Source: Thermoflexus sp.
GTDB lineage: Bacteria; Chloroflexota; Anaerolineae; Aggregatilineales; Aggregatilineaceae
Length of the DNA stretch: 64,000 nucleotides
Direction of reading: 5' to 3'
NCBI GenBank assembly: GCA_020724465.1
Contig: DYGX01000007.1
Span: 62,001 to 126,000 of the forward strand
The position numbers and the translations under genes are program-made. The notes beneath the pieces are model-generated. The model saw only the letters and a program-made list of their open reading frames with translations. It made no database searches and was not told the origin of the DNA. Below are positions 1 through 64,000 of this stretch, one piece after another. The stretch's first letter is position 1. Each line of letters opens with the position of its first letter.

Positions 1-57
1 GCCTGAAACCACCAGGGCGAGCAACGCCGCCAGTGTCAAGAAGTGTACCTTACGCAT
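1..57 (-). CDS. N-terminus of a secreted protein, cut by the window edge
   Basis: Only the first 19 codons are visible, read leftward from an ATG at 57. A good ribosome binding site (AGGAG, about 63-67 on the minus strand) precedes it. The encoded stretch starts Met-Arg-Lys-Val-His and continues as an uninterrupted hydrophobic run (Phe-Leu-Thr-Leu-Ala-Ala-Leu-Leu-Ala-Leu-Val-Val), which is a typical signal peptide. Because it follows a GH65 phosphorylase in the same direction, a sugar-binding lipoprotein or ABC substrate-binding protein is plausible. The mature part lies outside the window, so the function cannot be read. Confidence 0.6.
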   Translation of the reverse strand, partial: MRKVHFLTLAALLALVVSG

Positions 58-103
58 TTTCCTCTCCTAATCCACTCATAGAGATAGCGATTTGGACAAG
101 CTA

Positions 104-2299
104 TCAGGGTTGAGAGCGTTCGATTCGAGCCTCACCTCCTTCGACGGTAACGGTGTACCGCTCGCCACGATAGCGAACGGGGAACTGAAGACGGTTCCAT
201 CCTGCGGGCAAGTGCGGATCAACGGCGGGGCCGTCGGCGGTCAGATGTAGCCCGGCGAAACCAAACGCCAGCGCCTGCCACAGCCCGCCACAGGCCGCGC
301 CATGAATACCGTCGCGGCTGTTGCCTTTGTTGTCGCGCAGGTCGATCTCAGCGGCGTGCTCAAACAGCTCGCGTGCCAGGTCGAGCTTGCCCAGGCGGGC
401 CGCTACCCAGGCATGCACCGCCGGGCTGAGCGACGATCCATGATCGCACAGCGGGTAGTACGTCTCCCAGTTGTTCAGGCGCACGTCCCGATCACCCACC
501 TGCGCGCCGAGCAGCGCCATCAACATCACCACATCCGCCTGTTTGATAATTCGCAGATGGCGCGTTGCTTCGTAGCCGAAGACACTCTGAAGGCTGGCGA
601 CGCGCGGCTGATAGGCCAGCACATCGACCGGCTTGAGGTCGAAAAAGCTGTCGTATTGGATGTGAATCCGGCGTTCGGCATCAAACGGGATATAGATCCG
701 GTCGATGACGTCTTGCCAGCGGTCGAGCGCCGCCTGGTCGATGGACAGCTTGCGCCCCAGCGCGGCAGCCTGCTCCGGATGTCGCTCGTTCAGCCAGGCC
801 CAGACCTGCCGCGCCGTCTGGAGATGCCAGCGCGCCATGGCATTGGTGAAGACGCTGTTATCAACATCCTCGTGATATTCGTCGGGGCCGATCACGTTGC
901 GGATCTCGTAGCGCCCCTGGTCGGCATTCCACTCCACGCGCGACGCCCAGAAGCGCGCTCCGTCCAACACGATCTCCGCGCCGTAGTCCCGCATGAAGGC
1001 ATCGTCGCCGGTCCACTGCCAGTATTGGGCGATGGCATAGGCGATGTCGCTGGTGACGTGCTGTTCCAGCTCGCCGGTCCAGATCCGGATCCGTTTGCCG
1101 CTGGCGTCGGGCAGCGTCCACTGCGGCGTGACTTCTTCGCCGGTGTCCGCGCTCTCCCAGGGGAACATGGCGCCTTCGTAGCCGTTGGCCTGGGCTTTGG
1201 CGCGCGCGCCGGGCAGCCGGTGATAGCGGTACATCAGCAGGTTGCGGGCAAGCTGCGGCTGGGTGAGCGTCAGCAGCGGCACCATGAACAGCTCCGTATC
1301 CCAGAACACATGCCCCCGGTAGCCGGCACCGCTGAGCGTCTTGGCGCCGATGCTGACCTGATCGTCGCGCTGCGGCGCGGCAATCAGCACGTGGTAGATG
1401 CAGAAGCGAAGCGCCTGCTGCAAAAACGGATCGCCCTCAAGCGCAACATCAGAGTCCGCCCACAGCCGCCCCCAGTGCTTGCAGTGGGCCGCGTAGAGCG
1501 CCGCGTAGCCGGCCTGGCGCGCCCGGCTCAGCGCCGCCTGCGCGTCGGCCAGCGGATCGGCACTGTCGCGGCTGGTGAACAGCGTGACCAGCTTGGTGAT
1601 CGTAAACGCCTGGCCTTCGTCCAGCGCCGCGCTGAACTCGACCTGCGGATGCGCGCCATCTGCCAGCAGGGAAGACGTCACGTCCAGATCGGTTGCGAGC
1701 GCCGCCGCCATCGCCAGCGCGTAGCCGCTTTGTGTGGTCTGGCTGCGCGCCCAGACCGAGTCCGGCCCGATGCTGCCCGTCGTCCACGGCTGCCAGTGGT
1801 TGTAGCCGGACGGCAACGAGACGCGAGTCTCGATCCCGCCGCACACCCGCAGGCGCGGCGCGCCGTGCAGCACCCGGCCCGACACGCGCAGCGCCAGCAG
1901 GTGCTCGTCGGCGGCGCTGGCGAAGCGCTCGAAAGTCAGCCGCACCACATCGCCCGCCGGCGACTGCCACAGCACCCGCCGGGTCAGGGTGGCAGAGCGT
2001 ACGTCCAGCTCGCGCTCGAGGCCCAACAGGCGCCCGTTCTCGTAACCGAAGCGGTAGCCGTCGAACTCAAGCGTCAGACCGAGCCAGTGAGGCGCCGGGG
2101 CCAGATCGGGGCTGAGATCGCCTTCGACCAGGTTGAACAGCCCGTGCACGCGGGTTGAATCGAAGGTGGGATGCGCGCTGTCTTCCTCCAACAGTCCGCG
2201 CACGCCGACGTAGCCGTTGCCGATGGTGAACAGCGTTTCGAACTGCTGCGCCTGCACAGGGGAAGCCAGATGCTCGCGAATGAGATAGCCAGTGTCCAT
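104..2299 (-). CDS. Glycoside hydrolase family 65 disaccharide phosphorylase
   Basis: A 731-residue cytoplasmic enzyme of the GH65 family (maltose, trehalose, kojibiose or nigerose phosphorylases), which splits an alpha-glucoside with phosphate to beta-glucose 1-phosphate and a sugar. The catalytic-acid motif GPDEYHE is present with Glu474, and the phosphate-binding HGSSLSP motif starts at His620. The length matches the family (about 750). An upstream in-frame TTG at 2356 is unlikely as start because it lies within about 10 bases of a candidate -10 box. The ATG at 2299 gives the usual N-terminus (Met-Asp-Thr-Gly-Tyr) but has no clear Shine-Dalgarno. Which disaccharide it uses cannot be read from the motifs. 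The exported protein downstream may be its transporter partner. Confidence 0.88.
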   Translation of the reverse strand: MDTGYLIREHLASPVQAQQFETLFTIGNGYVGVRGLLEEDSAHPTFDSTRVHGLFNLVEGDLSPDLAPAPHWLGLTLEFDGYRFGYENGRLLGLERELDVRSATLTRRVLWQSPAGDVVRLTFERFASAADEHLLALRVSGRVLHGAPRLRVCGGIETRVSLPSGYNHWQPWTTGSIGPDSVWARSQTTQSGYALAMAAALATDLDVTSSLLADGAHPQVEFSAALDEGQAFTITKLVTLFTSRDSADPLADAQAALSRARQAGYAALYAAHCKHWGRLWADSDVALEGDPFLQQALRFCIYHVLIAAPQRDDQVSIGAKTLSGAGYRGHVFWDTELFMVPLLTLTQPQLARNLLMYRYHRLPGARAKAQANGYEGAMFPWESADTGEEVTPQWTLPDASGKRIRIWTGELEQHVTSDIAYAIAQYWQWTGDDAFMRDYGAEIVLDGARFWASRVEWNADQGRYEIRNVIGPDEYHEDVDNSVFTNAMARWHLQTARQVWAWLNERHPEQAAALGRKLSIDQAALDRWQDVIDRIYIPFDAERRIHIQYDSFFDLKPVDVLAYQPRVASLQSVFGYEATRHLRIIKQADVVMLMALLGAQVGDRDVRLNNWETYYPLCDHGSSLSPAVHAWVAARLGKLDLARELFEHAAEIDLRDNKGNSRDGIHGAACGGLWQALAFGFAGLHLTADGPAVDPHLPAGWNRLQFPVRYRGERYTVTVEGGEARIERSQP

Positions 2300-2361
2300 A
2301 GGAGTGTCGCGCGGGCTGTGCAGCCCCCAAAGAGAATAGGCAGTAAGAACAGGCAAATGAT

Positions 2362-2398
2362 ATTGTAGCGATAATTACACTATAGATTAAACGATTAA
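2362..2398 (-). promoter_or_regulatory. Candidate promoter and CG-centred operator of the GH65 gene
   Basis: Read leftward, a TACAAT -10 box (2362-2367) lies 17 bases from a weak -35 TTAATC (2385-2390). The -35 overlaps a CG-centred near-palindrome TTAAACGATTAA (2387-2398), the layout expected of a LacI/MalR-type repressor site on a sugar gene. The spacing and -10 are seen directly; the regulator is inferred and no LacI gene adjoins it. Confidence 0.35.
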
Positions 2399-2562
2399 GC
2401 GTGTCAAGTAGATCGTGTCCGCGCACCAGTCCGCCGCGCGAGGATGTCCGTCCAAAGACGGAAGACGGGCGCGGCAGCGTCGGGTATCCTGGTAGAGAAG
2501 CGCGTCCCGGCTCCGCGCCGGGAGCGACGCGCCACCGTAAGGCGAAAGTGAGGATGGACGAC

Positions 2563-3390
2563 ATGGGAGACTCATTGCGGCTGATGGCTATTCTGGCCCA
2601 TCCGGACGATGAAACGCTGGGCACGGGCGGGACATTCGCCCGCTATGCCGGCGAGGGCGTCGAGACGTATCTCGTCACAGCCACGCGCGGGGAGCGCGGC
2701 TGGTTCGGCCCGCCTGAGGAGAACCCCGGACTCCACGCGCTCGGCCAGATCCGCGAGCAGGAGCTGGCCGCCGCCGCGCAGGTGCTGGGCATCCGCCAGT
2801 TCACCCTGCTCGACTACATCGACGGCGAGCTGGCGCAGGCCCCCGCCCAGACTGTGATCCGCCAGCTCGTGGACCGCATCCGCACCGTGCGCCCGCAGGT
2901 CGTCATCACATTCGACCCGTTCGGCGTCTACGGCCACCCCGACCACATCGCCATCTGTCAGTGGGCGACGACCGCGGTGCACTGCGCCGCCGATCCCGCG
3001 TATCAGGCAGGCAGCGTGCCGCAGCCCCACAGCGTCGCCAAGCTGTATTATCTGGCCACCACGCAGTCGGATTTCGACCTCTACACCCAGGCGTTCGGGG
3101 AGCTGGTGATGGAAATCGACGGGGTGCCGCGCTGGAGCGTCCCCTGGCCGCGCTGGGCGATCACCACCCACCTCGACACCAGCGCCTACCAGGAGCAGGT
3201 CTGGCAGGCGGTCTTCTGTCATCGCTCACAGCTCCGCGAGTACGAAAAGCTGCTGGCGCTGCCCGGCGAAGCCCGCGAGCAGTTGTGGCGCACCGGGCGC
3301 TATTACCGCGTTTTCAGCCGGGTGCCGGTGAATGGGCCGGTCGAGGATGATCTGTTCAGCGGGCTGCGCGGCGCCAGCGCGGCGGTGTAG
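2563..3390 (+). CDS. PIG-L/LmbE family zinc deacetylase
   Basis: A 275-residue member of the PIG-L (LmbE) family, zinc-dependent hydrolases that remove acetyl groups from N-acetylglucosamine-type amides (for example GlcNAc-PI, MshB and BshB substrates). The diagnostic metal and catalytic motif AHPDDE sits at residues 12-17 and the second HPDH metal motif at 125-128. The start is taken at the ATG at 2563, which has GAGGA about 9 bases upstream. An ATG three codons earlier (2554) is the alternative. No signal peptide is seen, so it acts in the cytoplasm. It is a single gene divergent from the GH65 gene and its substrate is unknown. A mycothiol or bacillithiol role is possible but nothing nearby supports it. 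Confidence 0.85.
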   Translation: MGDSLRLMAILAHPDDETLGTGGTFARYAGEGVETYLVTATRGERGWFGPPEENPGLHALGQIREQELAAAAQVLGIRQFTLLDYIDGELAQAPAQTVIRQLVDRIRTVRPQVVITFDPFGVYGHPDHIAICQWATTAVHCAADPAYQAGSVPQPHSVAKLYYLATTQSDFDLYTQAFGELVMEIDGVPRWSVPWPRWAITTHLDTSAYQEQVWQAVFCHRSQLREYEKLLALPGEAREQLWRTGRYYRVFSRVPVNGPVEDDLFSGLRGASAAV

Positions 3391-3579
3391 GCAGCGCGAT
3401 CCGTCTGTGCCGGGTGGGTGTATGATGGGAAAGGGCGCATACCTCACCAGGTTCGCTGCCGGCAACCACTGCTGAGCGTTCCCCTACCGGCATTCGCGTC
3501 CACCTCGACCGGCTGCCTGCGAGCGGCCCTACCCTCGCGAATAACCGGCAGCATAGGCATAGAGAAACGAGGTGCTGTC

Positions 3580-4440
3580 ATGCTCAACCGCTGTCTTGCC
3601 CTGATCCTGGCGCTGGCATTGCTGGCCGGCGCCGCAACGCCGCACGTCTCCGCGCAGGGCGAGCCGCCCTGCCTGCCCGACGCGGGCACGGTCATCACCC
3701 GCCAGATCGACAGCGCGGCGCTGGGACGCAGCAAGGCGTACAACCTCTACCTGCCGCCGGACTGGTGCCACCTGGACGATCTGCCGCTGCTTGTCATGCT
3801 CCACGGTCTGAGCGGCAACCATACCGATTGGACGGTTCTGGGCCGCCTGGACGAAACTGCCGACGCGCTGATCCTGGCGGGGGAGATCGAGCCGCTGATT
3901 ATCCTCATGCCAGATGGCGAGAAAAGCTTTTACGTGAAGACCGCGCTGGGGGATTTCGAGAGGTACATCGTCGAGGAGCTGGTCGACGCGGTTGACGCGG
4001 CTTTTCCCACCGCCGCCACGCGCGAGCGGCGCTTCATCGGTGGGCTGAGCATGGGCGGCTATGGCGCGCTCTATCTGGGCCTGACCTATCCGGATCGCTT
4101 CAGCGCCATCGGCGCGCACAGCCCGGCAGTCTTTGCCTACCAGGCTCAGGGTGCCCCGCTGGGCGTCTACGGCGCCGACTGGAGCCGCTATGAGGAGCGC
4201 GCCCCGGCAGCGATCATCCGGCGCGAGGGCTGGCCGGCGGATATGCGGCTGTTTGTGGACATCGGCGCGGGCGACTTTTTGATGCCGGGCGTCTACGACC
4301 TTTTTGGCGCGCTGCTCGCCCAACCCACGCCGATTCCGGAATTTCAGGCGCACGTGTGGCCGGGCGGGCACGACTGGCGCTACTGGCGCACGCACGCGCC
4401 CGATTACCTGTGCTTCTACGTTGGAAATCAGCTCAACTAG
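3580..4440 (+). CDS. Secreted esterase, esterase D/tributyrin esterase type alpha/beta hydrolase
   Basis: A 286-residue protein with a clear N-terminal signal peptide (hydrophobic run then ATPHVSAQG) and an alpha/beta-hydrolase fold of the esterase D (S-formylglutathione hydrolase/antigen 85/feruloyl esterase) family. The nucleophile is Ser157 in GLSMGGYG, the oxyanion stretch is MLHGLSG, and Asp232 (GAGDF) and His264 (GGHDW) complete the triad. Export suggests it cleaves acyl or aryl esters outside the cell, such as acetyl or feruloyl groups on polysaccharides, but the substrate is inferred. The ATG at 3580 is preceded by ACGAGGTG. The reading frame continues upstream without signal-peptide character, so the longer start is rejected. 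Confidence 0.85.
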   Translation: MLNRCLALILALALLAGAATPHVSAQGEPPCLPDAGTVITRQIDSAALGRSKAYNLYLPPDWCHLDDLPLLVMLHGLSGNHTDWTVLGRLDETADALILAGEIEPLIILMPDGEKSFYVKTALGDFERYIVEELVDAVDAAFPTAATRERRFIGGLSMGGYGALYLGLTYPDRFSAIGAHSPAVFAYQAQGAPLGVYGADWSRYEERAPAAIIRREGWPADMRLFVDIGAGDFLMPGVYDLFGALLAQPTPIPEFQAHVWPGGHDWRYWRTHAPDYLCFYVGNQLN

Positions 4441-4492
4441 CGCTAAAATCGCGTGCGCGGGCCGGGCCCGCGCAGTCCGGTCTTCCAATTGC

Positions 4493-4523
4493 TTGACATA
4501 TTGACAATTATCGATACAATCAA
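4493..4523 (+). promoter_or_regulatory. arsR promoter with overlapping operator half-sites
   Basis: A perfect -35 TTGACA (4493-4498) and a -10 TACAAT (4515-4520) are separated by 16 bases, just upstream of the arsR ATG at 4528. The palindrome TATCGATA (4509-4516) overlaps the -10, and TTGA (4501) and TCAA (4520) form an outer inverted pair. The same TATCGA/TCGATA half-sites recur before arsM, so the ArsR protein very likely autoregulates here. Confidence 0.65.
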
Positions 4524-4527
4524 AGAC

Positions 4528-4857
4528 ATGAGCATCGATCCGGTTCTGTTTGCTAAGGCGCTCGCCGATGACACACGCCAGGAGATCATGAAGCATCTCT
4601 GCTGTGTGTGGCTGAGTGTGAACGATGTGGTCGAGCGGCTGGGAGGCCGCATCAACCAGCCGACCGTCAGCCATCACCTGAAGAAGCTGGAGGAGGCGAA
4701 TCTGGTGCTGGTCCGTCAGGAAGGGCGCAACCGCTTCTACACGCTGAACCAGCAACAGCTAACCGCCTGCTGCGGTAGACTGATCCACGCGTTCGCACCG
4801 GATCTGGCCCCCAAGGTGATTCTGCCGGACGACATCGAAACGCGCCGGTCTGAGTGA
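4528..4857 (+). CDS. arsR: ArsR/SmtB family metalloregulator of the arsenic operon
   Basis: A 109-residue winged-helix repressor of the ArsR/SmtB family. The fold is read from the ALADDTRQEIMKHL start, the recognition helix NQPTVSHHLKKLEEA (43-57) and the wing RQEGRNRFYTL. Adjacent cysteines Cys25-Cys26, in the alpha-3 position where E. coli ArsR has its ELCVCDL arsenite site, and Cys81-Cys82 near the C-terminus could bind As(III). The family releases DNA when arsenite binds. It is followed 61 bases later by arsM, and matching half-sites precede both genes. The exact cysteine geometry differs from the E. coli and C. glutamicum types, so the metal is inferred from the neighbour. Confidence 0.85.
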   Translation: MSIDPVLFAKALADDTRQEIMKHLCCVWLSVNDVVERLGGRINQPTVSHHLKKLEEANLVLVRQEGRNRFYTLNQQQLTACCGRLIHAFAPDLAPKVILPDDIETRRSE

Positions 4858-4882
4858 GTCTTCGTCTCTTTTTTTGTGTCAA

Positions 4883-4904
4883 TCTATCGACGTTCATCGA
4901 TAGA
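4883..4904. promoter_or_regulatory. Perfect inverted repeat before arsM, probable ArsR operator
   Basis: TCTATCGA and TCGATAGA form a perfect 8+8 inverted repeat with a 6-base spacer. It lies in the 61-base gap between arsR and arsM, immediately before the strong Shine-Dalgarno AAGGAGGGG of arsM (about 4905-4914). The half-site core TATCGA also occurs in the arsR promoter. A second role as an mRNA hairpin shielding the arsM ribosome binding site is possible. Confidence 0.6.
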
Positions 4905-4918
4905 TAAGGAGGGGCAAG

Positions 4919-6325
4919 ATGGCAAGTAAGGTGTACTTCGATCAAATCGGTTCGCGGTGGGATGAGTTGCGCCAGTCATTCTTCTCCGAGGCGGTCCGCG
5001 ACAAAGCCCTGGCGCTCGCCGACGTCCGGCCCGGCCAGCTAGCCGCCGACATCGGTGCAGGGACAGGCTTCCTCACCGAAGGGCTGATCCGGCGTGGCTT
5101 GCGCGTCATCGCGGTCGATCAATCGGCGGTGATGCTGGATGCTATGCGGCAGCGCTTTTCCGCCGAGGACGCGATCGACTACCGCCAGGGGGACGCCGAG
5201 CGTCTGCCCCTCGACGATGCGTCGGTCGATGTCGTCTTTGCCAACATGCTGCTGCATCACGTCGAGAACCCACCCACAGCGATCGCCGAGATGATGCGCA
5301 TCCTCAAGCCCGGCGGCCGCGTGGTCATCACCGATTTGGACGAACATAACTACACCTTCCTGCGCGACGAGCAGCACGATCGCTGGCTGGGCTTCAAGCG
5401 GGCCGAGGTTGAGCGCTGGCTGACCGAAGCCGGGTTCGAGCGGGTGCGGGTTGTGGGCACCAACGATCACTGCTGCTCAGCATCAACACAAGGTGACCAG
5501 CGCGCCGACGTAACCATCTTCGCCGCGATGGGGCGCAAAGCCGGCGCGGACACTACCGAACACGACGGCGCGGCGATTCACGACGCCGTCCGCCAGCACT
5601 ACGCGGCCATCGCGTCTGCCCCCAGCGCATCGTCCTGCGGCTGCGGTTCGGACGGCTGCTGCTCGGATCAGAGCCTGCTCTACGACCCCGCGCTGATCGC
5701 CGAGCTGCCGGTCGATGTCACCGGCCTGTCGCTTGGCTGCGGTGACCCGGTCAGCATCGCCAGCCTCAACCCCGGCGAGACCGTCCTCGACCTGGGCAGC
5801 GGCGGCGGGATCGATTGCTTTCTGGCTGCGCGCCAGGTCGGCGAAGCGGGCACCGTGATCGGCGTGGACATGACGCCGGAGATGATCGCGCGGGCTAACG
5901 CCAGCAAGGACCGCATGGGCCTGACCAACGTGGAATTCCGGCAGGGGCAGATCGAGGCGCTGCCGGTCGACGACGAAAGCATTGACGTCATCCTGTCCAA
6001 CTGCGTGATCAACCTCTCGCCGGACAAGCGCGCTGTCTTCCGCGAGGCCTTCCGCGTGCTCAAGCCAGGCGGGCGCCTCTCCGTCAGCGATATCGTCACC
6101 GAGGGCACACTGCCGGTGCACAGGGGCATCGACCTCACCGACTGGGCGGCGTGCGTGGCAGGGGCTATCGACGTCGAGGACTATCTGCAACTGCTGCGCG
6201 AGGCGGGCTTTGTGGATGTGAAAGCCGTGGACAAAGCAACCGCCGCCGAGGTTTCCGGCGAGTCCGCTCAGGCCGGGCGCATCCTCAGCGCGCGCATCAC
6301 GGCGCGCAAGCCGCTGCCGGCCTGA
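4919..6325 (+). CDS. arsM: Two-domain arsenite S-adenosylmethionine methyltransferase
   Basis: A 468-residue fusion. The C-terminal domain is ArsM, which methylates As(III) with SAM: it has the SLGCGDP motif with Cys274, the SAM motif DLGSGGG at 291-297, and [11 protein letters not shown] with Cys362. Cys274 and Cys362 match the conserved As-binding cysteines of the family. A cysteine cluster (Cys240, 242, 247, 248) precedes it. The first 200 residues are a second complete class I methyltransferase (DIGAGTG at 44-50) that starts like the methyltransferase half of ArsR-methyltransferase fusions, without the winged helix. The normal ArsM is about 260-380 residues, so the duplication is unusual. 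Start ATG 4919 has an ideal AAGGAGGGG. Regulation by the adjacent ArsR is likely. Confidence 0.85.
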
Positions 6326-6352
6326 GCGAACCGGCTCCATCCGGCTGTCTCC

Positions 6353-6389
6353 CCGCGGCGGGCCGGGCTGGCTCGCCGCGGTTTGTATT
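6353..6389 (+). terminator. Intrinsic terminator after arsM
   Basis: CCGCGGCG (6353-6360) pairs with CGCCGCGG (6374-6381) around a 13-base loop and is followed directly by TTTGTATT. It lies 28 bases past the arsM stop. Confidence 0.7.
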
Positions 6390-6525
6390 CACCGGGCGCC
6401 AGAATGCACGCGCTCCCGCCACGAGACGGCATAGCCAAGCGGCGGTATACTTGGCGAGACCCGCCCGTCGGCGCGCCGGGGTGAGGGTCCGGGGCTGAAC
6501 GGCGCGCACCCCAAAAATCAAGCCC

Positions 6526-6933
6526 ATGCTCGCGACAATTGATCTGACAACGCCGGATGGGGAAGCGCTGCTGGATATCACCGCGCAAGCCCGCGAGATC
6601 GTGCGCGGCTCCGGCGTAGACGAAGGCCTCTGCGTGCTGATCGTCCCGCACACTACAGCGGCCATCACGCTGAACTCCGCTCTGGATCCGGCCACCGCTG
6701 CCGACATCATCGGCGATCTGCAGCGGCTGGTGCCCAAGCGGGTTGATTTTGCGCACCAGTACGACACCCCCGCCGACGCCGCCGGACATATTAAAGCCGC
6801 CCTGATCGGCCACAGCGTGACCCTGGCGATCACGCGCGGCGATCTTGCGCTGGGCGGCTCTCAGAGCATTCTGTTCTACGAGTTCGACGGCCCGCGCCGC
6901 CGGCAGGTGCAGGTCAAGATCATGGCTGGCTGA
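6526..6933 (+). CDS. YjbQ (UPF0047) family protein
   Basis: A 135-residue single-domain protein of the YjbQ/UPF0047 family, small beta-barrel proteins that form trimers. E. coli YjbQ shows weak thiamin-phosphate synthase activity, but the physiological role of the family is not settled. Family signatures seen are PHTTAAITLN (45-54), AGHIKAALIGHS (84-95) and the GGSQSILFYEFDGPR stretch near the C-terminus. The length is normal. No good Shine-Dalgarno is visible before the ATG at 6526, so the start rests on the family's conserved N-terminus. It stands alone after the arsM terminator and convergent with the ACT gene. Confidence 0.85.
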   Translation: MLATIDLTTPDGEALLDITAQAREIVRGSGVDEGLCVLIVPHTTAAITLNSALDPATAADIIGDLQRLVPKRVDFAHQYDTPADAAGHIKAALIGHSVTLAITRGDLALGGSQSILFYEFDGPRRRQVQVKIMAG

Positions 6934-6953
6934 ACAGGCGCGTCAGCCGGGCG

Positions 6954-7334
6954 TCAGAGGCCCAACGACAGCGCGATCCGCTGCGCCCGTGCCAGATCGT
7001 CGGTGTCCAGCACCACCTGGCCGCGCATGGTGATGTACACCGCGTTGATGTTGATCCCGGCATCCCCCATGGCGCGCGTCAGCCGCGCCAGCGACCCCGG
7101 CTGGTCGACCAGGTTGACCAGCAGCACCTCGCGCACGGTGTATTTGACCCCGGCCTCGCGCAGGGCTTCGACGGTTGCGTCGTTGTTGTTGGTGATGAAC
7201 TGGACGATCCCCTGGCCCGGGCAGGGTGTCGCGTGGACGGCGGTGATGTTGATGCCGTTCCGGGCGAGCGTCTCGGCGAGATTCGCCAGCGTCCCCGGCC
7301 GATCCTCAAGCAGCACGGTAAATTCGGTTGCCAT
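6954..7334 (-). CDS. Tandem ACT-domain protein
   Basis: A 126-residue protein made of two ACT domains and nothing else. The first (about 1-65) begins TEFTVLLEDRPGTLANLAETL and the second (about 70-126) has VNLVDQPGSLARLTRAMGDAGIN. ACT domains bind amino acids or other small ligands and regulate metabolic enzymes. Stand-alone double-ACT proteins are common but mostly uncharacterised. The GGAGAGGGAGGA site just before the ATG at 7334 is very strong. No amino-acid biosynthesis gene adjoins it, so the ligand cannot be inferred. Confidence 0.8.
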   Translation of the reverse strand: MATEFTVLLEDRPGTLANLAETLARNGINITAVHATPCPGQGIVQFITNNNDATVEALREAGVKYTVREVLLVNLVDQPGSLARLTRAMGDAGININAVYITMRGQVVLDTDDLARAQRIALSLGL

Positions 7335-7487
7335 CGGGTCCTCCCTCTCCCCCTGCGCGGCCTTGATGCCCGCTCCTTGCCTTCAGTATACGGTGAAAAC
7401 AACCGTCACCGAAAGCGCCCGCAGGCAAACGCGCTGCCAGAACGCGATGGGGATCGCGCGCAGCCCGGTGTGCAGCGCCGCATGGAC

Positions 7488-8432
7488 TCAGGCCAGCAGC
7501 GCCTCTTCGCGCTCGCGGAAATAGCGCGCGGTCTGCATCACCATCTCGTCCAGCGCCGCCTTGTCCGGCTTGCCGTACATCGCCGGGTACGGATTGCCGC
7601 CCGGCCCAAGCGGCTCTGGCGTCACATAGCAGCCGGGACGGTTGAAACCGATCACGTACAGCGCCATGATGATCGTGTCGAGGTCCATCGACCCCAACCC
7701 CAGCGCCCGCCGGTTGCTGTCGGCCATGTGCAAATTGACGAGCCGCTCGCCGGCTTCCAGAATCGCCATGCCGATATGCTCTTCTTCCACCTGCATGTGA
7801 TAGACATCGCCGTTGATATGCTGGATGCCGGGGTGGTCGATCGCCTCGATCCAGCGTTTGGCGTCGGCGACGGTGTGCAGCAGGCTGACCTCGGCGGAGC
7901 GGATCGGCTCGACCGCGCCGCGCACGCCGTGCTCGGTGAACAGGTCGGCCACCAGGCGAATCGTCTCGACGCTGCGCTCGAACTCGGTATCGTCGTAGGG
8001 GGTGGGACGGCCCACCGCGCCCGGAATCACGAGCAGGTAGCTGCCCCCGACGGCGGCGGTAAACGGGATTTCGCGCTTGAGGTAGTCGAGCGCGGCCTGG
8101 CGATGAACGGCGCGGTTGCTGGCCAGCTCGCTGTCGGGCGAGTACATGCCGCACACGCCCGCAACCGCGACGCCATGATCGCCCAGGATCCGCAGCGTTT
8201 CTTCGACGCGGTAGCCCAGATCCGGGCCGTAGTGGTTGCCGTGCAGCTCGATATAGCGGATCCCGGCCCGCTCTAGCCGCGCCGCCGAGTCTGCCAGGGA
8301 CTCCATCCCAAAGCCCCAGTTGCTCCACGAGAGATTGAGGCGTTGGGCCAGCCGCTCGGGTGACTTGCGCTTCAAGTCTTCGAAAGCAGCGCGAATCTGA
8401 TCGTTCTTCAGCTCAAAATTCTGTTTCTTCAC
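7488..8432 (-). CDS. Sugar phosphate isomerase/epimerase, AP endonuclease 2-like TIM barrel
   Basis: A 314-residue TIM-barrel protein of the xylose isomerase-like (IolE/Hyi/DTE) superfamily. Metal and substrate residues are visible: a His in ELHGNHYG, Glu in VEPIRSAEV, Asp/His in NGDVYHM, His in VNLHMADSNR and Glu in TPEPLGPGG. Such proteins interconvert keto-sugars or inositol derivatives; the substrate is not readable. The reading frame runs far upstream without family similarity. A GTG at 8432 has GGAG 9 bases before it, while an ATG at 8447 has no Shine-Dalgarno, so 8432 is preferred. A second member of the superfamily occurs at 59096. Confidence 0.82.
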   Translation of the reverse strand: MKKQNFELKNDQIRAAFEDLKRKSPERLAQRLNLSWSNWGFGMESLADSAARLERAGIRYIELHGNHYGPDLGYRVEETLRILGDHGVAVAGVCGMYSPDSELASNRAVHRQAALDYLKREIPFTAAVGGSYLLVIPGAVGRPTPYDDTEFERSVETIRLVADLFTEHGVRGAVEPIRSAEVSLLHTVADAKRWIEAIDHPGIQHINGDVYHMQVEEEHIGMAILEAGERLVNLHMADSNRRALGLGSMDLDTIIMALYVIGFNRPGCYVTPEPLGPGGNPYPAMYGKPDKAALDEMVMQTARYFREREEALLA

Positions 8433-8681
8433 GGCTTCAAGCTCCATTCGGTGCGCGCCGGCACACGGCGGATCGAGCACAGGCGCGGGCGGCGCAGACA
8501 CGCACGGCGAGCCGGGCGGCTCGCACGCCCGCGATTGCTCGCATTGTATGCCGACCCTTCGCGGCAAGTCAACCACAGCCCCCGGCACCGCTGCCGCGCG
8601 CCGCGCCTGCTGTGAAAAGCGTCCATCCCCACGCATTGATTGAAGTAAGACCGTCCAACCATCAGCGCACAAAGGAGCGAC

Positions 8682-10115
8682 ATGATGCTGGCGAAACTGG
8701 TCCGTCTGAGCCTGTTCAGTCTGCTGGCCGCGGCTGCGATTGGAGCCGTCCCACCGGGGCTGGGCGCCGTTGCCCAGGGTGATTTTCCTCTGGAGCTGTG
8801 CCGCGAGGCTGGCTTTTCTACCGAAGAAGACTTCATGATGCGCGAGGGCGAGCCATATGACGGCGACCCCTATATCTCCGACGGAGATGTGCTCAGCCCA
8901 GACGGGCAGGTCTGCGCCCGCAACCGCGATCTGTTGCAGCGGTTCGACGTGCGCGACGATCTGGGCCTGGACGCGCTCGACATTCTGAATGTGGACGCGC
9001 GCCTGGTCGCGTTCTCGACCGAGCTGGACAGCCCGCACGGGACGTTCACGGCGGGCGATCTGCTGATCACCAACGGCGCGGTGATCCCCAACGCCGCGCT
9101 GCTGTACCGGTTCGAGATTCCGCTCGATCTGGGACTGGACGGCGTGCATATCGTCGGCCCGCTCGAAAGCATCCGGCGCTTCGCGGATGCGGCCGGCAGC
9201 ATGGCCCCCGACGAGTGGCTGGGCGGCCGCCTGCAAGATATCCTGCACGAGCTTCAGATCGACATCTGGTTCTCGGTTGAGGGGACGTGGTGGCGGGTCG
9301 AGCGCGGGCGGCCCATCCTGGATGGCGACGTGCTGTCGGCGCGGGACGGAATTCAGGTTTTGTGGCAGGAAGTGCTGCTCGATCCACCGATCCCCGCCGG
9401 GCTGGTGGATCGCGGTGTGGACTTCGGGCTGGATGCGCTGACCGGCCCCCGCGAGCCGGAGCGCGTGGCCCTGCGCTTCTCGACCGAAATCCTCTACCGG
9501 GGCGAGACAAGCTTCACCGACGGTGACGTGCTGGCCGTCGGCGGCAGCGTCGTGCGCCCCAATGAGGACCTGATCAAAGCCTTCCAGCCGGCAGCGGACT
9601 TTCTGGGCCTGGATGCGCTGTCCCTGGCGGTCGAGCCGCCGGTCCATGTCTGCTGCATTGAGTTCGAGGATCAGGTGTCTGGCACAGAGTATCACGTCGG
9701 CGACACGTTCACTGATGCGGGGGTGCTGATCACGGTCGAACCGTTTACCTGGAGCAACGGCACCTCGACCAGCAGCGGCGTAGCTGTGATCGGCACAGGC
9801 GGGCTGGCAGGCGGCTCCGGCAACGAGGCGAACACCAACAACGTCAACCTCTCGTTCGCGCTGCCCGGCACGCCGGCCGGCCTGACCATGCGCTTCGGCG
9901 AATACGGCGGCAACCTCAACATCCGCATCAACGGCGACTTCCGTAACTTCGACGACTTTGCTGACATCGACGGGACGACGATCGGGGGTGTGCAGGTCGC
10001 GGTCGCCACGCTCTCGCCCGAGCGCGGCGTGCTGGTGCTGGACGGCCCGATCAGCGATTTCGCGGTCGGCGGGCAGGAACTGTGGATCGACGAGATCTGC
10101 CTGAGCGGCGAGTAG
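8682..10115 (+). CDS. Secreted protein with three internal repeats, function unknown
   Basis: A 477-residue exported protein with a signal peptide (LVRLSLFSLLAAAAIGAV then GAVAQG). I do not recognise it. The first 330 residues contain at least three copies of a unit of the form GDVL(S/A)-x-x-G-x-V-x-x-N-x-D-L-(L/I)-x-x-F, then (L)GLDALxxL. Examples are GDVLSPDGQV, GDLLITNGAV and GDVLAVGGSV, each followed by DLGLDALD, DLGLDGVH or FLGLDALS. This looks like a beta-propeller or beta-sandwich repeat. The last 150 residues, starting VCCIEFEDQ, form a separate Gly/Asn/Thr-rich domain resembling extracellular lectin-like beta sandwiches and ending in ICLSGE. AAAGGAG lies before ATG 8682. The gene stands alone and is convergent with the ABC operon. 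Confidence 0.7.
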   Translation: MMLAKLVRLSLFSLLAAAAIGAVPPGLGAVAQGDFPLELCREAGFSTEEDFMMREGEPYDGDPYISDGDVLSPDGQVCARNRDLLQRFDVRDDLGLDALDILNVDARLVAFSTELDSPHGTFTAGDLLITNGAVIPNAALLYRFEIPLDLGLDGVHIVGPLESIRRFADAAGSMAPDEWLGGRLQDILHELQIDIWFSVEGTWWRVERGRPILDGDVLSARDGIQVLWQEVLLDPPIPAGLVDRGVDFGLDALTGPREPERVALRFSTEILYRGETSFTDGDVLAVGGSVVRPNEDLIKAFQPAADFLGLDALSLAVEPPVHVCCIEFEDQVSGTEYHVGDTFTDAGVLITVEPFTWSNGTSTSSGVAVIGTGGLAGGSGNEANTNNVNLSFALPGTPAGLTMRFGEYGGNLNIRINGDFRNFDDFADIDGTTIGGVQVAVATLSPERGVLVLDGPISDFAVGGQELWIDEICLSGE

Positions 10116-10175
10116 TCCCTTCCACCGGCCCGTAGACGGGGCGCGCCGGCCCGCCGGCGGACGCCCCTCAAACGA

Positions 10176-10219
10176 CACACCCCCTGAACCGCCGCAGCAC
10201 GCGGACGGCAGGGGGTGTG
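10176..10219. terminator. Stem-loop between convergent genes, probable bidirectional terminator
   Basis: CACACCCCCTG (10176-10186) pairs perfectly with CAGGGGGTGTG (10209-10219), an 11-bp stem. It sits between the secreted repeat protein and the end of the binding-protein gene. T-tails are poor on both sides, so it may act as a 3'-end stabiliser as well. Confidence 0.55.
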
Positions 10220-10285
10220 ACTTAGCTCCAGGTGCTCGGGCCGAGCCTGGCGCCGGGCGCCTGTGAAGATGAGTCAGGCGCACGC

Positions 10286-11362
10286 TTACTCGTACAGCAG
10301 CGCGGCGATTTCCTCGTCGTCGATGTTCTCAGCCGTGTAGTAGAAGAAGCCGGTGTCGATGTGCTCGGGCAGCTCCTCACCGCGCAGCGCCATCACCGCC
10401 GCCTCGACGGTGCGGTAGCCGATGCCGATCGGGTTCTGCGTGATCGCGCCCGCCATCACACCCGAGCGCACCGCTTCCATCTGCTGCAGGCCCGAGTCGT
10501 AGCCGATCACCACGATCTCGCCTTCCATCCCCAGCTCGACCACCGCGTTCAGCACGCCGATCGCCGAACCCTCGTTCGCGCCGAAGAAGCCCTTCAGATT
10601 CGGGTGCGCCAGGATAATCGCCTTCGCCAGGTCGGTCGAACGCAGGTGGTCGCCGCCGCCGTACTGGATGTCGACGATCTCGATGTCGGGATAGGCTTCC
10701 TCAATGCGCTCCTTGAAGCCGGTCACGCGGTCGATGCCGGTGCGGCTGGTCTGGTCATGGGCGATCACAGCCACTTCGCCCTCAAAGCCGATCAGCTCGG
10801 CCATCATATCCGCCGCCAGTGCCGCCGCGGCCACGTTGTCGGTCGCCGCCGTAGTCAGCGGGATGTCGCTGTCAACGCCGGAGTCGAAGGCGATCACCGG
10901 GATGCCCTCTTCCTGAGCGCGCTCCAGCAGCGGGATCGCAGCCCGGCTGTCCAGCGCGGCGAAGCCGATGGCATCCGGGTTCTTGTCCAGCGCGGTCTGG
11001 AGCATTTCGATCTGCTTGTCGACTTGCGACTCGGACTCCGGCCCTTCGAACGTGATGGTCACGCCGCAGGCTTCCGCCGCCTGCTCCGCACCGAGCTTAA
11101 CCGCCTGCCAGAACTGATGCTGGAAGCCCTTCGAGATCAGAGGGATGAAGAACTCCCGCTCTGCGATCTCGTCGCGGTTCTCTTCCGTGCAGAAGGGAAC
11201 CCACTCGGTCTCTTCTTCTTCGGCTTCCTCATCCATCACTTCTTCGGTCGGCTCTTCAGTTGGCTCCTCATCGTCGCCATCCTGCGCCACGACCACGCCG
11301 AGCGACATGGTCAGCCCGAAGACAAGCACAAACAACAGGGCAAATAACTTGCTGAGCTTCAT
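10286..11362 (-). CDS. Sugar ABC transporter substrate-binding protein, ribose type
   Basis: A 358-residue periplasmic-binding protein of the RbsB/LacI-like fold (Peripla_BP_4), the extracytoplasmic receptor of the transporter encoded just upstream. It has a signal peptide (LFALLFVLVFGLTMSLGVVVAQ) without a lipobox cysteine. An acidic Glu/Pro/Thr linker follows (about residues 27-50), then the binding domain starting at FFIPLISKGFQHQFWQAVKLGAEQAA. Hinge and ligand motifs include AFDSGVDSDIPLTTAATDN and GFFGANEGSAIGVLNAV. Start ATG 11362 has GGAGAGG 7 bases upstream; the in-frame ATG 18 bases earlier overlaps that site. Ligand probably a pentose or deoxyhexose, given the mutarotase nearby. Confidence 0.9.
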   Translation of the reverse strand: MKLSKLFALLFVLVFGLTMSLGVVVAQDGDDEEPTEEPTEEVMDEEAEEEETEWVPFCTEENRDEIAEREFFIPLISKGFQHQFWQAVKLGAEQAAEACGVTITFEGPESESQVDKQIEMLQTALDKNPDAIGFAALDSRAAIPLLERAQEEGIPVIAFDSGVDSDIPLTTAATDNVAAAALAADMMAELIGFEGEVAVIAHDQTSRTGIDRVTGFKERIEEAYPDIEIVDIQYGGGDHLRSTDLAKAIILAHPNLKGFFGANEGSAIGVLNAVVELGMEGEIVVIGYDSGLQQMEAVRSGVMAGAITQNPIGIGYRTVEAAVMALRGEELPEHIDTGFFYYTAENIDDEEIAALLYE

Positions 11363-11562
11363 GGTCAAACCTCTCCCCATCTATACGGTGCAGGCAACAG
11401 GTCTCGTGTGTAATGCCCCGTGCGCGCCAAAGGTCGCGCTGCACGGACCAGATGGCCCCGACCGGGCCTTACTGCCTCCTGATGTCGCAGCTCTCTGCTC
11501 GTTCCTCCCTTCCCTCAACAACTCACCCAACCATCCCTCACTCGTCGGGCGCACAGCATACG
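11363..11562 (-). other. 200-base intercistronic region with a GC-rich stem-loop
   Basis: No gene is seen between the permease stop and the binding-protein start. It contains a bulged hairpin, CCGTGCGCGC (11418-11427) against GCGC and GCACGG (11436-11446), and a second short GGCC-based stem near 11454. The unusual length inside a transporter operon suggests separate expression or RNA processing of the binding-protein mRNA. Confidence 0.4.
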
Positions 11563-12567
11563 CTATGCAATGGCCCGGCGCCGGATGACATCCATATACA
11601 CGGCAGCGACCAGAATCCCGCCGGTGATAACAATCTGCCATTCCTGCTCAATAGACATGATCCGCAAGCCGTTGACCAGAACACTCATCACAAACGCGCC
11701 GATGATCGTCCCCAGGATCGTCCCCTCGCCGCCGCTCAGCGACGTGCCGCCGATCACAACCGCCGCGATCGCGTCCAGCTCATAGCCCTGGCCGAGCGCA
11801 GGTTGCGCGGAGTTGAGCCGCGACGCCATCAGCACGCCAGCAATTCCGGAGAACAGCCCGCAGACAGTGTAGACCATGGTCTTCCAGAAGTTAACGTTGA
11901 CACCCGAAAGCCGCGTCGCTTCTTCGTTGCTGCCCAGCGCGAACGTGTAGCGTCCCAAAATGGTGCGGTTTAGCAAGAAGGCCGCGAAGATCGCCGCGCC
12001 GAACATAATCAGCACGGCGTTCGGGATTTCAGCCCCTGGGATGATCTTCTCGACGAGCGACCCCATCGCGATATTGCGGAAGCCAGGAGCGGCGTTGAAG
12101 TAAATCGGGCGCAGCTCCGACAGTACCAGCGACAGCCCCTTCGCAATATACATAATGCCGAGCGTCGTGATGAACGGGGGCACCTTCATCCGCGAGATGA
12201 TCGTCCCATTGACGAAACCGGCCAGCGCGCCCGCGCCCATGCCGCCCAACACGCCCGCCCAGACGGGCAGGCCCCAGTTTATGCAGACAATGGCGCTGAT
12301 CACGCTGGAGAAGGTCATCACCGTGCCGATGGACAGGTCGATCCCGCCGGTGATAATCACGAAGGTGACGCCCAGCGCCAGCACGCCGTTAACCGAGGTT
12401 TGCAGCAAAATCCCCACGACGTTGTTAAACGTCATAAAGTGCGGTGAGGCCAGCGAAAAATAGACCAGCAGCACAATCAACGCGCCAAACGCGAGGAACT
12501 TCCGCGTCGCGTCCGAGCGCAGCACCGACCGGGTAGTCATTTTCTTTGGAGCAATTGAGACGTCCAT
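11563..12567 (-). CDS. Sugar ABC transporter permease, RbsC type
   Basis: A 334-residue integral membrane protein of the BPD_transp_2 (RbsC/XylH) family with about eight to ten hydrophobic helices. Family hallmarks are GVTFVIITGGIDLSIGTVM and AVVIGGTSLSGGEGTILGTIIGA, and the end is IRRRAIA. It forms the membrane channel for the binding protein and ATPase beside it. Start ATG 12567 with a weak AGGA upstream gives MDVSIAPKKM; the longer open frame upstream overlaps the ATPase gene and lacks homology. The ATPase stop is 38 bases away, so they are co-transcribed. Confidence 0.9.
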   Translation of the reverse strand: MDVSIAPKKMTTRSVLRSDATRKFLAFGALIVLLVYFSLASPHFMTFNNVVGILLQTSVNGVLALGVTFVIITGGIDLSIGTVMTFSSVISAIVCINWGLPVWAGVLGGMGAGALAGFVNGTIISRMKVPPFITTLGIMYIAKGLSLVLSELRPIYFNAAPGFRNIAMGSLVEKIIPGAEIPNAVLIMFGAAIFAAFLLNRTILGRYTFALGSNEEATRLSGVNVNFWKTMVYTVCGLFSGIAGVLMASRLNSAQPALGQGYELDAIAAVVIGGTSLSGGEGTILGTIIGAFVMSVLVNGLRIMSIEQEWQIVITGGILVAAVYMDVIRRRAIA

Positions 12568-12605
12568 GGAACGCTGTTCCTGTTCTACAACTTGATCGAA
12601 TGAAG

Positions 12606-14123
12606 TCAGTCGCCGGATGTCACGGCGGTGCGCTGCGTCGCGAACTGCATGATACGCTCCTGCGTCGCTTCGGCGCTGCTCAACTCGCCAGTGATGCGCC
12701 CTTCGCACATCACCACAATCCGGTGGCTCATACGCAGAATTTCGGGCAGTTCCGACGAGATCATGATGATCGCCTTGCCCTGCCGCGCCAGATCGTTCAG
12801 CAGCCGGTAAATCTCGCTTTTCGCGCCCACGTCGATCCCGCGCGTTGGTTCGTCGAAGATCAGGATGTCGGTGTCGGCGATCAGCCACTTGGCGATCACG
12901 AGCTTCTGCTGGTTGCCGCCAGACAGATTCCGTACCTTTTGCTGCAAGCTCGGCGTCTTGATCGCCAGCCGCTGGACCATTTCAGTTGCGGCTTTGCGGA
13001 CCTTTCCCTTGTCCACCAACCCAAGCCACATCAGAAAGCGGCGGAACGCGGCCAGAACGGTATTTGTCTCGACGTCCATATCGAGCGTCAGCCCATACCG
13101 CTTGCGATCTTCAGAGAGGTAGCCGATGCCGTACCGCACCGCATCGGACGGGCGGTGGATGTTCACGCGTTGCCCGTGGACATAAATTTCGCCAGAGTCG
13201 ATCGGATCCGCCCCGAAGATCGCGCGGGCAACTTCCGTCCGTCCGGCGCCCATCAGCCCGGCAAACCCGACGATCTCGCCCTTCTTAATCTTGAACGAGA
13301 TGTTCCGCAGCGCGTTGCCCCGGCTCAGGTTGCGCACTTCAAGCGCGATTTCCTGCCCGTTATCCTCGGGGATTTCCGGCGACGCTTCGTAGATCGTCCG
13401 GCCTACCATCATGCTGATGATGCGGTTGATGTCGGCATCTTCGATGCGCACCGTGTCGATATAGCGGCCATCGCGCATCACGGTGACGCGGTCGGCGATC
13501 CGCCAGAGTTCTTCCAGCCGGTGTGTGATGTAGACGATCCCCACACCGCGGTCGCGCAGATGGCGGATGATCCGAAACAGTTCCTCGATCTCCGCGTCGG
13601 TCAGCGCCGCGGTCGGCTCGTCCATGATCAGCACGTCGGAGTTGAACGACAGCGCCTTGGCGATCTCCACCATCTGCTGCTTGGCGACCGTGAGCGACGC
13701 CACCTTGGTGCGGGGGTCCAGATCGACGTGCAGCGTTTCGAGAAGCTGCCGGGTTTGGTCGTTGATCGCTTTTTCGTTCAGCAGGAAGCGTACGCCCTGG
13801 CGCGGCTCGCGGCCAATGAAGATATTCTGCGCCACGGTCAGATGGGGCATCAGGTTGAGTTCCTGGTGGATCATGGAGATGCCGTGCTGCTGCGCGGCGC
13901 GCGGGTTGGACAGGTTGACTTCCTTGCCCCGCAAAAGAATCCGGCCCGCGTCTTTCGAATAGACGCCGGCCAGGACTTTCATCAGGGTCGATTTGCCCGC
14001 GCCGTTTTCCCCGACCAGCGCGTGCACCTCGCCCGCGCGCAGATCGAATGAGCAGTTCTCGAGCGCGTGAACACCGGGAAAACTCTTGTCGATGCCATCC
14101 ATCACAACAAGTTCTTCGTTCAT
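12606..14123 (-). CDS. Sugar ABC transporter ATPase with two nucleotide-binding domains, RbsA type
   Basis: A 505-residue tandem ABC ATPase (RbsA/MglA/XylG class), energising the adjacent permease. The first domain has Walker [10 protein letters not shown] and Walker [12 protein letters not shown] with the atypical signature [16 protein letters not shown]. The second has the degenerate P-loop GLMGAGRTE, the signature [15 protein letters not shown] and Walker [14 protein letters not shown]. This asymmetry is normal for the class. ATG 14123 has GAGGGTGG before it. It is the first gene of the ATPase-permease-binding protein operon and lies 203 bases downstream of a consensus LacI-type operator. 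Confidence 0.92.
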
Positions 14124-14326
14124 GCGCCACCCTCTATCCGTCCGCCGGGCAGTCTGCGCATCGCTACCAGGATCGACTATTTCGCCCCGGCGGCCGCTCA
14201 CCCTCCCGTGCACCGCAGCCGGTAGATTGGAGAGAGTCTATCAGCCACTCAGGTTGAGAAGATGCGGGCATGCGGAACGGTACACATCTATTTCGGACAC
14301 GTAAAACTAAACCGCATTCGGATGCA

Positions 14327-14340
14327 TGATAACGATAACA
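14327..14340. promoter_or_regulatory. LacI-family operator upstream of the sugar transporter operon
   Basis: TGATAACGATAACA matches the LacI-family operator consensus TGnnAnCGnTnnCA at every fixed position. It lies in the 301-base gap (14124-14424) between the ATPase start and the mutarotase stop. The rest of that gap shows no gene. Confidence 0.65.
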
Positions 14341-14424
14341 TATCATAGACTGATCCGGCTGTCAAACGCCTGCCCGCGCCGCGCGCGTCCGGTGGAAAAT
14401 CCGGCGTCTCCGCCGGCGCATCGA

Positions 14425-14838
14425 TCACGTTACCACGCCGACGGTCAGCATCAGGTTCGCCCACACGCGCGCCTCGCCGGTAGCGATCACCAGCCCGACT
14501 TCCGGGCGCTGGGCGAAGACATAGAAGTCAAAGCGCCCCAGCGGCTGTAGTGCGATACCAGGCAGCCGCTCGCGAAACTCCTGGAAGATGGGCGGCTCGC
14601 TGCCGTCGTCGGGCTGCATGACATGCGCCGCCTCGACCGGGATCGCCATGACCAGCGCCTCAAGGACCTGCGTGACGGTCACCAGCCCCGGCCGCAGGTT
14701 GAGGAAGACCCGTGCCGCCGCGGGGTTGGTGTGCGTCGCAAACGGGAAGTTGCCATCGGCGATCAGCACCATGCTGCCGTGGCCCATGCTTCCCAACGCG
14801 CTCAGGATCACCGGGTGAGTGAGTGTCGTTTTCAGCAT
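14425..14838 (-). CDS. RbsD/FucU family sugar mutarotase
   Basis: A 137-residue cytoplasmic mutarotase of the RbsD/FucU family, catalysing interconversion of pyranose/furanose or anomeric forms of ribose or fucose to speed entry into metabolism. The conserved His lies in SMGHGSMVLIADGNFP (about residues 15-30). The MLKT start and the MGHG-DxxFP pattern look more like FucU (L-fucose mutarotase) than RbsD. A strong GAGAGGAACCAGG precedes ATG 14838; the longer frame upstream is rejected. It lies between the LacI regulator gene and the transporter operon, so the transported sugar is probably L-fucose, ribose or a similar sugar. Confidence 0.85.
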   Translation of the reverse strand: MLKTTLTHPVILSALGSMGHGSMVLIADGNFPFATHTNPAAARVFLNLRPGLVTVTQVLEALVMAIPVEAAHVMQPDDGSEPPIFQEFRERLPGIALQPLGRFDFYVFAQRPEVGLVIATGEARVWANLMLTVGVVT

Positions 14839-14956
14839 GCCTGGTTCCTCTCGGTAAGCAGAGCGCCGTCTCGCCCGGCGCCCATAACCACGCGCAAGAG
14901 CCGCTTGAGCGGCTGCCCCCGCTGTCCTGGCCCCTGGAGCGAACATTCCCCTCGCG

Positions 14957-15973
14957 TCAGCGGTCTTCCGGAGGCGGCGGGCCGCTCGAGCGGCGATAAA
15001 CGAACTGGGGCGGCAGGATCAGCTCCTGCGTCGTTTCCGGTCCCTTGCCTTCCAGCCGGTTGAGAAGCAGCAGGGTTGCCTGCTGACCCATCTCGTAGGC
15101 CGGCTGCATGGCGGCCGTGAAAAACGGGTCGATCGCCATCGTCGGCGGCAGGTCGTCGAACGTTACCAGCGAGATATCCTCAGGCACGCGCAGGCCGGCT
15201 TCCCTCAGCGCGTGCATCGCGCCGACCGCGATAAAGTTGTTGGCGGTGAACAACGCCGTCGGACGCGGCTTGCCCGCCAGCGCCTGCCGCGCCATCTGAT
15301 ATCCCCCATCGACCGAGAACGCCCCGTAGTGCACCAGGTCGTCCAGCGCCGGAAGCCCGGCTTCCAGCAACGCCCGCCGCCACCCGGCGACCCGGTCGGT
15401 GGCGGTTGTCACCTCGTCCGGCCCGCTGAGCACGGCGATGCGCCGGTGTCCGAGTTCAATCAGGTGGCGCACAAGGTGGTATGCGCCCAGCTCGGAATCA
15501 CAGCGGACGGTGTCGGCGGGCCGGCCGGGGATGGTGCGGTCGAGCAGCACGACCGGGATCGTCTTGTCCTGCAGAAGAGCGATGGAATCCGGCGTGCTGC
15601 GCGCCGGAACCAGCAGCAGGCCGTCGATTTGCTTCTGGATCAGCACGCGGACGTACTCTTGCTCTTCCTCGCGGGATTCGTCCGTGTTGCAGAAGATGAC
15701 GCTGAAGCCGTGCTCGCTGGCGGTGTCCTCAACGCCGCGCGCAATCGTGGTGAAGAAGGGGTTGGTGATGTCGGTGACGATCAGGGCGATGGTCTGCGTC
15801 TGTTTGAAGCGCAGGCTGCGCGCCAGGGCGTTGGGGATGTAGCCCAGTTCAGCGATGGCCTGCTCGACGCGCTCGCGGGTGTCCGGGCTGATGTAGCCGG
15901 AGTTGTTGATCACGCGCGAGACGGTCATCTTGGAGACGCCCGCCCGCCTGGCGACATCCGCGATCGTGCTCAT
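14957..15973 (-). CDS. LacI family transcriptional repressor
   Basis: A 338-residue LacI/GalR regulator. The N-terminal helix-turn-helix reads TIADVARRAGVSKMTVSRVIN with the hinge helix PNALARSLRFKQT, followed by a periplasmic-binding-protein-like sensor domain (LIVTDITNPFFTTIARGVED, VTFDDLPPTMAIDPFFTA). It binds DNA as a dimer and releases it on binding a sugar. It heads the mutarotase gene in the same direction. The two sites at 14327 and 16055 fit the operator consensus of this family, so it probably controls the transporter operon and itself. Confidence 0.92.
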   Translation of the reverse strand: MSTIADVARRAGVSKMTVSRVINNSGYISPDTRERVEQAIAELGYIPNALARSLRFKQTQTIALIVTDITNPFFTTIARGVEDTASEHGFSVIFCNTDESREEEQEYVRVLIQKQIDGLLLVPARSTPDSIALLQDKTIPVVLLDRTIPGRPADTVRCDSELGAYHLVRHLIELGHRRIAVLSGPDEVTTATDRVAGWRRALLEAGLPALDDLVHYGAFSVDGGYQMARQALAGKPRPTALFTANNFIAVGAMHALREAGLRVPEDISLVTFDDLPPTMAIDPFFTAAMQPAYEMGQQATLLLLNRLEGKGPETTQELILPPQFVYRRSSGPPPPEDR

Positions 15974-16054
15974 GAGACGCCCTTACTGCTCCGCAGGTCA
16001 CGGCGCGCCAGACAACCCGGCGGCGCGATCCTCTGCGCGGCCCGACCCAGGATA

Positions 16055-16068
16055 TGTTACCGTTAACA
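16055..16068. promoter_or_regulatory. LacI-family operator upstream of the lacI-type gene
   Basis: TGTTACCGTTAACA matches TGnnAnCGnTnnCA fully and extends to a nearly perfect palindrome (TATGTTAC then CG-containing TTAACATA). It is 82 bases before the regulator start, consistent with autoregulation. Confidence 0.65.
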
Positions 16069-16136
16069 TAACGCTAAAATAGCACGAAGCGCGGGGGATG
16101 TCAAGCATCCGGCCCGGCAGGGCGCAGCCGGGTTGC

Positions 16137-16583
16137 CTAGCGCGAGAGAAAATAGCCCGCCGCGAACAGCAGCACCACGCCGATCACCCGCGAGGCGGTG
16201 ATCGACTGCTGCGGCGTGCCAAACCACCCGTACTGGTCGATGATCAGCGCCAGCACAAGCTGGGCCGCGATCAGCAGCGCCGTTGCATTGGCGGCGCCGA
16301 TGCGCGGTAGAGTCACGCTGAGGGAGATGAACAAGAACAGCCCAAGAACCCCAACCATGAGAAACGGGCGGGGCAGGCTGCGCCACTCGCGAATCTCTTG
16401 CCCGCCGAGCGCGATCAGCAGCGCGGCAGACGCGATCAGCCCGCCCAGGTGAATGATAAAGCTGCTGGCGACCGGTCCGAGACGCTGGCTGATGGCGCCG
16501 GAAATCGGCCCCTGCAGCCCCACGGCCACCCCGCCCAACAGTCCGATCACCAGAACCGGAAGATGCTGCGCCAGACCGCCCAT
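16137..16583 (-). CDS. DMT-superfamily membrane protein, YdcZ/DUF606 type
   Basis: A 148-residue membrane protein with five predicted hydrophobic segments, matching the DUF606 (YdcZ) branch of the drug/metabolite transporter superfamily. Recognisable features are the GGVAVGLQGPISGAISQRLGP start, PRIGAANATALLIAAQL, and the end GVVLLFAAGYFLSR. Members are half the size of normal DMT transporters and probably dimerise; substrates are unknown. No clear Shine-Dalgarno is seen. It stands behind the LacI gene in the same direction but is separated by the operator region, so it is not obviously part of that regulon. Confidence 0.8.
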   Translation of the reverse strand: MGGLAQHLPVLVIGLLGGVAVGLQGPISGAISQRLGPVASSFIIHLGGLIASAALLIALGGQEIREWRSLPRPFLMVGVLGLFLFISLSVTLPRIGAANATALLIAAQLVLALIIDQYGWFGTPQQSITASRVIGVVLLFAAGYFLSR

Positions 16584-16712
16584 CGCTCGGCTCTCTCCTT
16601 GACCAGCCCGTTTGAAGCATATCCGCTGTCCAAGCGGAACCGGTCAAGTGTAATCGGCGCGTCGCAAAACGTCCAGACGGGCGGGCGCCGGAAAGTCTTG
16701 GGAAAGCTATCA

Positions 16713-16741
16713 TTGACAATTTTGCTCATCTCCATTATACT
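16713..16741 (+). promoter_or_regulatory. Near-consensus sigma-70-type promoter for ribonuclease J
   Basis: TTGACA (16713-16718) and TATACT (16736-16741) are separated by exactly 17 bases. Transcription would start near 16748 and leave a leader of about 190 bases before the ATG at 16942. The 358-base gap 16584-16941 contains no other gene. Confidence 0.7.
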
Positions 16742-16941
16742 TTCGCCCGATGAAACACCTGCAAACACCATTCCCCCCTTCCTTCACCACATTTTGATCA
16801 ATTTTGTGGTTAATGAAGTCGAAGGCACGGCCGGCCCTTCAGCCTGTCCGCGCGCTTCATGATGGGTATTGGGTGTTTTTCGAGAGTTCGTTTCGTGGAA
16901 TAGATATTCCACTCATTCGCAACAGGAACATAACAACACAC

Positions 16942-18561
16942 ATGGCACAGAAACTGCGTATCATTCCCCTGGGCGGCCTGGGGGAAATCGGCAAGAACAT
17001 GACCGTCTACGAATACGGCCGCAATATGATTGTCGTCGACTGCGGGGTGATGTTCCCCGAAAGCGACATGTACGGCATCGACCTGGTCCTGCCGGACTAC
17101 AACTACGTGGTGCAGAACCAGGATAAGCTGCGCGGCATCGTGCTGACGCACGGGCACATGGATCACATCGCGGCGCTGCCCTATCTGCTGCGCGAAGTAA
17201 AGGCGCCGATCTACGGCACGCCGCTGACGCTGGGGCTGGTCGAGCGCCAGCTCCGCGAGAAGAACGTGCTCGACCGCGCGACACTGAACACGCTCACCCA
17301 GGGCGAGGTGACCCACCTCGGCCCGTTCCAGATCACGCCCTTCGCCGTGGCGCACTCGATCCCGGACTCGGTTGGGCTGGTGATCGACACGCCGGTGGGC
17401 AAGATCGTCCACACGGGCGACTACAAGCTCGACGAGACGCCCGCAGGTGGCTACCGCACCGATCTGGAAACGCTTGAGCGGCTGACGCGCGGCGGCGTGC
17501 TGGCCATGCTGGGCGATAGCACCAACGCCGACCGCCCCGGCCGCACACCGACCGAGCGCGTCGTCGGCGAGACGCTGGACCGCCTGCTGAGCCAGGCTGG
17601 CAACCAGCGCGTGATCATCGCGACATTTTCCTCGCTGCTGGCCCGCCTGCAGGAGATCATGCACCTGGCGCACAAGCACGGGCGTCACGTGGCGCTGACC
17701 GGGCGCAGCCTGGTTGAGAACGTCAAGCTGGCCCGCGACCTGAGCTATCTGGACGTGCCCGAAGGCGTGCTGGTCGACATCGAGGCGCGCATCCCGCCCT
17801 CGAAGATGCTCATTCTCTCGACCGGGTCCCAGGGCGAGCCGCGTTCCGCCCTCAACCAGATGGCGAACGATCAGCACCGCCAGCTCAAGGTGGGGAGTGG
17901 CGATCTGATCATCATCTCCGGCGGCACGATCCCCGGCAATGAGGAAGTCGTCGGCCAGATGCTCAACAAGCTCTTCGAGCGCGGCGCGAACGTGATCTAC
18001 GGGCCGATGGCTACGGTGCACGTTTCCGGCCACGGCAGCCGCGACGAGATGCGCGCCATGATCGATGCGGTCAAGCCGCGCTATTTCATCCCGGCCCACG
18101 GCGAGGCACGCCATCTGCATCTGCACGCGCAGCTTGCCGTCGAAGCGGGGATGCCCGCCGAGCGGGTGTTTGTGTTGAAGAACGGCGCCCAGTGGGTGAC
18201 CGACGGCGCGAACGCCTGGACGGACGAGCCAATCGCGGTCGACGAGGTGCTGGTCGATGGCCGGCTGATCGGCGAGATCGGCGAGATCGTCATGCGCGAC
18301 CGGCGCCGCCTGTCGCAGGACGGCTTCATCGTCGCGCTGATCCCGATCAACGAGCACCGTCAGCTTGTGGGCGAGCCGCAGATCGTCAGCCGGGGGTTCA
18401 TCTACCTCAACGGTGCCGATGATTTGCTCGCCTCGGCCCGCCAGGAGATCAAGCGGCAGTACCGGCGCGGATCGCGCAACCTGCAGCGCGCGCTGGAAGA
18501 CCTGGTCTACCGCGAGACACAGCTTCGCCCGGTCGTCCTGCCGCAGTATATCCAGGTCTAG
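16942..18561 (+). CDS. rnj: Ribonuclease J
   Basis: A 539-residue metallo-beta-lactamase/beta-CASP ribonuclease, RNase J, with 5' to 3' exonuclease and endonuclease activity in RNA processing and decay. The N-terminus IIPLGGLGEIGKNMTVYEY and the zinc motif THGHMDHIAALPY are classical, followed by GDYKLDETPAGG, the beta-CASP GRSLVENVKLA and STGSQGEPRSALNQMA stretches, HVSGHGSRDEM, and FIPAHGEARHL. The length is normal (about 550). An AGGAA lies 13 bases before the ATG, a loose spacing. It is monocistronic with a long leader and followed by a 30-bp palindromic terminator. Confidence 0.95.
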   Translation: MAQKLRIIPLGGLGEIGKNMTVYEYGRNMIVVDCGVMFPESDMYGIDLVLPDYNYVVQNQDKLRGIVLTHGHMDHIAALPYLLREVKAPIYGTPLTLGLVERQLREKNVLDRATLNTLTQGEVTHLGPFQITPFAVAHSIPDSVGLVIDTPVGKIVHTGDYKLDETPAGGYRTDLETLERLTRGGVLAMLGDSTNADRPGRTPTERVVGETLDRLLSQAGNQRVIIATFSSLLARLQEIMHLAHKHGRHVALTGRSLVENVKLARDLSYLDVPEGVLVDIEARIPPSKMLILSTGSQGEPRSALNQMANDQHRQLKVGSGDLIIISGGTIPGNEEVVGQMLNKLFERGANVIYGPMATVHVSGHGSRDEMRAMIDAVKPRYFIPAHGEARHLHLHAQLAVEAGMPAERVFVLKNGAQWVTDGANAWTDEPIAVDEVLVDGRLIGEIGEIVMRDRRRLSQDGFIVALIPINEHRQLVGEPQIVSRGFIYLNGADDLLASARQEIKRQYRRGSRNLQRALEDLVYRETQLRPVVLPQYIQV

Positions 18562-18611
18562 ACGTCGGCACTGCCTGCGCCTGGGCGATCGGTTAAGAGG
18601 CATGACTGACC

Positions 18612-18641
18612 GCGGGCTGCCGGATCGATCCGGCAGCCCGC
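18612..18641. terminator. Perfect 30-bp palindrome, bidirectional terminator
   Basis: Two 15-base arms starting GCGGGCTGCCGG pair perfectly around GATC-GATC. It lies 50 bases past the ribonuclease J stop and 27 bases from the stop of the convergent protease gene. Confidence 0.7.
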
Positions 18642-18667
18642 AGATTTGTCCGCACCCACGCCGCCGC

Positions 18668-19765
18668 TCAGGGCGCGGGCAGGTAGGGTGCCATCGCCGG
18701 GCAGGACGCCTGGATCGCCTGCTGCAGTGTGCGGTTGTTCCAATCGCCGGACACCAGCGCGATGACGCCATCCGGGGTGCGGCAGAAATCCGTCCCCACT
18801 GCCGAGGCGTAGAGCGCCAGCGCAAAGCTCAGGCGCGGGGCCGCGAACGACGTCCCCGATACCTCGCCGTGCTCGCTGGCATACTCGCCCGGCAACATGA
18901 TCTCGCCGTAATTCGAGATGCGCTTCTGCTGGCCGGGCCGCTCGCTTTCGGCGGTCAGCAGCGGCGTGTCCTGCTGCTTGTTCCACGGCCCGCCTGTGTC
19001 GTAGCCCATCCCCCGGCTGGCACTGACGCTGATCACCTGGCCCCAGGCACCCGGCCAGAAGGGATAGTCCAGCCCGAAGTTCCCCGCCGCCGCCACTGCG
19101 ATCACGTCATCGCTGCGCGCCGCCAGCAGGCTCTGCAGCGGATCGAGGTCGGTTTCGGTTTGCGCTTTTTGGGACATCGCCGGGAAGACCGTGCCGTTAT
19201 AGAACACCACCGCGCGCTGGAAGAGGCTCCGGTAGCGGTTCAGGTTCTTGGCGTTGCGCGCGTCCAGCAGTTGCCCGCCAAACTCGGCCAGTGCCTGGAG
19301 ATGCTCACAGGGGATGATCGCGAAGCTCATGTTGACCACGTACACATCGGCGGGGTGTTCGTCGATCGCATCCTCGATCCGGATAGCGACCTCGTCGGTG
19401 GTCGCGCCGTGAATATCGACCGGTACAAGCGAGATGAAGCCCTCGGCCCCGGCGTCGGCCACCAGCTCTTCCAGCTCGGCCAGCACCAGCTCGCCATGCG
19501 CCACCGGGATCGGGCCGGCTGCCACGCCGCGGATCGCGAACGCCTGCCCTTCCAGGCTCACCGCGCACGCCGCGTCCGGCTCGAAGCTCGCTCCGGCCAG
19601 GTCGGCGATGTCCGCGCTCGTGAAGTCGTCCACGACCAGGATCGCCACCTGGTGCTCGCCCTGTGCGTGCGCGGCTCCCCATGGGGGAGCAACCACACCA
19701 AGGGCCAGCGCCGCCAGCAGCGCAATACGGATCCACCGGGCCAGGGTCGTGTTGGAGTGTCTCAT
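18668..19765 (-). CDS. Exported subtilisin-like (S8 family) peptidase
   Basis: A 365-residue protein with a signal peptide (WIRIALLAALALGVVAPPWGAAHAQ) and a degenerate but complete S8 triad: Asp46 in ILVVDDF, His90 in VAHGELV and Ser306 in SGTSFAAP. The oxyanion Asn229 lies in AAAGNFG. NMSFAI matches the substrate-binding NMSLG stretch. It has no propeptide of normal size and no cell-wall anchor. The gene starts 35 bases after the STAND NTPase stop in the same direction, so they form one transcript. Extracytoplasmic cleavage is expected from the signal peptide; its target is unknown. Confidence 0.82.
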   Translation of the reverse strand: MRHSNTTLARWIRIALLAALALGVVAPPWGAAHAQGEHQVAILVVDDFTSADIADLAGASFEPDAACAVSLEGQAFAIRGVAAGPIPVAHGELVLAELEELVADAGAEGFISLVPVDIHGATTDEVAIRIEDAIDEHPADVYVVNMSFAIIPCEHLQALAEFGGQLLDARNAKNLNRYRSLFQRAVVFYNGTVFPAMSQKAQTETDLDPLQSLLAARSDDVIAVAAAGNFGLDYPFWPGAWGQVISVSASRGMGYDTGGPWNKQQDTPLLTAESERPGQQKRISNYGEIMLPGEYASEHGEVSGTSFAAPRLSFALALYASAVGTDFCRTPDGVIALVSGDWNNRTLQQAIQASCPAMAPYLPAP

Positions 19766-19800
19766 CGCAAAGGTACCCCTTCTCCGGCTGTGTCAGCCGG

Positions 19801-22176
19801 CTATTCGACCGGATAGTCAGCAGACTGCATGTAGGCTTCCACTTCGGCGGCTTTCGCGTGCATCCCGCTCTCGCGGAACAACGCGAGCGCGCTCGCAAAA
19901 CACGATCGCGCCTGGCTGTGATCGTCCAGACGATGGTAATCCTCGCCCATGGACTGCAGCGCGTGGGCGCGCCAGATGCGGTTCGCACCCGCCTGGGCGA
20001 TCTCAAGCGCGCGCCGGTGATGGGCCAGCGCGTCGCCGTATTGACCGAGCAGATGCTCCGCCGAGCCGAGGTTGATCAGCGCGAAAAAGTGCGTTTCAGC
20101 GTCTTGCATCTTCTCGGCCAGCGCGGCTTCGTGCGCAAATGCGCGGCGCGCGCCCTCGTAATCGCCCCGCGACTGGGCGTAATATCCCTGATGTTCCAGC
20201 ACAAAGGCGAGCAAGTAGCTGTCGTCCAGCTCCTGCGCGATCTGATATGCCGCGTCAAAGTGGGCCGGCGCGTCGTCCGCCCCCTGGTCGGCGCGGACCT
20301 TGCCGACTGCACACAGCAGCAGAGCCTGGCGGTCGCGCCGGTTCAGGCGGCGCGCCAGGTCTAGCGCCTGCTGATAGGCATCGAGGGCGCCGGGCAGATC
20401 GGCCCGGTCGTAGGCGATGTTGCCGCGCTTGCCCAGCAGGAAATGGCGTGTCTCGTCCTGCGCCGGACCGAGCTCCTCGGCGGCCCGGAGCGCGGCGTCG
20501 AGCAGATGCAGAAATGCCAGCGTGTGCCCGCGTGCGGCGAGGTACGGCCCGCACAGCGCCCGCATCATCTCGACCAACGAGGCGCGGTCACCGTCCTGGC
20601 TGGCGCGTTCCGCCGCCCCGAGCAGATTCCCGATCTCGACGTCGAGCGCCTCGACCTCGGCCTCGTGCGCGCGGGCAAACGCCAGGCACGCCGCGATCAC
20701 GGGGGCGCGATCGCGCGCCTGGCGGGCGGCAATGGTCGCCGCGTAGCTGTAGGCGAAATCGTGCACGCGGTACGACGCCGGGCGCCCGTCCGCCTCGGGC
20801 ACGCGCTCGGCCAGACCACGCCGGTGCAGGATCGTCAAGGCATCCGCGACCGCCGCCTGATCCCGGGCCATCAGGCGAGCCAGCAGGTCGACCGTCGCGC
20901 CGGGGGTGAACAGCAGCCCAAACGCCAGAAAGACCTCGCGCACCGGCTCGTCCAGCGCGTACAGGCTGGCGTTGAGCAGCTCGGTGACGCTGGTGCGGCC
21001 TTCTTCTGCGAACTCGCCGGGCATCGCCAGTGCGTGCGGCGCGGCGGCGATGCGTTGCAGCAGCTCCGCCGTGTCGATCTGATCCACCTTCAGCATCTTC
21101 CCGGCCACTTCCAGGGCGAAGGCGTGATAACCAAGCTGGCGGCACAACTCGTCGGCAGCGCCCTCCGCCTCGCCGCTGCGCCCGGCGTAGTAGGCCAGCG
21201 CGGCGCGCGCGTCGGCTGGCTCCAGCCGCCCGATTTCGACAATCTGATCGAGCGCGTAGCGGTGCTGCGAGGTGACCAGCACGCTCATCTGGCGCGGCAC
21301 GGCCTTGAGCACCTCGAACAGCGCGGGGCCGTCCCAGACATCATCCAGCACCAGCAACGACGCGCCCGACTCGGCCAGCAGGCGGCGCAACACCTTGGGG
21401 CGCTCGGCGTCTGCGGCCCCGGCGACGGCCGGCTGACCGCCCAGCGGGCGGGCCAGCGCCTCGCAAATGCTGCGCGCCTTTTCGCTGCCGGTGTGCAGCC
21501 ACAGAACCGCGCCTCGCCCGTCGTCGATCCAGTCCGCCGCGACGGTTGCGGCCAGTGCCGATTTACCCATCCCGCTGAAGCCTTGCAGCAGCACGCGCCC
21601 GCCGTCGTCTAACAGGGCGCGCACCCGCTCGACCGCAGCCCGGCGCCCGATCAGCTTGCGGGGCAGGTTCGGCACATCATCGCCAGACTCGGCCAGCACC
21701 GCGCTTGCCGCGCCGGGCCGCCGCGCCAGGCGATCTTGCAGCCAGATGGCGATCGACTTGCGAACCTGCTCGCACAGCTCGTCGACCGTCTTGAACCACT
21801 TGGGCGTGATGCCGGCCAGCACGTCGCTCTGCGCCTCGAGAAAGGCGATCAGGCGCGGGTCGCGGCGCGCGGAGTCCACATCTTTGACGTAGATGTGCCG
21901 GTCAATCGCCCACTCTGTTGCGCGCTCGAACTCGTCGATCGTCCACTCGCCGTATTCGTTCCAGAACAGGCCGATGTACAGCGCGGACTGCTTAAGGGCG
22001 TCCAGGTATACCTCGCGGATCGAGCGGTCGGCGGCGGGCGCGTCCGTCTCGAAAACCCACGGGCGCAGCGTCACCAGCTCGTTCCCAAGCGTCGGCAGCA
22101 GGCGGTGCAGCGCCTCGCGTTCCGGCGCCAGCTCCTGCATTTTCGAGCTGATAAAGACATGCAGATCGGTCGTCAT
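19801..22176 (-). CDS. STAND NTPase with DUF4062, NB-ARC and TPR domains
   Basis: A 791-residue signal-transducing ATPase. Residues 1-100 are a DUF4062 domain (VFISSKMQELAPEREAL, YIGLFWNEYGEWTIDEFERA), a fold related to TIR and nucleoside-processing effectors. The NB-ARC follows: Walker A GFSGMGKS at 199-206, Walker B LLVLDDVWD at 274-282, and a winged-helix part to about 470. Roughly residues 540-780 are TPR repeats (GNIAYDRADLPGALDAYQQAL, LGQYGDALAHHRRALEI). Such proteins sense ligands through repeats and oligomerise on ATP binding; some act in antiphage defence and many have unknown roles. It is the first gene of an operon with an exported S8 peptidase. The GGGGG next to the ATG is an odd ribosome site. 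Confidence 0.87.
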   Translation of the reverse strand: MTTDLHVFISSKMQELAPEREALHRLLPTLGNELVTLRPWVFETDAPAADRSIREVYLDALKQSALYIGLFWNEYGEWTIDEFERATEWAIDRHIYVKDVDSARRDPRLIAFLEAQSDVLAGITPKWFKTVDELCEQVRKSIAIWLQDRLARRPGAASAVLAESGDDVPNLPRKLIGRRAAVERVRALLDDGGRVLLQGFSGMGKSALAATVAADWIDDGRGAVLWLHTGSEKARSICEALARPLGGQPAVAGAADAERPKVLRRLLAESGASLLVLDDVWDGPALFEVLKAVPRQMSVLVTSQHRYALDQIVEIGRLEPADARAALAYYAGRSGEAEGAADELCRQLGYHAFALEVAGKMLKVDQIDTAELLQRIAAAPHALAMPGEFAEEGRTSVTELLNASLYALDEPVREVFLAFGLLFTPGATVDLLARLMARDQAAVADALTILHRRGLAERVPEADGRPASYRVHDFAYSYAATIAARQARDRAPVIAACLAFARAHEAEVEALDVEIGNLLGAAERASQDGDRASLVEMMRALCGPYLAARGHTLAFLHLLDAALRAAEELGPAQDETRHFLLGKRGNIAYDRADLPGALDAYQQALDLARRLNRRDRQALLLCAVGKVRADQGADDAPAHFDAAYQIAQELDDSYLLAFVLEHQGYYAQSRGDYEGARRAFAHEAALAEKMQDAETHFFALINLGSAEHLLGQYGDALAHHRRALEIAQAGANRIWRAHALQSMGEDYHRLDDHSQARSCFASALALFRESGMHAKAAEVEAYMQSADYPVE

Positions 22177-22251
22177 CCCCCACGCGATCTTCCGGAAAGA
22201 ACGGGCGGGGCCGTTTGCCGGGCCGCCCGCCGCATCGTTCAGGTTATCCCC

Positions 22252-22257
22252 ATTATA
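22252..22257 (-). promoter_or_regulatory. Perfect -10 box for the STAND NTPase operon
   Basis: Read leftward this is TATAAT, 75 bases before the NTPase start. No recognisable -35 is found 16-18 bases away, so activation or an alternative -35 is likely. It lies in the 307-base divergent region 22177-22483, which holds no gene. That region also contains a GTAAAC/GTTTAC inverted pair near 22402-22426 that could be a phosphate-regulator site for pstS. Confidence 0.45.
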
Positions 22258-22455
22258 CCCAAACTTCTCTTCTTACCGGTGAAAGGTATTCTAAAAGCGC
22301 GGCTTACAGAACGGCTTTCCCGCCTGGACTACCATCCGCAGCGGCACATTAAAGAAGTTTAAACAGGATTTTACTGAAAGTTAATGCCCCAAAAACCTTC
22401 CCGTAAACTATGCTTAATATGGTTTACCGGGTGGGTAAAGTGGGGAAAGCCGCAC

Positions 22456-22486
22456 AAGGAGAGGGCCAGCATCCTGGCCGCCCATG
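22456..22486 (+). promoter_or_regulatory. Split ribosome binding site of pstS with a hairpin spacer
   Basis: The Shine-Dalgarno AAGGAG (22456-22461) is 22 bases from the ATG at 22484, too far for normal initiation. The intervening GGCCAG (22464-22469) and CTGGCC (22474-22479) form a perfect 6-bp stem with a CATC loop. Folding it brings the site to an effective distance of about 6 bases. This also decides the start at 22484. Confidence 0.55.
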
Positions 22487-23401
22487 ATCGAAACTGACGA
22501 TAAGGCGCGCCGCGGGACTGCGTGGATAGCCGCGCTGCTCGCCGCCCTGCTTGCGCTCGCGGCGCTGACCGGGTGCGCATCGCGCGCCGCCGGGGACACA
22601 GCACGCGGCGCCGCGCGCGCCATCCAGAACAAAGGCTCCGACACCTTAGTAAACGTCGCGCTGGCCTGGGCAGAAGCCTACCAGAAGGTCGCGCCGGACG
22701 TGGCCATCGCCGTCACCGGCGGCGGCTCCGGCACCGGGATCGCGGCGTTGATCAATGGCACGGTAGACATCGCCAACGCCTCGCGCGAAATCAAGTCCGA
22801 CGAGATCGCTGCCGCCCGCGCTCAAGGCATCGAGCCGGTCGAGTTCGTCGTCGCGATCGATGCCCTGGCGATCATCGTCAACCACCACAACCCCGTTGAC
22901 CGGCTGACCCTACCTCAGCTTGCCGACATCTTCACGGGGCGCATCACCAACTGGAAAGAGGTGGGCGGGCGCGACGCACCGATTGTCCTCGTCTCGCGCG
23001 AGAGCAACTCCGGCACGCACGTTTACTTCCTCGAAGAAGTTGTGCGCCTGGGCGACCCCAATAACCGCGACATCTTCGCCGCGCACACGCTGATGATGCC
23101 GTCCTCGGTGGGCATCACCAGCGAGGTCAGCCGCAACCCCAACGCCATCGGCTACGACGGCCTGGGCTACGTCACTGCTGAGGAGAAGGTCATCGCCGTC
23201 GCGCGGGATGCCAGCTCGCCCTACGTCCTGCCCGCCGTCGAAACCGCCGCCGACGGCAGCTATCCTCTGGCACGCAACCTCTTCATGTACACCGCGGGCC
23301 AGCCTTCGGACGAGATCGCCGCCTATCTGGACTGGATTCGCGGTCCGGAAGGGCAGGCGATCGTCAAGGCGCTCGGCTTTGTGCCGGTGACGGAGAACTG
23401 A
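22484..23401 (+). CDS. pstS: Phosphate ABC transporter substrate-binding lipoprotein PstS
   Basis: A 305-residue phosphate receptor of the PBP-like superfamily. It has a lipoprotein signal with lipobox LTGC (Cys31), so unlike the sugar-binding proteins here it is membrane-tethered. Phosphate-binding signatures are NKGSDTL, GGGSGTGIAAL, DIANASREIK and RESNSGTHVYF. It heads the operon pstS-pstC-pstA-pstB1-pstB2-phoU; the pstC ATG follows 5 bases after its stop. Translation probably depends on the hairpin-spaced ribosome site upstream. Confidence 0.93.
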   Translation: MIETDDKARRGTAWIAALLAALLALAALTGCASRAAGDTARGAARAIQNKGSDTLVNVALAWAEAYQKVAPDVAIAVTGGGSGTGIAALINGTVDIANASREIKSDEIAAARAQGIEPVEFVVAIDALAIIVNHHNPVDRLTLPQLADIFTGRITNWKEVGGRDAPIVLVSRESNSGTHVYFLEEVVRLGDPNNRDIFAAHTLMMPSSVGITSEVSRNPNAIGYDGLGYVTAEEKVIAVARDASSPYVLPAVETAADGSYPLARNLFMYTAGQPSDEIAAYLDWIRGPEGQAIVKALGFVPVTEN

Positions 23402-23406
23402 GCAGG

Positions 23407-24369
23407 ATGGCAAACCTGAACGATTTCGCCAAAGCACGCACCGCCCAGATAGCCCTCCGCGTTCGTCCGATGGGCGTCTGGCTGCGCCGCGGGCGGCTTG
23501 AGACGCTCATCGAGCTGTTGATCCGGCTGTCCGGCGTGTCCACCATCGTGATCGTGGGCCTCATCTTCCTCTTTCTGCTGCGCGAAGGGCTGCCGGCCTT
23601 CCTCGATATTCCGCTGCGCCAGTTGTTCGGCAGCCGGTGGTACCCGATCGAAGGGTTCTACGGCATCTGGCCGCTGCTGGTCGGCTCGCTGGTGGTAACC
23701 GCCGGCGCCATTGTGATCGCCGTCCCGCTTGGCCTGACGACCGCCGTCTACCTGGGCGAGATCGCCCCGGTGTGGCAGCGCGAGATCCTCAAGCCGCTGA
23801 TCGAGGTGCTGGCCGGGATTCCCTCGATTGTGCTGGGCTTTCTGGGCTGGGTGGCGCTGGCGCCGATCATCCAGAGCCTGGGCGCGCCCACCGGTCTGAC
23901 CGCGCTCACCGGCTCGCTGATCCTGGCCTATATGGCGCTGCCCACGATCATCAGCATCTCTGAAGACGCGCTGTACGCCGTCCCGAAGGAATACCGCGAC
24001 GGGGCGCTGGCGATCGGCGCGACGCAGTGGCAGACGATCTGGCGGGTGGTCCTGCCGGCGGCGCGCTCTGGGCTGGCGATGGCTGTCATGCTCGGCATCG
24101 GGCGGGCCATCGGCGAGACGATGGCCGTCATGATGGTCACTGGCAACGCCGCGTTCATCCCCGATCTTGGGCTGGACCTGCCGCTCCATCCGGTCCGCAC
24201 CATGACCGCGACCATCGCGGCAGAGATGGGCGAAGTGGCGCAGGGGAGCCTGCACTACAACGTCTTGTTTGGAATCGGCATCGTGCTGTTTGTGGTGACC
24301 TTCGCCATCAATCTGGTGGCGGGTCGCCTGGTCGGCAGCGTCGTCCGGCGGCGCGGGGGGCAGCTATGA
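23407..24369 (+). CDS. pstC: Phosphate ABC transporter permease PstC
   Basis: A 320-residue inner-membrane permease with six core helices, subunit C of the high-affinity phosphate channel. Family signatures are the SRWYPIEGFYGIWPLLVGSL loop, the EAA-type stretch YRDGALAIGATQWQTIWRVVLPAARSGL, and IGRAIGETMAVMMVTGN. Its stop overlaps the pstA start (ATGA), indicating translational coupling. An extra-long first cytoplasmic segment of about 35 residues precedes helix 1, within the normal range. Confidence 0.93.
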   Translation: MANLNDFAKARTAQIALRVRPMGVWLRRGRLETLIELLIRLSGVSTIVIVGLIFLFLLREGLPAFLDIPLRQLFGSRWYPIEGFYGIWPLLVGSLVVTAGAIVIAVPLGLTTAVYLGEIAPVWQREILKPLIEVLAGIPSIVLGFLGWVALAPIIQSLGAPTGLTALTGSLILAYMALPTIISISEDALYAVPKEYRDGALAIGATQWQTIWRVVLPAARSGLAMAVMLGIGRAIGETMAVMMVTGNAAFIPDLGLDLPLHPVRTMTATIAAEMGEVAQGSLHYNVLFGIGIVLFVVTFAINLVAGRLVGSVVRRRGGQL

Positions 24370-25235
24370 GACTGGCGATGCGTCCGGCGATGAAGCGCCA
24401 GCAAACCCAGAAGATCGCCGTTGGCCTGATCACCGGCGCGGCGGTGCTGGTCGTCATCCCGATCGTGTTGGTGATCCTGTACATCGTGGTGCAGGGGATC
24501 GGCGCGTTGAGCTGGGAGTTTCTGACCGCTCCTCCGCGCAACGGCATGACCGAAGGCGGGATCATGCCGGCGATCCTGGGCACGCTGATCTTGACCCTGG
24601 GCACTGCGATCGTGTGCCTGCCGCTCGCCATCGGCGCCGCGATCTACCTGGCGGAGTACGCCAGCGACAACCGGCTGACGCGCTGGGTGCGGCTGGCGAT
24701 CGTCAATCTGGCAGGCATCCCGTCGATCGTCTACGGGCTGTTTGGGCTGGGCGCGTTTGTCCTGTTCCTGCAGTTTGGGACCTCGATCCTGGCCGGCTCA
24801 CTGACCCTGGGGATCATGACCCTGCCGGTGGTGATCAGCACGGCGGAAGAGGCGATCCTCTCTGTTCCCCAAGAGTTCCGCCTGGTGAGCCAGAGCCTGG
24901 GCGCGACCCGCTGGCAGACGATCCGCCACCAGGTGCTGCCGCATGCCATGCCGGGCATCATCACCGGCGTGATCCTCGGCCTCAGCCGTGCCGCCGGCGA
25001 GACCGCGCCGATTCTGTTCACCGTCGCCGCCTTCTACGTGCCGCACCTGCCGCAGTCCATTTCGGACCAGACGATGGCGCTGCCCTATCACCTCTACGTC
25101 ATCGCGACGCAGGTGCCGGGGATGCCGCTCTCGGTTCAGTACGGCACAGCGCTGGTGCTGCTGCTGCTTGTGCTCTCGCTAACGGTAGTCGCCACCGTGA
25201 TCCGCACGCGCATGCGCCGCCGCCGGGACTGGTAG
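24366..25235 (+). CDS. pstA: Phosphate ABC transporter permease PstA
   Basis: A 289-residue inner-membrane permease, partner of PstC. It has six helices, the EAA-like loop VPQEFRLVSQSLGATRWQTI, and the family motif GLSRAAGETAPILFT. The start ATG at 24366 overlaps the pstC stop; a much longer open frame reaching back into pstC is rejected because it has no homology. It ends six bases before pstB1. Confidence 0.93.
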   Translation: MRLAMRPAMKRQQTQKIAVGLITGAAVLVVIPIVLVILYIVVQGIGALSWEFLTAPPRNGMTEGGIMPAILGTLILTLGTAIVCLPLAIGAAIYLAEYASDNRLTRWVRLAIVNLAGIPSIVYGLFGLGAFVLFLQFGTSILAGSLTLGIMTLPVVISTAEEAILSVPQEFRLVSQSLGATRWQTIRHQVLPHAMPGIITGVILGLSRAAGETAPILFTVAAFYVPHLPQSISDQTMALPYHLYVIATQVPGMPLSVQYGTALVLLLLVLSLTVVATVIRTRMRRRRDW

Positions 25236-25241
25236 GCCGCC

Positions 25242-26000
25242 ATGGGACCAAAGATCGTCGTTAAGAACGTGTATTTCACCTACGGAGACGGGACCGAGGC
25301 GCTCCATAACGTTTCAATGGAGATCGCCAGCTACCAGATTTTCGTGCTGTTCGGCCCGGCGCGCGCCGGGAAAACCACGCTGCTGCGGCTCTTCAACCGG
25401 CTCTCGGACCTGATCGAAAACGCCACCGTCCAGGGGCAAATCCTGTTCAACGGGCGCGACATCTTCGAGCGCGGCACAGACGTGATCGATCTGCGACGGC
25501 GCATCGGCATGGTGTTTGCCATCCCGACCCCGCTGCCGGGCAGCATCCGCGACAACATCACCTACGGCCTGCGTATGGCCGGGATCCGCAACCGCGACGA
25601 GCTGGAAAGCCGCGTCGAGCGCTCGCTGACCCAGGCCGCGCTGTGGAACGAGGTCAAAGACCGGCTCGACAAACCTGCCTCGGCGCTGTCCGGCGGGCAG
25701 AAACAGCGTCTGTGCATCGCCCGCAGCCTGGCGCTGGAGCCGGAAGTGCTGATCCTGGATAACCCCACGTCCGGGCTGGATCCGCTCTCGACCGCGATGG
25801 TTGAGGAGAGCCTGCACGAACTGAAACAGCGTTACACCATCATCATGGTTCCGCACAGCGTCCAACAGGCGGCGCGCGTGGCAACCACCGCCGCGTTTAT
25901 GCTGGACGGCGAAATCATTGAAGTCGGCAGCGCGGATCAGATCTTTGGGCAACCGCAGGTCAAACAGACCGAGGATTATGTGACAGGACGGTTCGGCTGA
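25242..26000 (+). CDS. pstB: Phosphate ABC transporter ATPase, catalytically degenerate copy (PstB1)
   Basis: A 252-residue PstB-family ATPase with several key residues changed. Walker A is GPARAGKTT (38-46) instead of GPSGCGKST. The Q-loop Gln is Ala93 (GMVFAIPTP instead of VFQKPNP). The catalytic Glu after Walker B is Asn174 ([12 protein letters not shown]). In contrast, the signature LSGGQ (149-153) and the H-loop His are intact. It should bind ATP but hydrolyse poorly in its own site. Its stop overlaps the start of a second pstB whose defects are the reverse, so the two likely form an obligate heterodimer. Confidence 0.9.
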
Positions 26001-26785
26001 TGGCACAGGGCAGGCCCATCGACAACAACCGCGCCATCAAGATCGATGTGCGCGATTTCAGCTTCTACTACGGAGACTTCCAGGCGCTGGACAGCCTGAC
26101 GCTGAGCATCCGCGAGCACGAGATCACCGCGCTGATCGGCCCGTCGGGCTGCGGCAAATCGACGTTTCTGCGCGCGCTAAACCGCATGAACGACACCATC
26201 CCCGGCGCCCGCGCCACCGGCGACGTATTGCTCGACGGCCAGAATATCTACGACCCGCATGTCGATGTCACCGAGCTGCGACAGCGCGTGGGGATGGTCT
26301 TTCAGCGCCCCAACCCCTTCCCCCAGTCGATCTACGACAACGTCGCGTTTGGCCCGCGGGTGCTCGGTCTGGCGCGCAACAGCGATCTGGACGATATCGT
26401 GCGCCAGAGCCTGGAAAGCGCCGGGCTGTGGGACGAGGTCAAGCACCGGCTGCGCTCGCCCGCGCTGGCCCTCAACCCCGGCCAGCAGCAGCGGCTGTGC
26501 ATCGCGCGGGCGATCGCCGTCAAGCCGGACGTGATCCTGATGGACGAGCCGTGCTCGGCGCTGGATCCGGTCGCCACCCTGCGCATTGAAGACCTGATGC
26601 GCGAGCTGGCGCAGGATTACACGATCGTGATCGTGACGCACAACATGCAGCAGGCCGCGCGCGTCTCGGACCGCACCGGCTTCTTCTGGCTGGGCAAGCT
26701 CATCGAGTTCGACGAAACCGAGCGGCTGTTCAGCACGCCTCGCGAGGCGCTCACCGAAGCCTACATCACCGGGCGGCGCGGCTAG
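26000..26785 (+). CDS. pstB: Phosphate ABC transporter ATPase, catalytic copy with altered signature (PstB2)
   Basis: A 261-residue PstB with canonical Walker [10 protein letters not shown] (47-55), Q-loop Gln102 ([20 protein letters not shown]), Walker B Glu183 ([11 protein letters not shown]) and H-loop [12 protein letters not shown]. The signature is LNPGQ (158-162) in place of LSGGQ. ATG 26000 overlaps the pstB1 stop (ATGA). In ABC dimers each ATP lies between one subunit's Walker motifs and the other's signature. This copy therefore supplies the Walker side of the one good site, with the intact signature coming from PstB1. Confidence 0.92.
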
Positions 26786-26946
26786 GAATCCGGCTCGTTT
26801 TTCGTTACACTACAGGTAACAGACCGATCGCGAAAGCTTGGACTGACAGGGCGCGCTGGCGCCCGCTGCCATCTCGCTGACTGCCCCAGACCGCACCCGG
26901 CCCGCCATTATGGATCCGGTTTACAAAAGTGATAGAGGACACAGGG

Positions 26947-27633
26947 ATGACACTGCGTGAGAGATTTGATCAGGAACTGCGAGAGCTGCGTGGAAAAGTG
27001 ATCGATATGGCGCAGTTGGTGTACGACCAGCTCGTGCTGGCGCTGCAGGGGATGGAAACGCTCGACACAGACGTCACCGAGCGCGTCTTCGCGATGGACG
27101 AGAAGGTGAACGAGACTCGCTTCGCGATTGAGGCGATGTGCTTCCGGCTGATCGCCACACAGCAGCCCACCGCGCGCGACCTGCGCTTCGTCATCGCGGC
27201 GATGAACATCATCATCGACCTGGAGCGCATGGGGGATAAGGCCAAGGACATCGCCGAAACGCTGGCCCAACTGGAGCGCGCGCCCAAGCGCGCGCACATC
27301 CCGGAGCTGGAACGCATGAGCAAGCTGGTCAAGCTGATGCTGCAAAACTGCATCCAGGCATATGCCAACGACGACGTCGCCCTTGCCGCCCAGGTCGCCG
27401 AGCGCGATGCTGAGCTGGACGCTCTGTTCGCCGACGTGCTGAACCAGACCATCGAGCAGGTCGCCAAATCGCCGAAAGAGAAGAAGATCACCGCCTCGTT
27501 TGGGGTGATGCGCGCCGCCCAGAACCTGGAGCGCGTGGGCGACCTGGCGACCAATGTCGCCGAGCGAATCATCTACACCGTGACCGGCACCATCCAGGAA
27601 ATGAATATCCACACCTTCAAGCCGGCGGACTAG
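26947..27633 (+). CDS. phoU: Phosphate transport regulator PhoU
   Basis: A 228-residue PhoU: two three-helix bundles with the metal-cluster motifs DLERMGDKAKDIAE and NLERVGDLATNVAERI. PhoU links Pst transport to the phosphate-sensing histidine kinase and restrains phosphate uptake. The ATG at 26947 has AGAGG 9 bases upstream; a GTG 18 bases earlier is the alternative. A 161-base gap separates it from pstB2 and shows no gene, but the orientation and content make it the last gene of the pst operon. Confidence 0.93.
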   Translation: MTLRERFDQELRELRGKVIDMAQLVYDQLVLALQGMETLDTDVTERVFAMDEKVNETRFAIEAMCFRLIATQQPTARDLRFVIAAMNIIIDLERMGDKAKDIAETLAQLERAPKRAHIPELERMSKLVKLMLQNCIQAYANDDVALAAQVAERDAELDALFADVLNQTIEQVAKSPKEKKITASFGVMRAAQNLERVGDLATNVAERIIYTVTGTIQEMNIHTFKPAD

Positions 27634-27664
27634 CCCGCCAGATCCGGCCCGTGCACCGAACTCA

Positions 27665-27695
27665 AACGCCCGAGGGAAACAGCGCCTCGGGCGTT
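27665..27695. terminator. Terminator between phoU and the convergent oxidase gene
   Basis: AACGCCCGAG (27665-27674) pairs perfectly with CTCGGGCGTT (27686-27695) over an 11-base loop. It lies 31 bases past the phoU stop. Confidence 0.65.
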
Positions 27696-27723
27696 CGCGT
27701 TGCTTAAGACCTGCTGCGGCGGG

Positions 27724-29133
27724 TCAGGCATCCGCCGCCGGGTTGATGGCGAAGGCGTAGCGGAAGACGTTATCCGGATCGTAGCGGGCCTTGATCGCCA
27801 TCAGACGGCGATAGGTTGCTTCCGAATAGGCGTCCTGCGTCCGCGCGCGGGCTTCGGCCCCGCCCAGGAAGTTCATGTACACGCCAGAGAGGTGCGGCGC
27901 CAGCGCCTGCTTGAACTCCGCCATGTACTGCTCCATCCTGGCCTTTCGGTCGGGCGTGGGTGCCATCCCGATCAGACTGAGCACCAGCGGCGCGTCGCGG
28001 TGGCCGAAGGCGTTGGCGTCCGGCGCCACGCGGCTGATCGCCCCGCCCGCGTGCCGGACCTCGGTCACCGTCAGCGGCGACCCGTGGCTCGCGACGGCGT
28101 AGCGCAGGATTGTGTCGATGGTATCGTCGTCCAGGTCGGTCAGCCAGCCGCCCGACGACACGCCAGGGCTGGGCTGGAGCGGGTCCTTGCTGATCGACGC
28201 GACCTCGCTGAACGGCATCGCCCGGAAACTGCTGGCCAGCGGCGGCATCCAGTCGTACCACGTCTGGATCAGCGCCTGCCCCTCGTCGACCGGGCCGGTG
28301 TAGCAGCCGCGCAGGATCACGCCGGTCTTGCCGCGCAATATCTCGGGCACCTGCGGGATCGGCGGGAAGTTCATCGTCACAATCGACGAGGTTAGCTCGT
28401 CCGGCGCCGTGGCGATCCAGTCGCGGTAGCGGGTGTAGACTTCCCTGGCAACCTCAATCGGGTAAACCATATCGCCGCCGAAGACGGTCGCGACCGGGTA
28501 GAGCTTGATCTCCATCCCGGTGATGATCGCGAAGCCGCCGCCACCGCCGCGCAGCGCCCAAAACAGATCACTGTTCTTGCTCTCGCTGGCTTCGATCAAG
28601 CGCCCATCCGCCGTGACGATTTCGAAGCGCAGCACGCTGTCGAGCGCCATGCCGTACTTGCGGGCCAGCCAGCCCATGCCGCCGCCGAGCGTGTACCCAA
28701 CGACCCCCACCCCCGGCGACGATCCAAGCAGCGGCGCCAGCCCGACGGCCTGCGTCTTTTCGAGCACCTGGCCCCATTTGACGCCGGCGCCCACCCAGGC
28801 CGTCTGGCTCTGCGCATCGATCGCCACGTCGAGCAGGCGCGCGGTCAGGATCAGCAGCGCGTCGTCCGCCGGCACAACCACGCCGTGCCCGGTCGACTGC
28901 ACCGCGATCCCCATCCCCACCCCCCGCGCGAAGCGCACCGCCTCGACAATATCCGCCGCTGTCTGCGCGCTGATAATCAGCGCCGGGCGCTGGTCTACTG
29001 CGCGGTTCCAGGCCAGCCGTGCTTCATCATATTCGGGATCACCCGGCGCAATCACGGCGCCCTGGATCGAGGCGCGCAAGGCGTCGAGCGCCGCTTGCGT
29101 GGTGTGCGTCAACGTTGTCGGCATCGCAGCCAT
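27724..29133 (-). CDS. FAD-linked oxidase of the berberine bridge enzyme/PCMH family
   Basis: A 470-residue FAD-binding oxidoreductase. The N-terminal PCMH FAD domain contains QSTGHGVVVP, where His83 is the usual site of covalent 8-alpha FAD attachment. It also has LGSSPGVGVVGYTLGGGMGWLARKYG; the second attachment cysteine of bicovalent family members is absent. The C-terminus has the BBE motif (YSEATYRRLMAIKARYDPDNVFRY). Relatives oxidise sugars, alcohols or alkaloid-like substrates with oxygen. AAGGAGAG before ATG 29133 is ideal and rules out a longer start. No signal peptide. The substrate is unknown; a carbohydrate oxidase role is a guess from the sugar transporter next door. Confidence 0.85.
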   Translation of the reverse strand: MAAMPTTLTHTTQAALDALRASIQGAVIAPGDPEYDEARLAWNRAVDQRPALIISAQTAADIVEAVRFARGVGMGIAVQSTGHGVVVPADDALLILTARLLDVAIDAQSQTAWVGAGVKWGQVLEKTQAVGLAPLLGSSPGVGVVGYTLGGGMGWLARKYGMALDSVLRFEIVTADGRLIEASESKNSDLFWALRGGGGGFAIITGMEIKLYPVATVFGGDMVYPIEVAREVYTRYRDWIATAPDELTSSIVTMNFPPIPQVPEILRGKTGVILRGCYTGPVDEGQALIQTWYDWMPPLASSFRAMPFSEVASISKDPLQPSPGVSSGGWLTDLDDDTIDTILRYAVASHGSPLTVTEVRHAGGAISRVAPDANAFGHRDAPLVLSLIGMAPTPDRKARMEQYMAEFKQALAPHLSGVYMNFLGGAEARARTQDAYSEATYRRLMAIKARYDPDNVFRYAFAINPAADA

Positions 29134-29272
29134 CGAGACTCTCCTTGAGTGATTTGTCTGCTGTCCGCCTGTGGTGTCACTTTCCAACGATACGCCGCAG
29201 GCACGCGCGGCACATCCGCCCTTAGGCGGAAAACGCACCGGACCAAAGTCGGAGCCGCCGGGCAAAGTAAAA

Positions 29273-29299
29273 GAGCAGGCCCCGCAGCGAAGCCTGCTC
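29273..29299 (-). terminator. Intrinsic terminator of the MalEFG-like operon
   Basis: Perfect 8-bp stem GAGCAGGC (29273-29280) and GCCTGCTC (29292-29299). Read leftward, the stem is followed by TTTTACTTTG. It lies 30 bases beyond the permease stop. Confidence 0.75.
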
Positions 29300-29329
29300 C
29301 ACCCCCCGCGCCAAACCGGCGGGCCGCGT

Positions 29330-30490
29330 CTAGCCCTTCACCGCTCCGGCGGTCAGACCTTTGATGAACTGCTTCGACATCAACAGATACAGCAGCAAAA
29401 CCGGCAGCGAGGCCAGCGAGAGCGTGCTGAGGATGGCGTTCCAGTCCGTCTGGTACTGGCCGAACAGCAGCGACACGCCGTAGGTAACGGTCCGAACGTT
29501 CTCCGCCCGCGTCAGAATCAGCGGAAACCACAGATCGTTCCAGATCGGGATCATGTTGAAGACCGTAACGGTCGCCAGCGCCGGGCGCGTGAGGGGCAGC
29601 ATGATGCGCGCGAAGACGCGGAACTCCGATGCGCCGTCCATGCGCGCCGCGTCGATCAGGTCATACGGCACGCCGCGCATGAACGCCGTCAGCACGAAGA
29701 CGGTGATCGGCAGGCCCATCGCCACGTAGATCGGGATGAGCGCCCCCAGGGAGTCGCTCAGGCCGAAGTCCTGCACGATGGTCACGATGTTGATTGTGCC
29801 CAGGCGGATGGGGATCATCAGCCCGGCGATGAAATAGAGGTAGAGCGCGCTGGAGATGCGCCCGCGCCAGTTCGCCAGCGCGTAGGATGCCAGCGAACCG
29901 ATCGCCAGGATCAGGACCAGCGAGGTGATGGTGACGGTCAGGCTGTTGCGGAAGTAAATGTCAAAGTTGCCGTCGATCCACGCGCTTTTGTAGCCTTCGA
30001 ACGAGCGCACCTCGGCCGTGGGCCAGCTAAAGGGCGCGCGGAAGATCTCGCGCTTGTCCTTCAGCGAGTTGACCAGCATCGTCCACAGCGGCACCAGCAC
30101 CACCAGCGACCAGATGATCAGGATGATGTGCGAGGCCAGTTGTCCCAGAAAGGTGTCGAAGCGGTAGCGGTAGATGGTGCGGTCGAGCAGGCCGTGCTCC
30201 CGGCGCAGATGGTGCGGCAGGCGCGGCACAACCGCCAGCCAGTATGCCGCCAGCGCACCGGCCATCGCCACCGCGCCCGCGATCTGGCCGGTTCCGCTCC
30301 TCAGCGCGCCGGCCCCAGCGGACACCACAGCCACACCCAGGCCAACCAGCGCCCCCAGCCACGTCGCGAGATCAAGGTCCGTGCGGGATGACGCGAAGCG
30401 CGGGGTAAGCAGCCCACCCGCTGCCATCCCAAGCACCAGCCAGCCGATCAGATCGGCATGCCCCACCAACCAGGCAAGCAGATCGATCAT
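29330..30490 (-). CDS. Sugar ABC transporter permease, MalG type, with an extra N-terminal membrane domain
   Basis: A 386-residue permease, about 100 residues longer than typical MalG/CUT1 proteins. The last 270 residues are standard: TMLVNSLKDKREIF, six helices and the EAA loop PYDLIDAARMDGASEFRVFARIMLPLTRPAL, ending KQFIKGLTAGAVKG. Residues 1-105 add about three hydrophobic segments (LLAWLVGHADLIGWLVLGMAAGG, WLGALVGLGVAVVSAGAGAL, IAGAVAMAGALAAYWLAVV) not found in ordinary MalG. Its start overlaps the MalF stop by four bases. Role: import of an oligosaccharide or similar solute with the two genes upstream. Confidence 0.88.
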   Translation of the reverse strand: MIDLLAWLVGHADLIGWLVLGMAAGGLLTPRFASSRTDLDLATWLGALVGLGVAVVSAGAGALRSGTGQIAGAVAMAGALAAYWLAVVPRLPHHLRREHGLLDRTIYRYRFDTFLGQLASHIILIIWSLVVLVPLWTMLVNSLKDKREIFRAPFSWPTAEVRSFEGYKSAWIDGNFDIYFRNSLTVTITSLVLILAIGSLASYALANWRGRISSALYLYFIAGLMIPIRLGTINIVTIVQDFGLSDSLGALIPIYVAMGLPITVFVLTAFMRGVPYDLIDAARMDGASEFRVFARIMLPLTRPALATVTVFNMIPIWNDLWFPLILTRAENVRTVTYGVSLLFGQYQTDWNAILSTLSLASLPVLLLYLLMSKQFIKGLTAGAVKG

Positions 30491-31461
30491 AGCACCGCCC
30501 CCTCGTCACCCTTGCCGCGCGACCACAGCAGCCACAGGACCACCCCGCTCATCAGAATCACGAACGTCACCGTGGCGACTGCCGCGCCGATCCCCATGTC
30601 CGGCCGGGCGACCGGATGCTCGCCAGCGATAGCCGTCCGGTAGAAGAACGTGCCCAGGATATCGGTCGAATAGTTGGGCGGGCCGTTGGCCCCCATCATC
30701 GCGTACACCACGTCGAACGCGTTGAAGTTGCCGATGAAGGTCAGGATCGCGACGATGCCGATCACCGGACGCAGCAGCGGCAGTTTGATGCGCAGCCAGA
30801 TCTGGAACGCGCTCGCGCCGTCCACCCGCGCCGCCTCGGTCAGCTCGTCGGGGATGTTGATCAGCCCGGCCAGGAACATCATCGTGGGCAGGCCGACCCA
30901 CTGCCACGATGACACCAGCGACACGGCCACCAGCGCCCATTTTTCGTCGCCCAGCCAGCTATGGAACCATTCCGGATGCCCGATTTCTTCGAACAGCGCC
31001 TTGAGCATCCCCCAGCGCGGGTTGAGAATCAAGCGCCAGAGAAAGGCGGTCAGCAGCACGGACATGGTCGCCGGGATGAAGATCACGCTGCGGTAGAGAT
31101 TCCGCCCGAACAGCGTCGTCTGGGCCAGCAACGTGGCGAACAGCAGGCCGAGCGTGTTCTGCACGGCCATGTGGATTCCGAAGAAGATGAACGTGTTGCC
31201 GAGCGCGTTGAAGAAGCGGTCCTTCCACAGCGGGTTCGTCAGCAGTTGCTGGTAGTTCTGCAGCCCGACGAACTCGGTCGGGCGCAGCCCAACCCCGGTG
31301 TAGAAGCTGAGGCGCAGCGAGTTGAGCAGGGGATAGGCCATAAAGATCGTGTAGACGGCCAGGGCAGGGATCAGGAACAGCGCCCAGGCCCGGCGTCTGG
31401 GCGCCTGCCAGTCTCCTGCGAACCCAAGCGCCCGTAAAGAGTGTTCCAGCACAGCCATCAT
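30487..31461 (-). CDS. Sugar ABC transporter permease, MalF type
   Basis: A 324-residue CUT1 permease with six helices and the EAA loop PDELTEAARVDGASAFQIWLRIKLPLLRPV. The N-terminal helix ALFLIPALAVYTIFMAYPLLNSLRLSF is typical. Two adjacent ATGs (31461, 31458) are possible and neither has a clear Shine-Dalgarno, suggesting translation coupled to upstream sequence. It forms the channel with the MalG-like protein. No ATPase gene is in this operon; a shared MsmK/MalK-type ATPase elsewhere is expected. Confidence 0.9.
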   Translation of the reverse strand: MMAVLEHSLRALGFAGDWQAPRRRAWALFLIPALAVYTIFMAYPLLNSLRLSFYTGVGLRPTEFVGLQNYQQLLTNPLWKDRFFNALGNTFIFFGIHMAVQNTLGLLFATLLAQTTLFGRNLYRSVIFIPATMSVLLTAFLWRLILNPRWGMLKALFEEIGHPEWFHSWLGDEKWALVAVSLVSSWQWVGLPTMMFLAGLINIPDELTEAARVDGASAFQIWLRIKLPLLRPVIGIVAILTFIGNFNAFDVVYAMMGANGPPNYSTDILGTFFYRTAIAGEHPVARPDMGIGAAVATVTFVILMSGVVLWLLWSRGKGDEGAVL

Positions 31462-31519
31462 AGGTGATTATCCCGCTCTCTGGTGGCGTCCGGGCGGTTG
31501 CACAAGCGAGTAAGAATAA

Positions 31520-31549
31520 CCATCGCCCGACACGGCTGCCGGGCGATGG
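31520..31549 (-). other. Intercistronic stem-loop after the binding-protein gene
   Basis: CCATCGCCCG (31520-31529) pairs perfectly with CGGGCGATGG (31540-31549), a 10-bp stem, and read leftward TTATTCTTACT follows. Lying between binding protein and permease, it probably stabilises the upstream mRNA or terminates partially, giving excess binding protein. Confidence 0.6.
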
Positions 31550-31599
31550 AGATCGACGTTACGAAGCGCCCTTCCTTTGGGATAGCTCAGGGCCGCGCA

Positions 31600-32874
31600 C
31601 TAGCCGGCCGGGCAGTTCTGCGCCGGCTCGAACCACTGCGCCAGACCTGCTTGCAGGTTGTCCGCCGCTTCCTGCGGCGTGATCGTCCCGTTCAGCACGG
31701 CGATGGCGTTGTCCTGCATCAGCGTGTAACCGTCGGGCGAGCCGTCCAGCAGCCCTTCCCATGCCCAACGCACGTCCAGGCCGCGCCCCTCGTTGAGCGC
31801 GATGAAGGCCGCGGCGTGCTCGTTCTCAATCTCCGGCGCCTGCTGGTTTAGCGGGAAGAAGCCCGGCAGCAGATTGGCGAACAGCTCGGCGAACTCGGCA
31901 GTCGTCATCCACTCCAGGAACAGACGCGCTTCCTCGGGGTGCTCGGTCGCCGCGTTCATGCCCATCCCCGCGTCGAGGTGGAAGGTCACGTACTCTTCTT
32001 CCTGGCCCTCGGGCGCGGGCACGGCGAAGACGCTCCACTCAAAGTCCGGCTCTTCAGACTCGAAGAATGGGATATCCCACGAGCCGCCCAGCCACATCCC
32101 GGCCTCGCCCATCAGAAAGATCTGCTGGCTGTCGTAGTAGGTCAGCGCCTGCTGATCGGCCGGGAAGTACGGCGCGAGATCGGCCACGGCCTGGAAGGCT
32201 GCCACGGCGTGCTCGTCGTTGAAGCAACGCTCGCCGTTCAGGTAGGCCATGCGCCCCTCGTAACCGCCGATAAAGGTCGGAGCAATGTTCATGAAGACGA
32301 TCTCGGCGATGGTCCAGGGGTCGCCGCTGGCATTGGCAAACCCGTCATAGCCGTTGTCCTTGAGCGTCTGGGCCGCGGCCAGCAGTTCTTCCCAGGTTTC
32401 GGGGACTTCGATGCCCAGCTCATTGAACAGGTCCACGTTGTAGTAGACGCCATGCGAGACGGCGATGAACGGCACGCCATACTGCACGCCGTCTTCCGTC
32501 CGCCAAACGGAGAGCGCCTGGTCGCTGAAGGCTTCACTCAGACCGGGCAGGTCGCTGATGTCGGCCAGGAAACCCTGGTTATACAACTGGCGCGCCACCG
32601 AGAACGAGCGCAGGTACATCAGGTCCGGCGCGGTCCCGGTTTCGAACTGGCTCTGCAAGGTCGCGTTGTAGTCAGGCGGGTTGGTCGGGTCAAAGGTGAT
32701 GCGGATATGCGGATACTTTTCCTCGAATGCCGCGATGAGAGCTTCCATCTGGGCGACGTCGTCCACGCGCCACGACCCCATCACCAGGTTGACTTCTTCC
32801 TGGGCCGAAAGCGTCGCCGGCGCCATCGCCACGACCAGAGCAGCGAGCAGAATCAAAACAAGCAGTTTCTTCAC
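31600..32874 (-). CDS. Extracellular sugar-binding protein, family 1 (CUT1)
   Basis: A 424-residue binding protein of the MalE/UgpB class. The signal peptide (LLVLILLAALVVAMAPATLSAQ) lacks a lipobox. The mature part starts EEVNLVMGSWRVDDVAQMEALIAAFEE, contains the family hallmark MGEAGMWLGGSWDIPFF, and has a late NILQ-like region with two cysteines (Cys near FNGERCFND and NCPAG at the end). The start is GTG 32874, fixed by GGAGG 5 bases upstream; an in-frame TTG overlaps that site. It is the first gene of the MalEFG-like operon. The ligand is unknown. Confidence 0.9.
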   Translation of the reverse strand: MKKLLVLILLAALVVAMAPATLSAQEEVNLVMGSWRVDDVAQMEALIAAFEEKYPHIRITFDPTNPPDYNATLQSQFETGTAPDLMYLRSFSVARQLYNQGFLADISDLPGLSEAFSDQALSVWRTEDGVQYGVPFIAVSHGVYYNVDLFNELGIEVPETWEELLAAAQTLKDNGYDGFANASGDPWTIAEIVFMNIAPTFIGGYEGRMAYLNGERCFNDEHAVAAFQAVADLAPYFPADQQALTYYDSQQIFLMGEAGMWLGGSWDIPFFESEEPDFEWSVFAVPAPEGQEEEYVTFHLDAGMGMNAATEHPEEARLFLEWMTTAEFAELFANLLPGFFPLNQQAPEIENEHAAAFIALNEGRGLDVRWAWEGLLDGSPDGYTLMQDNAIAVLNGTITPQEAADNLQAGLAQWFEPAQNCPAG

Positions 32875-32978
32875 AGTTGCCTCCAAGGATTTAGCTCTAG
32901 CGCACCCGAAAACACATCTTGAGTTCTCGTGCTTGCCACACGCAATTGAGTATACTTTAGGGACTAAGGTTTGCCCCT

Positions 32979-33209
32979 CTAGGCGAAGTCGATAGTTTCA
33001 CCCCTCTGGCTTTTATCACCCCCCTGTGCTTCATCACCCCCCTGCTCTTCTTGGGAGTAGGCTTTCGGGATGCTTGGGACGGCGGCGATGCGCCAGATGC
33101 CGCCTACCTTGTAGGCGGGCAGGCGACCACGGGCGCACCAGTTGCGTACGGTGCGCTCGGTGACTCCGTAGCGGACGGCCACGTCGCGGGTCGTGCGGTT
33201 CCAGAGCAT
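32979..33209 (-). CDS. Excisionase-like helix-turn-helix DNA-binding protein
   Basis: A 76-residue protein with a MerR/excisionase-type winged helix-turn-helix: TTRDVAVRYGVTERTVRNWCARGRLPAYKVGGIWRI is characteristic (residues about 6-41). Such proteins act as recombination directionality factors or small regulators. The tail (about 50-76) is a Gly/Asp/Gln-rich imperfect repeat, GGDEAQGGDKSQRG. ATG 33209 has an excellent AGAGAGGAGGA; a longer reading frame upstream is rejected. No integrase is found in the window. Confidence 0.75.
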   Translation of the reverse strand: MLWNRTTRDVAVRYGVTERTVRNWCARGRLPAYKVGGIWRIAAVPSIPKAYSQEEQGGDEAQGGDKSQRGETIDFA

Positions 33210-33442
33210 TGTTGTCCTCCTCTCTGGGTGGCTTGGCTTGCTTTTAGTGTACACGGAAAAGACGGAAATTGCTGGTAGGTGGTGCGGGGGCGGGGCTTCA
33301 GTTTTACGGGGCGCGTGACGCGTTCGTCGTAGGGGCCGCAGCGCAGACACGCGAGCAGACGGCGGGTGCGGCCGGGTTCGTGCTGGATGAGTACTGCTGC
33401 GGCGGGCGCGCCGCAGCGGGGGCAGTTGGTTAACGGTCCCAT
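33104..33442 (-). CDS. Small zinc-ribbon ORF, partly overlapping its neighbours
   Basis: A 112-residue frame whose first 45 residues hold CPRCGAPA and CLRCG separated by about 25 residues, a plausible four-cysteine zinc ribbon. The ATG overlaps the last codons of the Y1 transposase. The 3' half becomes low-complexity and overlaps the first 106 bases of the excisionase-like gene, so the real protein may be shorter or the frame may be fortuitous. No Shine-Dalgarno is visible. I regard the zinc ribbon as probably real and the tail as doubtful. Confidence 0.4.
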   Translation of the reverse strand: MGPLTNCPRCGAPAAAVLIQHEPGRTRRLLACLRCGPYDERVTRPVKLKPRPRTTYQQFPSFPCTLKASQATQRGGQQCSGTARPATWPSATESPSAPYATGAPVVACPPTR

Positions 33443-33801
33443 TGTTCGGCTACGTAGCGTCGGGCGGTATCGAGTGAGCCGGAGCCGACGGTTTTAGCGA
33501 AGTAGCGACGGCCCCAAAACGGGCGGCCAGTGCGCCCCAGGTCGTGATTTGCGAGCCTGGCGCTTTCGCTTTTGAAGTCGCGTGCGAAAGCGGCGATGGG
33601 CTGGTCGGGGGGCAGAATCACCAGGATGTGGAGATGGGCTAGGTCGCGACCATGGTTGAAGGCGAGAACGTGGGCGCGATGGGCGCGGGTCTGGTCGTCG
33701 AGGGCGCGCGCGATGGCGGCGCGGACGGCGGGCGTGAGCAGCGGGCGGCGGTACTTGGTGGTCAAGACCAGGTGATAGAAGAGGAAGGTCAGGGCGGGCA
33801 T
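33430..33801 (-). CDS. Y1 (HUH) transposase, IS200/IS605 TnpA family
   Basis: A 123-residue Y1 transposase, near the shortest length of the family. The start LTFLFYHLVLTTKYRRPLLT is typical. The metal-binding HUH motif is His56-Leu-His58 (AHLHILV), and the nucleophile is most likely Tyr116 in ARRYVAEQ. These enzymes cut and join single-stranded DNA at hairpins. No TnpB gene accompanies it, so it is an IS200-type or domesticated (REP-associated, RAYT-like) copy. A long inverted repeat lies about 100 bases upstream (33904-33958). Confidence 0.85.
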   Translation of the reverse strand: MPALTFLFYHLVLTTKYRRPLLTPAVRAAIARALDDQTRAHRAHVLAFNHGRDLAHLHILVILPPDQPIAAFARDFKSESARLANHDLGRTGRPFWGRRYFAKTVGSGSLDTARRYVAEQWDR

Positions 33802-34318
33802 GGGGAGGGTTCCTTTCTCGGCGGGCGCGTCGGGGCGGGGCCACCCCCGCGCGGAAACCGGACGCGCCGGGCGCCCTTGGCGTTAGCCGGGCCAAGCGCA
33901 GCAGTCAAGGGCGCGGAGCGCAGCGGAGCGGCGGAGCGCAGCGAAGCGTACCCTTGACGGCAAGCTGCCCGGCGCATAATGGATAGGGCGGCGCGGCGGT
34001 TTTTTTTTGCTTTGCGGCGGGTTTCCGGCGGTCTGGCGGGGGCAAGGCGGCGGGCGGTCGGCGGCCTGGGGGGCGGTGGCCTGGGTGGTGGGGCGGGCTG
34101 GTCGGGGCCGCGCGGAGCGCGGCAGGGCGCGCCTGCGAGCCGCGAGCGCCTGCGGGTTCTTGACTGTCGCGCGCGCGGTTTTTGAGGCAAGCCCGCAGGC
34201 CGCGACGGGGCGAGCGGCGCGCCCGGCGCTGACGGCGGGCCTGGTTCCGGTGCGGCGGTGGCAGCGAGCGCGGGCGGCGAGGGGTGGGCGGGTGGCAGCC
34301 GCCCGCGCGAGCGGTCGG
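33802..34318. other. 517-base region without a convincing gene
   Basis: All long frames here are Arg/Pro/Ala-rich low-complexity translations on both strands and look like GC-bias artefacts. What is visible: a repeat-rich hairpin (33904-33958), a possible rightward promoter (TTGACG at 33954, CATAAT at 33975, 15-base spacer), and a run of nine T (34000-34008) shortly after it. The promoter followed by a T-run could produce a very short RNA. Confidence 0.5.
33904..33958. repeat. Inverted repeat enclosing iterated GGAGCGCAGC units
   Basis: GTCAAGGG (33904-33911) and CCCTTGAC (33951-33958) are perfect inverted arms. Between them are variants of a short purine-rich unit (GGAGCGCAGC, GGAGCGGC, GGAGCGCAGC, GAAGCG). 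Its position upstream of the Y1 transposase fits a subterminal or REP-like hairpin used by that enzyme, but this is inference. Confidence 0.5.
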
Positions 34319-34603
34319 TCACGGGTCCAGGTTGAGGGCGTTGATGAGTGCGGGGCAGTCGCGGCAGAGTTTTGCGGTTTCCGGTGGAATCCAGCGTGCG
34401 CCGTGCACGAGGATGAAGCGCGGCCCGGCGAGGGTGATGAGGTCCGCGCGTTCCAGGGCGTAGAGGTAGTAGCGGACGGTTCCGATTGCGTAGTCGGTGG
34501 CGATGGCAAGTTCGCCGTGGGTCGGGGTCTGGCCGTCGTTTTCGAGTTTGTAGGCGATGAGCGCGTCGTAAACGCGGCGTGCCCCTTTGCTTAGCTTGGT
34601 CAC
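34319..34603 (-). CDS. LexA-like winged helix-turn-helix protein lacking the peptidase domain
   Basis: A 94-residue protein that aligns by pattern with the LexA DNA-binding domain: KGARRVYDALIAYKLENDGQTPTHGELA, then ATDYAIGTVRYYLYALERADLITL, then a short wing. The C-terminal tail is only about 25 residues with two cysteines (Cys79, Cys82), so the LexA autocleavage domain is absent. Start GTG 34603 has GGAGGGCACCC in front. A GAACNNNNGTTC box lies 21 bases upstream, next to a leftward TAGAAT -10. It may bind SOS-type boxes as a RecA-insensitive repressor. A phage or plasmid immunity or copy-control regulator is the alternative. Confidence 0.65.
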   Translation of the reverse strand: MTKLSKGARRVYDALIAYKLENDGQTPTHGELAIATDYAIGTVRYYLYALERADLITLAGPRFILVHGARWIPPETAKLCRDCPALINALNLDP

Positions 34604-34623
34604 GGGTGCCCTCCAATCAACTA

Positions 34624-34635
34624 GAACGCTTGTTC
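34624..34635. promoter_or_regulatory. LexA/DinR-type box upstream of the LexA-like gene
   Basis: GAACGCTTGTTC is an exact GAACNNNNGTTC box, extended to AGAAC...GTTCT (34623-34636). Read leftward it lies immediately after TAGAAT, a likely -10, in the 39-base gap between the IS110 transposase stop and the LexA-like gene. Confidence 0.6.
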
Positions 34636-34642
34636 TATTCTA

Positions 34643-35821
34643 TCACCCGTCGCGGTAGCCGTCCGGGTCGCGGGCGACACCCCAGAGGATGCGGGCTAGC
34701 TTTCCGACGGCGGCCTGAGTGCGGTATGGCGTCCTGAGGGCCTGATGGTAGCGTTTGACGGGGTTATCGATGGCGTTGGGGCGGATGAGGTTCATCGTCC
34801 ACATTCGCAGCGCCATCATTGCGGGACGATAGCCTCGCTTGACGCGCTCGTGGGTGATGCGGTCGCCAGATTGTCGGGTTTTCGGGTGAGCGCCGACGGC
34901 GGCTTTAAACTGGTCTATCGAGAAATCGAGGACGTGGCCGCGCGTGGCGACGTGGAGCGTGGCGATGGTGACGAGGTTGCCGGGGATGCCGGTTCGTGGT
35001 ACCGCGTAGGGGATGGTCATCCATCGCTGCGTGATGGTCGCGTAGGGTTCTTGCAGGACGGTTTCAGTGATGCGGTTGGCGCTGTCCGTGAGTTGCGCGT
35101 TCAGGTCGTCCAGCAGAGTCACGAGGTCGGCGGCTGCGGCGCGGGTGGTTGGCCGCGCGGGCAGGCCGGGCGGGAGTTGTTCGGCGAGCGCGAGTAAGGC
35201 GGCGTGGGCGCGGTGGTGGCGGAATGCGTCGGGCGGCGCGGCGGCGAGCTGGCGGATTTCGTCGGGGGTGATGGCACCGGCGGCGGCGCATTTTAGCCAG
35301 ACGTCGCGTTTCTGCGCGAGCGCGGGCCAGAGGGAATGCGCGAGTTGGTCGAGCTGGTTGAGCGTGCGGGTGCGCTGCTTGAGGATGCGGTGATGGTTGT
35401 TGAGTAGCGCGCGTAGTCCGCTGACGGCTTCGTCGAGGTCGGTGTCGAGCGGGTAGGCGCCGTGGACGGTGCGGCCGCTGGCAATCCAGGTGGCGGCCAG
35501 CGCGAGGGCCTGGGCGTCCGTGCGGTCGGATTTTCCGGCGCTGATGTGGACGGCGCGGATTTTTCCGGTGGTAGTGGTGGGTATTTGCCAGATTTGAACG
35601 TTCTTCCCGCTCAGTGCGGTTAATAGGGGCGTGAGGTAGTGGGTACCCGTGGGTTCGACGGTCACGATGCAGCCTGCGGGGGTGAGTTCGCGGAGTTGGC
35701 GCCACCAGTCGGGGTCCTTGAGTTGGATGGTGGTGGTCAGCCATTGGTGCGGGGGCGCGGTGGGGTGCGAGCGGGCGATAACGAGTGCATGCTTGCCGAT
35801 GTCAATGCCGAGGTGTATCAT
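34643..35821 (-). CDS. IS110 family transposase (DEDD recombinase)
   Basis: A 392-residue IS110 transposase of normal length. The N-terminal RuvC-like DEDD catalytic residues are Asp7 (GIDIGK), Glu56 (VEPTGT), Asp99 and Asp102 (KSDRTDA). The C-terminal Transposase_20 domain follows a coiled-coil region and contains TGIPGNLVTIATLH and KTRQSGDRITHERVKRGYRPAMMALRM, with the conserved serine in the RQSG segment. IS110 elements use a structured RNA from their non-coding end to choose donor and target DNA. The 285-base stretch before this gene is the expected source. The frame is intact, so the element may be active. Confidence 0.9.
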   Translation of the reverse strand: MIHLGIDIGKHALVIARSHPTAPPHQWLTTTIQLKDPDWWRQLRELTPAGCIVTVEPTGTHYLTPLLTALSGKNVQIWQIPTTTTGKIRAVHISAGKSDRTDAQALALAATWIASGRTVHGAYPLDTDLDEAVSGLRALLNNHHRILKQRTRTLNQLDQLAHSLWPALAQKRDVWLKCAAAGAITPDEIRQLAAAPPDAFRHHRAHAALLALAEQLPPGLPARPTTRAAAADLVTLLDDLNAQLTDSANRITETVLQEPYATITQRWMTIPYAVPRTGIPGNLVTIATLHVATRGHVLDFSIDQFKAAVGAHPKTRQSGDRITHERVKRGYRPAMMALRMWTMNLIRPNAIDNPVKRYHQALRTPYRTQAAVGKLARILWGVARDPDGYRDG

Positions 35822-35990
35822 GAGTTTGTCTCCTGGTTGGGGCGCGGCGCATTATTGCTACGTGGTGGTTCACCCTCTTTAGCGGCGCTCGCGCCCCTGT
35901 TGGTCTTTGATGTGCCTTATACTCAGCGCGTTCGGTGACGCCATACTCTGCTTGGCACTAGGGTTGAGTATACAGCCGGAATAGGTGCAG
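35822..35990 (-). ncRNA. Candidate bridge RNA/left-end region of the IS110 element
   Basis: No gene is seen between the transposase start and the UroD start (285 bases). Next to the transposase an 8-bp stem, GGGGCGCG (35839-35846) with CGCGCCCC (35890-35897), encloses a 43-base loop that contains a smaller GGTG/CACC hairpin near 35864-35874. A leftward TATACT -10 occurs at 35967-35972. In characterised IS110 elements such stem-loops in the 5' non-coding end form the bridge RNA. Extent and strand are inferred. Confidence 0.35.
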
Positions 35991-36106
35991 CAATACTCGC
36001 TGGCAAAACAGCGTCAAATCTTGTATTAGTAAACGCATTTGTTAGGAGTCCCGGCTCGCGTCTCCGACCAAAGCCTGCCCGTGGCGTGCTCAAGGAGCGT
36101 ATTCCA

Positions 36107-37294
36107 ATGAACGGCAAAGAACGGATCGCGGCGGCCATGCGCCATGAGATTCCCGACCGCGTCCCGCTGATGTGCCAGCTTGCCCTCGGCCACTACTTTC
36201 TCAACACCGACCTGCGCCCGCACGAAATCTGGTTCACCAGCGAAGGCTTCGCCGAGGCACTGGTGACGCTACAGCGCCGCTACCACTTCGACGGCATCCT
36301 GATCAACATCCCTGGGCGCGATCCGAACTGGCACGACGCCATCGCCGCCATCGAGGAGTCCGCCGAGGGCGAGATCGTGCGCTGGAAGAATGGCGATCGG
36401 ACGCTCATCCCCTGGGACGACAACGCGCAGCACTACCCGGCGGACCCGGCCCGCGCCCGGCCCCTGTTCGACGAGTTCGACCCAGATCGAGACTTCGACC
36501 GCATCGACGACTGGACGCTCTACACCTGGGGGGTCTACCACACGCCGGTCCTGCCGGGCAAGGCGCCCGGCCTGCTGCGCGAGCCGCCGGATTACTTCTT
36601 CCGCACCATCGATCTGGTCAAGGCGCAGGTGGGCGACACGGTCTCGGTGCACGGCGAAGTGTTCTCCCCCTTCACGCACCTGATGGAGCTGTTCAGTTAC
36701 GAGGACGCGCTGACGCACCTGGCGCTCGACCCGGAAAAGGCCGCGGCGATCCTGGACCGGCTGACAGACGCGAGCATCGCCTGGGGGCTGGCCCAGGCGC
36801 GGCACGGCGTCGATGCGGTGCTGATCTCGTCGGCCTACGCGGGCGGGGGCTTCATCTCGCCGCGCATGTACCGCCGCTTCGTGCTGCCCTACGAGCAGCG
36901 CGTGGTCGAGGCGATCCACGCCGGGGCGCCGGGCGTGCCGGTCTACACCCACACCTGCGGGCACCTCAACGACCGGCTGGAACTGCTGATGGAAACCGGG
37001 ACGGACGGCGTCGACACGCTCGACCCGCCGCCTATCGGCGACACCGAGCTGGCCGACGCCAAGCGGCGTATTGGCGACCGCATGTTCATCAAGGGCAACA
37101 TGAACTCGGTGTATCTGCTGCAGGCGGCCACCGTCAGCGAGGTGCTGGACCACGCCCGCGAGCGCCTGCGCGACGGGATGCCCGGCGGCGGCTACATCCT
37201 CAGCACGGCGTGCTCGGTCTCGCCGCGCGTCGCGCCGGAGAAACTTGAGGCGCTCTACCCGCTGGTCGAGGCCGAGGGGCGCTATGACATCTGA
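36107..37294 (+). CDS. Uroporphyrinogen decarboxylase-family (MtaA/CmuA-like) protein
   Basis: A 395-residue URO-D superfamily protein. The start MNGKERIAAAMRHEIPDRVP and the zinc motif HTCGH (about 287-291) followed by GVDTLDPP and IKGNMNS place it among corrinoid-dependent methyltransferases and related enzymes rather than HemE, because the heme-pathway arginine patch is absent. AAGGAG lies 11 bases before ATG 36107. A corrinoid protein or reactivating partner is not present nearby, so the methyl donor is unknown. It sits next to the IS110 region but has chromosomal codon use. Confidence 0.75.
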   Translation: MNGKERIAAAMRHEIPDRVPLMCQLALGHYFLNTDLRPHEIWFTSEGFAEALVTLQRRYHFDGILINIPGRDPNWHDAIAAIEESAEGEIVRWKNGDRTLIPWDDNAQHYPADPARARPLFDEFDPDRDFDRIDDWTLYTWGVYHTPVLPGKAPGLLREPPDYFFRTIDLVKAQVGDTVSVHGEVFSPFTHLMELFSYEDALTHLALDPEKAAAILDRLTDASIAWGLAQARHGVDAVLISSAYAGGGFISPRMYRRFVLPYEQRVVEAIHAGAPGVPVYTHTCGHLNDRLELLMETGTDGVDTLDPPPIGDTELADAKRRIGDRMFIKGNMNSVYLLQAATVSEVLDHARERLRDGMPGGGYILSTACSVSPRVAPEKLEALYPLVEAEGRYDI

Positions 37295-37408
37295 GCTAAA
37301 AGCGGCGATGAAGCAGCAATAAAGCAGCAGAAAGCAGCGAAAGGCAAAAAAGCACATGCGCTGCTCCGGGCTATGTTCGGCTGGTCTGCCGCTGTTCTTC
37401 GCTTTCGC

Positions 37409-38782
37409 CTATTCCCCCGCGCGGTAGACCGGGTCCGCTGTGCCGAGCCTGTACTCGGTCATCGCGGATTCCTGGCCCAGCACCGCGCGCACAAAGTCCG
37501 GCCACCAGTTGATTTGCTCGCCGTGCGCCTCGTATTGCGCCAGCGCGTTCTCGGATTCGGTTGCCATGCGCTGACCCAACTGCACGGTCTCGTCGCGGCT
37601 GAGCTTGTGCGCGTCAAGCAGCCAGCGCCGCCCGATCTGCGCGTGGAGCACCTCGTCCGCCCAGTCATAATCCTGGAAGGCGGTCGCCAGCGCGTCGCGC
37701 GCGTCCATAGTGACTTCCCACTCGTACTTCTTGCCAGTCTTGGCGGGCATCAGGCTTTGCTCGATGGTGTACAGCACGGCGTGGGCTTCGAGGGGGGACA
37801 TGTGCAGATTCAGGCGCAGCGCAAAACCCGGATGCAGCGGGATTTCGCGCTTCCAATCCACGCCCTTGGTCTCGAAATAGACCGATCCCATCATGGCGTG
37901 GCGCGCCTCGTCCCAAAGCTGGCGACACATATCAACGTAGTAATCCCACGGCATGTCCCGCGCCTCGGCGATCATGCGCGCCATTGCCTCGGGCACGTCC
38001 ATCTCCAGCGTGCGCTTGCACATCAGCGCCAGCGTCTTCTCCTCGACCGGCACGCCCGGCGTGCGCGCCACTTCGTGCGGCGGGAAGACGAAGTTCCACT
38101 GCCCGACAAAGCGATCGTCGCGGCGTGGGAAGAAATCCGGCTGGAACGGCCCGGTGGCGCGCGGCGCGGGCAACGACGCCGGAGCGGGCCGGTCGTTCAT
38201 GATGCCGCCTGCCGCATCGAGATAGGCCCGCAGGTGTGCCGCCCAGGCATCCGCCCGCGCGCGGTCCTCGTCGCTGCGGATCACCGCGTCAAGCGCCGCC
38301 TGCCCCCAGGCCAGCGCGTCTTCTTCTTCGAGGATCGCAAAGCGCAGGGCGCGCCGCGTCGGGTGGTCGATCAGCGGATTGGTCGAAGCCATATGGCTCC
38401 GGTAAGCGTCCAGCAGCGCGGGCTTGAGCACGCCGTACAGCCCGACCAGCTTTTCGAGTGTGTCCTGCGCGCACCACAGCTCCTCGAAGAAGCGGTCGAC
38501 GCGCTCATCGGGGCTGATGTCCATACGCGGCGGCGGGTTGCGCATCTCGCTGATCCGCACGCGAAACAACTTGGCGTGCTCGGCATCCTGATAGAGATGC
38601 AGACTCAGGGCTTCCTTGACTTCCCACTCCGGCGTAGGGTTGAGCCAGTACAGCCCGGTTTCCATCGCGCGCTTCTCGATCCAGGCGTAGCGCAGCATCA
38701 AGGGCACATTCTCGGCCACGCTGTAACCCGGCCGGGCGGCTTCTTCGTAGGTACACAATCCTGCCAGGGGTGGAATTGACAT
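37409..38782 (-). CDS. Ferritin-like di-iron protein, function unknown
   Basis: A 457-residue protein I do not recognise as a named family. Two E-x-x-H motifs, EARH in LWDEARHAMMGS and EVLH in WADEVLHAQIG, together with acidic helices such as EALSLHLYQDAEHAKLF and RFAILEEEDAL, are typical of a ferritin-like four-helix bundle binding two irons. No signal peptide or membrane helix. The ATG 38782 has GGAGGAGG; a 60-codon upstream extension is rejected. A divergent promoter region separates it from the CHRD gene. Possible roles are oxygenase, desaturase-like enzyme or iron handling; none is supported by neighbours. Confidence 0.65.
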   Translation of the reverse strand: MSIPPLAGLCTYEEAARPGYSVAENVPLMLRYAWIEKRAMETGLYWLNPTPEWEVKEALSLHLYQDAEHAKLFRVRISEMRNPPPRMDISPDERVDRFFEELWCAQDTLEKLVGLYGVLKPALLDAYRSHMASTNPLIDHPTRRALRFAILEEEDALAWGQAALDAVIRSDEDRARADAWAAHLRAYLDAAGGIMNDRPAPASLPAPRATGPFQPDFFPRRDDRFVGQWNFVFPPHEVARTPGVPVEEKTLALMCKRTLEMDVPEAMARMIAEARDMPWDYYVDMCRQLWDEARHAMMGSVYFETKGVDWKREIPLHPGFALRLNLHMSPLEAHAVLYTIEQSLMPAKTGKKYEWEVTMDARDALATAFQDYDWADEVLHAQIGRRWLLDAHKLSRDETVQLGQRMATESENALAQYEAHGEQINWWPDFVRAVLGQESAMTEYRLGTADPVYRAGE

Positions 38783-38958
38783 CGCTGAACCTCCTCCGAA
38801 CCAGGCGCGCCTTCCCAGGATTATCAGATTACGGTTACACTTAACTATACTATACCCCGCCGCGCCCCCTGCCGTCCATCCAAACCGGTCGTTTTGATCG
38901 TAGGAGTGGTTATAGAGAGAGCATTTCTGTGGGGAAAGCAGCCTTAAGGAGGAAAACA

Positions 38959-39441
38959 ATGTCGAGAAAGCGGTTGTTCATTGTCCTGGCCGCGCTGGTT
39001 GCCCTTGTCGCGCTGAGCGGATCGGCCCTGGCCGGATCGCCGCGCAACTTCCGCGCGCACCTGTCGCAGGAAGCGCCGGGCGTCGAGACGCTGGCGCAGG
39101 GCCAGGCGATCTTCCAGTTGAGCAAAGACGGCACCGAGATCACCTACAAGCTGATCGTCGCCAACATCGACAACGTGATAGTGGCGCACATCCACCTGGG
39201 CGGCGCGGGAACCAGCGGGCCGCCGATCGTCTTCCTGTTCGGCCCGGTCAGCCCGCCCGTCACACAGAACGGCGTGTTGATCGAAGGGTCGTTCACCGAG
39301 GCGGACCTGATCCCACGGCCCGATCTCGGCTTCAACGGGACCTTCGAGGAACTGCTGGCGCTGCTGCCCACCGGCGAAACCTACGTCAACGTGCACACGA
39401 CCGCCTACCCCGGCGGCGAGATCCGGGGCCAGATCTACTAA
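38959..39441 (+). CDS. Secreted CHRD-domain protein
   Basis: A 160-residue exported protein: a signal peptide (RLFIVLAALVALVALSGSALAG) and a single CHRD domain, read from FRAHLSQEAPGVETLAQGQAIFQLSKDG, VAHIHLGGAGTSGPPIVFLF and the closing VNVHTTAYPGGEIRGQI. CHRD domains were first described in chordin and occur in many bacterial secreted proteins of unknown function. AAGGAGG before ATG 38959 is ideal. It stands alone with a strong terminator. Confidence 0.88.
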   Translation: MSRKRLFIVLAALVALVALSGSALAGSPRNFRAHLSQEAPGVETLAQGQAIFQLSKDGTEITYKLIVANIDNVIVAHIHLGGAGTSGPPIVFLFGPVSPPVTQNGVLIEGSFTEADLIPRPDLGFNGTFEELLALLPTGETYVNVHTTAYPGGEIRGQIY

Positions 39442-39474
39442 GCCGCCCGATCCATACAATCCCTACCCGTAACA

Positions 39475-39502
39475 ACCGGGAGACTGGCGCCAGTCTCCCG
39501 GT
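39475..39502. terminator. Perfect 28-bp palindrome, bidirectional terminator
   Basis: Two 14-base arms starting ACCGGGAGACTGGC pair perfectly with no loop. It is placed 33 bases after the CHRD stop and 5 bases beyond the TolB-like stop, serving both convergent genes. Confidence 0.7.
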
Positions 39503-39507
39503 CCCCC

Positions 39508-40308
39508 TCAGGGGATCCAGATCGGATTCAGGTCGTCTGCTGTGCTGAACGTCACGCGCCGCAGGCCCGTGCCATCAACGTTGACGACATAAATTTGTTG
39601 GTGAAACGCTTCATGGTTGGAGCTAAAGGCGATCCGCTGCCCGTCCGGCGACCACGCGGGAACATACCCAAACGCCTGATCGGTCAGCAAGCGACGCTCT
39701 CCGGTTTCCAGGTCGTAGAGGTGCAGCCGGTTGTAGCCGTCCTGCGCGGACGTAAAGACGAGATACCGCCCGTCAGGTGAGAAATCTGGCGCGTCGTCGC
39801 GAAACCGGTTGAACGTCAGCCGCCGGAGCAAGCCGGTTTCGACGTTGAGCAGAAATAGCTCGCTATCGTTGTAATCGCGCCGCCGGTCCGACGGTTTGCC
39901 GCCAAAGGCCAACCACACGCCATCCGGCGACCAGGAAAGCGTCGGAGTATGCGCCCAAAACTCGCCCAACTCGACGCGCTCCCAGGTGACCATCGAGATC
40001 ATGCTAAGCTGCCAGCGCCGCCCGGTGATTAACCGCCACGACGCCAGCCATTCGCCGTCCGGTGACACGGCGTAGCGAGATGCGTCATAACCATTGTACC
40101 CGCTCAGGACGGTCTCTTCACTGGTCGTCAAGTTGACGACATGCGCCACGCTGTTACGGCTGAATGCCAGCCGTTGCGCAAGCTCCGGCGCCGGTGCCTG
40201 CGCTTGAAGATCGGGGATGCCGCTCGCGAGTGGCAAGGCGCTCGCGAACGCAACGCACGCCAGCACACAAAGCAACGCCCACCGCGCGCGCAAAACGAGC
40301 GGCACCAT
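39508..40308 (-). CDS. Exported TolB-like beta-propeller (PD40) protein
   Basis: A 266-residue exported protein with a signal sequence (ARWALLCVLACVAFASALPLA) and at least four PD40/WD40-like blades, seen as repeats of AVSPDGEWLAS, SWSPDGVWLAF, DFSPDGRYLVF and AWSPDGQRIAFSS. It resembles the TolB propeller and DPP-IV propeller fragments without a peptidase domain. ATG 40308 has AAGGGGG before it and lies 11 bases after the LarA stop, so it is the last gene of the rhamnose operon. Its role there is unclear. Confidence 0.8.
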   Translation of the reverse strand: MVPLVLRARWALLCVLACVAFASALPLASGIPDLQAQAPAPELAQRLAFSRNSVAHVVNLTTSEETVLSGYNGYDASRYAVSPDGEWLASWRLITGRRWQLSMISMVTWERVELGEFWAHTPTLSWSPDGVWLAFGGKPSDRRRDYNDSELFLLNVETGLLRRLTFNRFRDDAPDFSPDGRYLVFTSAQDGYNRLHLYDLETGERRLLTDQAFGYVPAWSPDGQRIAFSSNHEAFHQQIYVVNVDGTGLRRVTFSTADDLNPIWIP

Positions 40309-40319
40309 CGCCAACCCCC

Positions 40320-41588
40320 TTACTCCACATATGGGATCGTCTGCGGGCCTTCCGGCAGCACGCACACGGTCATATCGTCTCCGTACCGTGCGCGCAGTTG
40401 TTGGAGCGTGGCGCCAATATCCCGGCAGGGCGCCAGCAGCGCATCGCGAAGCTGCGCATCGGTCAGGTTGTGGCTGTAGAACAGGATGTCCGCCCGCTGC
40501 GAGACCAGCGCCTGGACCTGCACCTGCCACATATCCTGCGACGCGAAGCCCGGCGCGCGCACCATCGCCAGAATATCATCCGGGCTGCGCGCCCCGGCCA
40601 GCAGGCGCCGATACTCGCCATGATCGGGCAGCCCGTCCCAGCAGTCGGCGGCGATGATGATCGTCCCGCCGGGGCGGACGATCTGCGCCGCCGCACTCAT
40701 GCCCTTGACCGACTGGTAGACGTTCAGGTCAAGCGGGTAGCCTGAATTGCTGGTGATCACCACGTCGAACGGCTCCGGCACCCCCTGCATGGCGTGTTCT
40801 TTGACGTAAGCGCAGCCCTGCGCGTGCGCCGCTTCCAGATCGCCCGCGAAAACGGCCGTGATCTGCTTGTCGCGGTTGAGCGTCACATTGACAAGGAAGG
40901 TCTCCGGAACCAGCCGCGCCGCGTCGCGCACGTCTTCCCACAGCGGGTTGCCGTCGGTGATGCCCCAGCGCGCCCGCGGATCGTCGATGTGCGCGGCGCG
41001 GTGGTTGTGCATGATCGTGTCCAGCCGCGCCAGGCCCGGCATGATCGCCTTGCCCCCGCCGGAGAACCCCGCGAAAAAGTGCGGCTCGATGAAGCCGGTC
41101 AGGATGTGCACGTCACACTCAACGAATTCGCGCAGCAGCCAGATCGCGTTGCCGCTGGACGTCTCGCCCATAAAGATGTGCTGGCCCTCGGCGCGCGCGT
41201 CGTTCTGCACGATGCGAAAGCGCCCCACCACTTCGGCGCCCAACATCTGGCGCAGCTCGACGTCGGTGTTGGGACGGTGCGTGCCTGTCGCGTTGAACAG
41301 CGTGATCTGAGCGTCCGGCACATGCGCGAGCGCACGCAGGATGGCAGGGATGATGATCTCGTTCGGGGTCGGACGGGTGATATCGCTGAAGACGATCCCG
41401 ACGCGATCGCCGGAGCGCACGCGTTCCGCCAGCGGGGCCGAGCCAACCGGCGCGGCCAGCGCCCGGTCGAGCGCCGTCGCCGGGTCGGGCAGCCCTGGCA
41501 CGTAGCGCGGCTCGATCACGGTCACGTTCAGATCGCCGGGCAGCGCGAGGGAAAGCCCGGTCTTGCCGTAGGCCAGCCGGACATTCAT
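40320..41588 (-). CDS. larA: LarA-type nickel-pincer racemase/epimerase
   Basis: A 422-residue LarA-family enzyme. In Lactobacillus plantarum LarA, His108, His174, Lys184 and His200 hold the nickel-pincer cofactor and do catalysis. Here the equivalent residues are His104 (TGTHRP), His170 (EPHFFAGFSGGGK), Lys180 and His196, with a constant offset of four. The DITRPTP motif (69-75) is also present. It interconverts D- and L-lactate or a related 2-hydroxyacid. Being in a rhamnose operon whose pathway ends at lactaldehyde and lactate, lactate is the likely substrate. The cofactor genes larB, larC and larE are not in the window. Confidence 0.85.
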   Translation of the reverse strand: MNVRLAYGKTGLSLALPGDLNVTVIEPRYVPGLPDPATALDRALAAPVGSAPLAERVRSGDRVGIVFSDITRPTPNEIIIPAILRALAHVPDAQITLFNATGTHRPNTDVELRQMLGAEVVGRFRIVQNDARAEGQHIFMGETSSGNAIWLLREFVECDVHILTGFIEPHFFAGFSGGGKAIMPGLARLDTIMHNHRAAHIDDPRARWGITDGNPLWEDVRDAARLVPETFLVNVTLNRDKQITAVFAGDLEAAHAQGCAYVKEHAMQGVPEPFDVVITSNSGYPLDLNVYQSVKGMSAAAQIVRPGGTIIIAADCWDGLPDHGEYRRLLAGARSPDDILAMVRAPGFASQDMWQVQVQALVSQRADILFYSHNLTDAQLRDALLAPCRDIGATLQQLRARYGDDMTVCVLPEGPQTIPYVE

Positions 41589-41598
41589 GTGTCCCGTC

Positions 41599-41889
41599 CT
41601 AGCCGCCGGAAACCGGCGGGATCAGCATCATCTGGCGCACCCCGGCCACCGGCGTATCCAGCCCGCCGGGCAGCAGGGCCAGGTGGCGCCCGTCGAGCAC
41701 AAGCTGCATGTCGCCGCGCAGGGTGAGATCGGCCTCAAGCACGCGCCCGGCCAGCGCCGGATAGGCGTCTGCCAGCGCGCGCAGCACATCGCGGACGGTC
41801 GCCCCGTCCTCGACCGTCACTTGGATCGCCTTCTGGCCCGCCAGCGCGCGAAGCTGCGCCAGCAGGGTGATAGTTTTGGTCTGCGCCAC
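41599..41889 (-). CDS. MoaD/ThiS-like ubiquitin-fold sulfur carrier
   Basis: A 96-residue beta-grasp protein ending in the diagnostic Gly-Gly (PPVSGG), the site that is adenylated and thiocarboxylated in MoaD and ThiS. Internal features are VEDGATVRDVLRALADAYPAL and the LPGGLDTPV loop. Start GTG 41889 with GGGAG upstream, 14 bases after the aldolase stop. Archaeal aldehyde:ferredoxin oxidoreductase loci often carry a MoaD-like gene for the tungstopterin, and the AOR gene is two genes upstream here, so that role is likely. Other roles as a sulfur donor are possible. Confidence 0.75.
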   Translation of the reverse strand: MAQTKTITLLAQLRALAGQKAIQVTVEDGATVRDVLRALADAYPALAGRVLEADLTLRGDMQLVLDGRHLALLPGGLDTPVAGVRQMMLIPPVSGG

Positions 41890-41903
41890 GGCTCCCGGCC
41901 CCG

Positions 41904-42518
41904 CTACCACTTGCTGTACGAGTCGCTCATGCGGCGGTACTCGATCATCTCTTCGTTGAGCATCTTGGCGTACATGATGATCTCCGCCGCCTCTTCGAGC
42001 GCGTCGGTCCACTGGAACGCCTCGTCGAGCGTCTGGCCGGTCGCGAAACTGCCATGCCCGCGCAGAAAGACGATCTTGTACGAGCGCAGCGCGTCGGCGA
42101 TGGCGTCCGCCATCTGCTTTGTGCCGGACGCAAACTCGACCGAGACGACCGGGACCTTCTTCAGCAAATAGGATCCCTCGTTGTCGATAGGCACGATCTC
42201 GTCGCGTGTCAGCGAGAGCGCGATGGCATGGCGCGGGTGAGCGTGCACCACCGCCAGCGCGGGCGTCGCCTTGTAAATGGCGCGGTGGACGATCAGCTCC
42301 GTCGAGGCCAGCGCCACGCCGCTGTCGTTCTTTTCCAGGCCGGTTTCGATGATGTCGTGCGGCTTGAGGCGGCCCAACATCGCGCCGCGCCGCTTGATCA
42401 GGATGCGGTCGCCAAAGCGCACGCTGATGTTGCCGCCGTGCGACGACACCAGGTTGTGCACGTACATATCGCGACCGATGTCGCGAAACATCTCATAGAC
42501 GCGTTGGTCGATCATCAC
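41904..42518 (-). CDS. Class II aldolase/adducin family protein
   Basis: A 204-residue class II aldolase-type protein (FucA/RhaD/AraD superfamily), zinc-dependent. Zinc-ligand histidines appear in VVHAHPRHAIAL and the third ligand in FLRGHGSFA; the phosphate-binding start is SSHGGNISVRFGD. It overlaps the AOR gene by four bases (ATGA). In this operon it could cleave a deoxyhexulose 1-phosphate, act on a related sugar acid, or be an adducin-like non-catalytic member. RhaEW already supplies the rhamnulose 1-phosphate aldolase. Confidence 0.82.
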   Translation of the reverse strand: MMIDQRVYEMFRDIGRDMYVHNLVSSHGGNISVRFGDRILIKRRGAMLGRLKPHDIIETGLEKNDSGVALASTELIVHRAIYKATPALAVVHAHPRHAIALSLTRDEIVPIDNEGSYLLKKVPVVSVEFASGTKQMADAIADALRSYKIVFLRGHGSFATGQTLDEAFQWTDALEEAAEIIMYAKMLNEEMIEYRRMSDSYSKW

Positions 42519-44305
42519 AGCACCCCTTCCACCAGCTCGGCCAGGCCCAGTTCGGCCAGCTTGGCCGGGCGCGGCACGCCGTTGCTGTCCCAGCCACGGG
42601 CGCGATAGTATTCGTCCAGCATCGGCTCCAGGTGGCTCACCTCGCCGGCGCTGTTCCCGGTTGCCGGCTCAGTCAGCAGGCGTGGGGGCAGGGTGTCGTC
42701 GGCGCGAGTGAATCCCTCACGGATATTATACAGCCGCTCCAGCGTCCAGATGCGCTCGCCCGCGCGCAGCATCTCGCCGGTTGGGTACTCGATCCCCGTC
42801 AGGGCCGTCAGCGCCCGCGCGAAATACTCGTCGGCCACGGCAATATGGGCGAACTTGCAGGCCACCAGCGAATCGAGCACGCTGCTGGAGTTCTGGTTGA
42901 GGATGACATAGCCCGCTTTGCCCTGGACCTGCAGCCGGTCGATCAGCTTGGGCAGGCCAAGCACTTCCAGCCCCAGCATATTCCCCCGCATATGGCACGC
43001 GCCCCGGTTGCTGGTGGCAAACAGCAGGCCCTGCCCCTGCATCCCGCGCGGATCGTAGGCGGGCATCTCCAGCTTCTTGACGCTCATCGACAGCTCCGGC
43101 GCGCCGCAGCGTTCAGCCAGGCGATAGCTGCCCTCGGCCAGCAGGTCGCCCAGCCCGTCCCGGTAGGCAATCGCCTCGACGGTCGGCAGCAGCAGGTCCG
43201 CGCGCCCGAAGCGCAGATCGCTGTCAAGCAGGCCGCGCTCGCTCAGTTCCATCGCGCAGGCAATGGTCGCGCCGGCGGAGATCGTGTCCAGCCCCAGGTC
43301 GTTACACAGGTAGTTCGCCTCGGCGATGGCTTCCAGGTCGGAGATGCCGCAGGAAGCGCCGAACGACCAGGCGGTTTCGTATTCCGGACCCTCGCCCTGC
43401 TTGCGCGAGGTCTTTGTGACGCGCGTGCAGGCGATCGGACAGGCCCAGCACGCGTCGTTATCGACCAGGATCCGCTCGGTAATCGCCTCGCCGCTGATCG
43501 CCTCGGCGTGCTCAAAGTCGGACTGCTGGAAATTGCGCGTCGGCAGCGCACCCACCCCGTTGAGGATGTTCATCATCACGGGCGTGCCGAACTCCGGCAG
43601 GGCCTGCGACGTGACCGGGTTGGCCTTGAGCATCTTGGTCGCTTCGTACTGGATGAAGCGGAAGCGATCCTTATCCGCAAAGTCCACCCGCAGGTCGCCT
43701 TCGACCACGATCGCCTTGAGGTTCTTACTGCCCATCACGGCGCCGGGGCCGCCCCGCGCCGCCGAGCGCGCGACATCGTTCATGATCGCGGCGAAGCGCA
43801 CCAGGTTCTCGCCCGCCGGGCCGATGCACAACACGTTGCGGCGGTTCTTGTCCTGGCCCAGCGCCTCGGACACCTGCGAGGCTGTCAGGCCCCACAGGTG
43901 CGACGCGTCATGCAGCGTGACCGAGTCCGGCTTGATCTCGATCCACACCGGGTTCGGCGCGCGCCCCTTGATGATCATGGCGTCGTACCCGGCCCGCTTG
44001 AAGCGCATGCCCCATGTCCCGCCGGAGTTCGCGTCTAGCACCGTCCCGGTCAGCGGCGACTTGGTCGTGACCGAGAAGCGGTTGCTGGTCTGGAAGCCGG
44101 TCCCGGTCAGCGGGCCGGTGGCGATGATCAGCACGTTTTCCGGCGAAAGCGGCTCCACCTCCGGGCCAACCAAATCCCACAGCAGGCGCGCGCCCAGGCC
44201 GCGCCCGCCGATGAACAGGCGGGCCATTTCCATGTCGAGCGGCTGCGTGGTCACCGATCCGCTCGCCAAGTCGATGACTAACAGTTTTCCCATCCAGCCA
44301 TTCAT
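42515..44305 (-). CDS. aor: Tungsten-containing aldehyde:ferredoxin oxidoreductase
   Basis: A 596-residue AOR-family enzyme, oxidising aldehydes to acids with ferredoxin using a tungsten bis-pterin and one 4Fe-4S cluster. The cluster ligands are Cys286, Cys289, Cys293 (CWACPIAC) and Cys483 (LVACKFA). The N-terminus FIGGRGLGARLLW and ARGGPGAVMGSKNLKAI are the pterin-binding AOR hallmarks. The length matches the family. It is the gene after rhaEW in the rhamnose operon and overlaps the following aldolase gene. L-lactaldehyde from rhamnose is the obvious candidate substrate, by inference. Confidence 0.9.
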   Translation of the reverse strand: MNGWMGKLLVIDLASGSVTTQPLDMEMARLFIGGRGLGARLLWDLVGPEVEPLSPENVLIIATGPLTGTGFQTSNRFSVTTKSPLTGTVLDANSGGTWGMRFKRAGYDAMIIKGRAPNPVWIEIKPDSVTLHDASHLWGLTASQVSEALGQDKNRRNVLCIGPAGENLVRFAAIMNDVARSAARGGPGAVMGSKNLKAIVVEGDLRVDFADKDRFRFIQYEATKMLKANPVTSQALPEFGTPVMMNILNGVGALPTRNFQQSDFEHAEAISGEAITERILVDNDACWACPIACTRVTKTSRKQGEGPEYETAWSFGASCGISDLEAIAEANYLCNDLGLDTISAGATIACAMELSERGLLDSDLRFGRADLLLPTVEAIAYRDGLGDLLAEGSYRLAERCGAPELSMSVKKLEMPAYDPRGMQGQGLLFATSNRGACHMRGNMLGLEVLGLPKLIDRLQVQGKAGYVILNQNSSSVLDSLVACKFAHIAVADEYFARALTALTGIEYPTGEMLRAGERIWTLERLYNIREGFTRADDTLPPRLLTEPATGNSAGEVSHLEPMLDEYYRARGWDSNGVPRPAKLAELGLAELVEGVL

Positions 44306-44367
44306 GCGGTTCTACCTATTCTCTCATCCGCTTCGACCATGTGCCGCGCGGGACGATCCCGGCGCGG

Positions 44368-46437
44368 TCAGCGGGCGTAGGCGATCGTATTGCCGCCATC
44401 GACAGTGATAAACGCGCCGGTCGTCTTCGCCGCGCGCGGACCCGCCAGGAAACAGATCGCCTCGGCCACGTCTTCGGGCGTGATAGTGACTTTGAGCGTG
44501 TTGCGCTGTGCGTAGAACGCTTCCAGGTCCGTCTCCGCGATGCCGTAGGTGCGCGCCCGGTCCGAGCGCCACTCGCTATCCCAGATGCTGCTCCCGCGGA
44601 TGACCGCATCGGGCAGCACAGAATTGACGCGAATGCCGAGCGGGCCGCCTTCTTCTGCCAGACAGCGCGCCAGATGCAGCTCGGCGGCTTTGGCGGCGCT
44701 GTAGGCGCTGGCGCCCTTGCCCGCAGCGACCGCGTTCTTGCTGGTGACGAACACCATCGACCCGCCGCGCCCCTGGGCTTGCATCACGCGGAACCCTTCG
44801 CGCGCCACGAGGAAGTAGCCGGTTGCCAGCACGTCCATATTGCGCTGCCAGTCGGCCAGCGTCGTCTCGGTGATGGGCCGGCCGCCGGCGATCCCGGCGT
44901 TGTTGACGACGATATCCACGCCGCCATAGGCCAGCACGGTTTGTTCAAACGCGGCGACGACCTGTGCTTCATTGGTGACGTCCATCGGCACGAACAGCCC
45001 TCGCCCGGCGCCGAACCGCCGCGCCAGGTCCTGCGCGACATCCTGCCCGGCCTGAGCGTTGATATCCGCGACGGCCACGTGCGCGCCTTCCTGCGCCAGA
45101 CGGTAGGCAGTCGCCCGGCCGATCCCGCTGGCCGCGCCGGTGATCAGCGCCACTTTCCCGGCCAAGTCGCGATCCGGCGGCGCCAGCTTGAGCTTGTACA
45201 GTTCCAGCGGCCAGTATTCGATCGCAAACGCTTCGGCGGGCGTCAGGCTGTTGAAGCCGCCCAACGCCTCGCTGCCTGCGATCACGGCCAGCGCACGGTG
45301 GTACAACTGGCGGCTGACGTCGGCGTTCTGCGCGTCCTTGCCGGTGTTGATCATGCCCACGCCGGGGATCAGGATCACGCGGGGGGACGGGTCGGCCATC
45401 TCGTCATCGGGCGCGCGGTGGGCCTCGAAATACGCCTGATAGCGCGTTTTGTAGGCGTCGATCTGCTCCGGCAGCGACGCCAGCAGCGCCTCGACCCCCG
45501 CGCGCGGATCCCAATCCACAAACAGCGGCTGGCGCTTGACGTGCACTAGGTGGTCGGGACAGGCCGCGCCGATCTGCGACACCTGCGGCGTGCGCTCGTA
45601 GCTGACGAACTCCAGGATCGGCTCGGAATCGTCGAAGGCCAGCACGGCGCTGCGCCGATCGCTCACTGCGCCGCGAATCAGCGGCAGGGCGCGGATCGCG
45701 ATGGCGCGTCGCTCGTCGGCGCTGAGCGCCGGCACGCTCACCGCGCCGAAGACGCGCCTGCCGGCGGCCTTCTCGCGGATGAAGTCTTCCGCCTCTTGAA
45801 TGATGCGGATGGTGTTGTCGTAGCAGGTTTTCGCGTCCGGCCCCCAGGTCACCAGGCCGTGCTTGCCCATGACCACGCACTCGATCTGCGGGTTGTCGCG
45901 CACCTTGCCGCCGATCCACTTGCTGAGCGTGAAGCCGGGCCGGATGTACGGCACCCACGCCATGCGCTCGCCCCACAGCTCGCGGGCCGCCGCCTCGCCA
46001 TCCGGCGCGCAGGCGATGCTGATCACCGCGTCCGGGTGGGTGTGATCGACGTGCGGCGCGGGAACAAAGGCGTGCAGCAGTGTTTCGATGCTCTGGCGTG
46101 GTCGGCCCGGCTCGAAGACGGTCCGGCTGAGGTAGTCGGTCATCTCCTCGTCGGTCATCGCCTCGCGCTCAAAGAGCGGATCAATCTCGTCCAGCTTGAG
46201 CAGCGCGAACTGCCCGGCGGTGATGGTCAGCACGTCCGAGCCGCTGGCCTTGACCGCCAGCACCCGTGTAGGCCGCCCCAGGTGATCGACAAGAGTCAGC
46301 TTGGCGGATGTATTGCCGCCGTAGATGTTGACCACAGCCCGGTCGCGGCCAAGCAGGTTAGAGCGGTAGACCAGCCCGTCCAGTTCGGGCCGTGCGGCGG
46401 CGTCCTGCTCGTTCCACAGGTTTTCCGGCATCATCAC
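44368..46437 (-). CDS. rhaEW: Bifunctional L-rhamnulose-1-phosphate aldolase/L-lactaldehyde dehydrogenase
   Basis: A 689-residue two-domain enzyme as characterised in Chloroflexus and other bacteria. Residues 1 to about 400 are a class II aldolase (GGNTSAK at 40-46, zinc ligands in HVDHTHPDAV around 129-138, and GKHGLVTWG), cleaving L-rhamnulose 1-phosphate to DHAP and L-lactaldehyde. From about 425 on is a short-chain dehydrogenase with TGAASGIG at 433-440, the NNAG motif and the YSAAK catalytic pair, oxidising lactaldehyde to lactate with NAD. It starts 5 bases after the rhaI stop and is co-transcribed with it. Confidence 0.92.
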   Translation of the reverse strand: MMMPENLWNEQDAAARPELDGLVYRSNLLGRDRAVVNIYGGNTSAKLTLVDHLGRPTRVLAVKASGSDVLTITAGQFALLKLDEIDPLFEREAMTDEEMTDYLSRTVFEPGRPRQSIETLLHAFVPAPHVDHTHPDAVISIACAPDGEAAARELWGERMAWVPYIRPGFTLSKWIGGKVRDNPQIECVVMGKHGLVTWGPDAKTCYDNTIRIIQEAEDFIREKAAGRRVFGAVSVPALSADERRAIAIRALPLIRGAVSDRRSAVLAFDDSEPILEFVSYERTPQVSQIGAACPDHLVHVKRQPLFVDWDPRAGVEALLASLPEQIDAYKTRYQAYFEAHRAPDDEMADPSPRVILIPGVGMINTGKDAQNADVSRQLYHRALAVIAGSEALGGFNSLTPAEAFAIEYWPLELYKLKLAPPDRDLAGKVALITGAASGIGRATAYRLAQEGAHVAVADINAQAGQDVAQDLARRFGAGRGLFVPMDVTNEAQVVAAFEQTVLAYGGVDIVVNNAGIAGGRPITETTLADWQRNMDVLATGYFLVAREGFRVMQAQGRGGSMVFVTSKNAVAAGKGASAYSAAKAAELHLARCLAEEGGPLGIRVNSVLPDAVIRGSSIWDSEWRSDRARTYGIAETDLEAFYAQRNTLKVTITPEDVAEAICFLAGPRAAKTTGAFITVDGGNTIAYAR

Positions 46438-46442
46438 TTCTC

Positions 46443-47666
46443 CTAAGCCGACGGGTACCCGCCGCCGCCCGCCGCGGCGATGCCGCGCTCGCGCGCGATC
46501 CGCTCAGCATAGCTATCCGCGCGATAGGCCGCGATCGGGTCCGGATGCAGCCCCATTTCTTCGCGCACCTTCGCCAGCAAGGGCCGGACATCCGTCTCAA
46601 AGGCCGTCATATACTCGCGGTGGGCGGCCAGCACGTCCCCGGCGCGCTGCGCCTCGGCCAGGCGTGCATAATCGACGATCAACGCTTTGGCATAGGCCAC
46701 CTGACAGTTGATCACGCTCTGGAGCATGGCTTCCACCTTTGGCTCGATGTTGTGGCTCTGGTCGATCATGTAGGCGACGTTGGCGGCCAGGTCGCCCGCG
46801 CTGACCAGCTCGCAGAAGATGGTGAACAGCTCAAACGGCGCGACCGAGCCGACGATCAGGTCGTCGTCGGCGTACTTGCGGTTGTTGAAGTGGAACCCGC
46901 CCAGGCGGCGCTCGTCCAGCAGGAACGAGACGATGTGCGCGATGTTGGTCCCCTGCGCGTGATGGCCGGTATCGACCAGCACTTCCGCCTGCGGACCGAG
47001 CTTGAGGGCCATGGCGTAGGCCGTGCCCCAATCCGGCAGGTCGGTGTGGTAGAAGGCCGGCTCGAAAAATTTGTACTCGATCAGCATCCGGCCGCCGGGA
47101 GGTAGATAGCGGTACACCTCGGCCAGCCCTGCTTCCAGGCGGTGCTTGCGCTCGCGCAGGTCGTCCTGCCCGGCGTAGTTTGTGCCGTCCGCCAGCCAGA
47201 CGCTGAGAATGGTGCTGCCGGTCTGGCGCATGATGTCGCAGCATTCGACCATGTGCGCGATGGCGTTCTCGCGCGCTGAAGCATCGGGGCTGGTCAGCGA
47301 GCCGAGCTTGTACTGCTCGTCCTGAAAGACGTTCGGGTTGATCGCGCCCAGCCGCACGCCCAGCGATTCGGCTTCCTGCTTCAGCGCGGCCCAGTCATCG
47401 GTGCGATCCCAGGGGATGTGCAGCGCCACCGACGGCGCGACGCCGGTCAGCCGGTGGACATACGCGGCGTCTGCGAGCTTCTCATGGACGTTGCGCGCGG
47501 CGCCGCGCCAGGGAAAGACCTTGAAGCGCGTGCCGCTGTCTCCATAGCCCCAGGATGGCGTCTCGATCGCCTGCTGTTTGAGCCTGGCCTTCACCGCCTC
47601 AACATCGATCCCGCGCCCGGCCAGTTGCCCGGCCAGGTGTTCATAATGCTGGAGATAGTCTGTCAT
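46443..47666 (-). CDS. rhaI: L-rhamnose isomerase
   Basis: A 407-residue TIM-barrel isomerase converting L-rhamnose to L-rhamnulose, of the RhaI (Pseudomonas stutzeri/Thermotoga) type rather than E. coli RhaA. The metal-binding regions are [29 protein letters not shown] and [21 protein letters not shown] 47666 has AAGGTAAGGGGG upstream; the longer frame overlaps intergenic sequence with no homology. It is preceded by the stem-loop that follows the binding-protein gene, which may set its expression lower than the transporter's. Confidence 0.92.
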
Positions 47667-47781
47667 GGCCCCCTTACCTTCAAGTTTCGCGGCGCGCCCG
47701 CCGGACGGGCACAAAAGTGTCTTGGTGTCACACGTTGGCAAAACTGTTTTGGAAAAATGGTTCTTTTGACACAAGCCGGAC

Positions 47782-47808
47782 GGCAGCCCAGCGATTTGCC
47801 GGGCTGCC
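47782..47808 (-). other. Intercistronic stem-loop after the rhamnose-binding protein gene
   Basis: GGCAGCCC (47782-47789) pairs with GGGCTGCC (47801-47808), enclosed by outer arms AAGCCGG (47773) and CCGGCTT (47824). No T-run follows leftward, so mRNA stabilisation or a processing site is more likely than termination. Confidence 0.6.
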
Positions 47809-47828
47809 CTAGCACTGCACGAACCGGC

Positions 47829-48971
47829 TTAGAAGTCGAAGTCGTCGATGTTGTCCACCGTGAAGACGGTGGGCGGGCCAAGCAGGATCTCGCTGCCATT
47901 GATGACCGGCAGCGTGCCCAGACGCCCGGCTTCAACCTCGGTGTCGCCCGGCACCAGCTCGCCATCGACCACGGCGCGGATCACGTAAGTCGTCGCGTAG
48001 CCCAGGTCAATCGGGTTCCACAGCACGACTTTCGGCGCGCAGCCGTTCTTGATGAACGGACGCATCTGGTTCGGGGTTGAGATACCGACCGAGATCGTCT
48101 GATCGCAGACGCCCATCTGGGTCAGCGCATCGGCCACGCCGGGGCCGGCCACGCTCGACATCGCGAAGATCCCGTCCAGCTCCTCGCCGTACTTGTTGAC
48201 CAGTTCCTGAGCGCGCTGGAAAGCGAGCTGCTGGTCCTCTTCCGAGGGCACCGTCTCCAGGAAGTTGAGATTCGGATAGCACTTTTCGGCGTAGGCCAGC
48301 ATTTCCGAGATCCAGCGGTTCTGGTTGGGGGCGGTCAGCGAGCTGGTGACGATCGCCACGTTGGCATCCTCACCGACCTCTTCGACCATCGAGTCGATCA
48401 GCGCCTTGGCCATGCCGTTGAAGGTCGCCTGGTTGACGAACCACTCGCGGGCATCCGGCTCCGAATCCGCGTCGAAGCCGATGACATGCACGCCCGCCTG
48501 AAGCGCCCGGCGCAGCGCAGGCGAGATGGCGACCGGGTCGTTCGACGCGAAGGCGATCACGTCGATGCCCTGGGTGACGTAGTTCTCGATGAAGGTGATC
48601 TGGTCATCAACGTTCGCCTCGGTAGGGGCGTCGGTGATGATCGTGACATTGCCAAGCTCTTCGGCGGCCTCATTGAGGCCCTTGGTCGTCGCCGCAAAAT
48701 AGGCGATGCCAATCAGCTTGGGCAGGTCCAGGACGCGGATCGGCTTGCCCTTCAGATCGGGCGGGTTGACCGGCTGGCCGCCGTTGTACTCCATCGGCTC
48801 TTCGGTCGCTTCCGCCTCTTCGCCTTCCTCCGCCTCAGCCGCCTCTTCTTCTTCCCAGGGGCAGGCCAGCGGGTTGGTGGGCAGGTCGTCCTGCGCCTTC
48901 GCCGGCAGGACCGCCGCGAGCGGCGCAACCAGCATGGCAAGCAAGATCAGGCTGACAAGCAGCTTTTTCAT
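47829..48971 (-). CDS. rhaS: Rhamnose ABC transporter substrate-binding protein
   Basis: A 380-residue Peripla_BP_4 protein (RbsB/RhaS type). The signal peptide (LLVSLILLAMLVAPLAAVLPAKAQ) lacks a lipobox. An acidic linker (WEEEEAAEAEEGEEAEATEE) follows, then the binding fold starting IGIAYFAATTKGLNEAAEELG with FIENYVTQGIDVIAFASNDP and FAMSSVAGPGVADAL. GGAGAGG precedes ATG 48971. Its place in the rhamnose operon predicts L-rhamnose as ligand. Confidence 0.9.
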   Translation of the reverse strand: MKKLLVSLILLAMLVAPLAAVLPAKAQDDLPTNPLACPWEEEEAAEAEEGEEAEATEEPMEYNGGQPVNPPDLKGKPIRVLDLPKLIGIAYFAATTKGLNEAAEELGNVTIITDAPTEANVDDQITFIENYVTQGIDVIAFASNDPVAISPALRRALQAGVHVIGFDADSEPDAREWFVNQATFNGMAKALIDSMVEEVGEDANVAIVTSSLTAPNQNRWISEMLAYAEKCYPNLNFLETVPSEEDQQLAFQRAQELVNKYGEELDGIFAMSSVAGPGVADALTQMGVCDQTISVGISTPNQMRPFIKNGCAPKVVLWNPIDLGYATTYVIRAVVDGELVPGDTEVEAGRLGTLPVINGSEILLGPPTVFTVDNIDDFDF

Positions 48972-49060
48972 TCCAAACCTCTCCTTCACATGACAACAGT
49001 ACGCGAATAAGGGTAGAACTTTCAGTTGCGTTGTGCTGGGTCGAATCGCCATCACCTCCT

Positions 49061-50053
49061 TTAGGCTTGCGCAAACCGGCGCTGAAGGAAGTTGTTGATC
49101 AGAATTGAGAGGATCAGGACGCTGCCGATCACGACGATGGTCGCATCCCCTTTCACGCCGGACAGTGACAGGCCGTTCTTAAGAAGCTGGATCAGCACCA
49201 GGCCGAGGATCGTCCCCGGAATAGTGCCGCGCCCCCCCATGATGCTGGTTCCGCCCAACACCACCGCCGCGATCACGTCCAGCTCCATGCCCGTGCCGGA
49301 ATCGGCCCGCGTGGTACTCACGCGCGATGTGAACAAAAAGCCAGCCAGCCCCGCCATGAAACCGGAAAAGGTGTAGATCACCAACAAATAGCGGTCGACC
49401 GGGATGCCGCTGAAACGCGCGCCGGTCACGTTGTTGCCGATTGCGTACAACCCGCGCCCGAACGGCGTGCGCGCCAGCACAATCCAGGTGATGATGCTTG
49501 CCACGATGAAAAACCAGATCTGAGTCGGGATGCCGAACGTATCTTCCTGCCCGAAGCGGAAAAACCACTCCGGGTAGCCGCGCGCCGAGCGTGCCTGGCT
49601 GACCCCGTATGCCAACCCTCGATAGAGCGCCAGGGTTGCCAGGGTCATGATGATCGGCGGTACACGCACATAGACGATGAACAGCGCGTTGAACAGGCCA
49701 GCCAGCGTCCCGATCACGATGCTGGCCACAATCGCCACCTCAAGCGGAAAGCCCTGCTCCTGCCACAACCAGCCGAGCATAACCGCGCTGAACCCAAAAA
49801 TCGAGCCGACGGACAGGTCGATGCCGCCTGTGATGATGATGTAGGTCATCGGTAAGGCGAGCAGGCCGACCTCGGTCATCAGCCGCGCCTGATTGAGCAG
49901 GTTCTTGCTGGTCAGGAAGTTCTGCGAGGTGAACGCCAGCACGACGACCGCGATCACCAGGAAAACCACCAGCACGCCTTCCTGCCCCAGGAAGAACTCG
50001 CGCAGGGTCAGGCTCCACTCGGAAGGCTCGCGTTGCGCTTCACGTGTTGACAT
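49061..50053 (-). CDS. rhaQ: Rhamnose ABC transporter permease (RbsC type), second copy
   Basis: A 330-residue BPD_transp_2 permease with multiple hydrophobic helices. Hallmarks are PMTYIIITGGIDLSVGSIFG and AVVLGGTSIMGGRGTIPGTILG, ending INNFLQRRFAQA. Together with the neighbouring permease it should form a heterodimeric channel, as for the two-permease rhamnose importer of Rhizobium (RhaP/RhaQ). Its start is 9 bases after the upstream permease stop. Confidence 0.9.
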   Translation of the reverse strand: MSTREAQREPSEWSLTLREFFLGQEGVLVVFLVIAVVVLAFTSQNFLTSKNLLNQARLMTEVGLLALPMTYIIITGGIDLSVGSIFGFSAVMLGWLWQEQGFPLEVAIVASIVIGTLAGLFNALFIVYVRVPPIIMTLATLALYRGLAYGVSQARSARGYPEWFFRFGQEDTFGIPTQIWFFIVASIITWIVLARTPFGRGLYAIGNNVTGARFSGIPVDRYLLVIYTFSGFMAGLAGFLFTSRVSTTRADSGTGMELDVIAAVVLGGTSIMGGRGTIPGTILGLVLIQLLKNGLSLSGVKGDATIVVIGSVLILSILINNFLQRRFAQA

Positions 50054-50062
50054 GCTGCATCC

Positions 50063-51073
50063 CTACTTCCCGATTGACGCGGCCTGGCGACGGCGGCGGA
50101 GAATGTCCGCCAGCACAGTCAGCAAGATCAAAATGCCCTGAACCGCCTGAAGCCAGTAAGCCGAGACATTGAGGAAAATCATGCCAGACTGAATGACGCG
50201 GATCAGGATGGCGCCCAGCATGGCGCCAATCACCGTCCCGCTGCCCCCCAGGATGCTCACGCCGCCGACGACCGCCGCCGTGATGATCATCAACTCCAGC
50301 CCCGGTGGGACCGTCGACTGGATGGTGGTGAACTGGGTAGCAAAGAGCAAGCCCGCCACCCCGATCATGAAGCCATGCAGGATGAACACGGTCATCAGCG
50401 TGCGCTTTTCGGAAATGCCGGACAGACGCGCGGCCTCGGCGTTTCCACCCACCGCGTAGATCGCCCGGCCGGTGGGGCTGTAGTGCATCCACAGCGCAGC
50501 CAGAATGACCAGCGTGACCATGAAGTAGATCGGCATTGGGATGCCGTACGGCTGGCGTTGGGCCAGGAAGAACTCCTGCGGTATGTCGTAGATCCACGCC
50601 CCGCCCGTCGCCAGGATCAGGCCCCCCTTCAGGATGCTCATCATACCCAGCGTCACGACGATGGCCGGGATCCGCAGATAGGCGACCAGGAAACCGATGA
50701 ATCCTTCCACAACCATCGCCGCCAGGATCGGCGCCGTCCATGCCATCCAGATCGGGTAGTCGTGGACTGCCAACTGGCCCGCTATGGTTGCCAGCACACC
50801 GATCAACGAACCAACCGACACGTCGATGTTGCCGGTGATGATCACCATCGACATCCCAATCGCGCCAACGGCGATATACGACGCGTTCGAGAGGATGTTC
50901 AGCAGGTTGCGCTCGGTGCCAAAACGCGGGTTATCTGAATAGACGACCAGGCTGAGCGCCAGGATGCTCATCAGCAGAATGAATTCCTGGCTGCCCAGCA
51001 GGTGCGTCAGACTGCGCAGCGAAAAGCCGGACTCCACCGTTTGAGACTTGTATGCCTTGCTTGTCGCAGCCAT
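50063..51073 (-). CDS. rhaP: Rhamnose ABC transporter permease (RbsC type), first copy
   Basis: A 336-residue paralogue of the next gene, about the same length, with [20 protein letters not shown] and [22 protein letters not shown]. In the first motif the usual GGIDLS is GNIDVS. The C-terminus is Arg/Gln-rich ([12 protein letters not shown]). The two-base gap to the ATPase stop indicates translational coupling. Assignment of the RhaP and RhaQ names between the two paralogues is arbitrary. Confidence 0.9.
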
Positions 51074-51075
51074 CG

Positions 51076-52632
51076 CTACCTGCCCTTTGCACCCGTCTGT
51101 ACGCCGTCCACCGCCAGCTCCGCCGCGTCGGACGCGCCGTTTTCAACGCTCATCATCGCCGTGGCGACCTTCTCCTGCGTCGCTTCCTCGCGCGAGAACT
51201 CGCCGACCACGCGCCCTTCCCGCATCACAACCACACGATCGCTCATGCCCAGGATTTCGGGCATTTCGCTGGAGATCATCAAGATCGCCATGCCTTGCTG
51301 TGCAAGCTGGCTCATCAGCCGGTGCACCTCGGCTTTCGCGCCCACATCGATCCCGCGCGTCGGCTCGTCCATGATCAGGATACGCGGCTGCGATGCCAGC
51401 CACTTGCCGACGACCACTTTTTGCTGGTTGCCACCCGAGAGCTTGTTGACGATCTGATTTGTGCTGTAGGCGCGGATATTCAGCGTGTCGATCATCCGCT
51501 CGGCCAGAGACTTCTCGCCCTGGCGGTCGATGAAAGGCCCTCGGGTCAGCGCGCGCAGCACCGCCAGCGAGATATTCTGGCGGATGGTCATCTGCCGGAT
51601 CAGCCCCTGGCTGCCGCGCTCTTCCGGCACGTAGGCGATCCCCAGGCGCATTGCGTCGCCGGGATGGCGGATGCGCACGGGCTTGCCCTCGATCAGGATT
51701 TGGCCGGACTGAGCGGGCATGATCCCAAAGATCGTCTGAGCCAGCTCGCTGCGTCCGGACCCAATCAACCCCGCCAGCCCGACGATCTCTCCGGCGCGAA
51801 CGGTCAGGTTCACGCCCAGGGTGTAGGGCCTGCGCCACAGATCGCGCACCTCAAGCAGCGGCTCACCGATTTCAGCGGGCAGCTTGGGGAACAGGTCGTC
51901 GACCGTGCGACCCACCATCATGCTGATCAACTCCGGCTCGGACGTTTCGGTCACACGGCGTGTGGCGACGTACTCGCCATCACGCAGCACCGTGACGCGA
52001 TCAGCCAGGGTGAAGATCTCCTGCAGGCGGTGGCTGATGTAGATAATCGCGACCCCGCGCTCCTGGAGCAGCCGCACAATGCGGAAAAGCTGCTCCACAT
52101 CCGCCTCGGTCAGGGCGGCGGTCGGCTCGTCCATGACCAGGATCCGCGCGTTGAGCGACAGCGCCTTGGCGATCTCGATGCGCTGGCGGTTGCCAACGCT
52201 GAGCGTCCCGATCTTGCGGTTCACATCCAGATCGTGGATCTCCAGCGAAGCCAGCAATTCGCGCGCCTCGCGGCGCATCCTGCCCCAATCGACCGCGCCA
52301 AAACGCGTGCGCGGCGCGTGACCCATGAAGATGTTCTCCGCCGCCGATAGCTCCGGGTAAAGGCTGAGTTCCTGGTAGATGGTCGCGATTCCGGCGGCCT
52401 GCGCCTCGCGCGGGTTGCTGAAGGGCGGGCGCTCTTGCCCGTCGAGGCGCAGCGTGCCCTCGTCGGGCTTGTAGACCCCTGAAATAATCTTGATCAGGGT
52501 GGACTTTCCCGCGCCGTTCTCGCCGATCAGCGCGTGGACCTCGCCCGGCAGCACGTCAAAGCGCACATTCTGAAGCGCCTGCACGCCAGGAAACCGCTTG
52601 CTGATATTCGTAAGCTCAAGAATAGGTTGCAT
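51076..52632 (-). CDS. rhaT: Rhamnose ABC transporter ATPase with two nucleotide-binding domains
   Basis: A 518-residue tandem ABC ATPase (RbsA/RhaT class). Domain 1 has [14 protein letters not shown] and [15 protein letters not shown] with the atypical [15 protein letters not shown]. Domain 2 has the altered P-loop [24 protein letters not shown] and [13 protein letters not shown]. It energises rhamnose import by the two permeases that follow. A tail of about 15 residues after the last helix is unremarkable. It starts 12 bases after rhaB. Confidence 0.92.
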
Positions 52633-52644
52633 GTACCCGCTCGT

Positions 52645-54096
52645 TTATTCTGCGCTGTCCTGCGCGACAACGATCTCGTGATACCGCCCGTACACCTCAT
52701 CCCACACGGCGCGCTGCTGGGGCTGGTAGTGCCGCATCTCCACCGAGCGCCGCACAACCTGCCGCGCCTCGTCGACGCTGGCCATCTCGCCGAGCGCGAT
52801 CAACTGCACGATGGCGTTCCCCAACGCGGTCGCCTCATACGGCCCCGCGATCACATCCCGCCCGGTGGAATCGGCTGTCATCTGGCACAAGAGCGTGTTG
52901 CGCGCCCCGCCACCGATCACATGCACCACGTCGACCGGGCGCTGCGCGATGCTCACCAGTTGGTCCAGCGCGTGGCGATATTTGAGCGCCAGGCTTTCGT
53001 AGATCGCCCGTACAATCTGTCCGGGCGTCTCGGGCACCGGCTGGCCGGTCTGGCGGCAATATTCCTGCACGCGCTCGGGCATATCGTCACCCGGCGGCAG
53101 AAACACGGGCGCGTCCGGATCGATCAGGCTGCGGAACGGCTCGGCCTCGGCGGCCAGGCGGGTCAGGTCGTCGTAGCTGTACTCTGTCCCCGCGTGGCGC
53201 CAGGCCGCGCGGCACTGCTGCGCGATCCACAGCCCGACAACGTTCTTAAGAAAGCGGTATTTTCCCCCGTAGCCGCCCTCATTGGTGACGTTGGCGCGGT
53301 AGCTCGCCTCGTTGATCACCGGGGCGTCCAGCTCCAGCCCCAGCAGGCTCCACGTCCCGCTGCTGAGATACGCATAGTTCGGCTGGCTGGCGGGCACAGC
53401 CACCACCGCGCTGGCGGTGTCGTGCGATGTCACCGCCGTCACCGGGATGCCCTGATAGGTGCCCAGCGGAGTGCCCGGCTGCACAATCTCCGGGAATATC
53501 CCGGTAGGGATGCCGACCGCTTCCATCGTTGCGTAATCCCACGTGCGCGTGCGCGGGTTGAACATCTGCGTGGTCGTCACGTGCGTGAATTCGCACACGC
53601 GCGAGCCGGTCAGCCAGTGATTGAACAGATCGGGAAAGGTGAGGTAGAGGTTCGCCTGTTCCAGCAGCGGGCTGTTGGACCGCACCAGGCTCGCCATCTG
53701 AAACAGCGAGTTGAGCGCCATGAACTGGATGCCCGTTCGCTCGAAGACGGTCCGGCGCGGCACCCGCTCAAAGACCCACTCCATCATCCCGTCTGTGCGA
53801 CGGTCCCGATAGTGAACCGGGTTGGCGAGCAGGCAGCCTGTCCGGTCGAGCAGGGCAAAATCCACGCCCCACGAGTCCACCCCGATGCTGGCGACGCCAT
53901 CGGCGGCCTGCGCGATGGCCTGCGTGATCTCGTGCCACAGGCGCAGCACGTCCCAGTAGAGCGTGTCGCAAACCTGAACAGGGATATTGGGAAAGCGGTG
54001 GATTTCGCTTTGGTCCAGGCGCTGGCCGTCATAGCTGACGCGCATCACCCGCCCAGACTCAGCACCTAAGTCAATCGCAAGAACATGCACTGGCAT
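52645..54096 (-). CDS. rhaB: L-rhamnulokinase
   Basis: A 483-residue FGGY-family carbohydrate kinase that phosphorylates L-rhamnulose at O1. Signatures include the N-terminal phosphate loop AIDLGAESGRVM, the catalytic Asp in SIGVDSWGVDFALLD, GIQFMALNSLFQM and the ATP-binding GGGARNTLLCQM. The rhamnulokinase-type SSGTWSLLGLE stretch and FLKNVVGLWIAQQCRAAW are present. It is the first gene of the leftward rhamnose operon, 190 bases after the rhaR stop, with a likely regulator site in that gap. Confidence 0.92.
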   Translation of the reverse strand: MPVHVLAIDLGAESGRVMRVSYDGQRLDQSEIHRFPNIPVQVCDTLYWDVLRLWHEITQAIAQAADGVASIGVDSWGVDFALLDRTGCLLANPVHYRDRRTDGMMEWVFERVPRRTVFERTGIQFMALNSLFQMASLVRSNSPLLEQANLYLTFPDLFNHWLTGSRVCEFTHVTTTQMFNPRTRTWDYATMEAVGIPTGIFPEIVQPGTPLGTYQGIPVTAVTSHDTASAVVAVPASQPNYAYLSSGTWSLLGLELDAPVINEASYRANVTNEGGYGGKYRFLKNVVGLWIAQQCRAAWRHAGTEYSYDDLTRLAAEAEPFRSLIDPDAPVFLPPGDDMPERVQEYCRQTGQPVPETPGQIVRAIYESLALKYRHALDQLVSIAQRPVDVVHVIGGGARNTLLCQMTADSTGRDVIAGPYEATALGNAIVQLIALGEMASVDEARQVVRRSVEMRHYQPQQRAVWDEVYGRYHEIVVAQDSAE

Positions 54097-54187
54097 CGCA
54101 AGCTGTCTCGCAAGAAACAGTAACTATCAGGATACGCGCAGCCGCAACCATCGCGCCTCGAGCGGACGGGTGTGCCATGAACAGGAG

Positions 54188-54214
54188 AACCTGGTTGATC
54201 AGGCCATCCAGGTT
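54188..54214 (-). other. Hairpin in the rha operon leader
   Basis: AACCTGG (54188-54194) pairs with CCAGGTT (54208-54214) across a 13-base loop containing TTGATCA. It would lie in the mRNA leader between the regulator site and rhaB. An attenuator or stabiliser role is possible; there is no T-run. Confidence 0.35.
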
Positions 54215-54233
54215 TTCGACAAAAACCTATCGC

Positions 54234-54263
54234 GTGTTTTCAGTTTCTTTCGATTAGTTTCAG
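54234..54263. promoter_or_regulatory. Candidate RhaR operator before rhaB
   Basis: A 30-base element with the cores GTGTTTTCA, TTTC and CGATTAG. It matches element 55215-55245 read on the opposite strand at GTGTTT, CA, TTTC, CGATT and TTT-AG. It sits 138 bases before the rhaB start. Confidence 0.5.
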
Positions 54264-54286
54264 GATACACCGGAACGAAACGCGTG

Positions 54287-55117
54287 TCAACGACCCACCG
54301 TCTGATGACCGGTGATCCGGTCACCATTCTTATGCTCCCCAACTTCGACCACATCAACCCGGATTCCGCGCTCGCGCAGGCGGGCAACCATGTCCGGAGG
54401 CGCATCTCCGGTGGTGATGATATGCTGCACCCTATCCAGCGGCGTGATCGTGTAGGGAGCGATCTCACCCCACTTCGAGCCGTCGAGCAGGTAAATCGCG
54501 CGGACACAGCGCGCGATCATCGCCTGCTTGATCACCACCTCGTCCGGGTCGATCTCGGTGATCCCGGCGCCTTCCGCCAGCCCGCGCGCGCTGAAAAAAC
54601 CGATGTTCAGGTTGATGTTGGGCAGGCTTTCAGGCATCCCGACCAGCGAGATCGAGTCGTTCCGCAGGCGCCCGCCGGTGACCAGCACCTGAAAGTCGGA
54701 GCGGTCCAGGAACCCCTGTGCCAGCATCAGCCCGTTGGTGACGATGGTCAGCTTGTCCAGTTGCTTAAGGTGCGGCAGCAGCGCGTAAGCCGTCGTGCTC
54801 GAATCCAGCGCGACGCTGTAGCCGCGCTCGATGAACTGCGCGGCAAAGGCAGCGATGGCCCGCTTCTCGGCGCGATTCTTCTGCAGGCGCACATTGAACG
54901 ACAGCTCTTTGAGGCGCCCCGCGCCCGTCCGCGCGACGGCGCCGCCATAGGTTCGCTGCAGCAAGCCCTGCTCCTCAAGGGCGCGCAGGTCCTGGCGGAT
55001 GGTTACTGCGCTGACGTGCATTTCCTCGCTCAGATCGCGCACGGTGACGCGGCCTTCGTGCTCCAGGCGCTGCATGATAGCGCGCCGGCGCTCCTCAAGG
55101 AACAAGTTATTGGACAT
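54287..55117 (-). CDS. rhaR: DeoR family transcriptional regulator of the rhamnose locus
   Basis: A 276-residue DeoR regulator. The N-terminal winged helix-turn-helix reads ERRRAIMQRLEHEGRVTVRDLSEEMHVSAVTIRQDL, and the sugar-phosphate sensing domain (DeoRC) contains ALDSSTTAYALLPHL, TIVTNGLMLAQ, DGSKWGEIAPYTI and a late GDAPPDMVARLRERG. DeoR-type rhamnose regulators are known in Chloroflexus and Rhizobium. It lies just upstream of rhaB in the same direction and divergent from the aldolase/lut genes, with similar sequence elements on both sides. Confidence 0.88.
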   Translation of the reverse strand: MSNNLFLEERRRAIMQRLEHEGRVTVRDLSEEMHVSAVTIRQDLRALEEQGLLQRTYGGAVARTGAGRLKELSFNVRLQKNRAEKRAIAAFAAQFIERGYSVALDSSTTAYALLPHLKQLDKLTIVTNGLMLAQGFLDRSDFQVLVTGGRLRNDSISLVGMPESLPNINLNIGFFSARGLAEGAGITEIDPDEVVIKQAMIARCVRAIYLLDGSKWGEIAPYTITPLDRVQHIITTGDAPPDMVARLRERGIRVDVVEVGEHKNGDRITGHQTVGR

Positions 55118-55214
55118 AGTGCCTCGCTTCCCCTAAAAGCATTCTTTCGAAAAAAAAGCGCCCGCTCCCGCACAGCACGCTTGTGTTGGTTATGAATAGC
55201 ATAATCCCGAAATG

Positions 55215-55245
55215 CACTAAAATCAATCGTTATGAAATGAAACAC
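55215..55245. promoter_or_regulatory. Candidate RhaR operator in the rhaR/aldolase divergent region
   Basis: Read leftward this begins GTGTTTCATTTC and continues with CGATT and TTTTAG. It is the counterpart of the element before rhaB and lies 98 bases before the rhaR start. The 295-base region 55118-55412 contains no gene. Confidence 0.5.
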
Positions 55246-55312
55246 AATACCGCTACAGCGCAAGTCGGGGTCGAAACCAGGCCTATATCCACTTGCTTTT
55301 TGGGGAGTGGTG

Positions 55313-55338
55313 CTGTATCGTGATATAAAATGAAAACA
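55313..55338. promoter_or_regulatory. Second, weaker candidate RhaR site
   Basis: Read leftward this begins TGTTTTCATTTT and ends with ACGATACAG, sharing the GTTTTCA-TTT core and a CGAT with the other two elements. It lies 75 bases before the aldolase start and could control the rightward genes. Confidence 0.35.
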
Positions 55339-55412
55339 AAAGAAGCAAAATGCAACGCAGCCGAAAGCGAGCCGTTGCCGGTTGCGCCTGCGGGAGCCAA
55401 GAAAGGGCGTGG

Positions 55413-56069
55413 ATGGCAGACTTTCCAGCATGGGATGAATGGGAAATGCGCCGCCAGATCTGCGAGGTAGGGCGGCGCCTCTATCAGCATTTCTTCGTCG
55501 CGGCCAACGACGGCAACATCTCCGTTCGCCTCAACGAGCGCGAGATTCTGATGACTCCGACCAACGTCAGCAAGGCCGATCTCAAGCCTGAGAGCCTGGT
55601 CAAGCTGACGCCGGAAGGCGAGCTGATCGAAGCCGGGAACGGCGAGCGTGCCTCGTCCGAGAGCCGGATGCATCTGGCGATCTACCGCGAGCGCGACGAC
55701 ATCCGAGCTGTGGTGCACGCCCATCCCCCCACGGCAACGGGGTTCGCCGTCGCGAACTTCGGGTTGGAGCAGCCCTTCCTGCCGGAAGTCGTGGTGCGGA
55801 CCGGCGCGACGCCGGTCGTACCCTACACCATCCCCGGCGGCGAAGAGCTGGCCGAGTCGATACTCCCGTACATCAAAGACCATGTCACCCTGCTCCTGGG
55901 CAATCACGGCGTGGTGGCCTACGGCCCGACGCTGCGCGACGCCATGTTCAATATGGAGACCATCGAGCTGAACGCGCGCATCTACCTGACGGCTTACCAG
56001 CTCGGGCACATCAAATTCCTGAGCGAGGAAGACGTCGAAGCCCTGCGCAAGCGATACCAGAGCGGTTAA
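55413..56069 (+). CDS. Class II aldolase, L-fuculose/rhamnulose phosphate aldolase type
   Basis: A 218-residue zinc aldolase of the FucA/AraD superfamily. Visible features are the phosphate-binding NDGNISVRLNE (about 33-43), SSESRMHLAIY with the likely catalytic Glu, zinc ligands in VVHAHPPTATGFA, and the third ligand in LGNHGVVAYG. The start ATG 55413 has AAAGGG 7 bases upstream; a 21-codon extension is rejected. It is the first rightward gene and probably under RhaR control. It may process another deoxy-sugar or duplicate the RhaE activity. Confidence 0.82.
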   Translation: MADFPAWDEWEMRRQICEVGRRLYQHFFVAANDGNISVRLNEREILMTPTNVSKADLKPESLVKLTPEGELIEAGNGERASSESRMHLAIYRERDDIRAVVHAHPPTATGFAVANFGLEQPFLPEVVVRTGATPVVPYTIPGGEELAESILPYIKDHVTLLLGNHGVVAYGPTLRDAMFNMETIELNARIYLTAYQLGHIKFLSEEDVEALRKRYQSG

Positions 56070-56166
56070 GCTTGTTCGCGCTGTCCGGGTCACGGGACCC
56101 GGACATGTGCTTTCTGGCCGGTCGCGGACCTGCCGGACGAATCTTCTTAACTAAGTTGGTTTTGCG

Positions 56167-56961
56167 ATGGACTTACCTGAACGGACATCCCCGGTGGGGC
56201 AGGCGGTCGCGCTGTTCGTCACGTGCCTGGTCGACGCGCTGTTTCCCGCAACAGGTATCGCGACGGTGCGCTTGCTGGAGCATCTCGGCGTCCCGGTCAC
56301 GTTCCCGGCAGCCCAGACCTGCTGCGGGCAACCCGGCTATAACAGCGGCTACCGGCGTGCGGCGCGGCCCGTCGCCGAGCACTTTCTGGACACCTTCCGC
56401 GATGCGCCGGTGATCGTCAGCCCGTCCGGCTCGTGTGTCGCAATGATCCGGCACGAATACCCGCGCCTGTTCGCCGACGATCCGGACCGCCACGCGCAGG
56501 CGCTGGCCATCGCCGCCCGCACGTGGGAACTGACCGAATACCTGGTCGATGGCCTGGGCGTGATTGATCTCGGCCTGCGGCTGCCGGAACCGCACACCTT
56601 CGCCGTGCACGACGCGTGCCACGGGCTGCGCCTGCTCGGTCTGGGGCGGCAGGCGCGGGCGCTGCTGGATGCGCTGGAGAATGCGCGCGTCGTCCCGCTC
56701 GAAGACAGCGACGAGTGCTGCGGCTTCGGCGGGTTGTTCAGCGTCAAAATGCCCGATCTCAGCGCGGCGATGCTTCACAAAAAGATCGAGCGCATCCGCG
56801 CCAGCCAGGCCGCGACCATCGTCACCGGGGATGTAAGCTGCATGATGCACATCAACGGCGGGCTGGCGCGCCGGGGGCTGGCGCCGCGCGTGCGCCACAT
56901 CGCCGAGGTGCTGGCCGATGGTTTGCCCGAAAGGACCACCCATGCGCAGCCAGGCCGCTAA
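56167..56961 (+). CDS. lutA: Lactate utilisation protein A, CCG-motif Fe-S subunit
   Basis: A 264-residue protein of the LutA/YkgE (CCG domain, GlpC-related) family, part of the LutABC L-lactate dehydrogenase complex that oxidises lactate to pyruvate. Two CCG domains are seen: CLVDALFPATG with QTCCGQPGYNSGY, and HDACHGLRLLG with ECCGFGGLFSVKMPDLS. LutA is usually about 240 residues, so the length fits. No clear Shine-Dalgarno precedes the ATG. It overlaps lutB by 20 bases. Confidence 0.88.
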   Translation: MDLPERTSPVGQAVALFVTCLVDALFPATGIATVRLLEHLGVPVTFPAAQTCCGQPGYNSGYRRAARPVAEHFLDTFRDAPVIVSPSGSCVAMIRHEYPRLFADDPDRHAQALAIAARTWELTEYLVDGLGVIDLGLRLPEPHTFAVHDACHGLRLLGLGRQARALLDALENARVVPLEDSDECCGFGGLFSVKMPDLSAAMLHKKIERIRASQAATIVTGDVSCMMHINGGLARRGLAPRVRHIAEVLADGLPERTTHAQPGR

Positions 56962-58369
56962 GTTCGTCGCGGCGGCGCGGCGCGCGCTGGCCGATCCACC
57001 GCTGCAAGACGCGGTCAAGCGCGCGACGGACACCGCCGCCCGCAAACGCGATCTTGCCATGTTCGCCCACGGGCGCGATCACGGTGAGGCGCTTCGCCAG
57101 CAGGCCGCCGCTGCCCGTCGCCGCGCGCTGAGCCGCCTGCCCGAACTGCTGGAGCAGGCCGAGGCGCATCTGACGGCGAACGGTGCCACCGTGCTGTGGG
57201 CCGCCGACGCCGCCGAAGTCTGCGCCCACGTCCTGGACATCGCCGCGCGGCATCATGTCCGGCGCGTGACCAAAAGCAAGAGCATGGTCAGCGAAGAGGT
57301 TGGCCTCAATGACGCGCTGGCCGAAGCCGGGATTGAAGTGCTGGAAACGGATCTGGGCGAGTACATCATCCAGCTTGCGGGCGAGCCGCCCAGCCACATC
57401 GTCACGCCGGTCATTCACAAGTCGAAAGAGGCCATCCGCGATCTGTTCGTGCAGCGACTGGGCATGCCCCCAACCGACGACGCTCCGACGATGGCTCGCT
57501 TCGCGCGCGGGCATCTGCGCGCCGCGTTCCTCTCGTCGGACATGGGCATCTCCGGCGGCAACTTCATCATCGCCGAAACCGGCACGCTCTGCCTGGTGAC
57601 CAACGAGGGCAACGGGCGGATGGTTACCGCGTTGCCGCGCGTGCATGTCGCGCTGGTCGGCATCGAGAAGGTCGTCGCCACGCTGGAAGAGTATGTGCTG
57701 CTGACCCAGGTGCTGCCGCGCAGCGCCACCGGGCAGGCGATGGCCGTCTACACGCACATGATCAACGGGCCGCGCCGCGCGGGCGAACCAGACGGCCCCG
57801 AGGCGCTCTACGTCGTGCTGGTCGACAACGGGCGTAGCGCGATCTACGGCACATCCTATGCCGAGGTGCTGGGCTGCATCCGCTGCGGCGCGTGCATCAA
57901 CGCCTGCCCGATCTACGAGGCGACCGGCGGCCACGCCTACGGCTGGGTTTATCCCGGGCCGATTGGCGCCGTGCTGACCCCGCTGCTCACCGATCTGAAG
58001 GACGCCTCAGCCCTGCCCCATGCCAGCAGCCTGTGCGGCAAATGCAAGGAGGTCTGCCCCGTCGACATCGACCTGCCGCGCATGCTGCTCGATCTGCGCT
58101 ATGACCTGGTGGAAGCCGGGCACATGCCCTGGTTGTGGGACGCCGGGATGCGCGCCTGGTCGACTGCAACCCGTTCGCCGCGTCTGTTCCACAGCGCCGC
58201 CCGCGCCGCGCAGATCGGTCAGGGCCTGCTGCCGCAGGGGCGCAAGGTCCCGCTCGGCCCGCTGGGCGGCTGGAGCGCCTCGCGCGAGCTGCCGCGCTTC
58301 GCCCGGCAGTCGTTCCGCGCCTGGTGGGCTGCTCGCAACCAAGAGGAAGACCGCCATGACCAGTCGTGA
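56942..58369 (+). CDS. lutB: Lactate utilisation protein B, iron-sulfur LUD-domain subunit
   Basis: A 475-residue LutB. The N-terminal LUD domain includes KSKSMVSEEVGLNDALAEAGIEVLETDLGE and ISGGNFIIAETGTLCLVTNEGNG. The C-terminal ferredoxin part carries two 4Fe-4S motifs, CIRCGACINACP and CGKCKEVCPVDIDLP. Start ATG 56942 with AAAGGACC upstream inside the lutA end. It mediates electron transfer in lactate oxidation together with LutA and LutC. Confidence 0.92.
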   Translation: MRSQAAKFVAAARRALADPPLQDAVKRATDTAARKRDLAMFAHGRDHGEALRQQAAAARRRALSRLPELLEQAEAHLTANGATVLWAADAAEVCAHVLDIAARHHVRRVTKSKSMVSEEVGLNDALAEAGIEVLETDLGEYIIQLAGEPPSHIVTPVIHKSKEAIRDLFVQRLGMPPTDDAPTMARFARGHLRAAFLSSDMGISGGNFIIAETGTLCLVTNEGNGRMVTALPRVHVALVGIEKVVATLEEYVLLTQVLPRSATGQAMAVYTHMINGPRRAGEPDGPEALYVVLVDNGRSAIYGTSYAEVLGCIRCGACINACPIYEATGGHAYGWVYPGPIGAVLTPLLTDLKDASALPHASSLCGKCKEVCPVDIDLPRMLLDLRYDLVEAGHMPWLWDAGMRAWSTATRSPRLFHSAARAAQIGQGLLPQGRKVPLGPLGGWSASRELPRFARQSFRAWWAARNQEEDRHDQS

Positions 58370-59009
58370 GACGATCCTCGCCCGGCTGCGCGCCGCCCGG
58401 CGCCCCTTCGCCGATACACCGCCGCCCGGAGATTACCTGCCGGTCGCGCCGGTCGACGACGAGCGCCCGGCGGCGCTGGTGGAGCACTTCGCCGCCCGAG
58501 CCGAAGCGCTGAACTGCACCGTCTACCGCTGCACGGACGAGCGCGCTGCTCTGGCGGCGATCCTGGACGTGATCGGCGCGGACCGGCAGGTGCTCTGCTG
58601 GGACTTCGCCCACATCCCGCTGCCGGGCCTTGGGGCGGCGCTGGCGCGGGCGGGGGTAGCGGTCGCGCCGCCCAGCGATCCGTCCGTGCGGGTGGGGATC
58701 ACCGGCGCGGACGCGGCACTGGCCGCTACGGGCAGTCTGGTGATTGCCTCAGGGCCGGGCAAGCCACGCCAGGTGTCGCTGCTACCGCTGGTGCATGTCG
58801 CCGTCGTGCGCGCCGACCAGATCGTGCCGCACCTCGAGGCCTGGCTGGCGACCGTACGCGCGCGCGGCCTTGACGCGTTCCAGGCCGCCAGCAGCACGGT
58901 CATCATCAGCGGGCCAAGCCGCACGGCGGACATTGCCATGGAGCTGATCCTGGGGATGCACGGGCCGGGCGAGCTGCATATTGTTGTGCTTGAGGATACA
59001 AGTGCGTGA
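58356..59009 (+). CDS. lutC: Lactate utilisation protein C, LUD domain
   Basis: A 217-residue LutC (LUD superfamily, YkgG). It begins TSRETILARLRAARRPF and contains GITGADAALAATGSLVIASGPGKPRQVSLLP and STVIISGPSRTADIAMELILGMHGPGELHIVVLE, the LutC hallmark. It overlaps the lutB end by 14 bases, with AGAGGAAG before the ATG. Completes the lutABC set. Confidence 0.92.
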   Translation: MTSRETILARLRAARRPFADTPPPGDYLPVAPVDDERPAALVEHFAARAEALNCTVYRCTDERAALAAILDVIGADRQVLCWDFAHIPLPGLGAALARAGVAVAPPSDPSVRVGITGADAALAATGSLVIASGPGKPRQVSLLPLVHVAVVRADQIVPHLEAWLATVRARGLDAFQAASSTVIISGPSRTADIAMELILGMHGPGELHIVVLEDTSA

Positions 59010-59095
59010 CGGCAGCGCCGCCCGCGCGGGCGACGCCGCACGCTGGTGACCTGCTCATTGCGCGGTTTGATATTCCACACTAAGGAGACCGGAGC

Positions 59096-59953
59096 ATGCC
59101 CACCTACGGAGCACATGCCTTTCTCTGGATCGGAGAGTGGACGACGGAGGCCGGCAACCATGCCATCGCCGAGGCCGGCAAAACCGGGTTCGACTTCATC
59201 GAGATCCCCCTGCTGAAGCCGGACGAGTTCGACGCGCGCGCGCACAAACAAGCCCTGGACGACGCGGGTATCTACGCGACGGCCTCGCTCGTCCTGCCCA
59301 AAGACGCGCACATGCCCGCCGCCCCGCAAAAGGCCAAGACCTTTCTGTTCAAGGCGCTGGACCAGTTGCAGGCGCTCGGCGGCGAAATGCTGTGCGGCTG
59401 CATCGGCTACTCGTTGGGGACGCTCACCGGCAGCCCGCCGACCGAGCGCGAGCGCGCTATCGTCATCGACACGCTGACCGAGGTGGCCGAGGAAGCGCAG
59501 CGGCGCGGGATGCGCCTGGCGCTCGAAGCCTGCAACCGCTACGAGACGTATCTGTACAACACGCTCGCGGACACGCAGGAAACGGTGCGGGCCATCCGCG
59601 CGCGTGGCTTTGACAACATCCAGGTGCACGGCGACACCTATCACATGAACATCGAGGAAGAGGGCTTCTACAACCCGATCGTGGGCTGCGCCGAGACGCT
59701 CGGCTACATGCACCTCAGCGAAAGCCATCGCGGGCTGGTGGGCAGCGGAACCGTCAACTGGACGGATGTGTTCCGCGGGCTGAAAGATGCCGGCTATCGC
59801 GGCCCGCTGGTGCTCGAATCGTTCGCCGCGATCAACCCCGATCTGGCGGCGGCGACCTGTCTGTGGCGGCCACCGAACCAGCCGCCCGGCGTGCTGGCGC
59901 GCGAAGGGCTGGCGTTCCTGCGCCACGGCGCGGAAGCCGCCGGCCTCGCCTGA
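59096..59953 (+). CDS. Keto-sugar 3-epimerase/sugar phosphate isomerase, TIM barrel
   Basis: A 285-residue member of the D-tagatose/D-psicose/L-ribulose 3-epimerase family. The four metal ligands can be placed: Glu in LALEACNRYETYLYNT, Asp in VHGDTYHMNIEE, His in MHLSESHRG, and Glu in LVLESFAAI. The family length (about 290) and the catalytic pattern fit. AAGGAGACCGG is an excellent ribosome site. It follows lutC by 86 bases and is terminated at once, so it is probably the last gene of the rightward rhamnose-linked unit. An L-rhamnulose or related ketose 3-epimerase is plausible. Confidence 0.85.
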   Translation: MPTYGAHAFLWIGEWTTEAGNHAIAEAGKTGFDFIEIPLLKPDEFDARAHKQALDDAGIYATASLVLPKDAHMPAAPQKAKTFLFKALDQLQALGGEMLCGCIGYSLGTLTGSPPTERERAIVIDTLTEVAEEAQRRGMRLALEACNRYETYLYNTLADTQETVRAIRARGFDNIQVHGDTYHMNIEEEGFYNPIVGCAETLGYMHLSESHRGLVGSGTVNWTDVFRGLKDAGYRGPLVLESFAAINPDLAAATCLWRPPNQPPGVLAREGLAFLRHGAEAAGLA

Positions 59954-59990
59954 CGCGCCCGCCCAGCCTCACACCTCGCGCAAAAACGAA

Positions 59991-60020
59991 CGCGCCGGGG
60001 GCGATCAGGCTCCCGGCGCG
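59991..60020. terminator. Bidirectional terminator between the epimerase and OppC genes
   Basis: CGCGCCGGG (59991-59999) pairs with CCCGGCGCG (60012-60020). The left flank, AAAAACGAA, gives a T-rich tail for leftward transcripts and the right flank GTGTTTTCC a weaker one for rightward transcripts. Confidence 0.75.
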
Positions 60021-60047
60021 GGTGTTTTCCAGTGGGGCGTGGCACGC

Positions 60048-61031
60048 TTAGGCGACCTTCTTGGACGCCTGCGGGTCGAACGCGTCACGCAGGCCGTCGC
60101 CGATGATGTACAGGCACAGCACCGTGATGACGATCAGAAGCCCCGGCATGACAACCAGGTGGGGGCCACGGTCGAAGAAGCTTTGCGCGTTGTTCAGCAT
60201 GTTGCCCCAACTGGGCGTGGGCGGCCGGACACCCAGCCCCAGGTAGCTCAACGCCGATTCAACCAGGATCAGCGAGCCGATGTCGATCGCCAGCGTCACC
60301 ACAATGATGGAAAAGATGTTGGGCAGCAGATGGACGAACATGATCCGCGTGTCGCTGGCGCCAAGCGCGCGGGCCGCCACCGTGTACTCCAGCTCGCGCC
60401 GGGCCAGAGTCTCGCCGCGAACCAGTCGCATCGTTCCCGTCCAGCCCAGAAACGTCAGGATCAGGATCAGCACCACCACGGATGACTGCAACGCCGACTG
60501 CTGCGCGCGAAGCACCGAGGCGACGATCAGCAGCAGGAAGAGCGTGGGGATCGAGTTCAGGGTGGTCACAAACCACATAATGATGTCGTCAACGAATCCC
60601 AGCGGGCCGCCCTGATAGTAGCCGGCAAGCACGCCAATGCTCATGCCGATCAGCAACGAGCCAATCGCCGCCGTGGTGGCGATGGTCAGCGACACGCGCC
60701 CCGCATAGAGCAACCGCGCCAGTTGGTCACGGCCCAGGTCGTCCGTTCCCAGAATGTGCCCCTGTGAGCCAATCGGCAGGAACGGCGGGTTGTCGGTCCG
60801 TGTGTAGCTGACGTTCAGGGCGTCCGTAATCACCGGCGCCAGCAGCGACAGCAGGCCGAGCACAAGCACGATGCCAATCGCGATCAGGGTCAGATAGTCC
60901 CGGCGAAGCCGCCGCAGCGCCAGGGTCCAGAGCGATTCGCTGACGTGGATCTCGTCATCGCGCAGCGACACAATGTTATTCGCCGCCGGCGTCGTCTTCG
61001 AAACCGGGGTGGACTTCGTTTCAGTCGTCAT
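60048..61031 (-). CDS. Peptide/oligosaccharide ABC transporter permease, OppC/DppC type
   Basis: A 327-residue permease with the OppC N-terminal domain (LRRDYLTLIAIGIVLVLGLLSLLAP) and the core EAA loop (LEYTVAARALGASDTRIMFVHLLPNI). GTDDLGRDQLARLLYAGRVSL and the late SYLGLGVRPPTPSWGNML are hallmarks. Its start overlaps the OppB stop. It ends the operon; no OppD/OppF ATPase genes are within the window. Confidence 0.92.
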   Translation of the reverse strand: MTTETKSTPVSKTTPAANNIVSLRDDEIHVSESLWTLALRRLRRDYLTLIAIGIVLVLGLLSLLAPVITDALNVSYTRTDNPPFLPIGSQGHILGTDDLGRDQLARLLYAGRVSLTIATTAAIGSLLIGMSIGVLAGYYQGGPLGFVDDIIMWFVTTLNSIPTLFLLLIVASVLRAQQSALQSSVVVLILILTFLGWTGTMRLVRGETLARRELEYTVAARALGASDTRIMFVHLLPNIFSIIVVTLAIDIGSLILVESALSYLGLGVRPPTPSWGNMLNNAQSFFDRGPHLVVMPGLLIVITVLCLYIIGDGLRDAFDPQASKKVA

Positions 61032-62104
61032 CCTGCACCTACCAGCCGGATGCGCGGATCAATGAGCGCGTAGAGAATATCCGACAGCAAATAGCCCACG
61101 ATGGTGATCACGCCGCTGAGCAGCACCACCGCCATAACCATCGGGTAGTCCTGCTGAATCACCGCCTCAAACGACAGGCGCCCCAGGCCCGGCCAGGAGA
61201 AGATCGTCTCGGTGATCACCGCGCCGCTCAACAGGTTCGGAATCGCCGGCCCCAGGATTGTCGCGATCGGGATCAGCGCGTTCCGGGTGGCGTGAACGAA
61301 CCAGACCTGGCGGTCCGGCAGGCCCTTGGCCTGCGCTGTGCGGATATAGTCCTGGCTCATGACATCCAGGGTCGAGGTGCGCATATAGCGCGACAGCACG
61401 GCAATCCAGCCTGTGCCGAGCGTAAAGACCGGCAGAATGAGATGGTTGACTCGATCTTGCAGGCTGGTGCAGCCCCGGATAGTGAGCGGGCATTGGTTAC
61501 CCATCGGCAGGACTTCCAGCCATTTGCCGAACACCAGGATCAGCATCAGCCCAAGCCAGAAGACGGGCACCGCATTGAACACGACCGCCAGCACGCGCGA
61601 CACGTTGTCGAACGTGCCGCCGCGCCGCACTGCCGAGAGAATCCCGACCGGGATGCCGATCGTAAAGCCGATCGCCAGAGCAAACGCGCCTAGCTGCACA
61701 GTCGCCCCGGCGCGTTCCTTGAGCATGTCGACCACCGGGCGCTTGTAGAACAGGGAGCGCCCAAAATCCAGGCGGATGATACCGCCGCTGGTCCCCTGCT
61801 CAGAGCCGATTTCATTGCCCAGCCGGTCGAAGATCGGGATCTCGCGCCCTGCCCACAGCGTGACCCCGGCCACCTGAATCGGCCGTTCGCCCAGCAGCCA
61901 GCGCAGGTACTGCACTGGAAGGGGGTCGTTAAAACCCAGTTTCTCTTGCATCGCCTCACGCTGCTTAGCCGGGACTTTTGGGTCAAAAGTCATGGCTGCA
62001 GCCGGACCGCCCGGCGCTGCCGACATGATGAGAAACGCGAGGATCGTGATTCCCAGCAATGTCGGAATGGCCTGGATCAGTCGCCGAAGTATGTACCGCC
62101 CCAC
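61028..62104 (-). CDS. Peptide/oligosaccharide ABC transporter permease, OppB/DppB type
   Basis: A 358-residue OppB-family permease beginning VGRYILRRLIQAIPTLLGITILAFLIM, with KLGFNDPLPVQYLRWL, the EAA loop YIRTAQAKGLPDRQVWFVHATRNALIP and FSWPGLGRLSFEAV. A roughly 35-residue extracytoplasmic insertion after residue 75 (around VTLWAGREIPIFDRLGNEIG) is longer than usual. The start is GTG 62104, with AAAGG 7 bases upstream, in preference to a TTG at 62134. Confidence 0.9.
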   Translation of the reverse strand: MGRYILRRLIQAIPTLLGITILAFLIMSAAPGGPAAAMTFDPKVPAKQREAMQEKLGFNDPLPVQYLRWLLGERPIQVAGVTLWAGREIPIFDRLGNEIGSEQGTSGGIIRLDFGRSLFYKRPVVDMLKERAGATVQLGAFALAIGFTIGIPVGILSAVRRGGTFDNVSRVLAVVFNAVPVFWLGLMLILVFGKWLEVLPMGNQCPLTIRGCTSLQDRVNHLILPVFTLGTGWIAVLSRYMRTSTLDVMSQDYIRTAQAKGLPDRQVWFVHATRNALIPIATILGPAIPNLLSGAVITETIFSWPGLGRLSFEAVIQQDYPMVMAVVLLSGVITIVGYLLSDILYALIDPRIRLVGAG

Positions 62105-62141
62105 AGCTGCACCTTTCCTGTTCGGTTTTGTCAATCAGGGT

Positions 62142-62179
62142 AGTCTGGCCGGCTGCGGGTGAGCCGAGCCGGCCAGACT
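62142..62179 (-). other. Intercistronic stem-loop after the peptide-binding protein gene
   Basis: A perfect 13-bp stem, AGTCTGGCCGGCT (62142-62154) with AGCCGGCCAGACT (62167-62179), 12-base loop. It lies between the binding-protein stop and the OppB start. No T-run follows leftward, so it is more likely a stabiliser or attenuator than a full terminator. Confidence 0.65.
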
Positions 62180-62211
62180 GTAACGATAGCCTTACGCTGA
62201 CGTCTCGCCGC

Positions 62212-63933
62212 TTACTGGGTGATCACCCAGTCCTCGGCGTGCCAGAACGGAGCGTTGGGCCGCGGGCTCCAGTTGGTAATGCTCTTGTTGGCCCCGTACA
62301 TGCCATTGATGGCGAAGAGCCAGATGTACGCCTGGTCTTCCTGCAGGATACGCTGCAGCTCCCAGTAGAGCGGAGCACGGTCTTCCGGCGCGCAGCCGGG
62401 CACGTTCAGCGCTTCCTTGAACAGGCGGTCCACTTCGGGGTTGCTGTAGGACATGCTGTTGAAGCCGCTGCCCACAATGTCCCCGTCGGTGGTGAACAGA
62501 CCTGTCCAGTCCGGATCATCGGGGTAGGCATTGCGCCAGCCGAGGATGACCGCGTCGAAGGTCTGCGCGTCCTGGATGTCCAGCAACTGGTTGAAGTCGA
62601 TGGCCGAGACGGTCACTTCCATGCCGATTTCGGCCAACTGCTGCTGAACCAGCTCCGCGATCTGGCCGCGGCGGGTGTTGCCTTCGTTGGTCAGCACCTC
62701 GAACGCGAACTTCACGCCGTCCTTGTCGAGGATACCGTCACCGTCGGTGTCTTCCCAGCCGGCTTCCGCCAGCAGCGCCCGCGCCGCATCCAGATCACGC
62801 GCGACCGGCTGCAGCTCGGGGTCGATGGCCCACGACGACGGAACCAGGAACGACGGCATCACAGTCCCTTCGCCGAAGACGGCCTTCTCCATGATCTCGT
62901 CGAGATCGATGGCGCGCTGGATCGCCTGGCGGACGCGGACATCACCGAACAGCGGGTGCGGGTCCTGCGGCACCGGGATCGGCAGACCGTTCTCGTCCAG
63001 GACCATGTTGCCTTCGGCATCCTTCTCGAAACCGTCCTGCGGGTTCGCCGGGTTGGCGAAGTTCAGCGACAGGTAGTCCCAGGTGTTGCCGGGATAGTCG
63101 TAGGTCTGCAGGTTCGGGTTCGCGCGGATTTCCTGGACCTTGCCCACCTGCGGGTTCTCGATCACGTTCAGTTCGCCGGCGATGAAGCGCTCCGCCAAAA
63201 CGGTCTGGTCGGGCACCGTGACATACAGCCAGCCTTCGGGGATCACGTCTTTGTAGTAGTTGAAGTTGGTCAGCAGCACAACGCGCTCGCTGTCCATCGA
63301 CTCAAACACGAACGGGCCGCCGCTGACGGTCGGGGCGGACTCATACGGATGCCCGATCAGGGATTCCCAGTCGAAGTCCTCACCCATTTCCGGCGTCCAG
63401 CCAAAGACATGGGACGGCACCAGGCTCTTCGCCGCGTCGCTCAAGACACCGCAGGACGGCGAGGTGAAGGTGATGGTCACGGTGTAGCCATCCTCGCTGA
63501 CTTCGACCGTGTCGATATCGTCCACCGTGTAGCCATACGGCGACTCGAACTTGTCAGCGTTGCGGTAGGCGTAGATGGCGAACTGCCAGTCCCAGCCTGT
63601 CACTGGCGTGCCGTCCGACCAGTAGAGGTTGTCGACCAGGTTGAACGTGTAGGTCAGGCCATCCTCGCTGACAGTCCAATCGCGGGTGAGCGCCCCCTCA
63701 ACATTCGGCGCGAAGAATTGGGTGTCGGGGTCCACACCGATCGAGCTGACGACCAGCCACTGGGTCACCGCGCGGCAGTCTGTGCCGCTACAACGCAGGT
63801 CGTTGATGGGACCGATAGATGTCCCGCCATTCCCTTGAATGATGGGACCACCTTCGCCGGGGCCCTGCGCCAACGCCATCATCGGGGTCAGGAACAGCGC
63901 CACGACCAGCGACAAAACAAGTACGCGTTTCAT
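62212..63933 (-). CDS. ABC transporter substrate-binding protein, family 5 (peptide/nickel/oligosaccharide)
   Basis: A 573-residue SBP_bac_5 protein. The signal peptide (VLVLSLVVALFLTPMMALAQ) has no lipobox. Family features are ALTRDWTVSEDGLTYTFNLVDNLYWSDGTPVTGWD, a VRQAIQRAIDLDEIMEKAVFGEG stretch, and the C-terminal APLYWELQRILQEDQAYIWLF. A Gly-rich start (QGPGEGGPIIQGNGG) and a Cys pair near residue 50 (CSGTDC) are visible. GAGGAGG precedes ATG 63933. It supplies the adjoining OppB/OppC permeases. The ligand is unknown; glycans or peptides are equally possible. Confidence 0.9.
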   Translation of the reverse strand: MKRVLVLSLVVALFLTPMMALAQGPGEGGPIIQGNGGTSIGPINDLRCSGTDCRAVTQWLVVSSIGVDPDTQFFAPNVEGALTRDWTVSEDGLTYTFNLVDNLYWSDGTPVTGWDWQFAIYAYRNADKFESPYGYTVDDIDTVEVSEDGYTVTITFTSPSCGVLSDAAKSLVPSHVFGWTPEMGEDFDWESLIGHPYESAPTVSGGPFVFESMDSERVVLLTNFNYYKDVIPEGWLYVTVPDQTVLAERFIAGELNVIENPQVGKVQEIRANPNLQTYDYPGNTWDYLSLNFANPANPQDGFEKDAEGNMVLDENGLPIPVPQDPHPLFGDVRVRQAIQRAIDLDEIMEKAVFGEGTVMPSFLVPSSWAIDPELQPVARDLDAARALLAEAGWEDTDGDGILDKDGVKFAFEVLTNEGNTRRGQIAELVQQQLAEIGMEVTVSAIDFNQLLDIQDAQTFDAVILGWRNAYPDDPDWTGLFTTDGDIVGSGFNSMSYSNPEVDRLFKEALNVPGCAPEDRAPLYWELQRILQEDQAYIWLFAINGMYGANKSITNWSPRPNAPFWHAEDWVITQ

Positions 63934-64000
63934 GGAAGAAGGACCTCCTCAGAACAACGGAGCACAAAAAGAAAATCGATGTCCAAAACGCTCGGTGCGA

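Follow-up and report, generated by a model that had tools for sequence, protein, structure and literature searches.

The window, a 64,000-nucleotide stretch of contig DYGX01000007.1 from Thermoflexus sp., carries on its minus strand a gene for an IS110-type recombinase (34643–35821). Upstream of the start codon lies a non-coding left end of 174 nt (35822–35995), and beyond the recombinase follow, on the same strand, genes for a 94-residue winged-helix protein (34319–34603), a 123-residue Y1 (HUH) transposase of the IS200 type (33430–33801) and a 77-residue HTH_17, excisionase-like DNA-binding protein close to the right end (32979–33212). The insertion site is located between a leftward gene (31600–32886), which from the appearance of its sequence looks like an ABC-transporter binding protein, and a rightward URO-D gene starting at 36107. 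The upstream stretch holds no convincing gene as far as this URO-D gene, in agreement with the initial annotation, which had described it as gene-free.

The recombinase reading frame is intact and encodes 392 residues. Asp7, Glu56, Asp99 and Asp102 are invariant in six aligned sequences of the recombinase and its relatives, and Ser318 sits in a QSGD motif within the region aligned to the C-terminal portion of IS621. The four DEDD residues and the C-terminal serine region reported earlier are thus both retained. The match to PF01548 (E=1.3e-10, 41.8 bits against a cutoff of 29) identifies a DEDD RuvC-like N-terminal domain. The match to the C-terminal domain PF02371 is below its cutoff (17.2 versus 21.3 bits), and NF033542, the NCBI model for IS110 RNA-guided transposases, covers residues 4–385 with E=3e-25 but at 89 of the 140 bits of its equivalog cutoff. 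A profile built from five relatives finds IS621 (PDB entry 8wt6, E=2e-15) and ISCro4 (PDB entry 9t56, E=8e-13), and its C-terminal stretch aligns with IS621 including the ESG motif, as expected for a Tnp domain with a conserved serine. The relationship to IS621 is distant and is seen as a profile match.

The ends of the element are defined by an empty site in a congeneric genome (G001, contig C399, locus L013), where the sequence is element-free and continuous across the junction. Window positions 29643–32956 correspond to 1–3315 of this locus with 94.7% identity and positions 35993–41646 to 3311–9000 with 89.8% identity. The insertion is clean, with a net size of 3,041 bp, and occupies about 32955–35995 on the minus strand. 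The 5-mer ATACT (plus strand) occurs at both 32952–32956 and 35993–35997, and each element end is ambiguous within it. Read on the minus strand as AGTAT, these 5 bp are common to both junctions and there is no longer target duplication, as for insertion at a core in the IS110 group; AG, GT, TA and AT are all compatible as the core dinucleotide. The right-end junction (32943–32962, minus strand) reads CCCTAAAGTATACTCAATTG and comprises the element end, the shared core region and the right target. The left end is at about 35995, some 174 nt upstream of the recombinase start, and not at the start itself, the outcome that the initial annotation had named as speaking against its reading. That annotation had assigned the interval 35822–36106 to the bridge-RNA region of an intact IS110 element. 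Because the empty site ends the element near 35995, only 35822–35995 lies inside it, and the remaining 111 bp or so (35996–36106) are chromosomal flank. The intactness of the recombinase stands, but the element is not a minimal IS; its cargo had been overlooked. The element is single-copy in its own 4.4-Mb genome, so that any recent movement is conjectural.

The left end, bounded by the empty-site junction and the recombinase start, contains two predicted loops on the minus strand. The target-binding loop (35912–35958), found by descriptor search and present in the same shape in relatives, consists of GTGCC, a first internal loop, a GCGT-ACGC hairpin, a second internal loop and GGCAC. The two guides sit one per internal loop, with the left target guide AGAGTAT at 35943–35949 and the right target guide TGAGTATA at 35918–35925. 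Across the junction the empty site reads GAGAGTATACTCA. Compared with it, AGAGTAT is the left target and TGAGTATA is the reverse complement of the right target TATACTCA, with 8 of 8 positions matching. The left target guide makes a shorter match of only 6–7 nt to the empty site (GAGAGTAT), and the window's own flank (GCGAGTAT) has one more difference. The donor-binding loop (35839–35897) includes the 8-bp stem noticed initially, which is exact (35839–35846 with 35890–35897, 43 nt between), and an inner hairpin GGTG-AAC-CACC. The left donor guide CTAAAG (35877–35882) is identical to the end of the element's right end (32955–32960), and the right donor guide AGCAATA (35853–35859) is the reverse complement of the first bases of the element, TATTGCT (35989–35995). 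The corresponding donor sequence is CCCTAAAGTATTGCTGC. The guides match in the order left target, right target, element right end and element left end, with 6+8+6+7 nt at the fixed junction, 27 nt in sum. At the level of sequence, this bears out the bridge-RNA region first proposed, including the agreement of a target-binding loop with flanking DNA. Guides divided between a target loop and a donor loop, as in the IS110 group, are present in the window and in its relatives.

In the IS110 group the ends joined in a circle rebuild a promoter, from which the RNA is expressed. Within the left end of the window element a −10-like box, TATACT (35967–35972, minus strand), precedes the target-binding loop by 8 nt and may belong to a promoter; the promoter search found no convincing −35 box across the putative circle junction. 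Outside the loops, GTATACTCAA at 35964–35973 (minus strand) is a 10-nt repeat of the right target (32944–32954). The TATACTCA motif is also found in the left end of a related locus, L014, where it resembles a −10 box. The likeness of GTATACTCAA to the target may be accidental or may enable pairing between the RNA and its own promoter.

Among 20,000 dinucleotide shuffles, 10 attain the summed guide match, and 2 do so with the right order as well. The predicted minimum-energy fold of the left end includes both outer stems. The folding energy of the 171-nt region is ordinary (z −1.22, with 29 of 200 shuffles folding as well), so structure alone is insufficient for assigning a bridge RNA. A search of Rfam 15 gave no match at gathering score, only two sub-threshold matches. 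A junction-free scan of the window's left end, which sought the left target and right donor guides under a loose geometry, does not rise above shuffles (30 of 60, and 152 of 200 in a second run), the mean null score being about 13 of 16. Because this loose geometry is too permissive, the scan was replaced by tests based on the known junction, on swapped guides and on structure. When guide sets are swapped, 4 of 15 foreign sets score as well as the window's own at the window locus. The window alone is good but not overwhelming evidence; it is the family of relatives that makes the case.

Of 154 genomes of the order, 19 have relatives of the recombinase, as do 7 of 396 genomes drawn from the class, the window's own being counted each time. 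Named records carrying related elements are mostly Chloroflexi or Anaerolineales MAGs. Single-protein scans of genome contigs and viral contigs confirmed no relative, and the plasmids and phages searched contained none. The left ends of 20 related loci were compared alongside that of the window, and 16 loci (15 relatives and the window) were taken into the tests. Five loci (L033, L034, L066, L069 and L071) were omitted, as their loops or guides could not be placed well enough. In the swap test over the 16 loci, own guides on own flanks sum to 234, compared with a mean of 168.5 and a maximum of 199 in 100,000 permutations; some of the loops were selected manually, a bias towards the own score. 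In the structure test, 15 of the 16 loci have their left target guide in the left internal loop of a shared stem-loop-stem shape. The test sum is 357, while shuffles give a mean of 51 and a maximum of 137; depending on the locus, shuffled surroundings of the guide produce the shape in 4–53% of trials. The exception is L014, where a tandem copy of the target guide enlarges the inner hairpin. The target-binding loop of this locus, on the reverse strand and 162 nt upstream from the start, carries a tandem duplication of the left target guide with its neighbourhood, reading CCCCAGTATGGCCCATCC followed once more by CCCCAGTATGGCCC; the duplication has the look of a step in the natural change of target guides. 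A MAFFT alignment of nine left ends is poor, with 40% mean column identity. A count of stems was set aside as circular, the stems having been chosen for pairing, and the structure test was used instead.

The guides fix both ends in four further elements, one in genome G015 (locus L015) and those at L056, L057 and L063. In G015 the right target guide, on contig C33, predicts the right target TATAGGG. The first 3,000 bases of contig C37 contain this sequence a single time, after the last cargo gene, with TCACTG, the donor guide, next to it (score 13 of 15). The right end is located at L015:2029, on a contig other than that of the guides. L056, L057 and L063 have one best right end each, scoring 15, 13 and 14 of 15, whereas the best foreign guides reach 11, 11 and 12 on them. 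At the known right end of the window the own guides score 14 and the best foreign set 13. The element sizes are 2,946 bp for L056, 3,432 bp for L057 and 3,057 bp for L063. Joining the L063 flanks at a shared GA restores one open frame through a helix-turn-helix that looks, from its sequence, LuxR-type. The L063 element interrupts a kinase-like gene by sitting in the LuxR-type DNA-binding domain with which that gene ends. The joined flanks of L056 and L057 gave no comparably informative frame. The right end of L059 was not resolved (12 of 15, the same as foreign guides), and those of L016, L058, L061 and L067 were not located, fitting downstream sequence being too little or absent.

All five elements with both ends resolved are about 2.9–3.4 kb long and extend 1.5–2 kb beyond the recombinase. 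The window element has about 1.7 kb beyond the recombinase within its guide-defined ends and is not a minimal one-gene element; with regulator genes and a second transposase on board, it reaches roughly double the usual size. A LexA-like winged-helix gene is found in 4 of the 5 resolved elements and an IS200-type Y1 gene in 2 of 5, the window's included. The winged-helix protein of the window has weak family matches of its own (HTH_20, E=0.011) and is tied to the LexA-like proteins of sister elements by its similarity to those of G015 and L016. The Y1 protein matches PF01797 (E=3e-21) and, above cutoff, NF033573. The HTH_17 protein matches PF12728 (E=5.7e-10) and TIGR01764, and also the PADLOC model mad1 (E=1.1e-8), which represents a general excisionase-like fold for DNA binding. 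The G015 cargo has the same order as that of the window, with a LexA-like winged helix, a Y1 transposase and a small protein that is probably zinc-binding. In both L056 and L057 a winged helix, LexA-like or related, lies near the right end and is encoded on the opposite strand; no winged helix was found in the L063 element. At L016 a LexA-like gene stands directly behind the recombinase. Small LexA-like genes are also frequent outside the elements, with matches in 69 of the 154 genomes, which makes host-gene capture plausible for this cargo. We think a role of the cargo in element regulation more likely than a benefit to the host.

Upstream of the window's Y1 gene, positions 33802–34318 form a 517-bp stretch of 78% G+C with no convincing gene. 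It contains several GCTTCGCTCCGC-like units, together with inverted repeats that are imperfect, GTCAAGGG ... CCCTTGAC. Upstream of its own Y1 gene, at about 1058–1132 of L015, the G015 element shows a comparable layout, TGAAGGG ... CCCTTCA. The arrangement is a possible Y1 substrate.

The chances are close to balanced, tilting slightly against, that the Y1 gene is a separate IS200-type insertion nested by accident and no working part of the element. Three of the five resolved elements have no detected Y1, and Y1 genes of low similarity are common, occurring in 14 of 41 relative genomes searched, with the own genome and G015 counted. Against this, the closest relative of the window's Y1 in the 41 genomes is that of G015, with 52% identity (35% for the next best by E-value), and it stands in the same gene order in an element at another locus. 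Relatedness and gene order together suggest one old association, which does not imply a function. A more far-reaching reading credits the Y1 transposase with moving the whole 3-kb insertion, as an IS200/IS605-type or composite element in which the IS110 gene is only a passenger. An intact-looking Y1 transposase of this family does lie inside the insertion, and IS200-type elements likewise insert without duplication. But unlike in IS200/IS605, this Y1 gene is inside an element both ends of which are matched by IS110 guides, and L056, L057 and L063 have ends of the same kind with no Y1 detected, so we consider this origin highly improbable. Chance stems and guide matches, in a stretch that would merely be promoter and leader of the transposase gene, could account for the near-shuffle folding energy and the non-significant blind scan of the window, but are opposed by four ordered matches at an independently known junction and by the swap, structure and right-end results in other elements, and are scarcely credible.

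We conclude that the left end at 35822–35995 (minus strand) very probably encodes the predicted bridge RNA of an IS110-type element with cargo inside guide-defined ends. The recombinase is intact, the insertion is exact with respect to the empty site, the guide matches are ordered, and relatives have a conserved anatomy with matching guides of their own. In the proposed mechanism the left end would be transcribed into an RNA with two internal loops. In the first, the left and right target guides would pair with opposite strands at the chromosomal insertion site. In the second, the left and right donor guides would pair with the right end and the left end of the element, which would be joined in a putative excised circle. 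An active DEDD/serine recombinase would bind this RNA and, guided by it, carry out recombination between circle and target at a short core within AGTAT, leaving no duplication other than the core.

The IS621 and IS110-group elements (PMC11208160, PMC11208158) show the same main features as the window element, namely a DEDD recombinase with a catalytic serine, a left end that lies upstream of the gene and holds the bridge RNA, guides LTG, RTG, LDG and RDG with the same roles, order and sense, and insertion at a short core with no other duplication. Differences are seen in the core, which is within AGTAT in the window and CT in IS621, and in the space before the target-binding loop. This space is short, about 37 nt of left end, so that an IS621-like 5′ stem-loop may be missing. 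The IS1111 group, which is marked by subterminal inverted repeats, shares the recombinase superfamily and RNA-guided target choice with the window element; its RNA is usually downstream of the gene (PMC11187229, PMC11208160), whereas that of the window is by position upstream, in the left and not the right end. Bridge-RNA IS110 elements are described, in the abstract of PMC11208160, as minimal and typically one-gene, in contrast to the roughly 3.0 kb with cargo in the window. We treat this size and cargo as a variant of the IS110 family, as size describes the family and does not define it. The boundary search in the same source extended 1,000 bp to either side of the gene, so that in the form described it would not reach right ends 1.5–2 kb beyond the gene. 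A literature search over titles and abstract beginnings, with subscription papers and preprints mostly outside its coverage, found no paper reporting regulator or Y1 cargo in IS110 elements. Bridge RNAs as such are established for this family; as far as these searches go, the cargo is new.

It is possible, though we hold it rather doubtful, that one Chloroflexota order harbors a branch of bridge-RNA transposons of about 3 kb with their own regulators, a LexA-like winged helix and an HTH_17 protein of excisionase type, joined in two cases by an HUH Y1 transposase, and that these proteins control excision, circle handling or transfer. The guides alone can locate the far end of cargo-carrying IS110 elements. 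Should the cargo-carrying variety prove real and general, natural bridge recombinases would already be moving loads of several genes and might work with partner proteins; this would bear on the biology of the IS110 family and on its use as a DNA-insertion tool.
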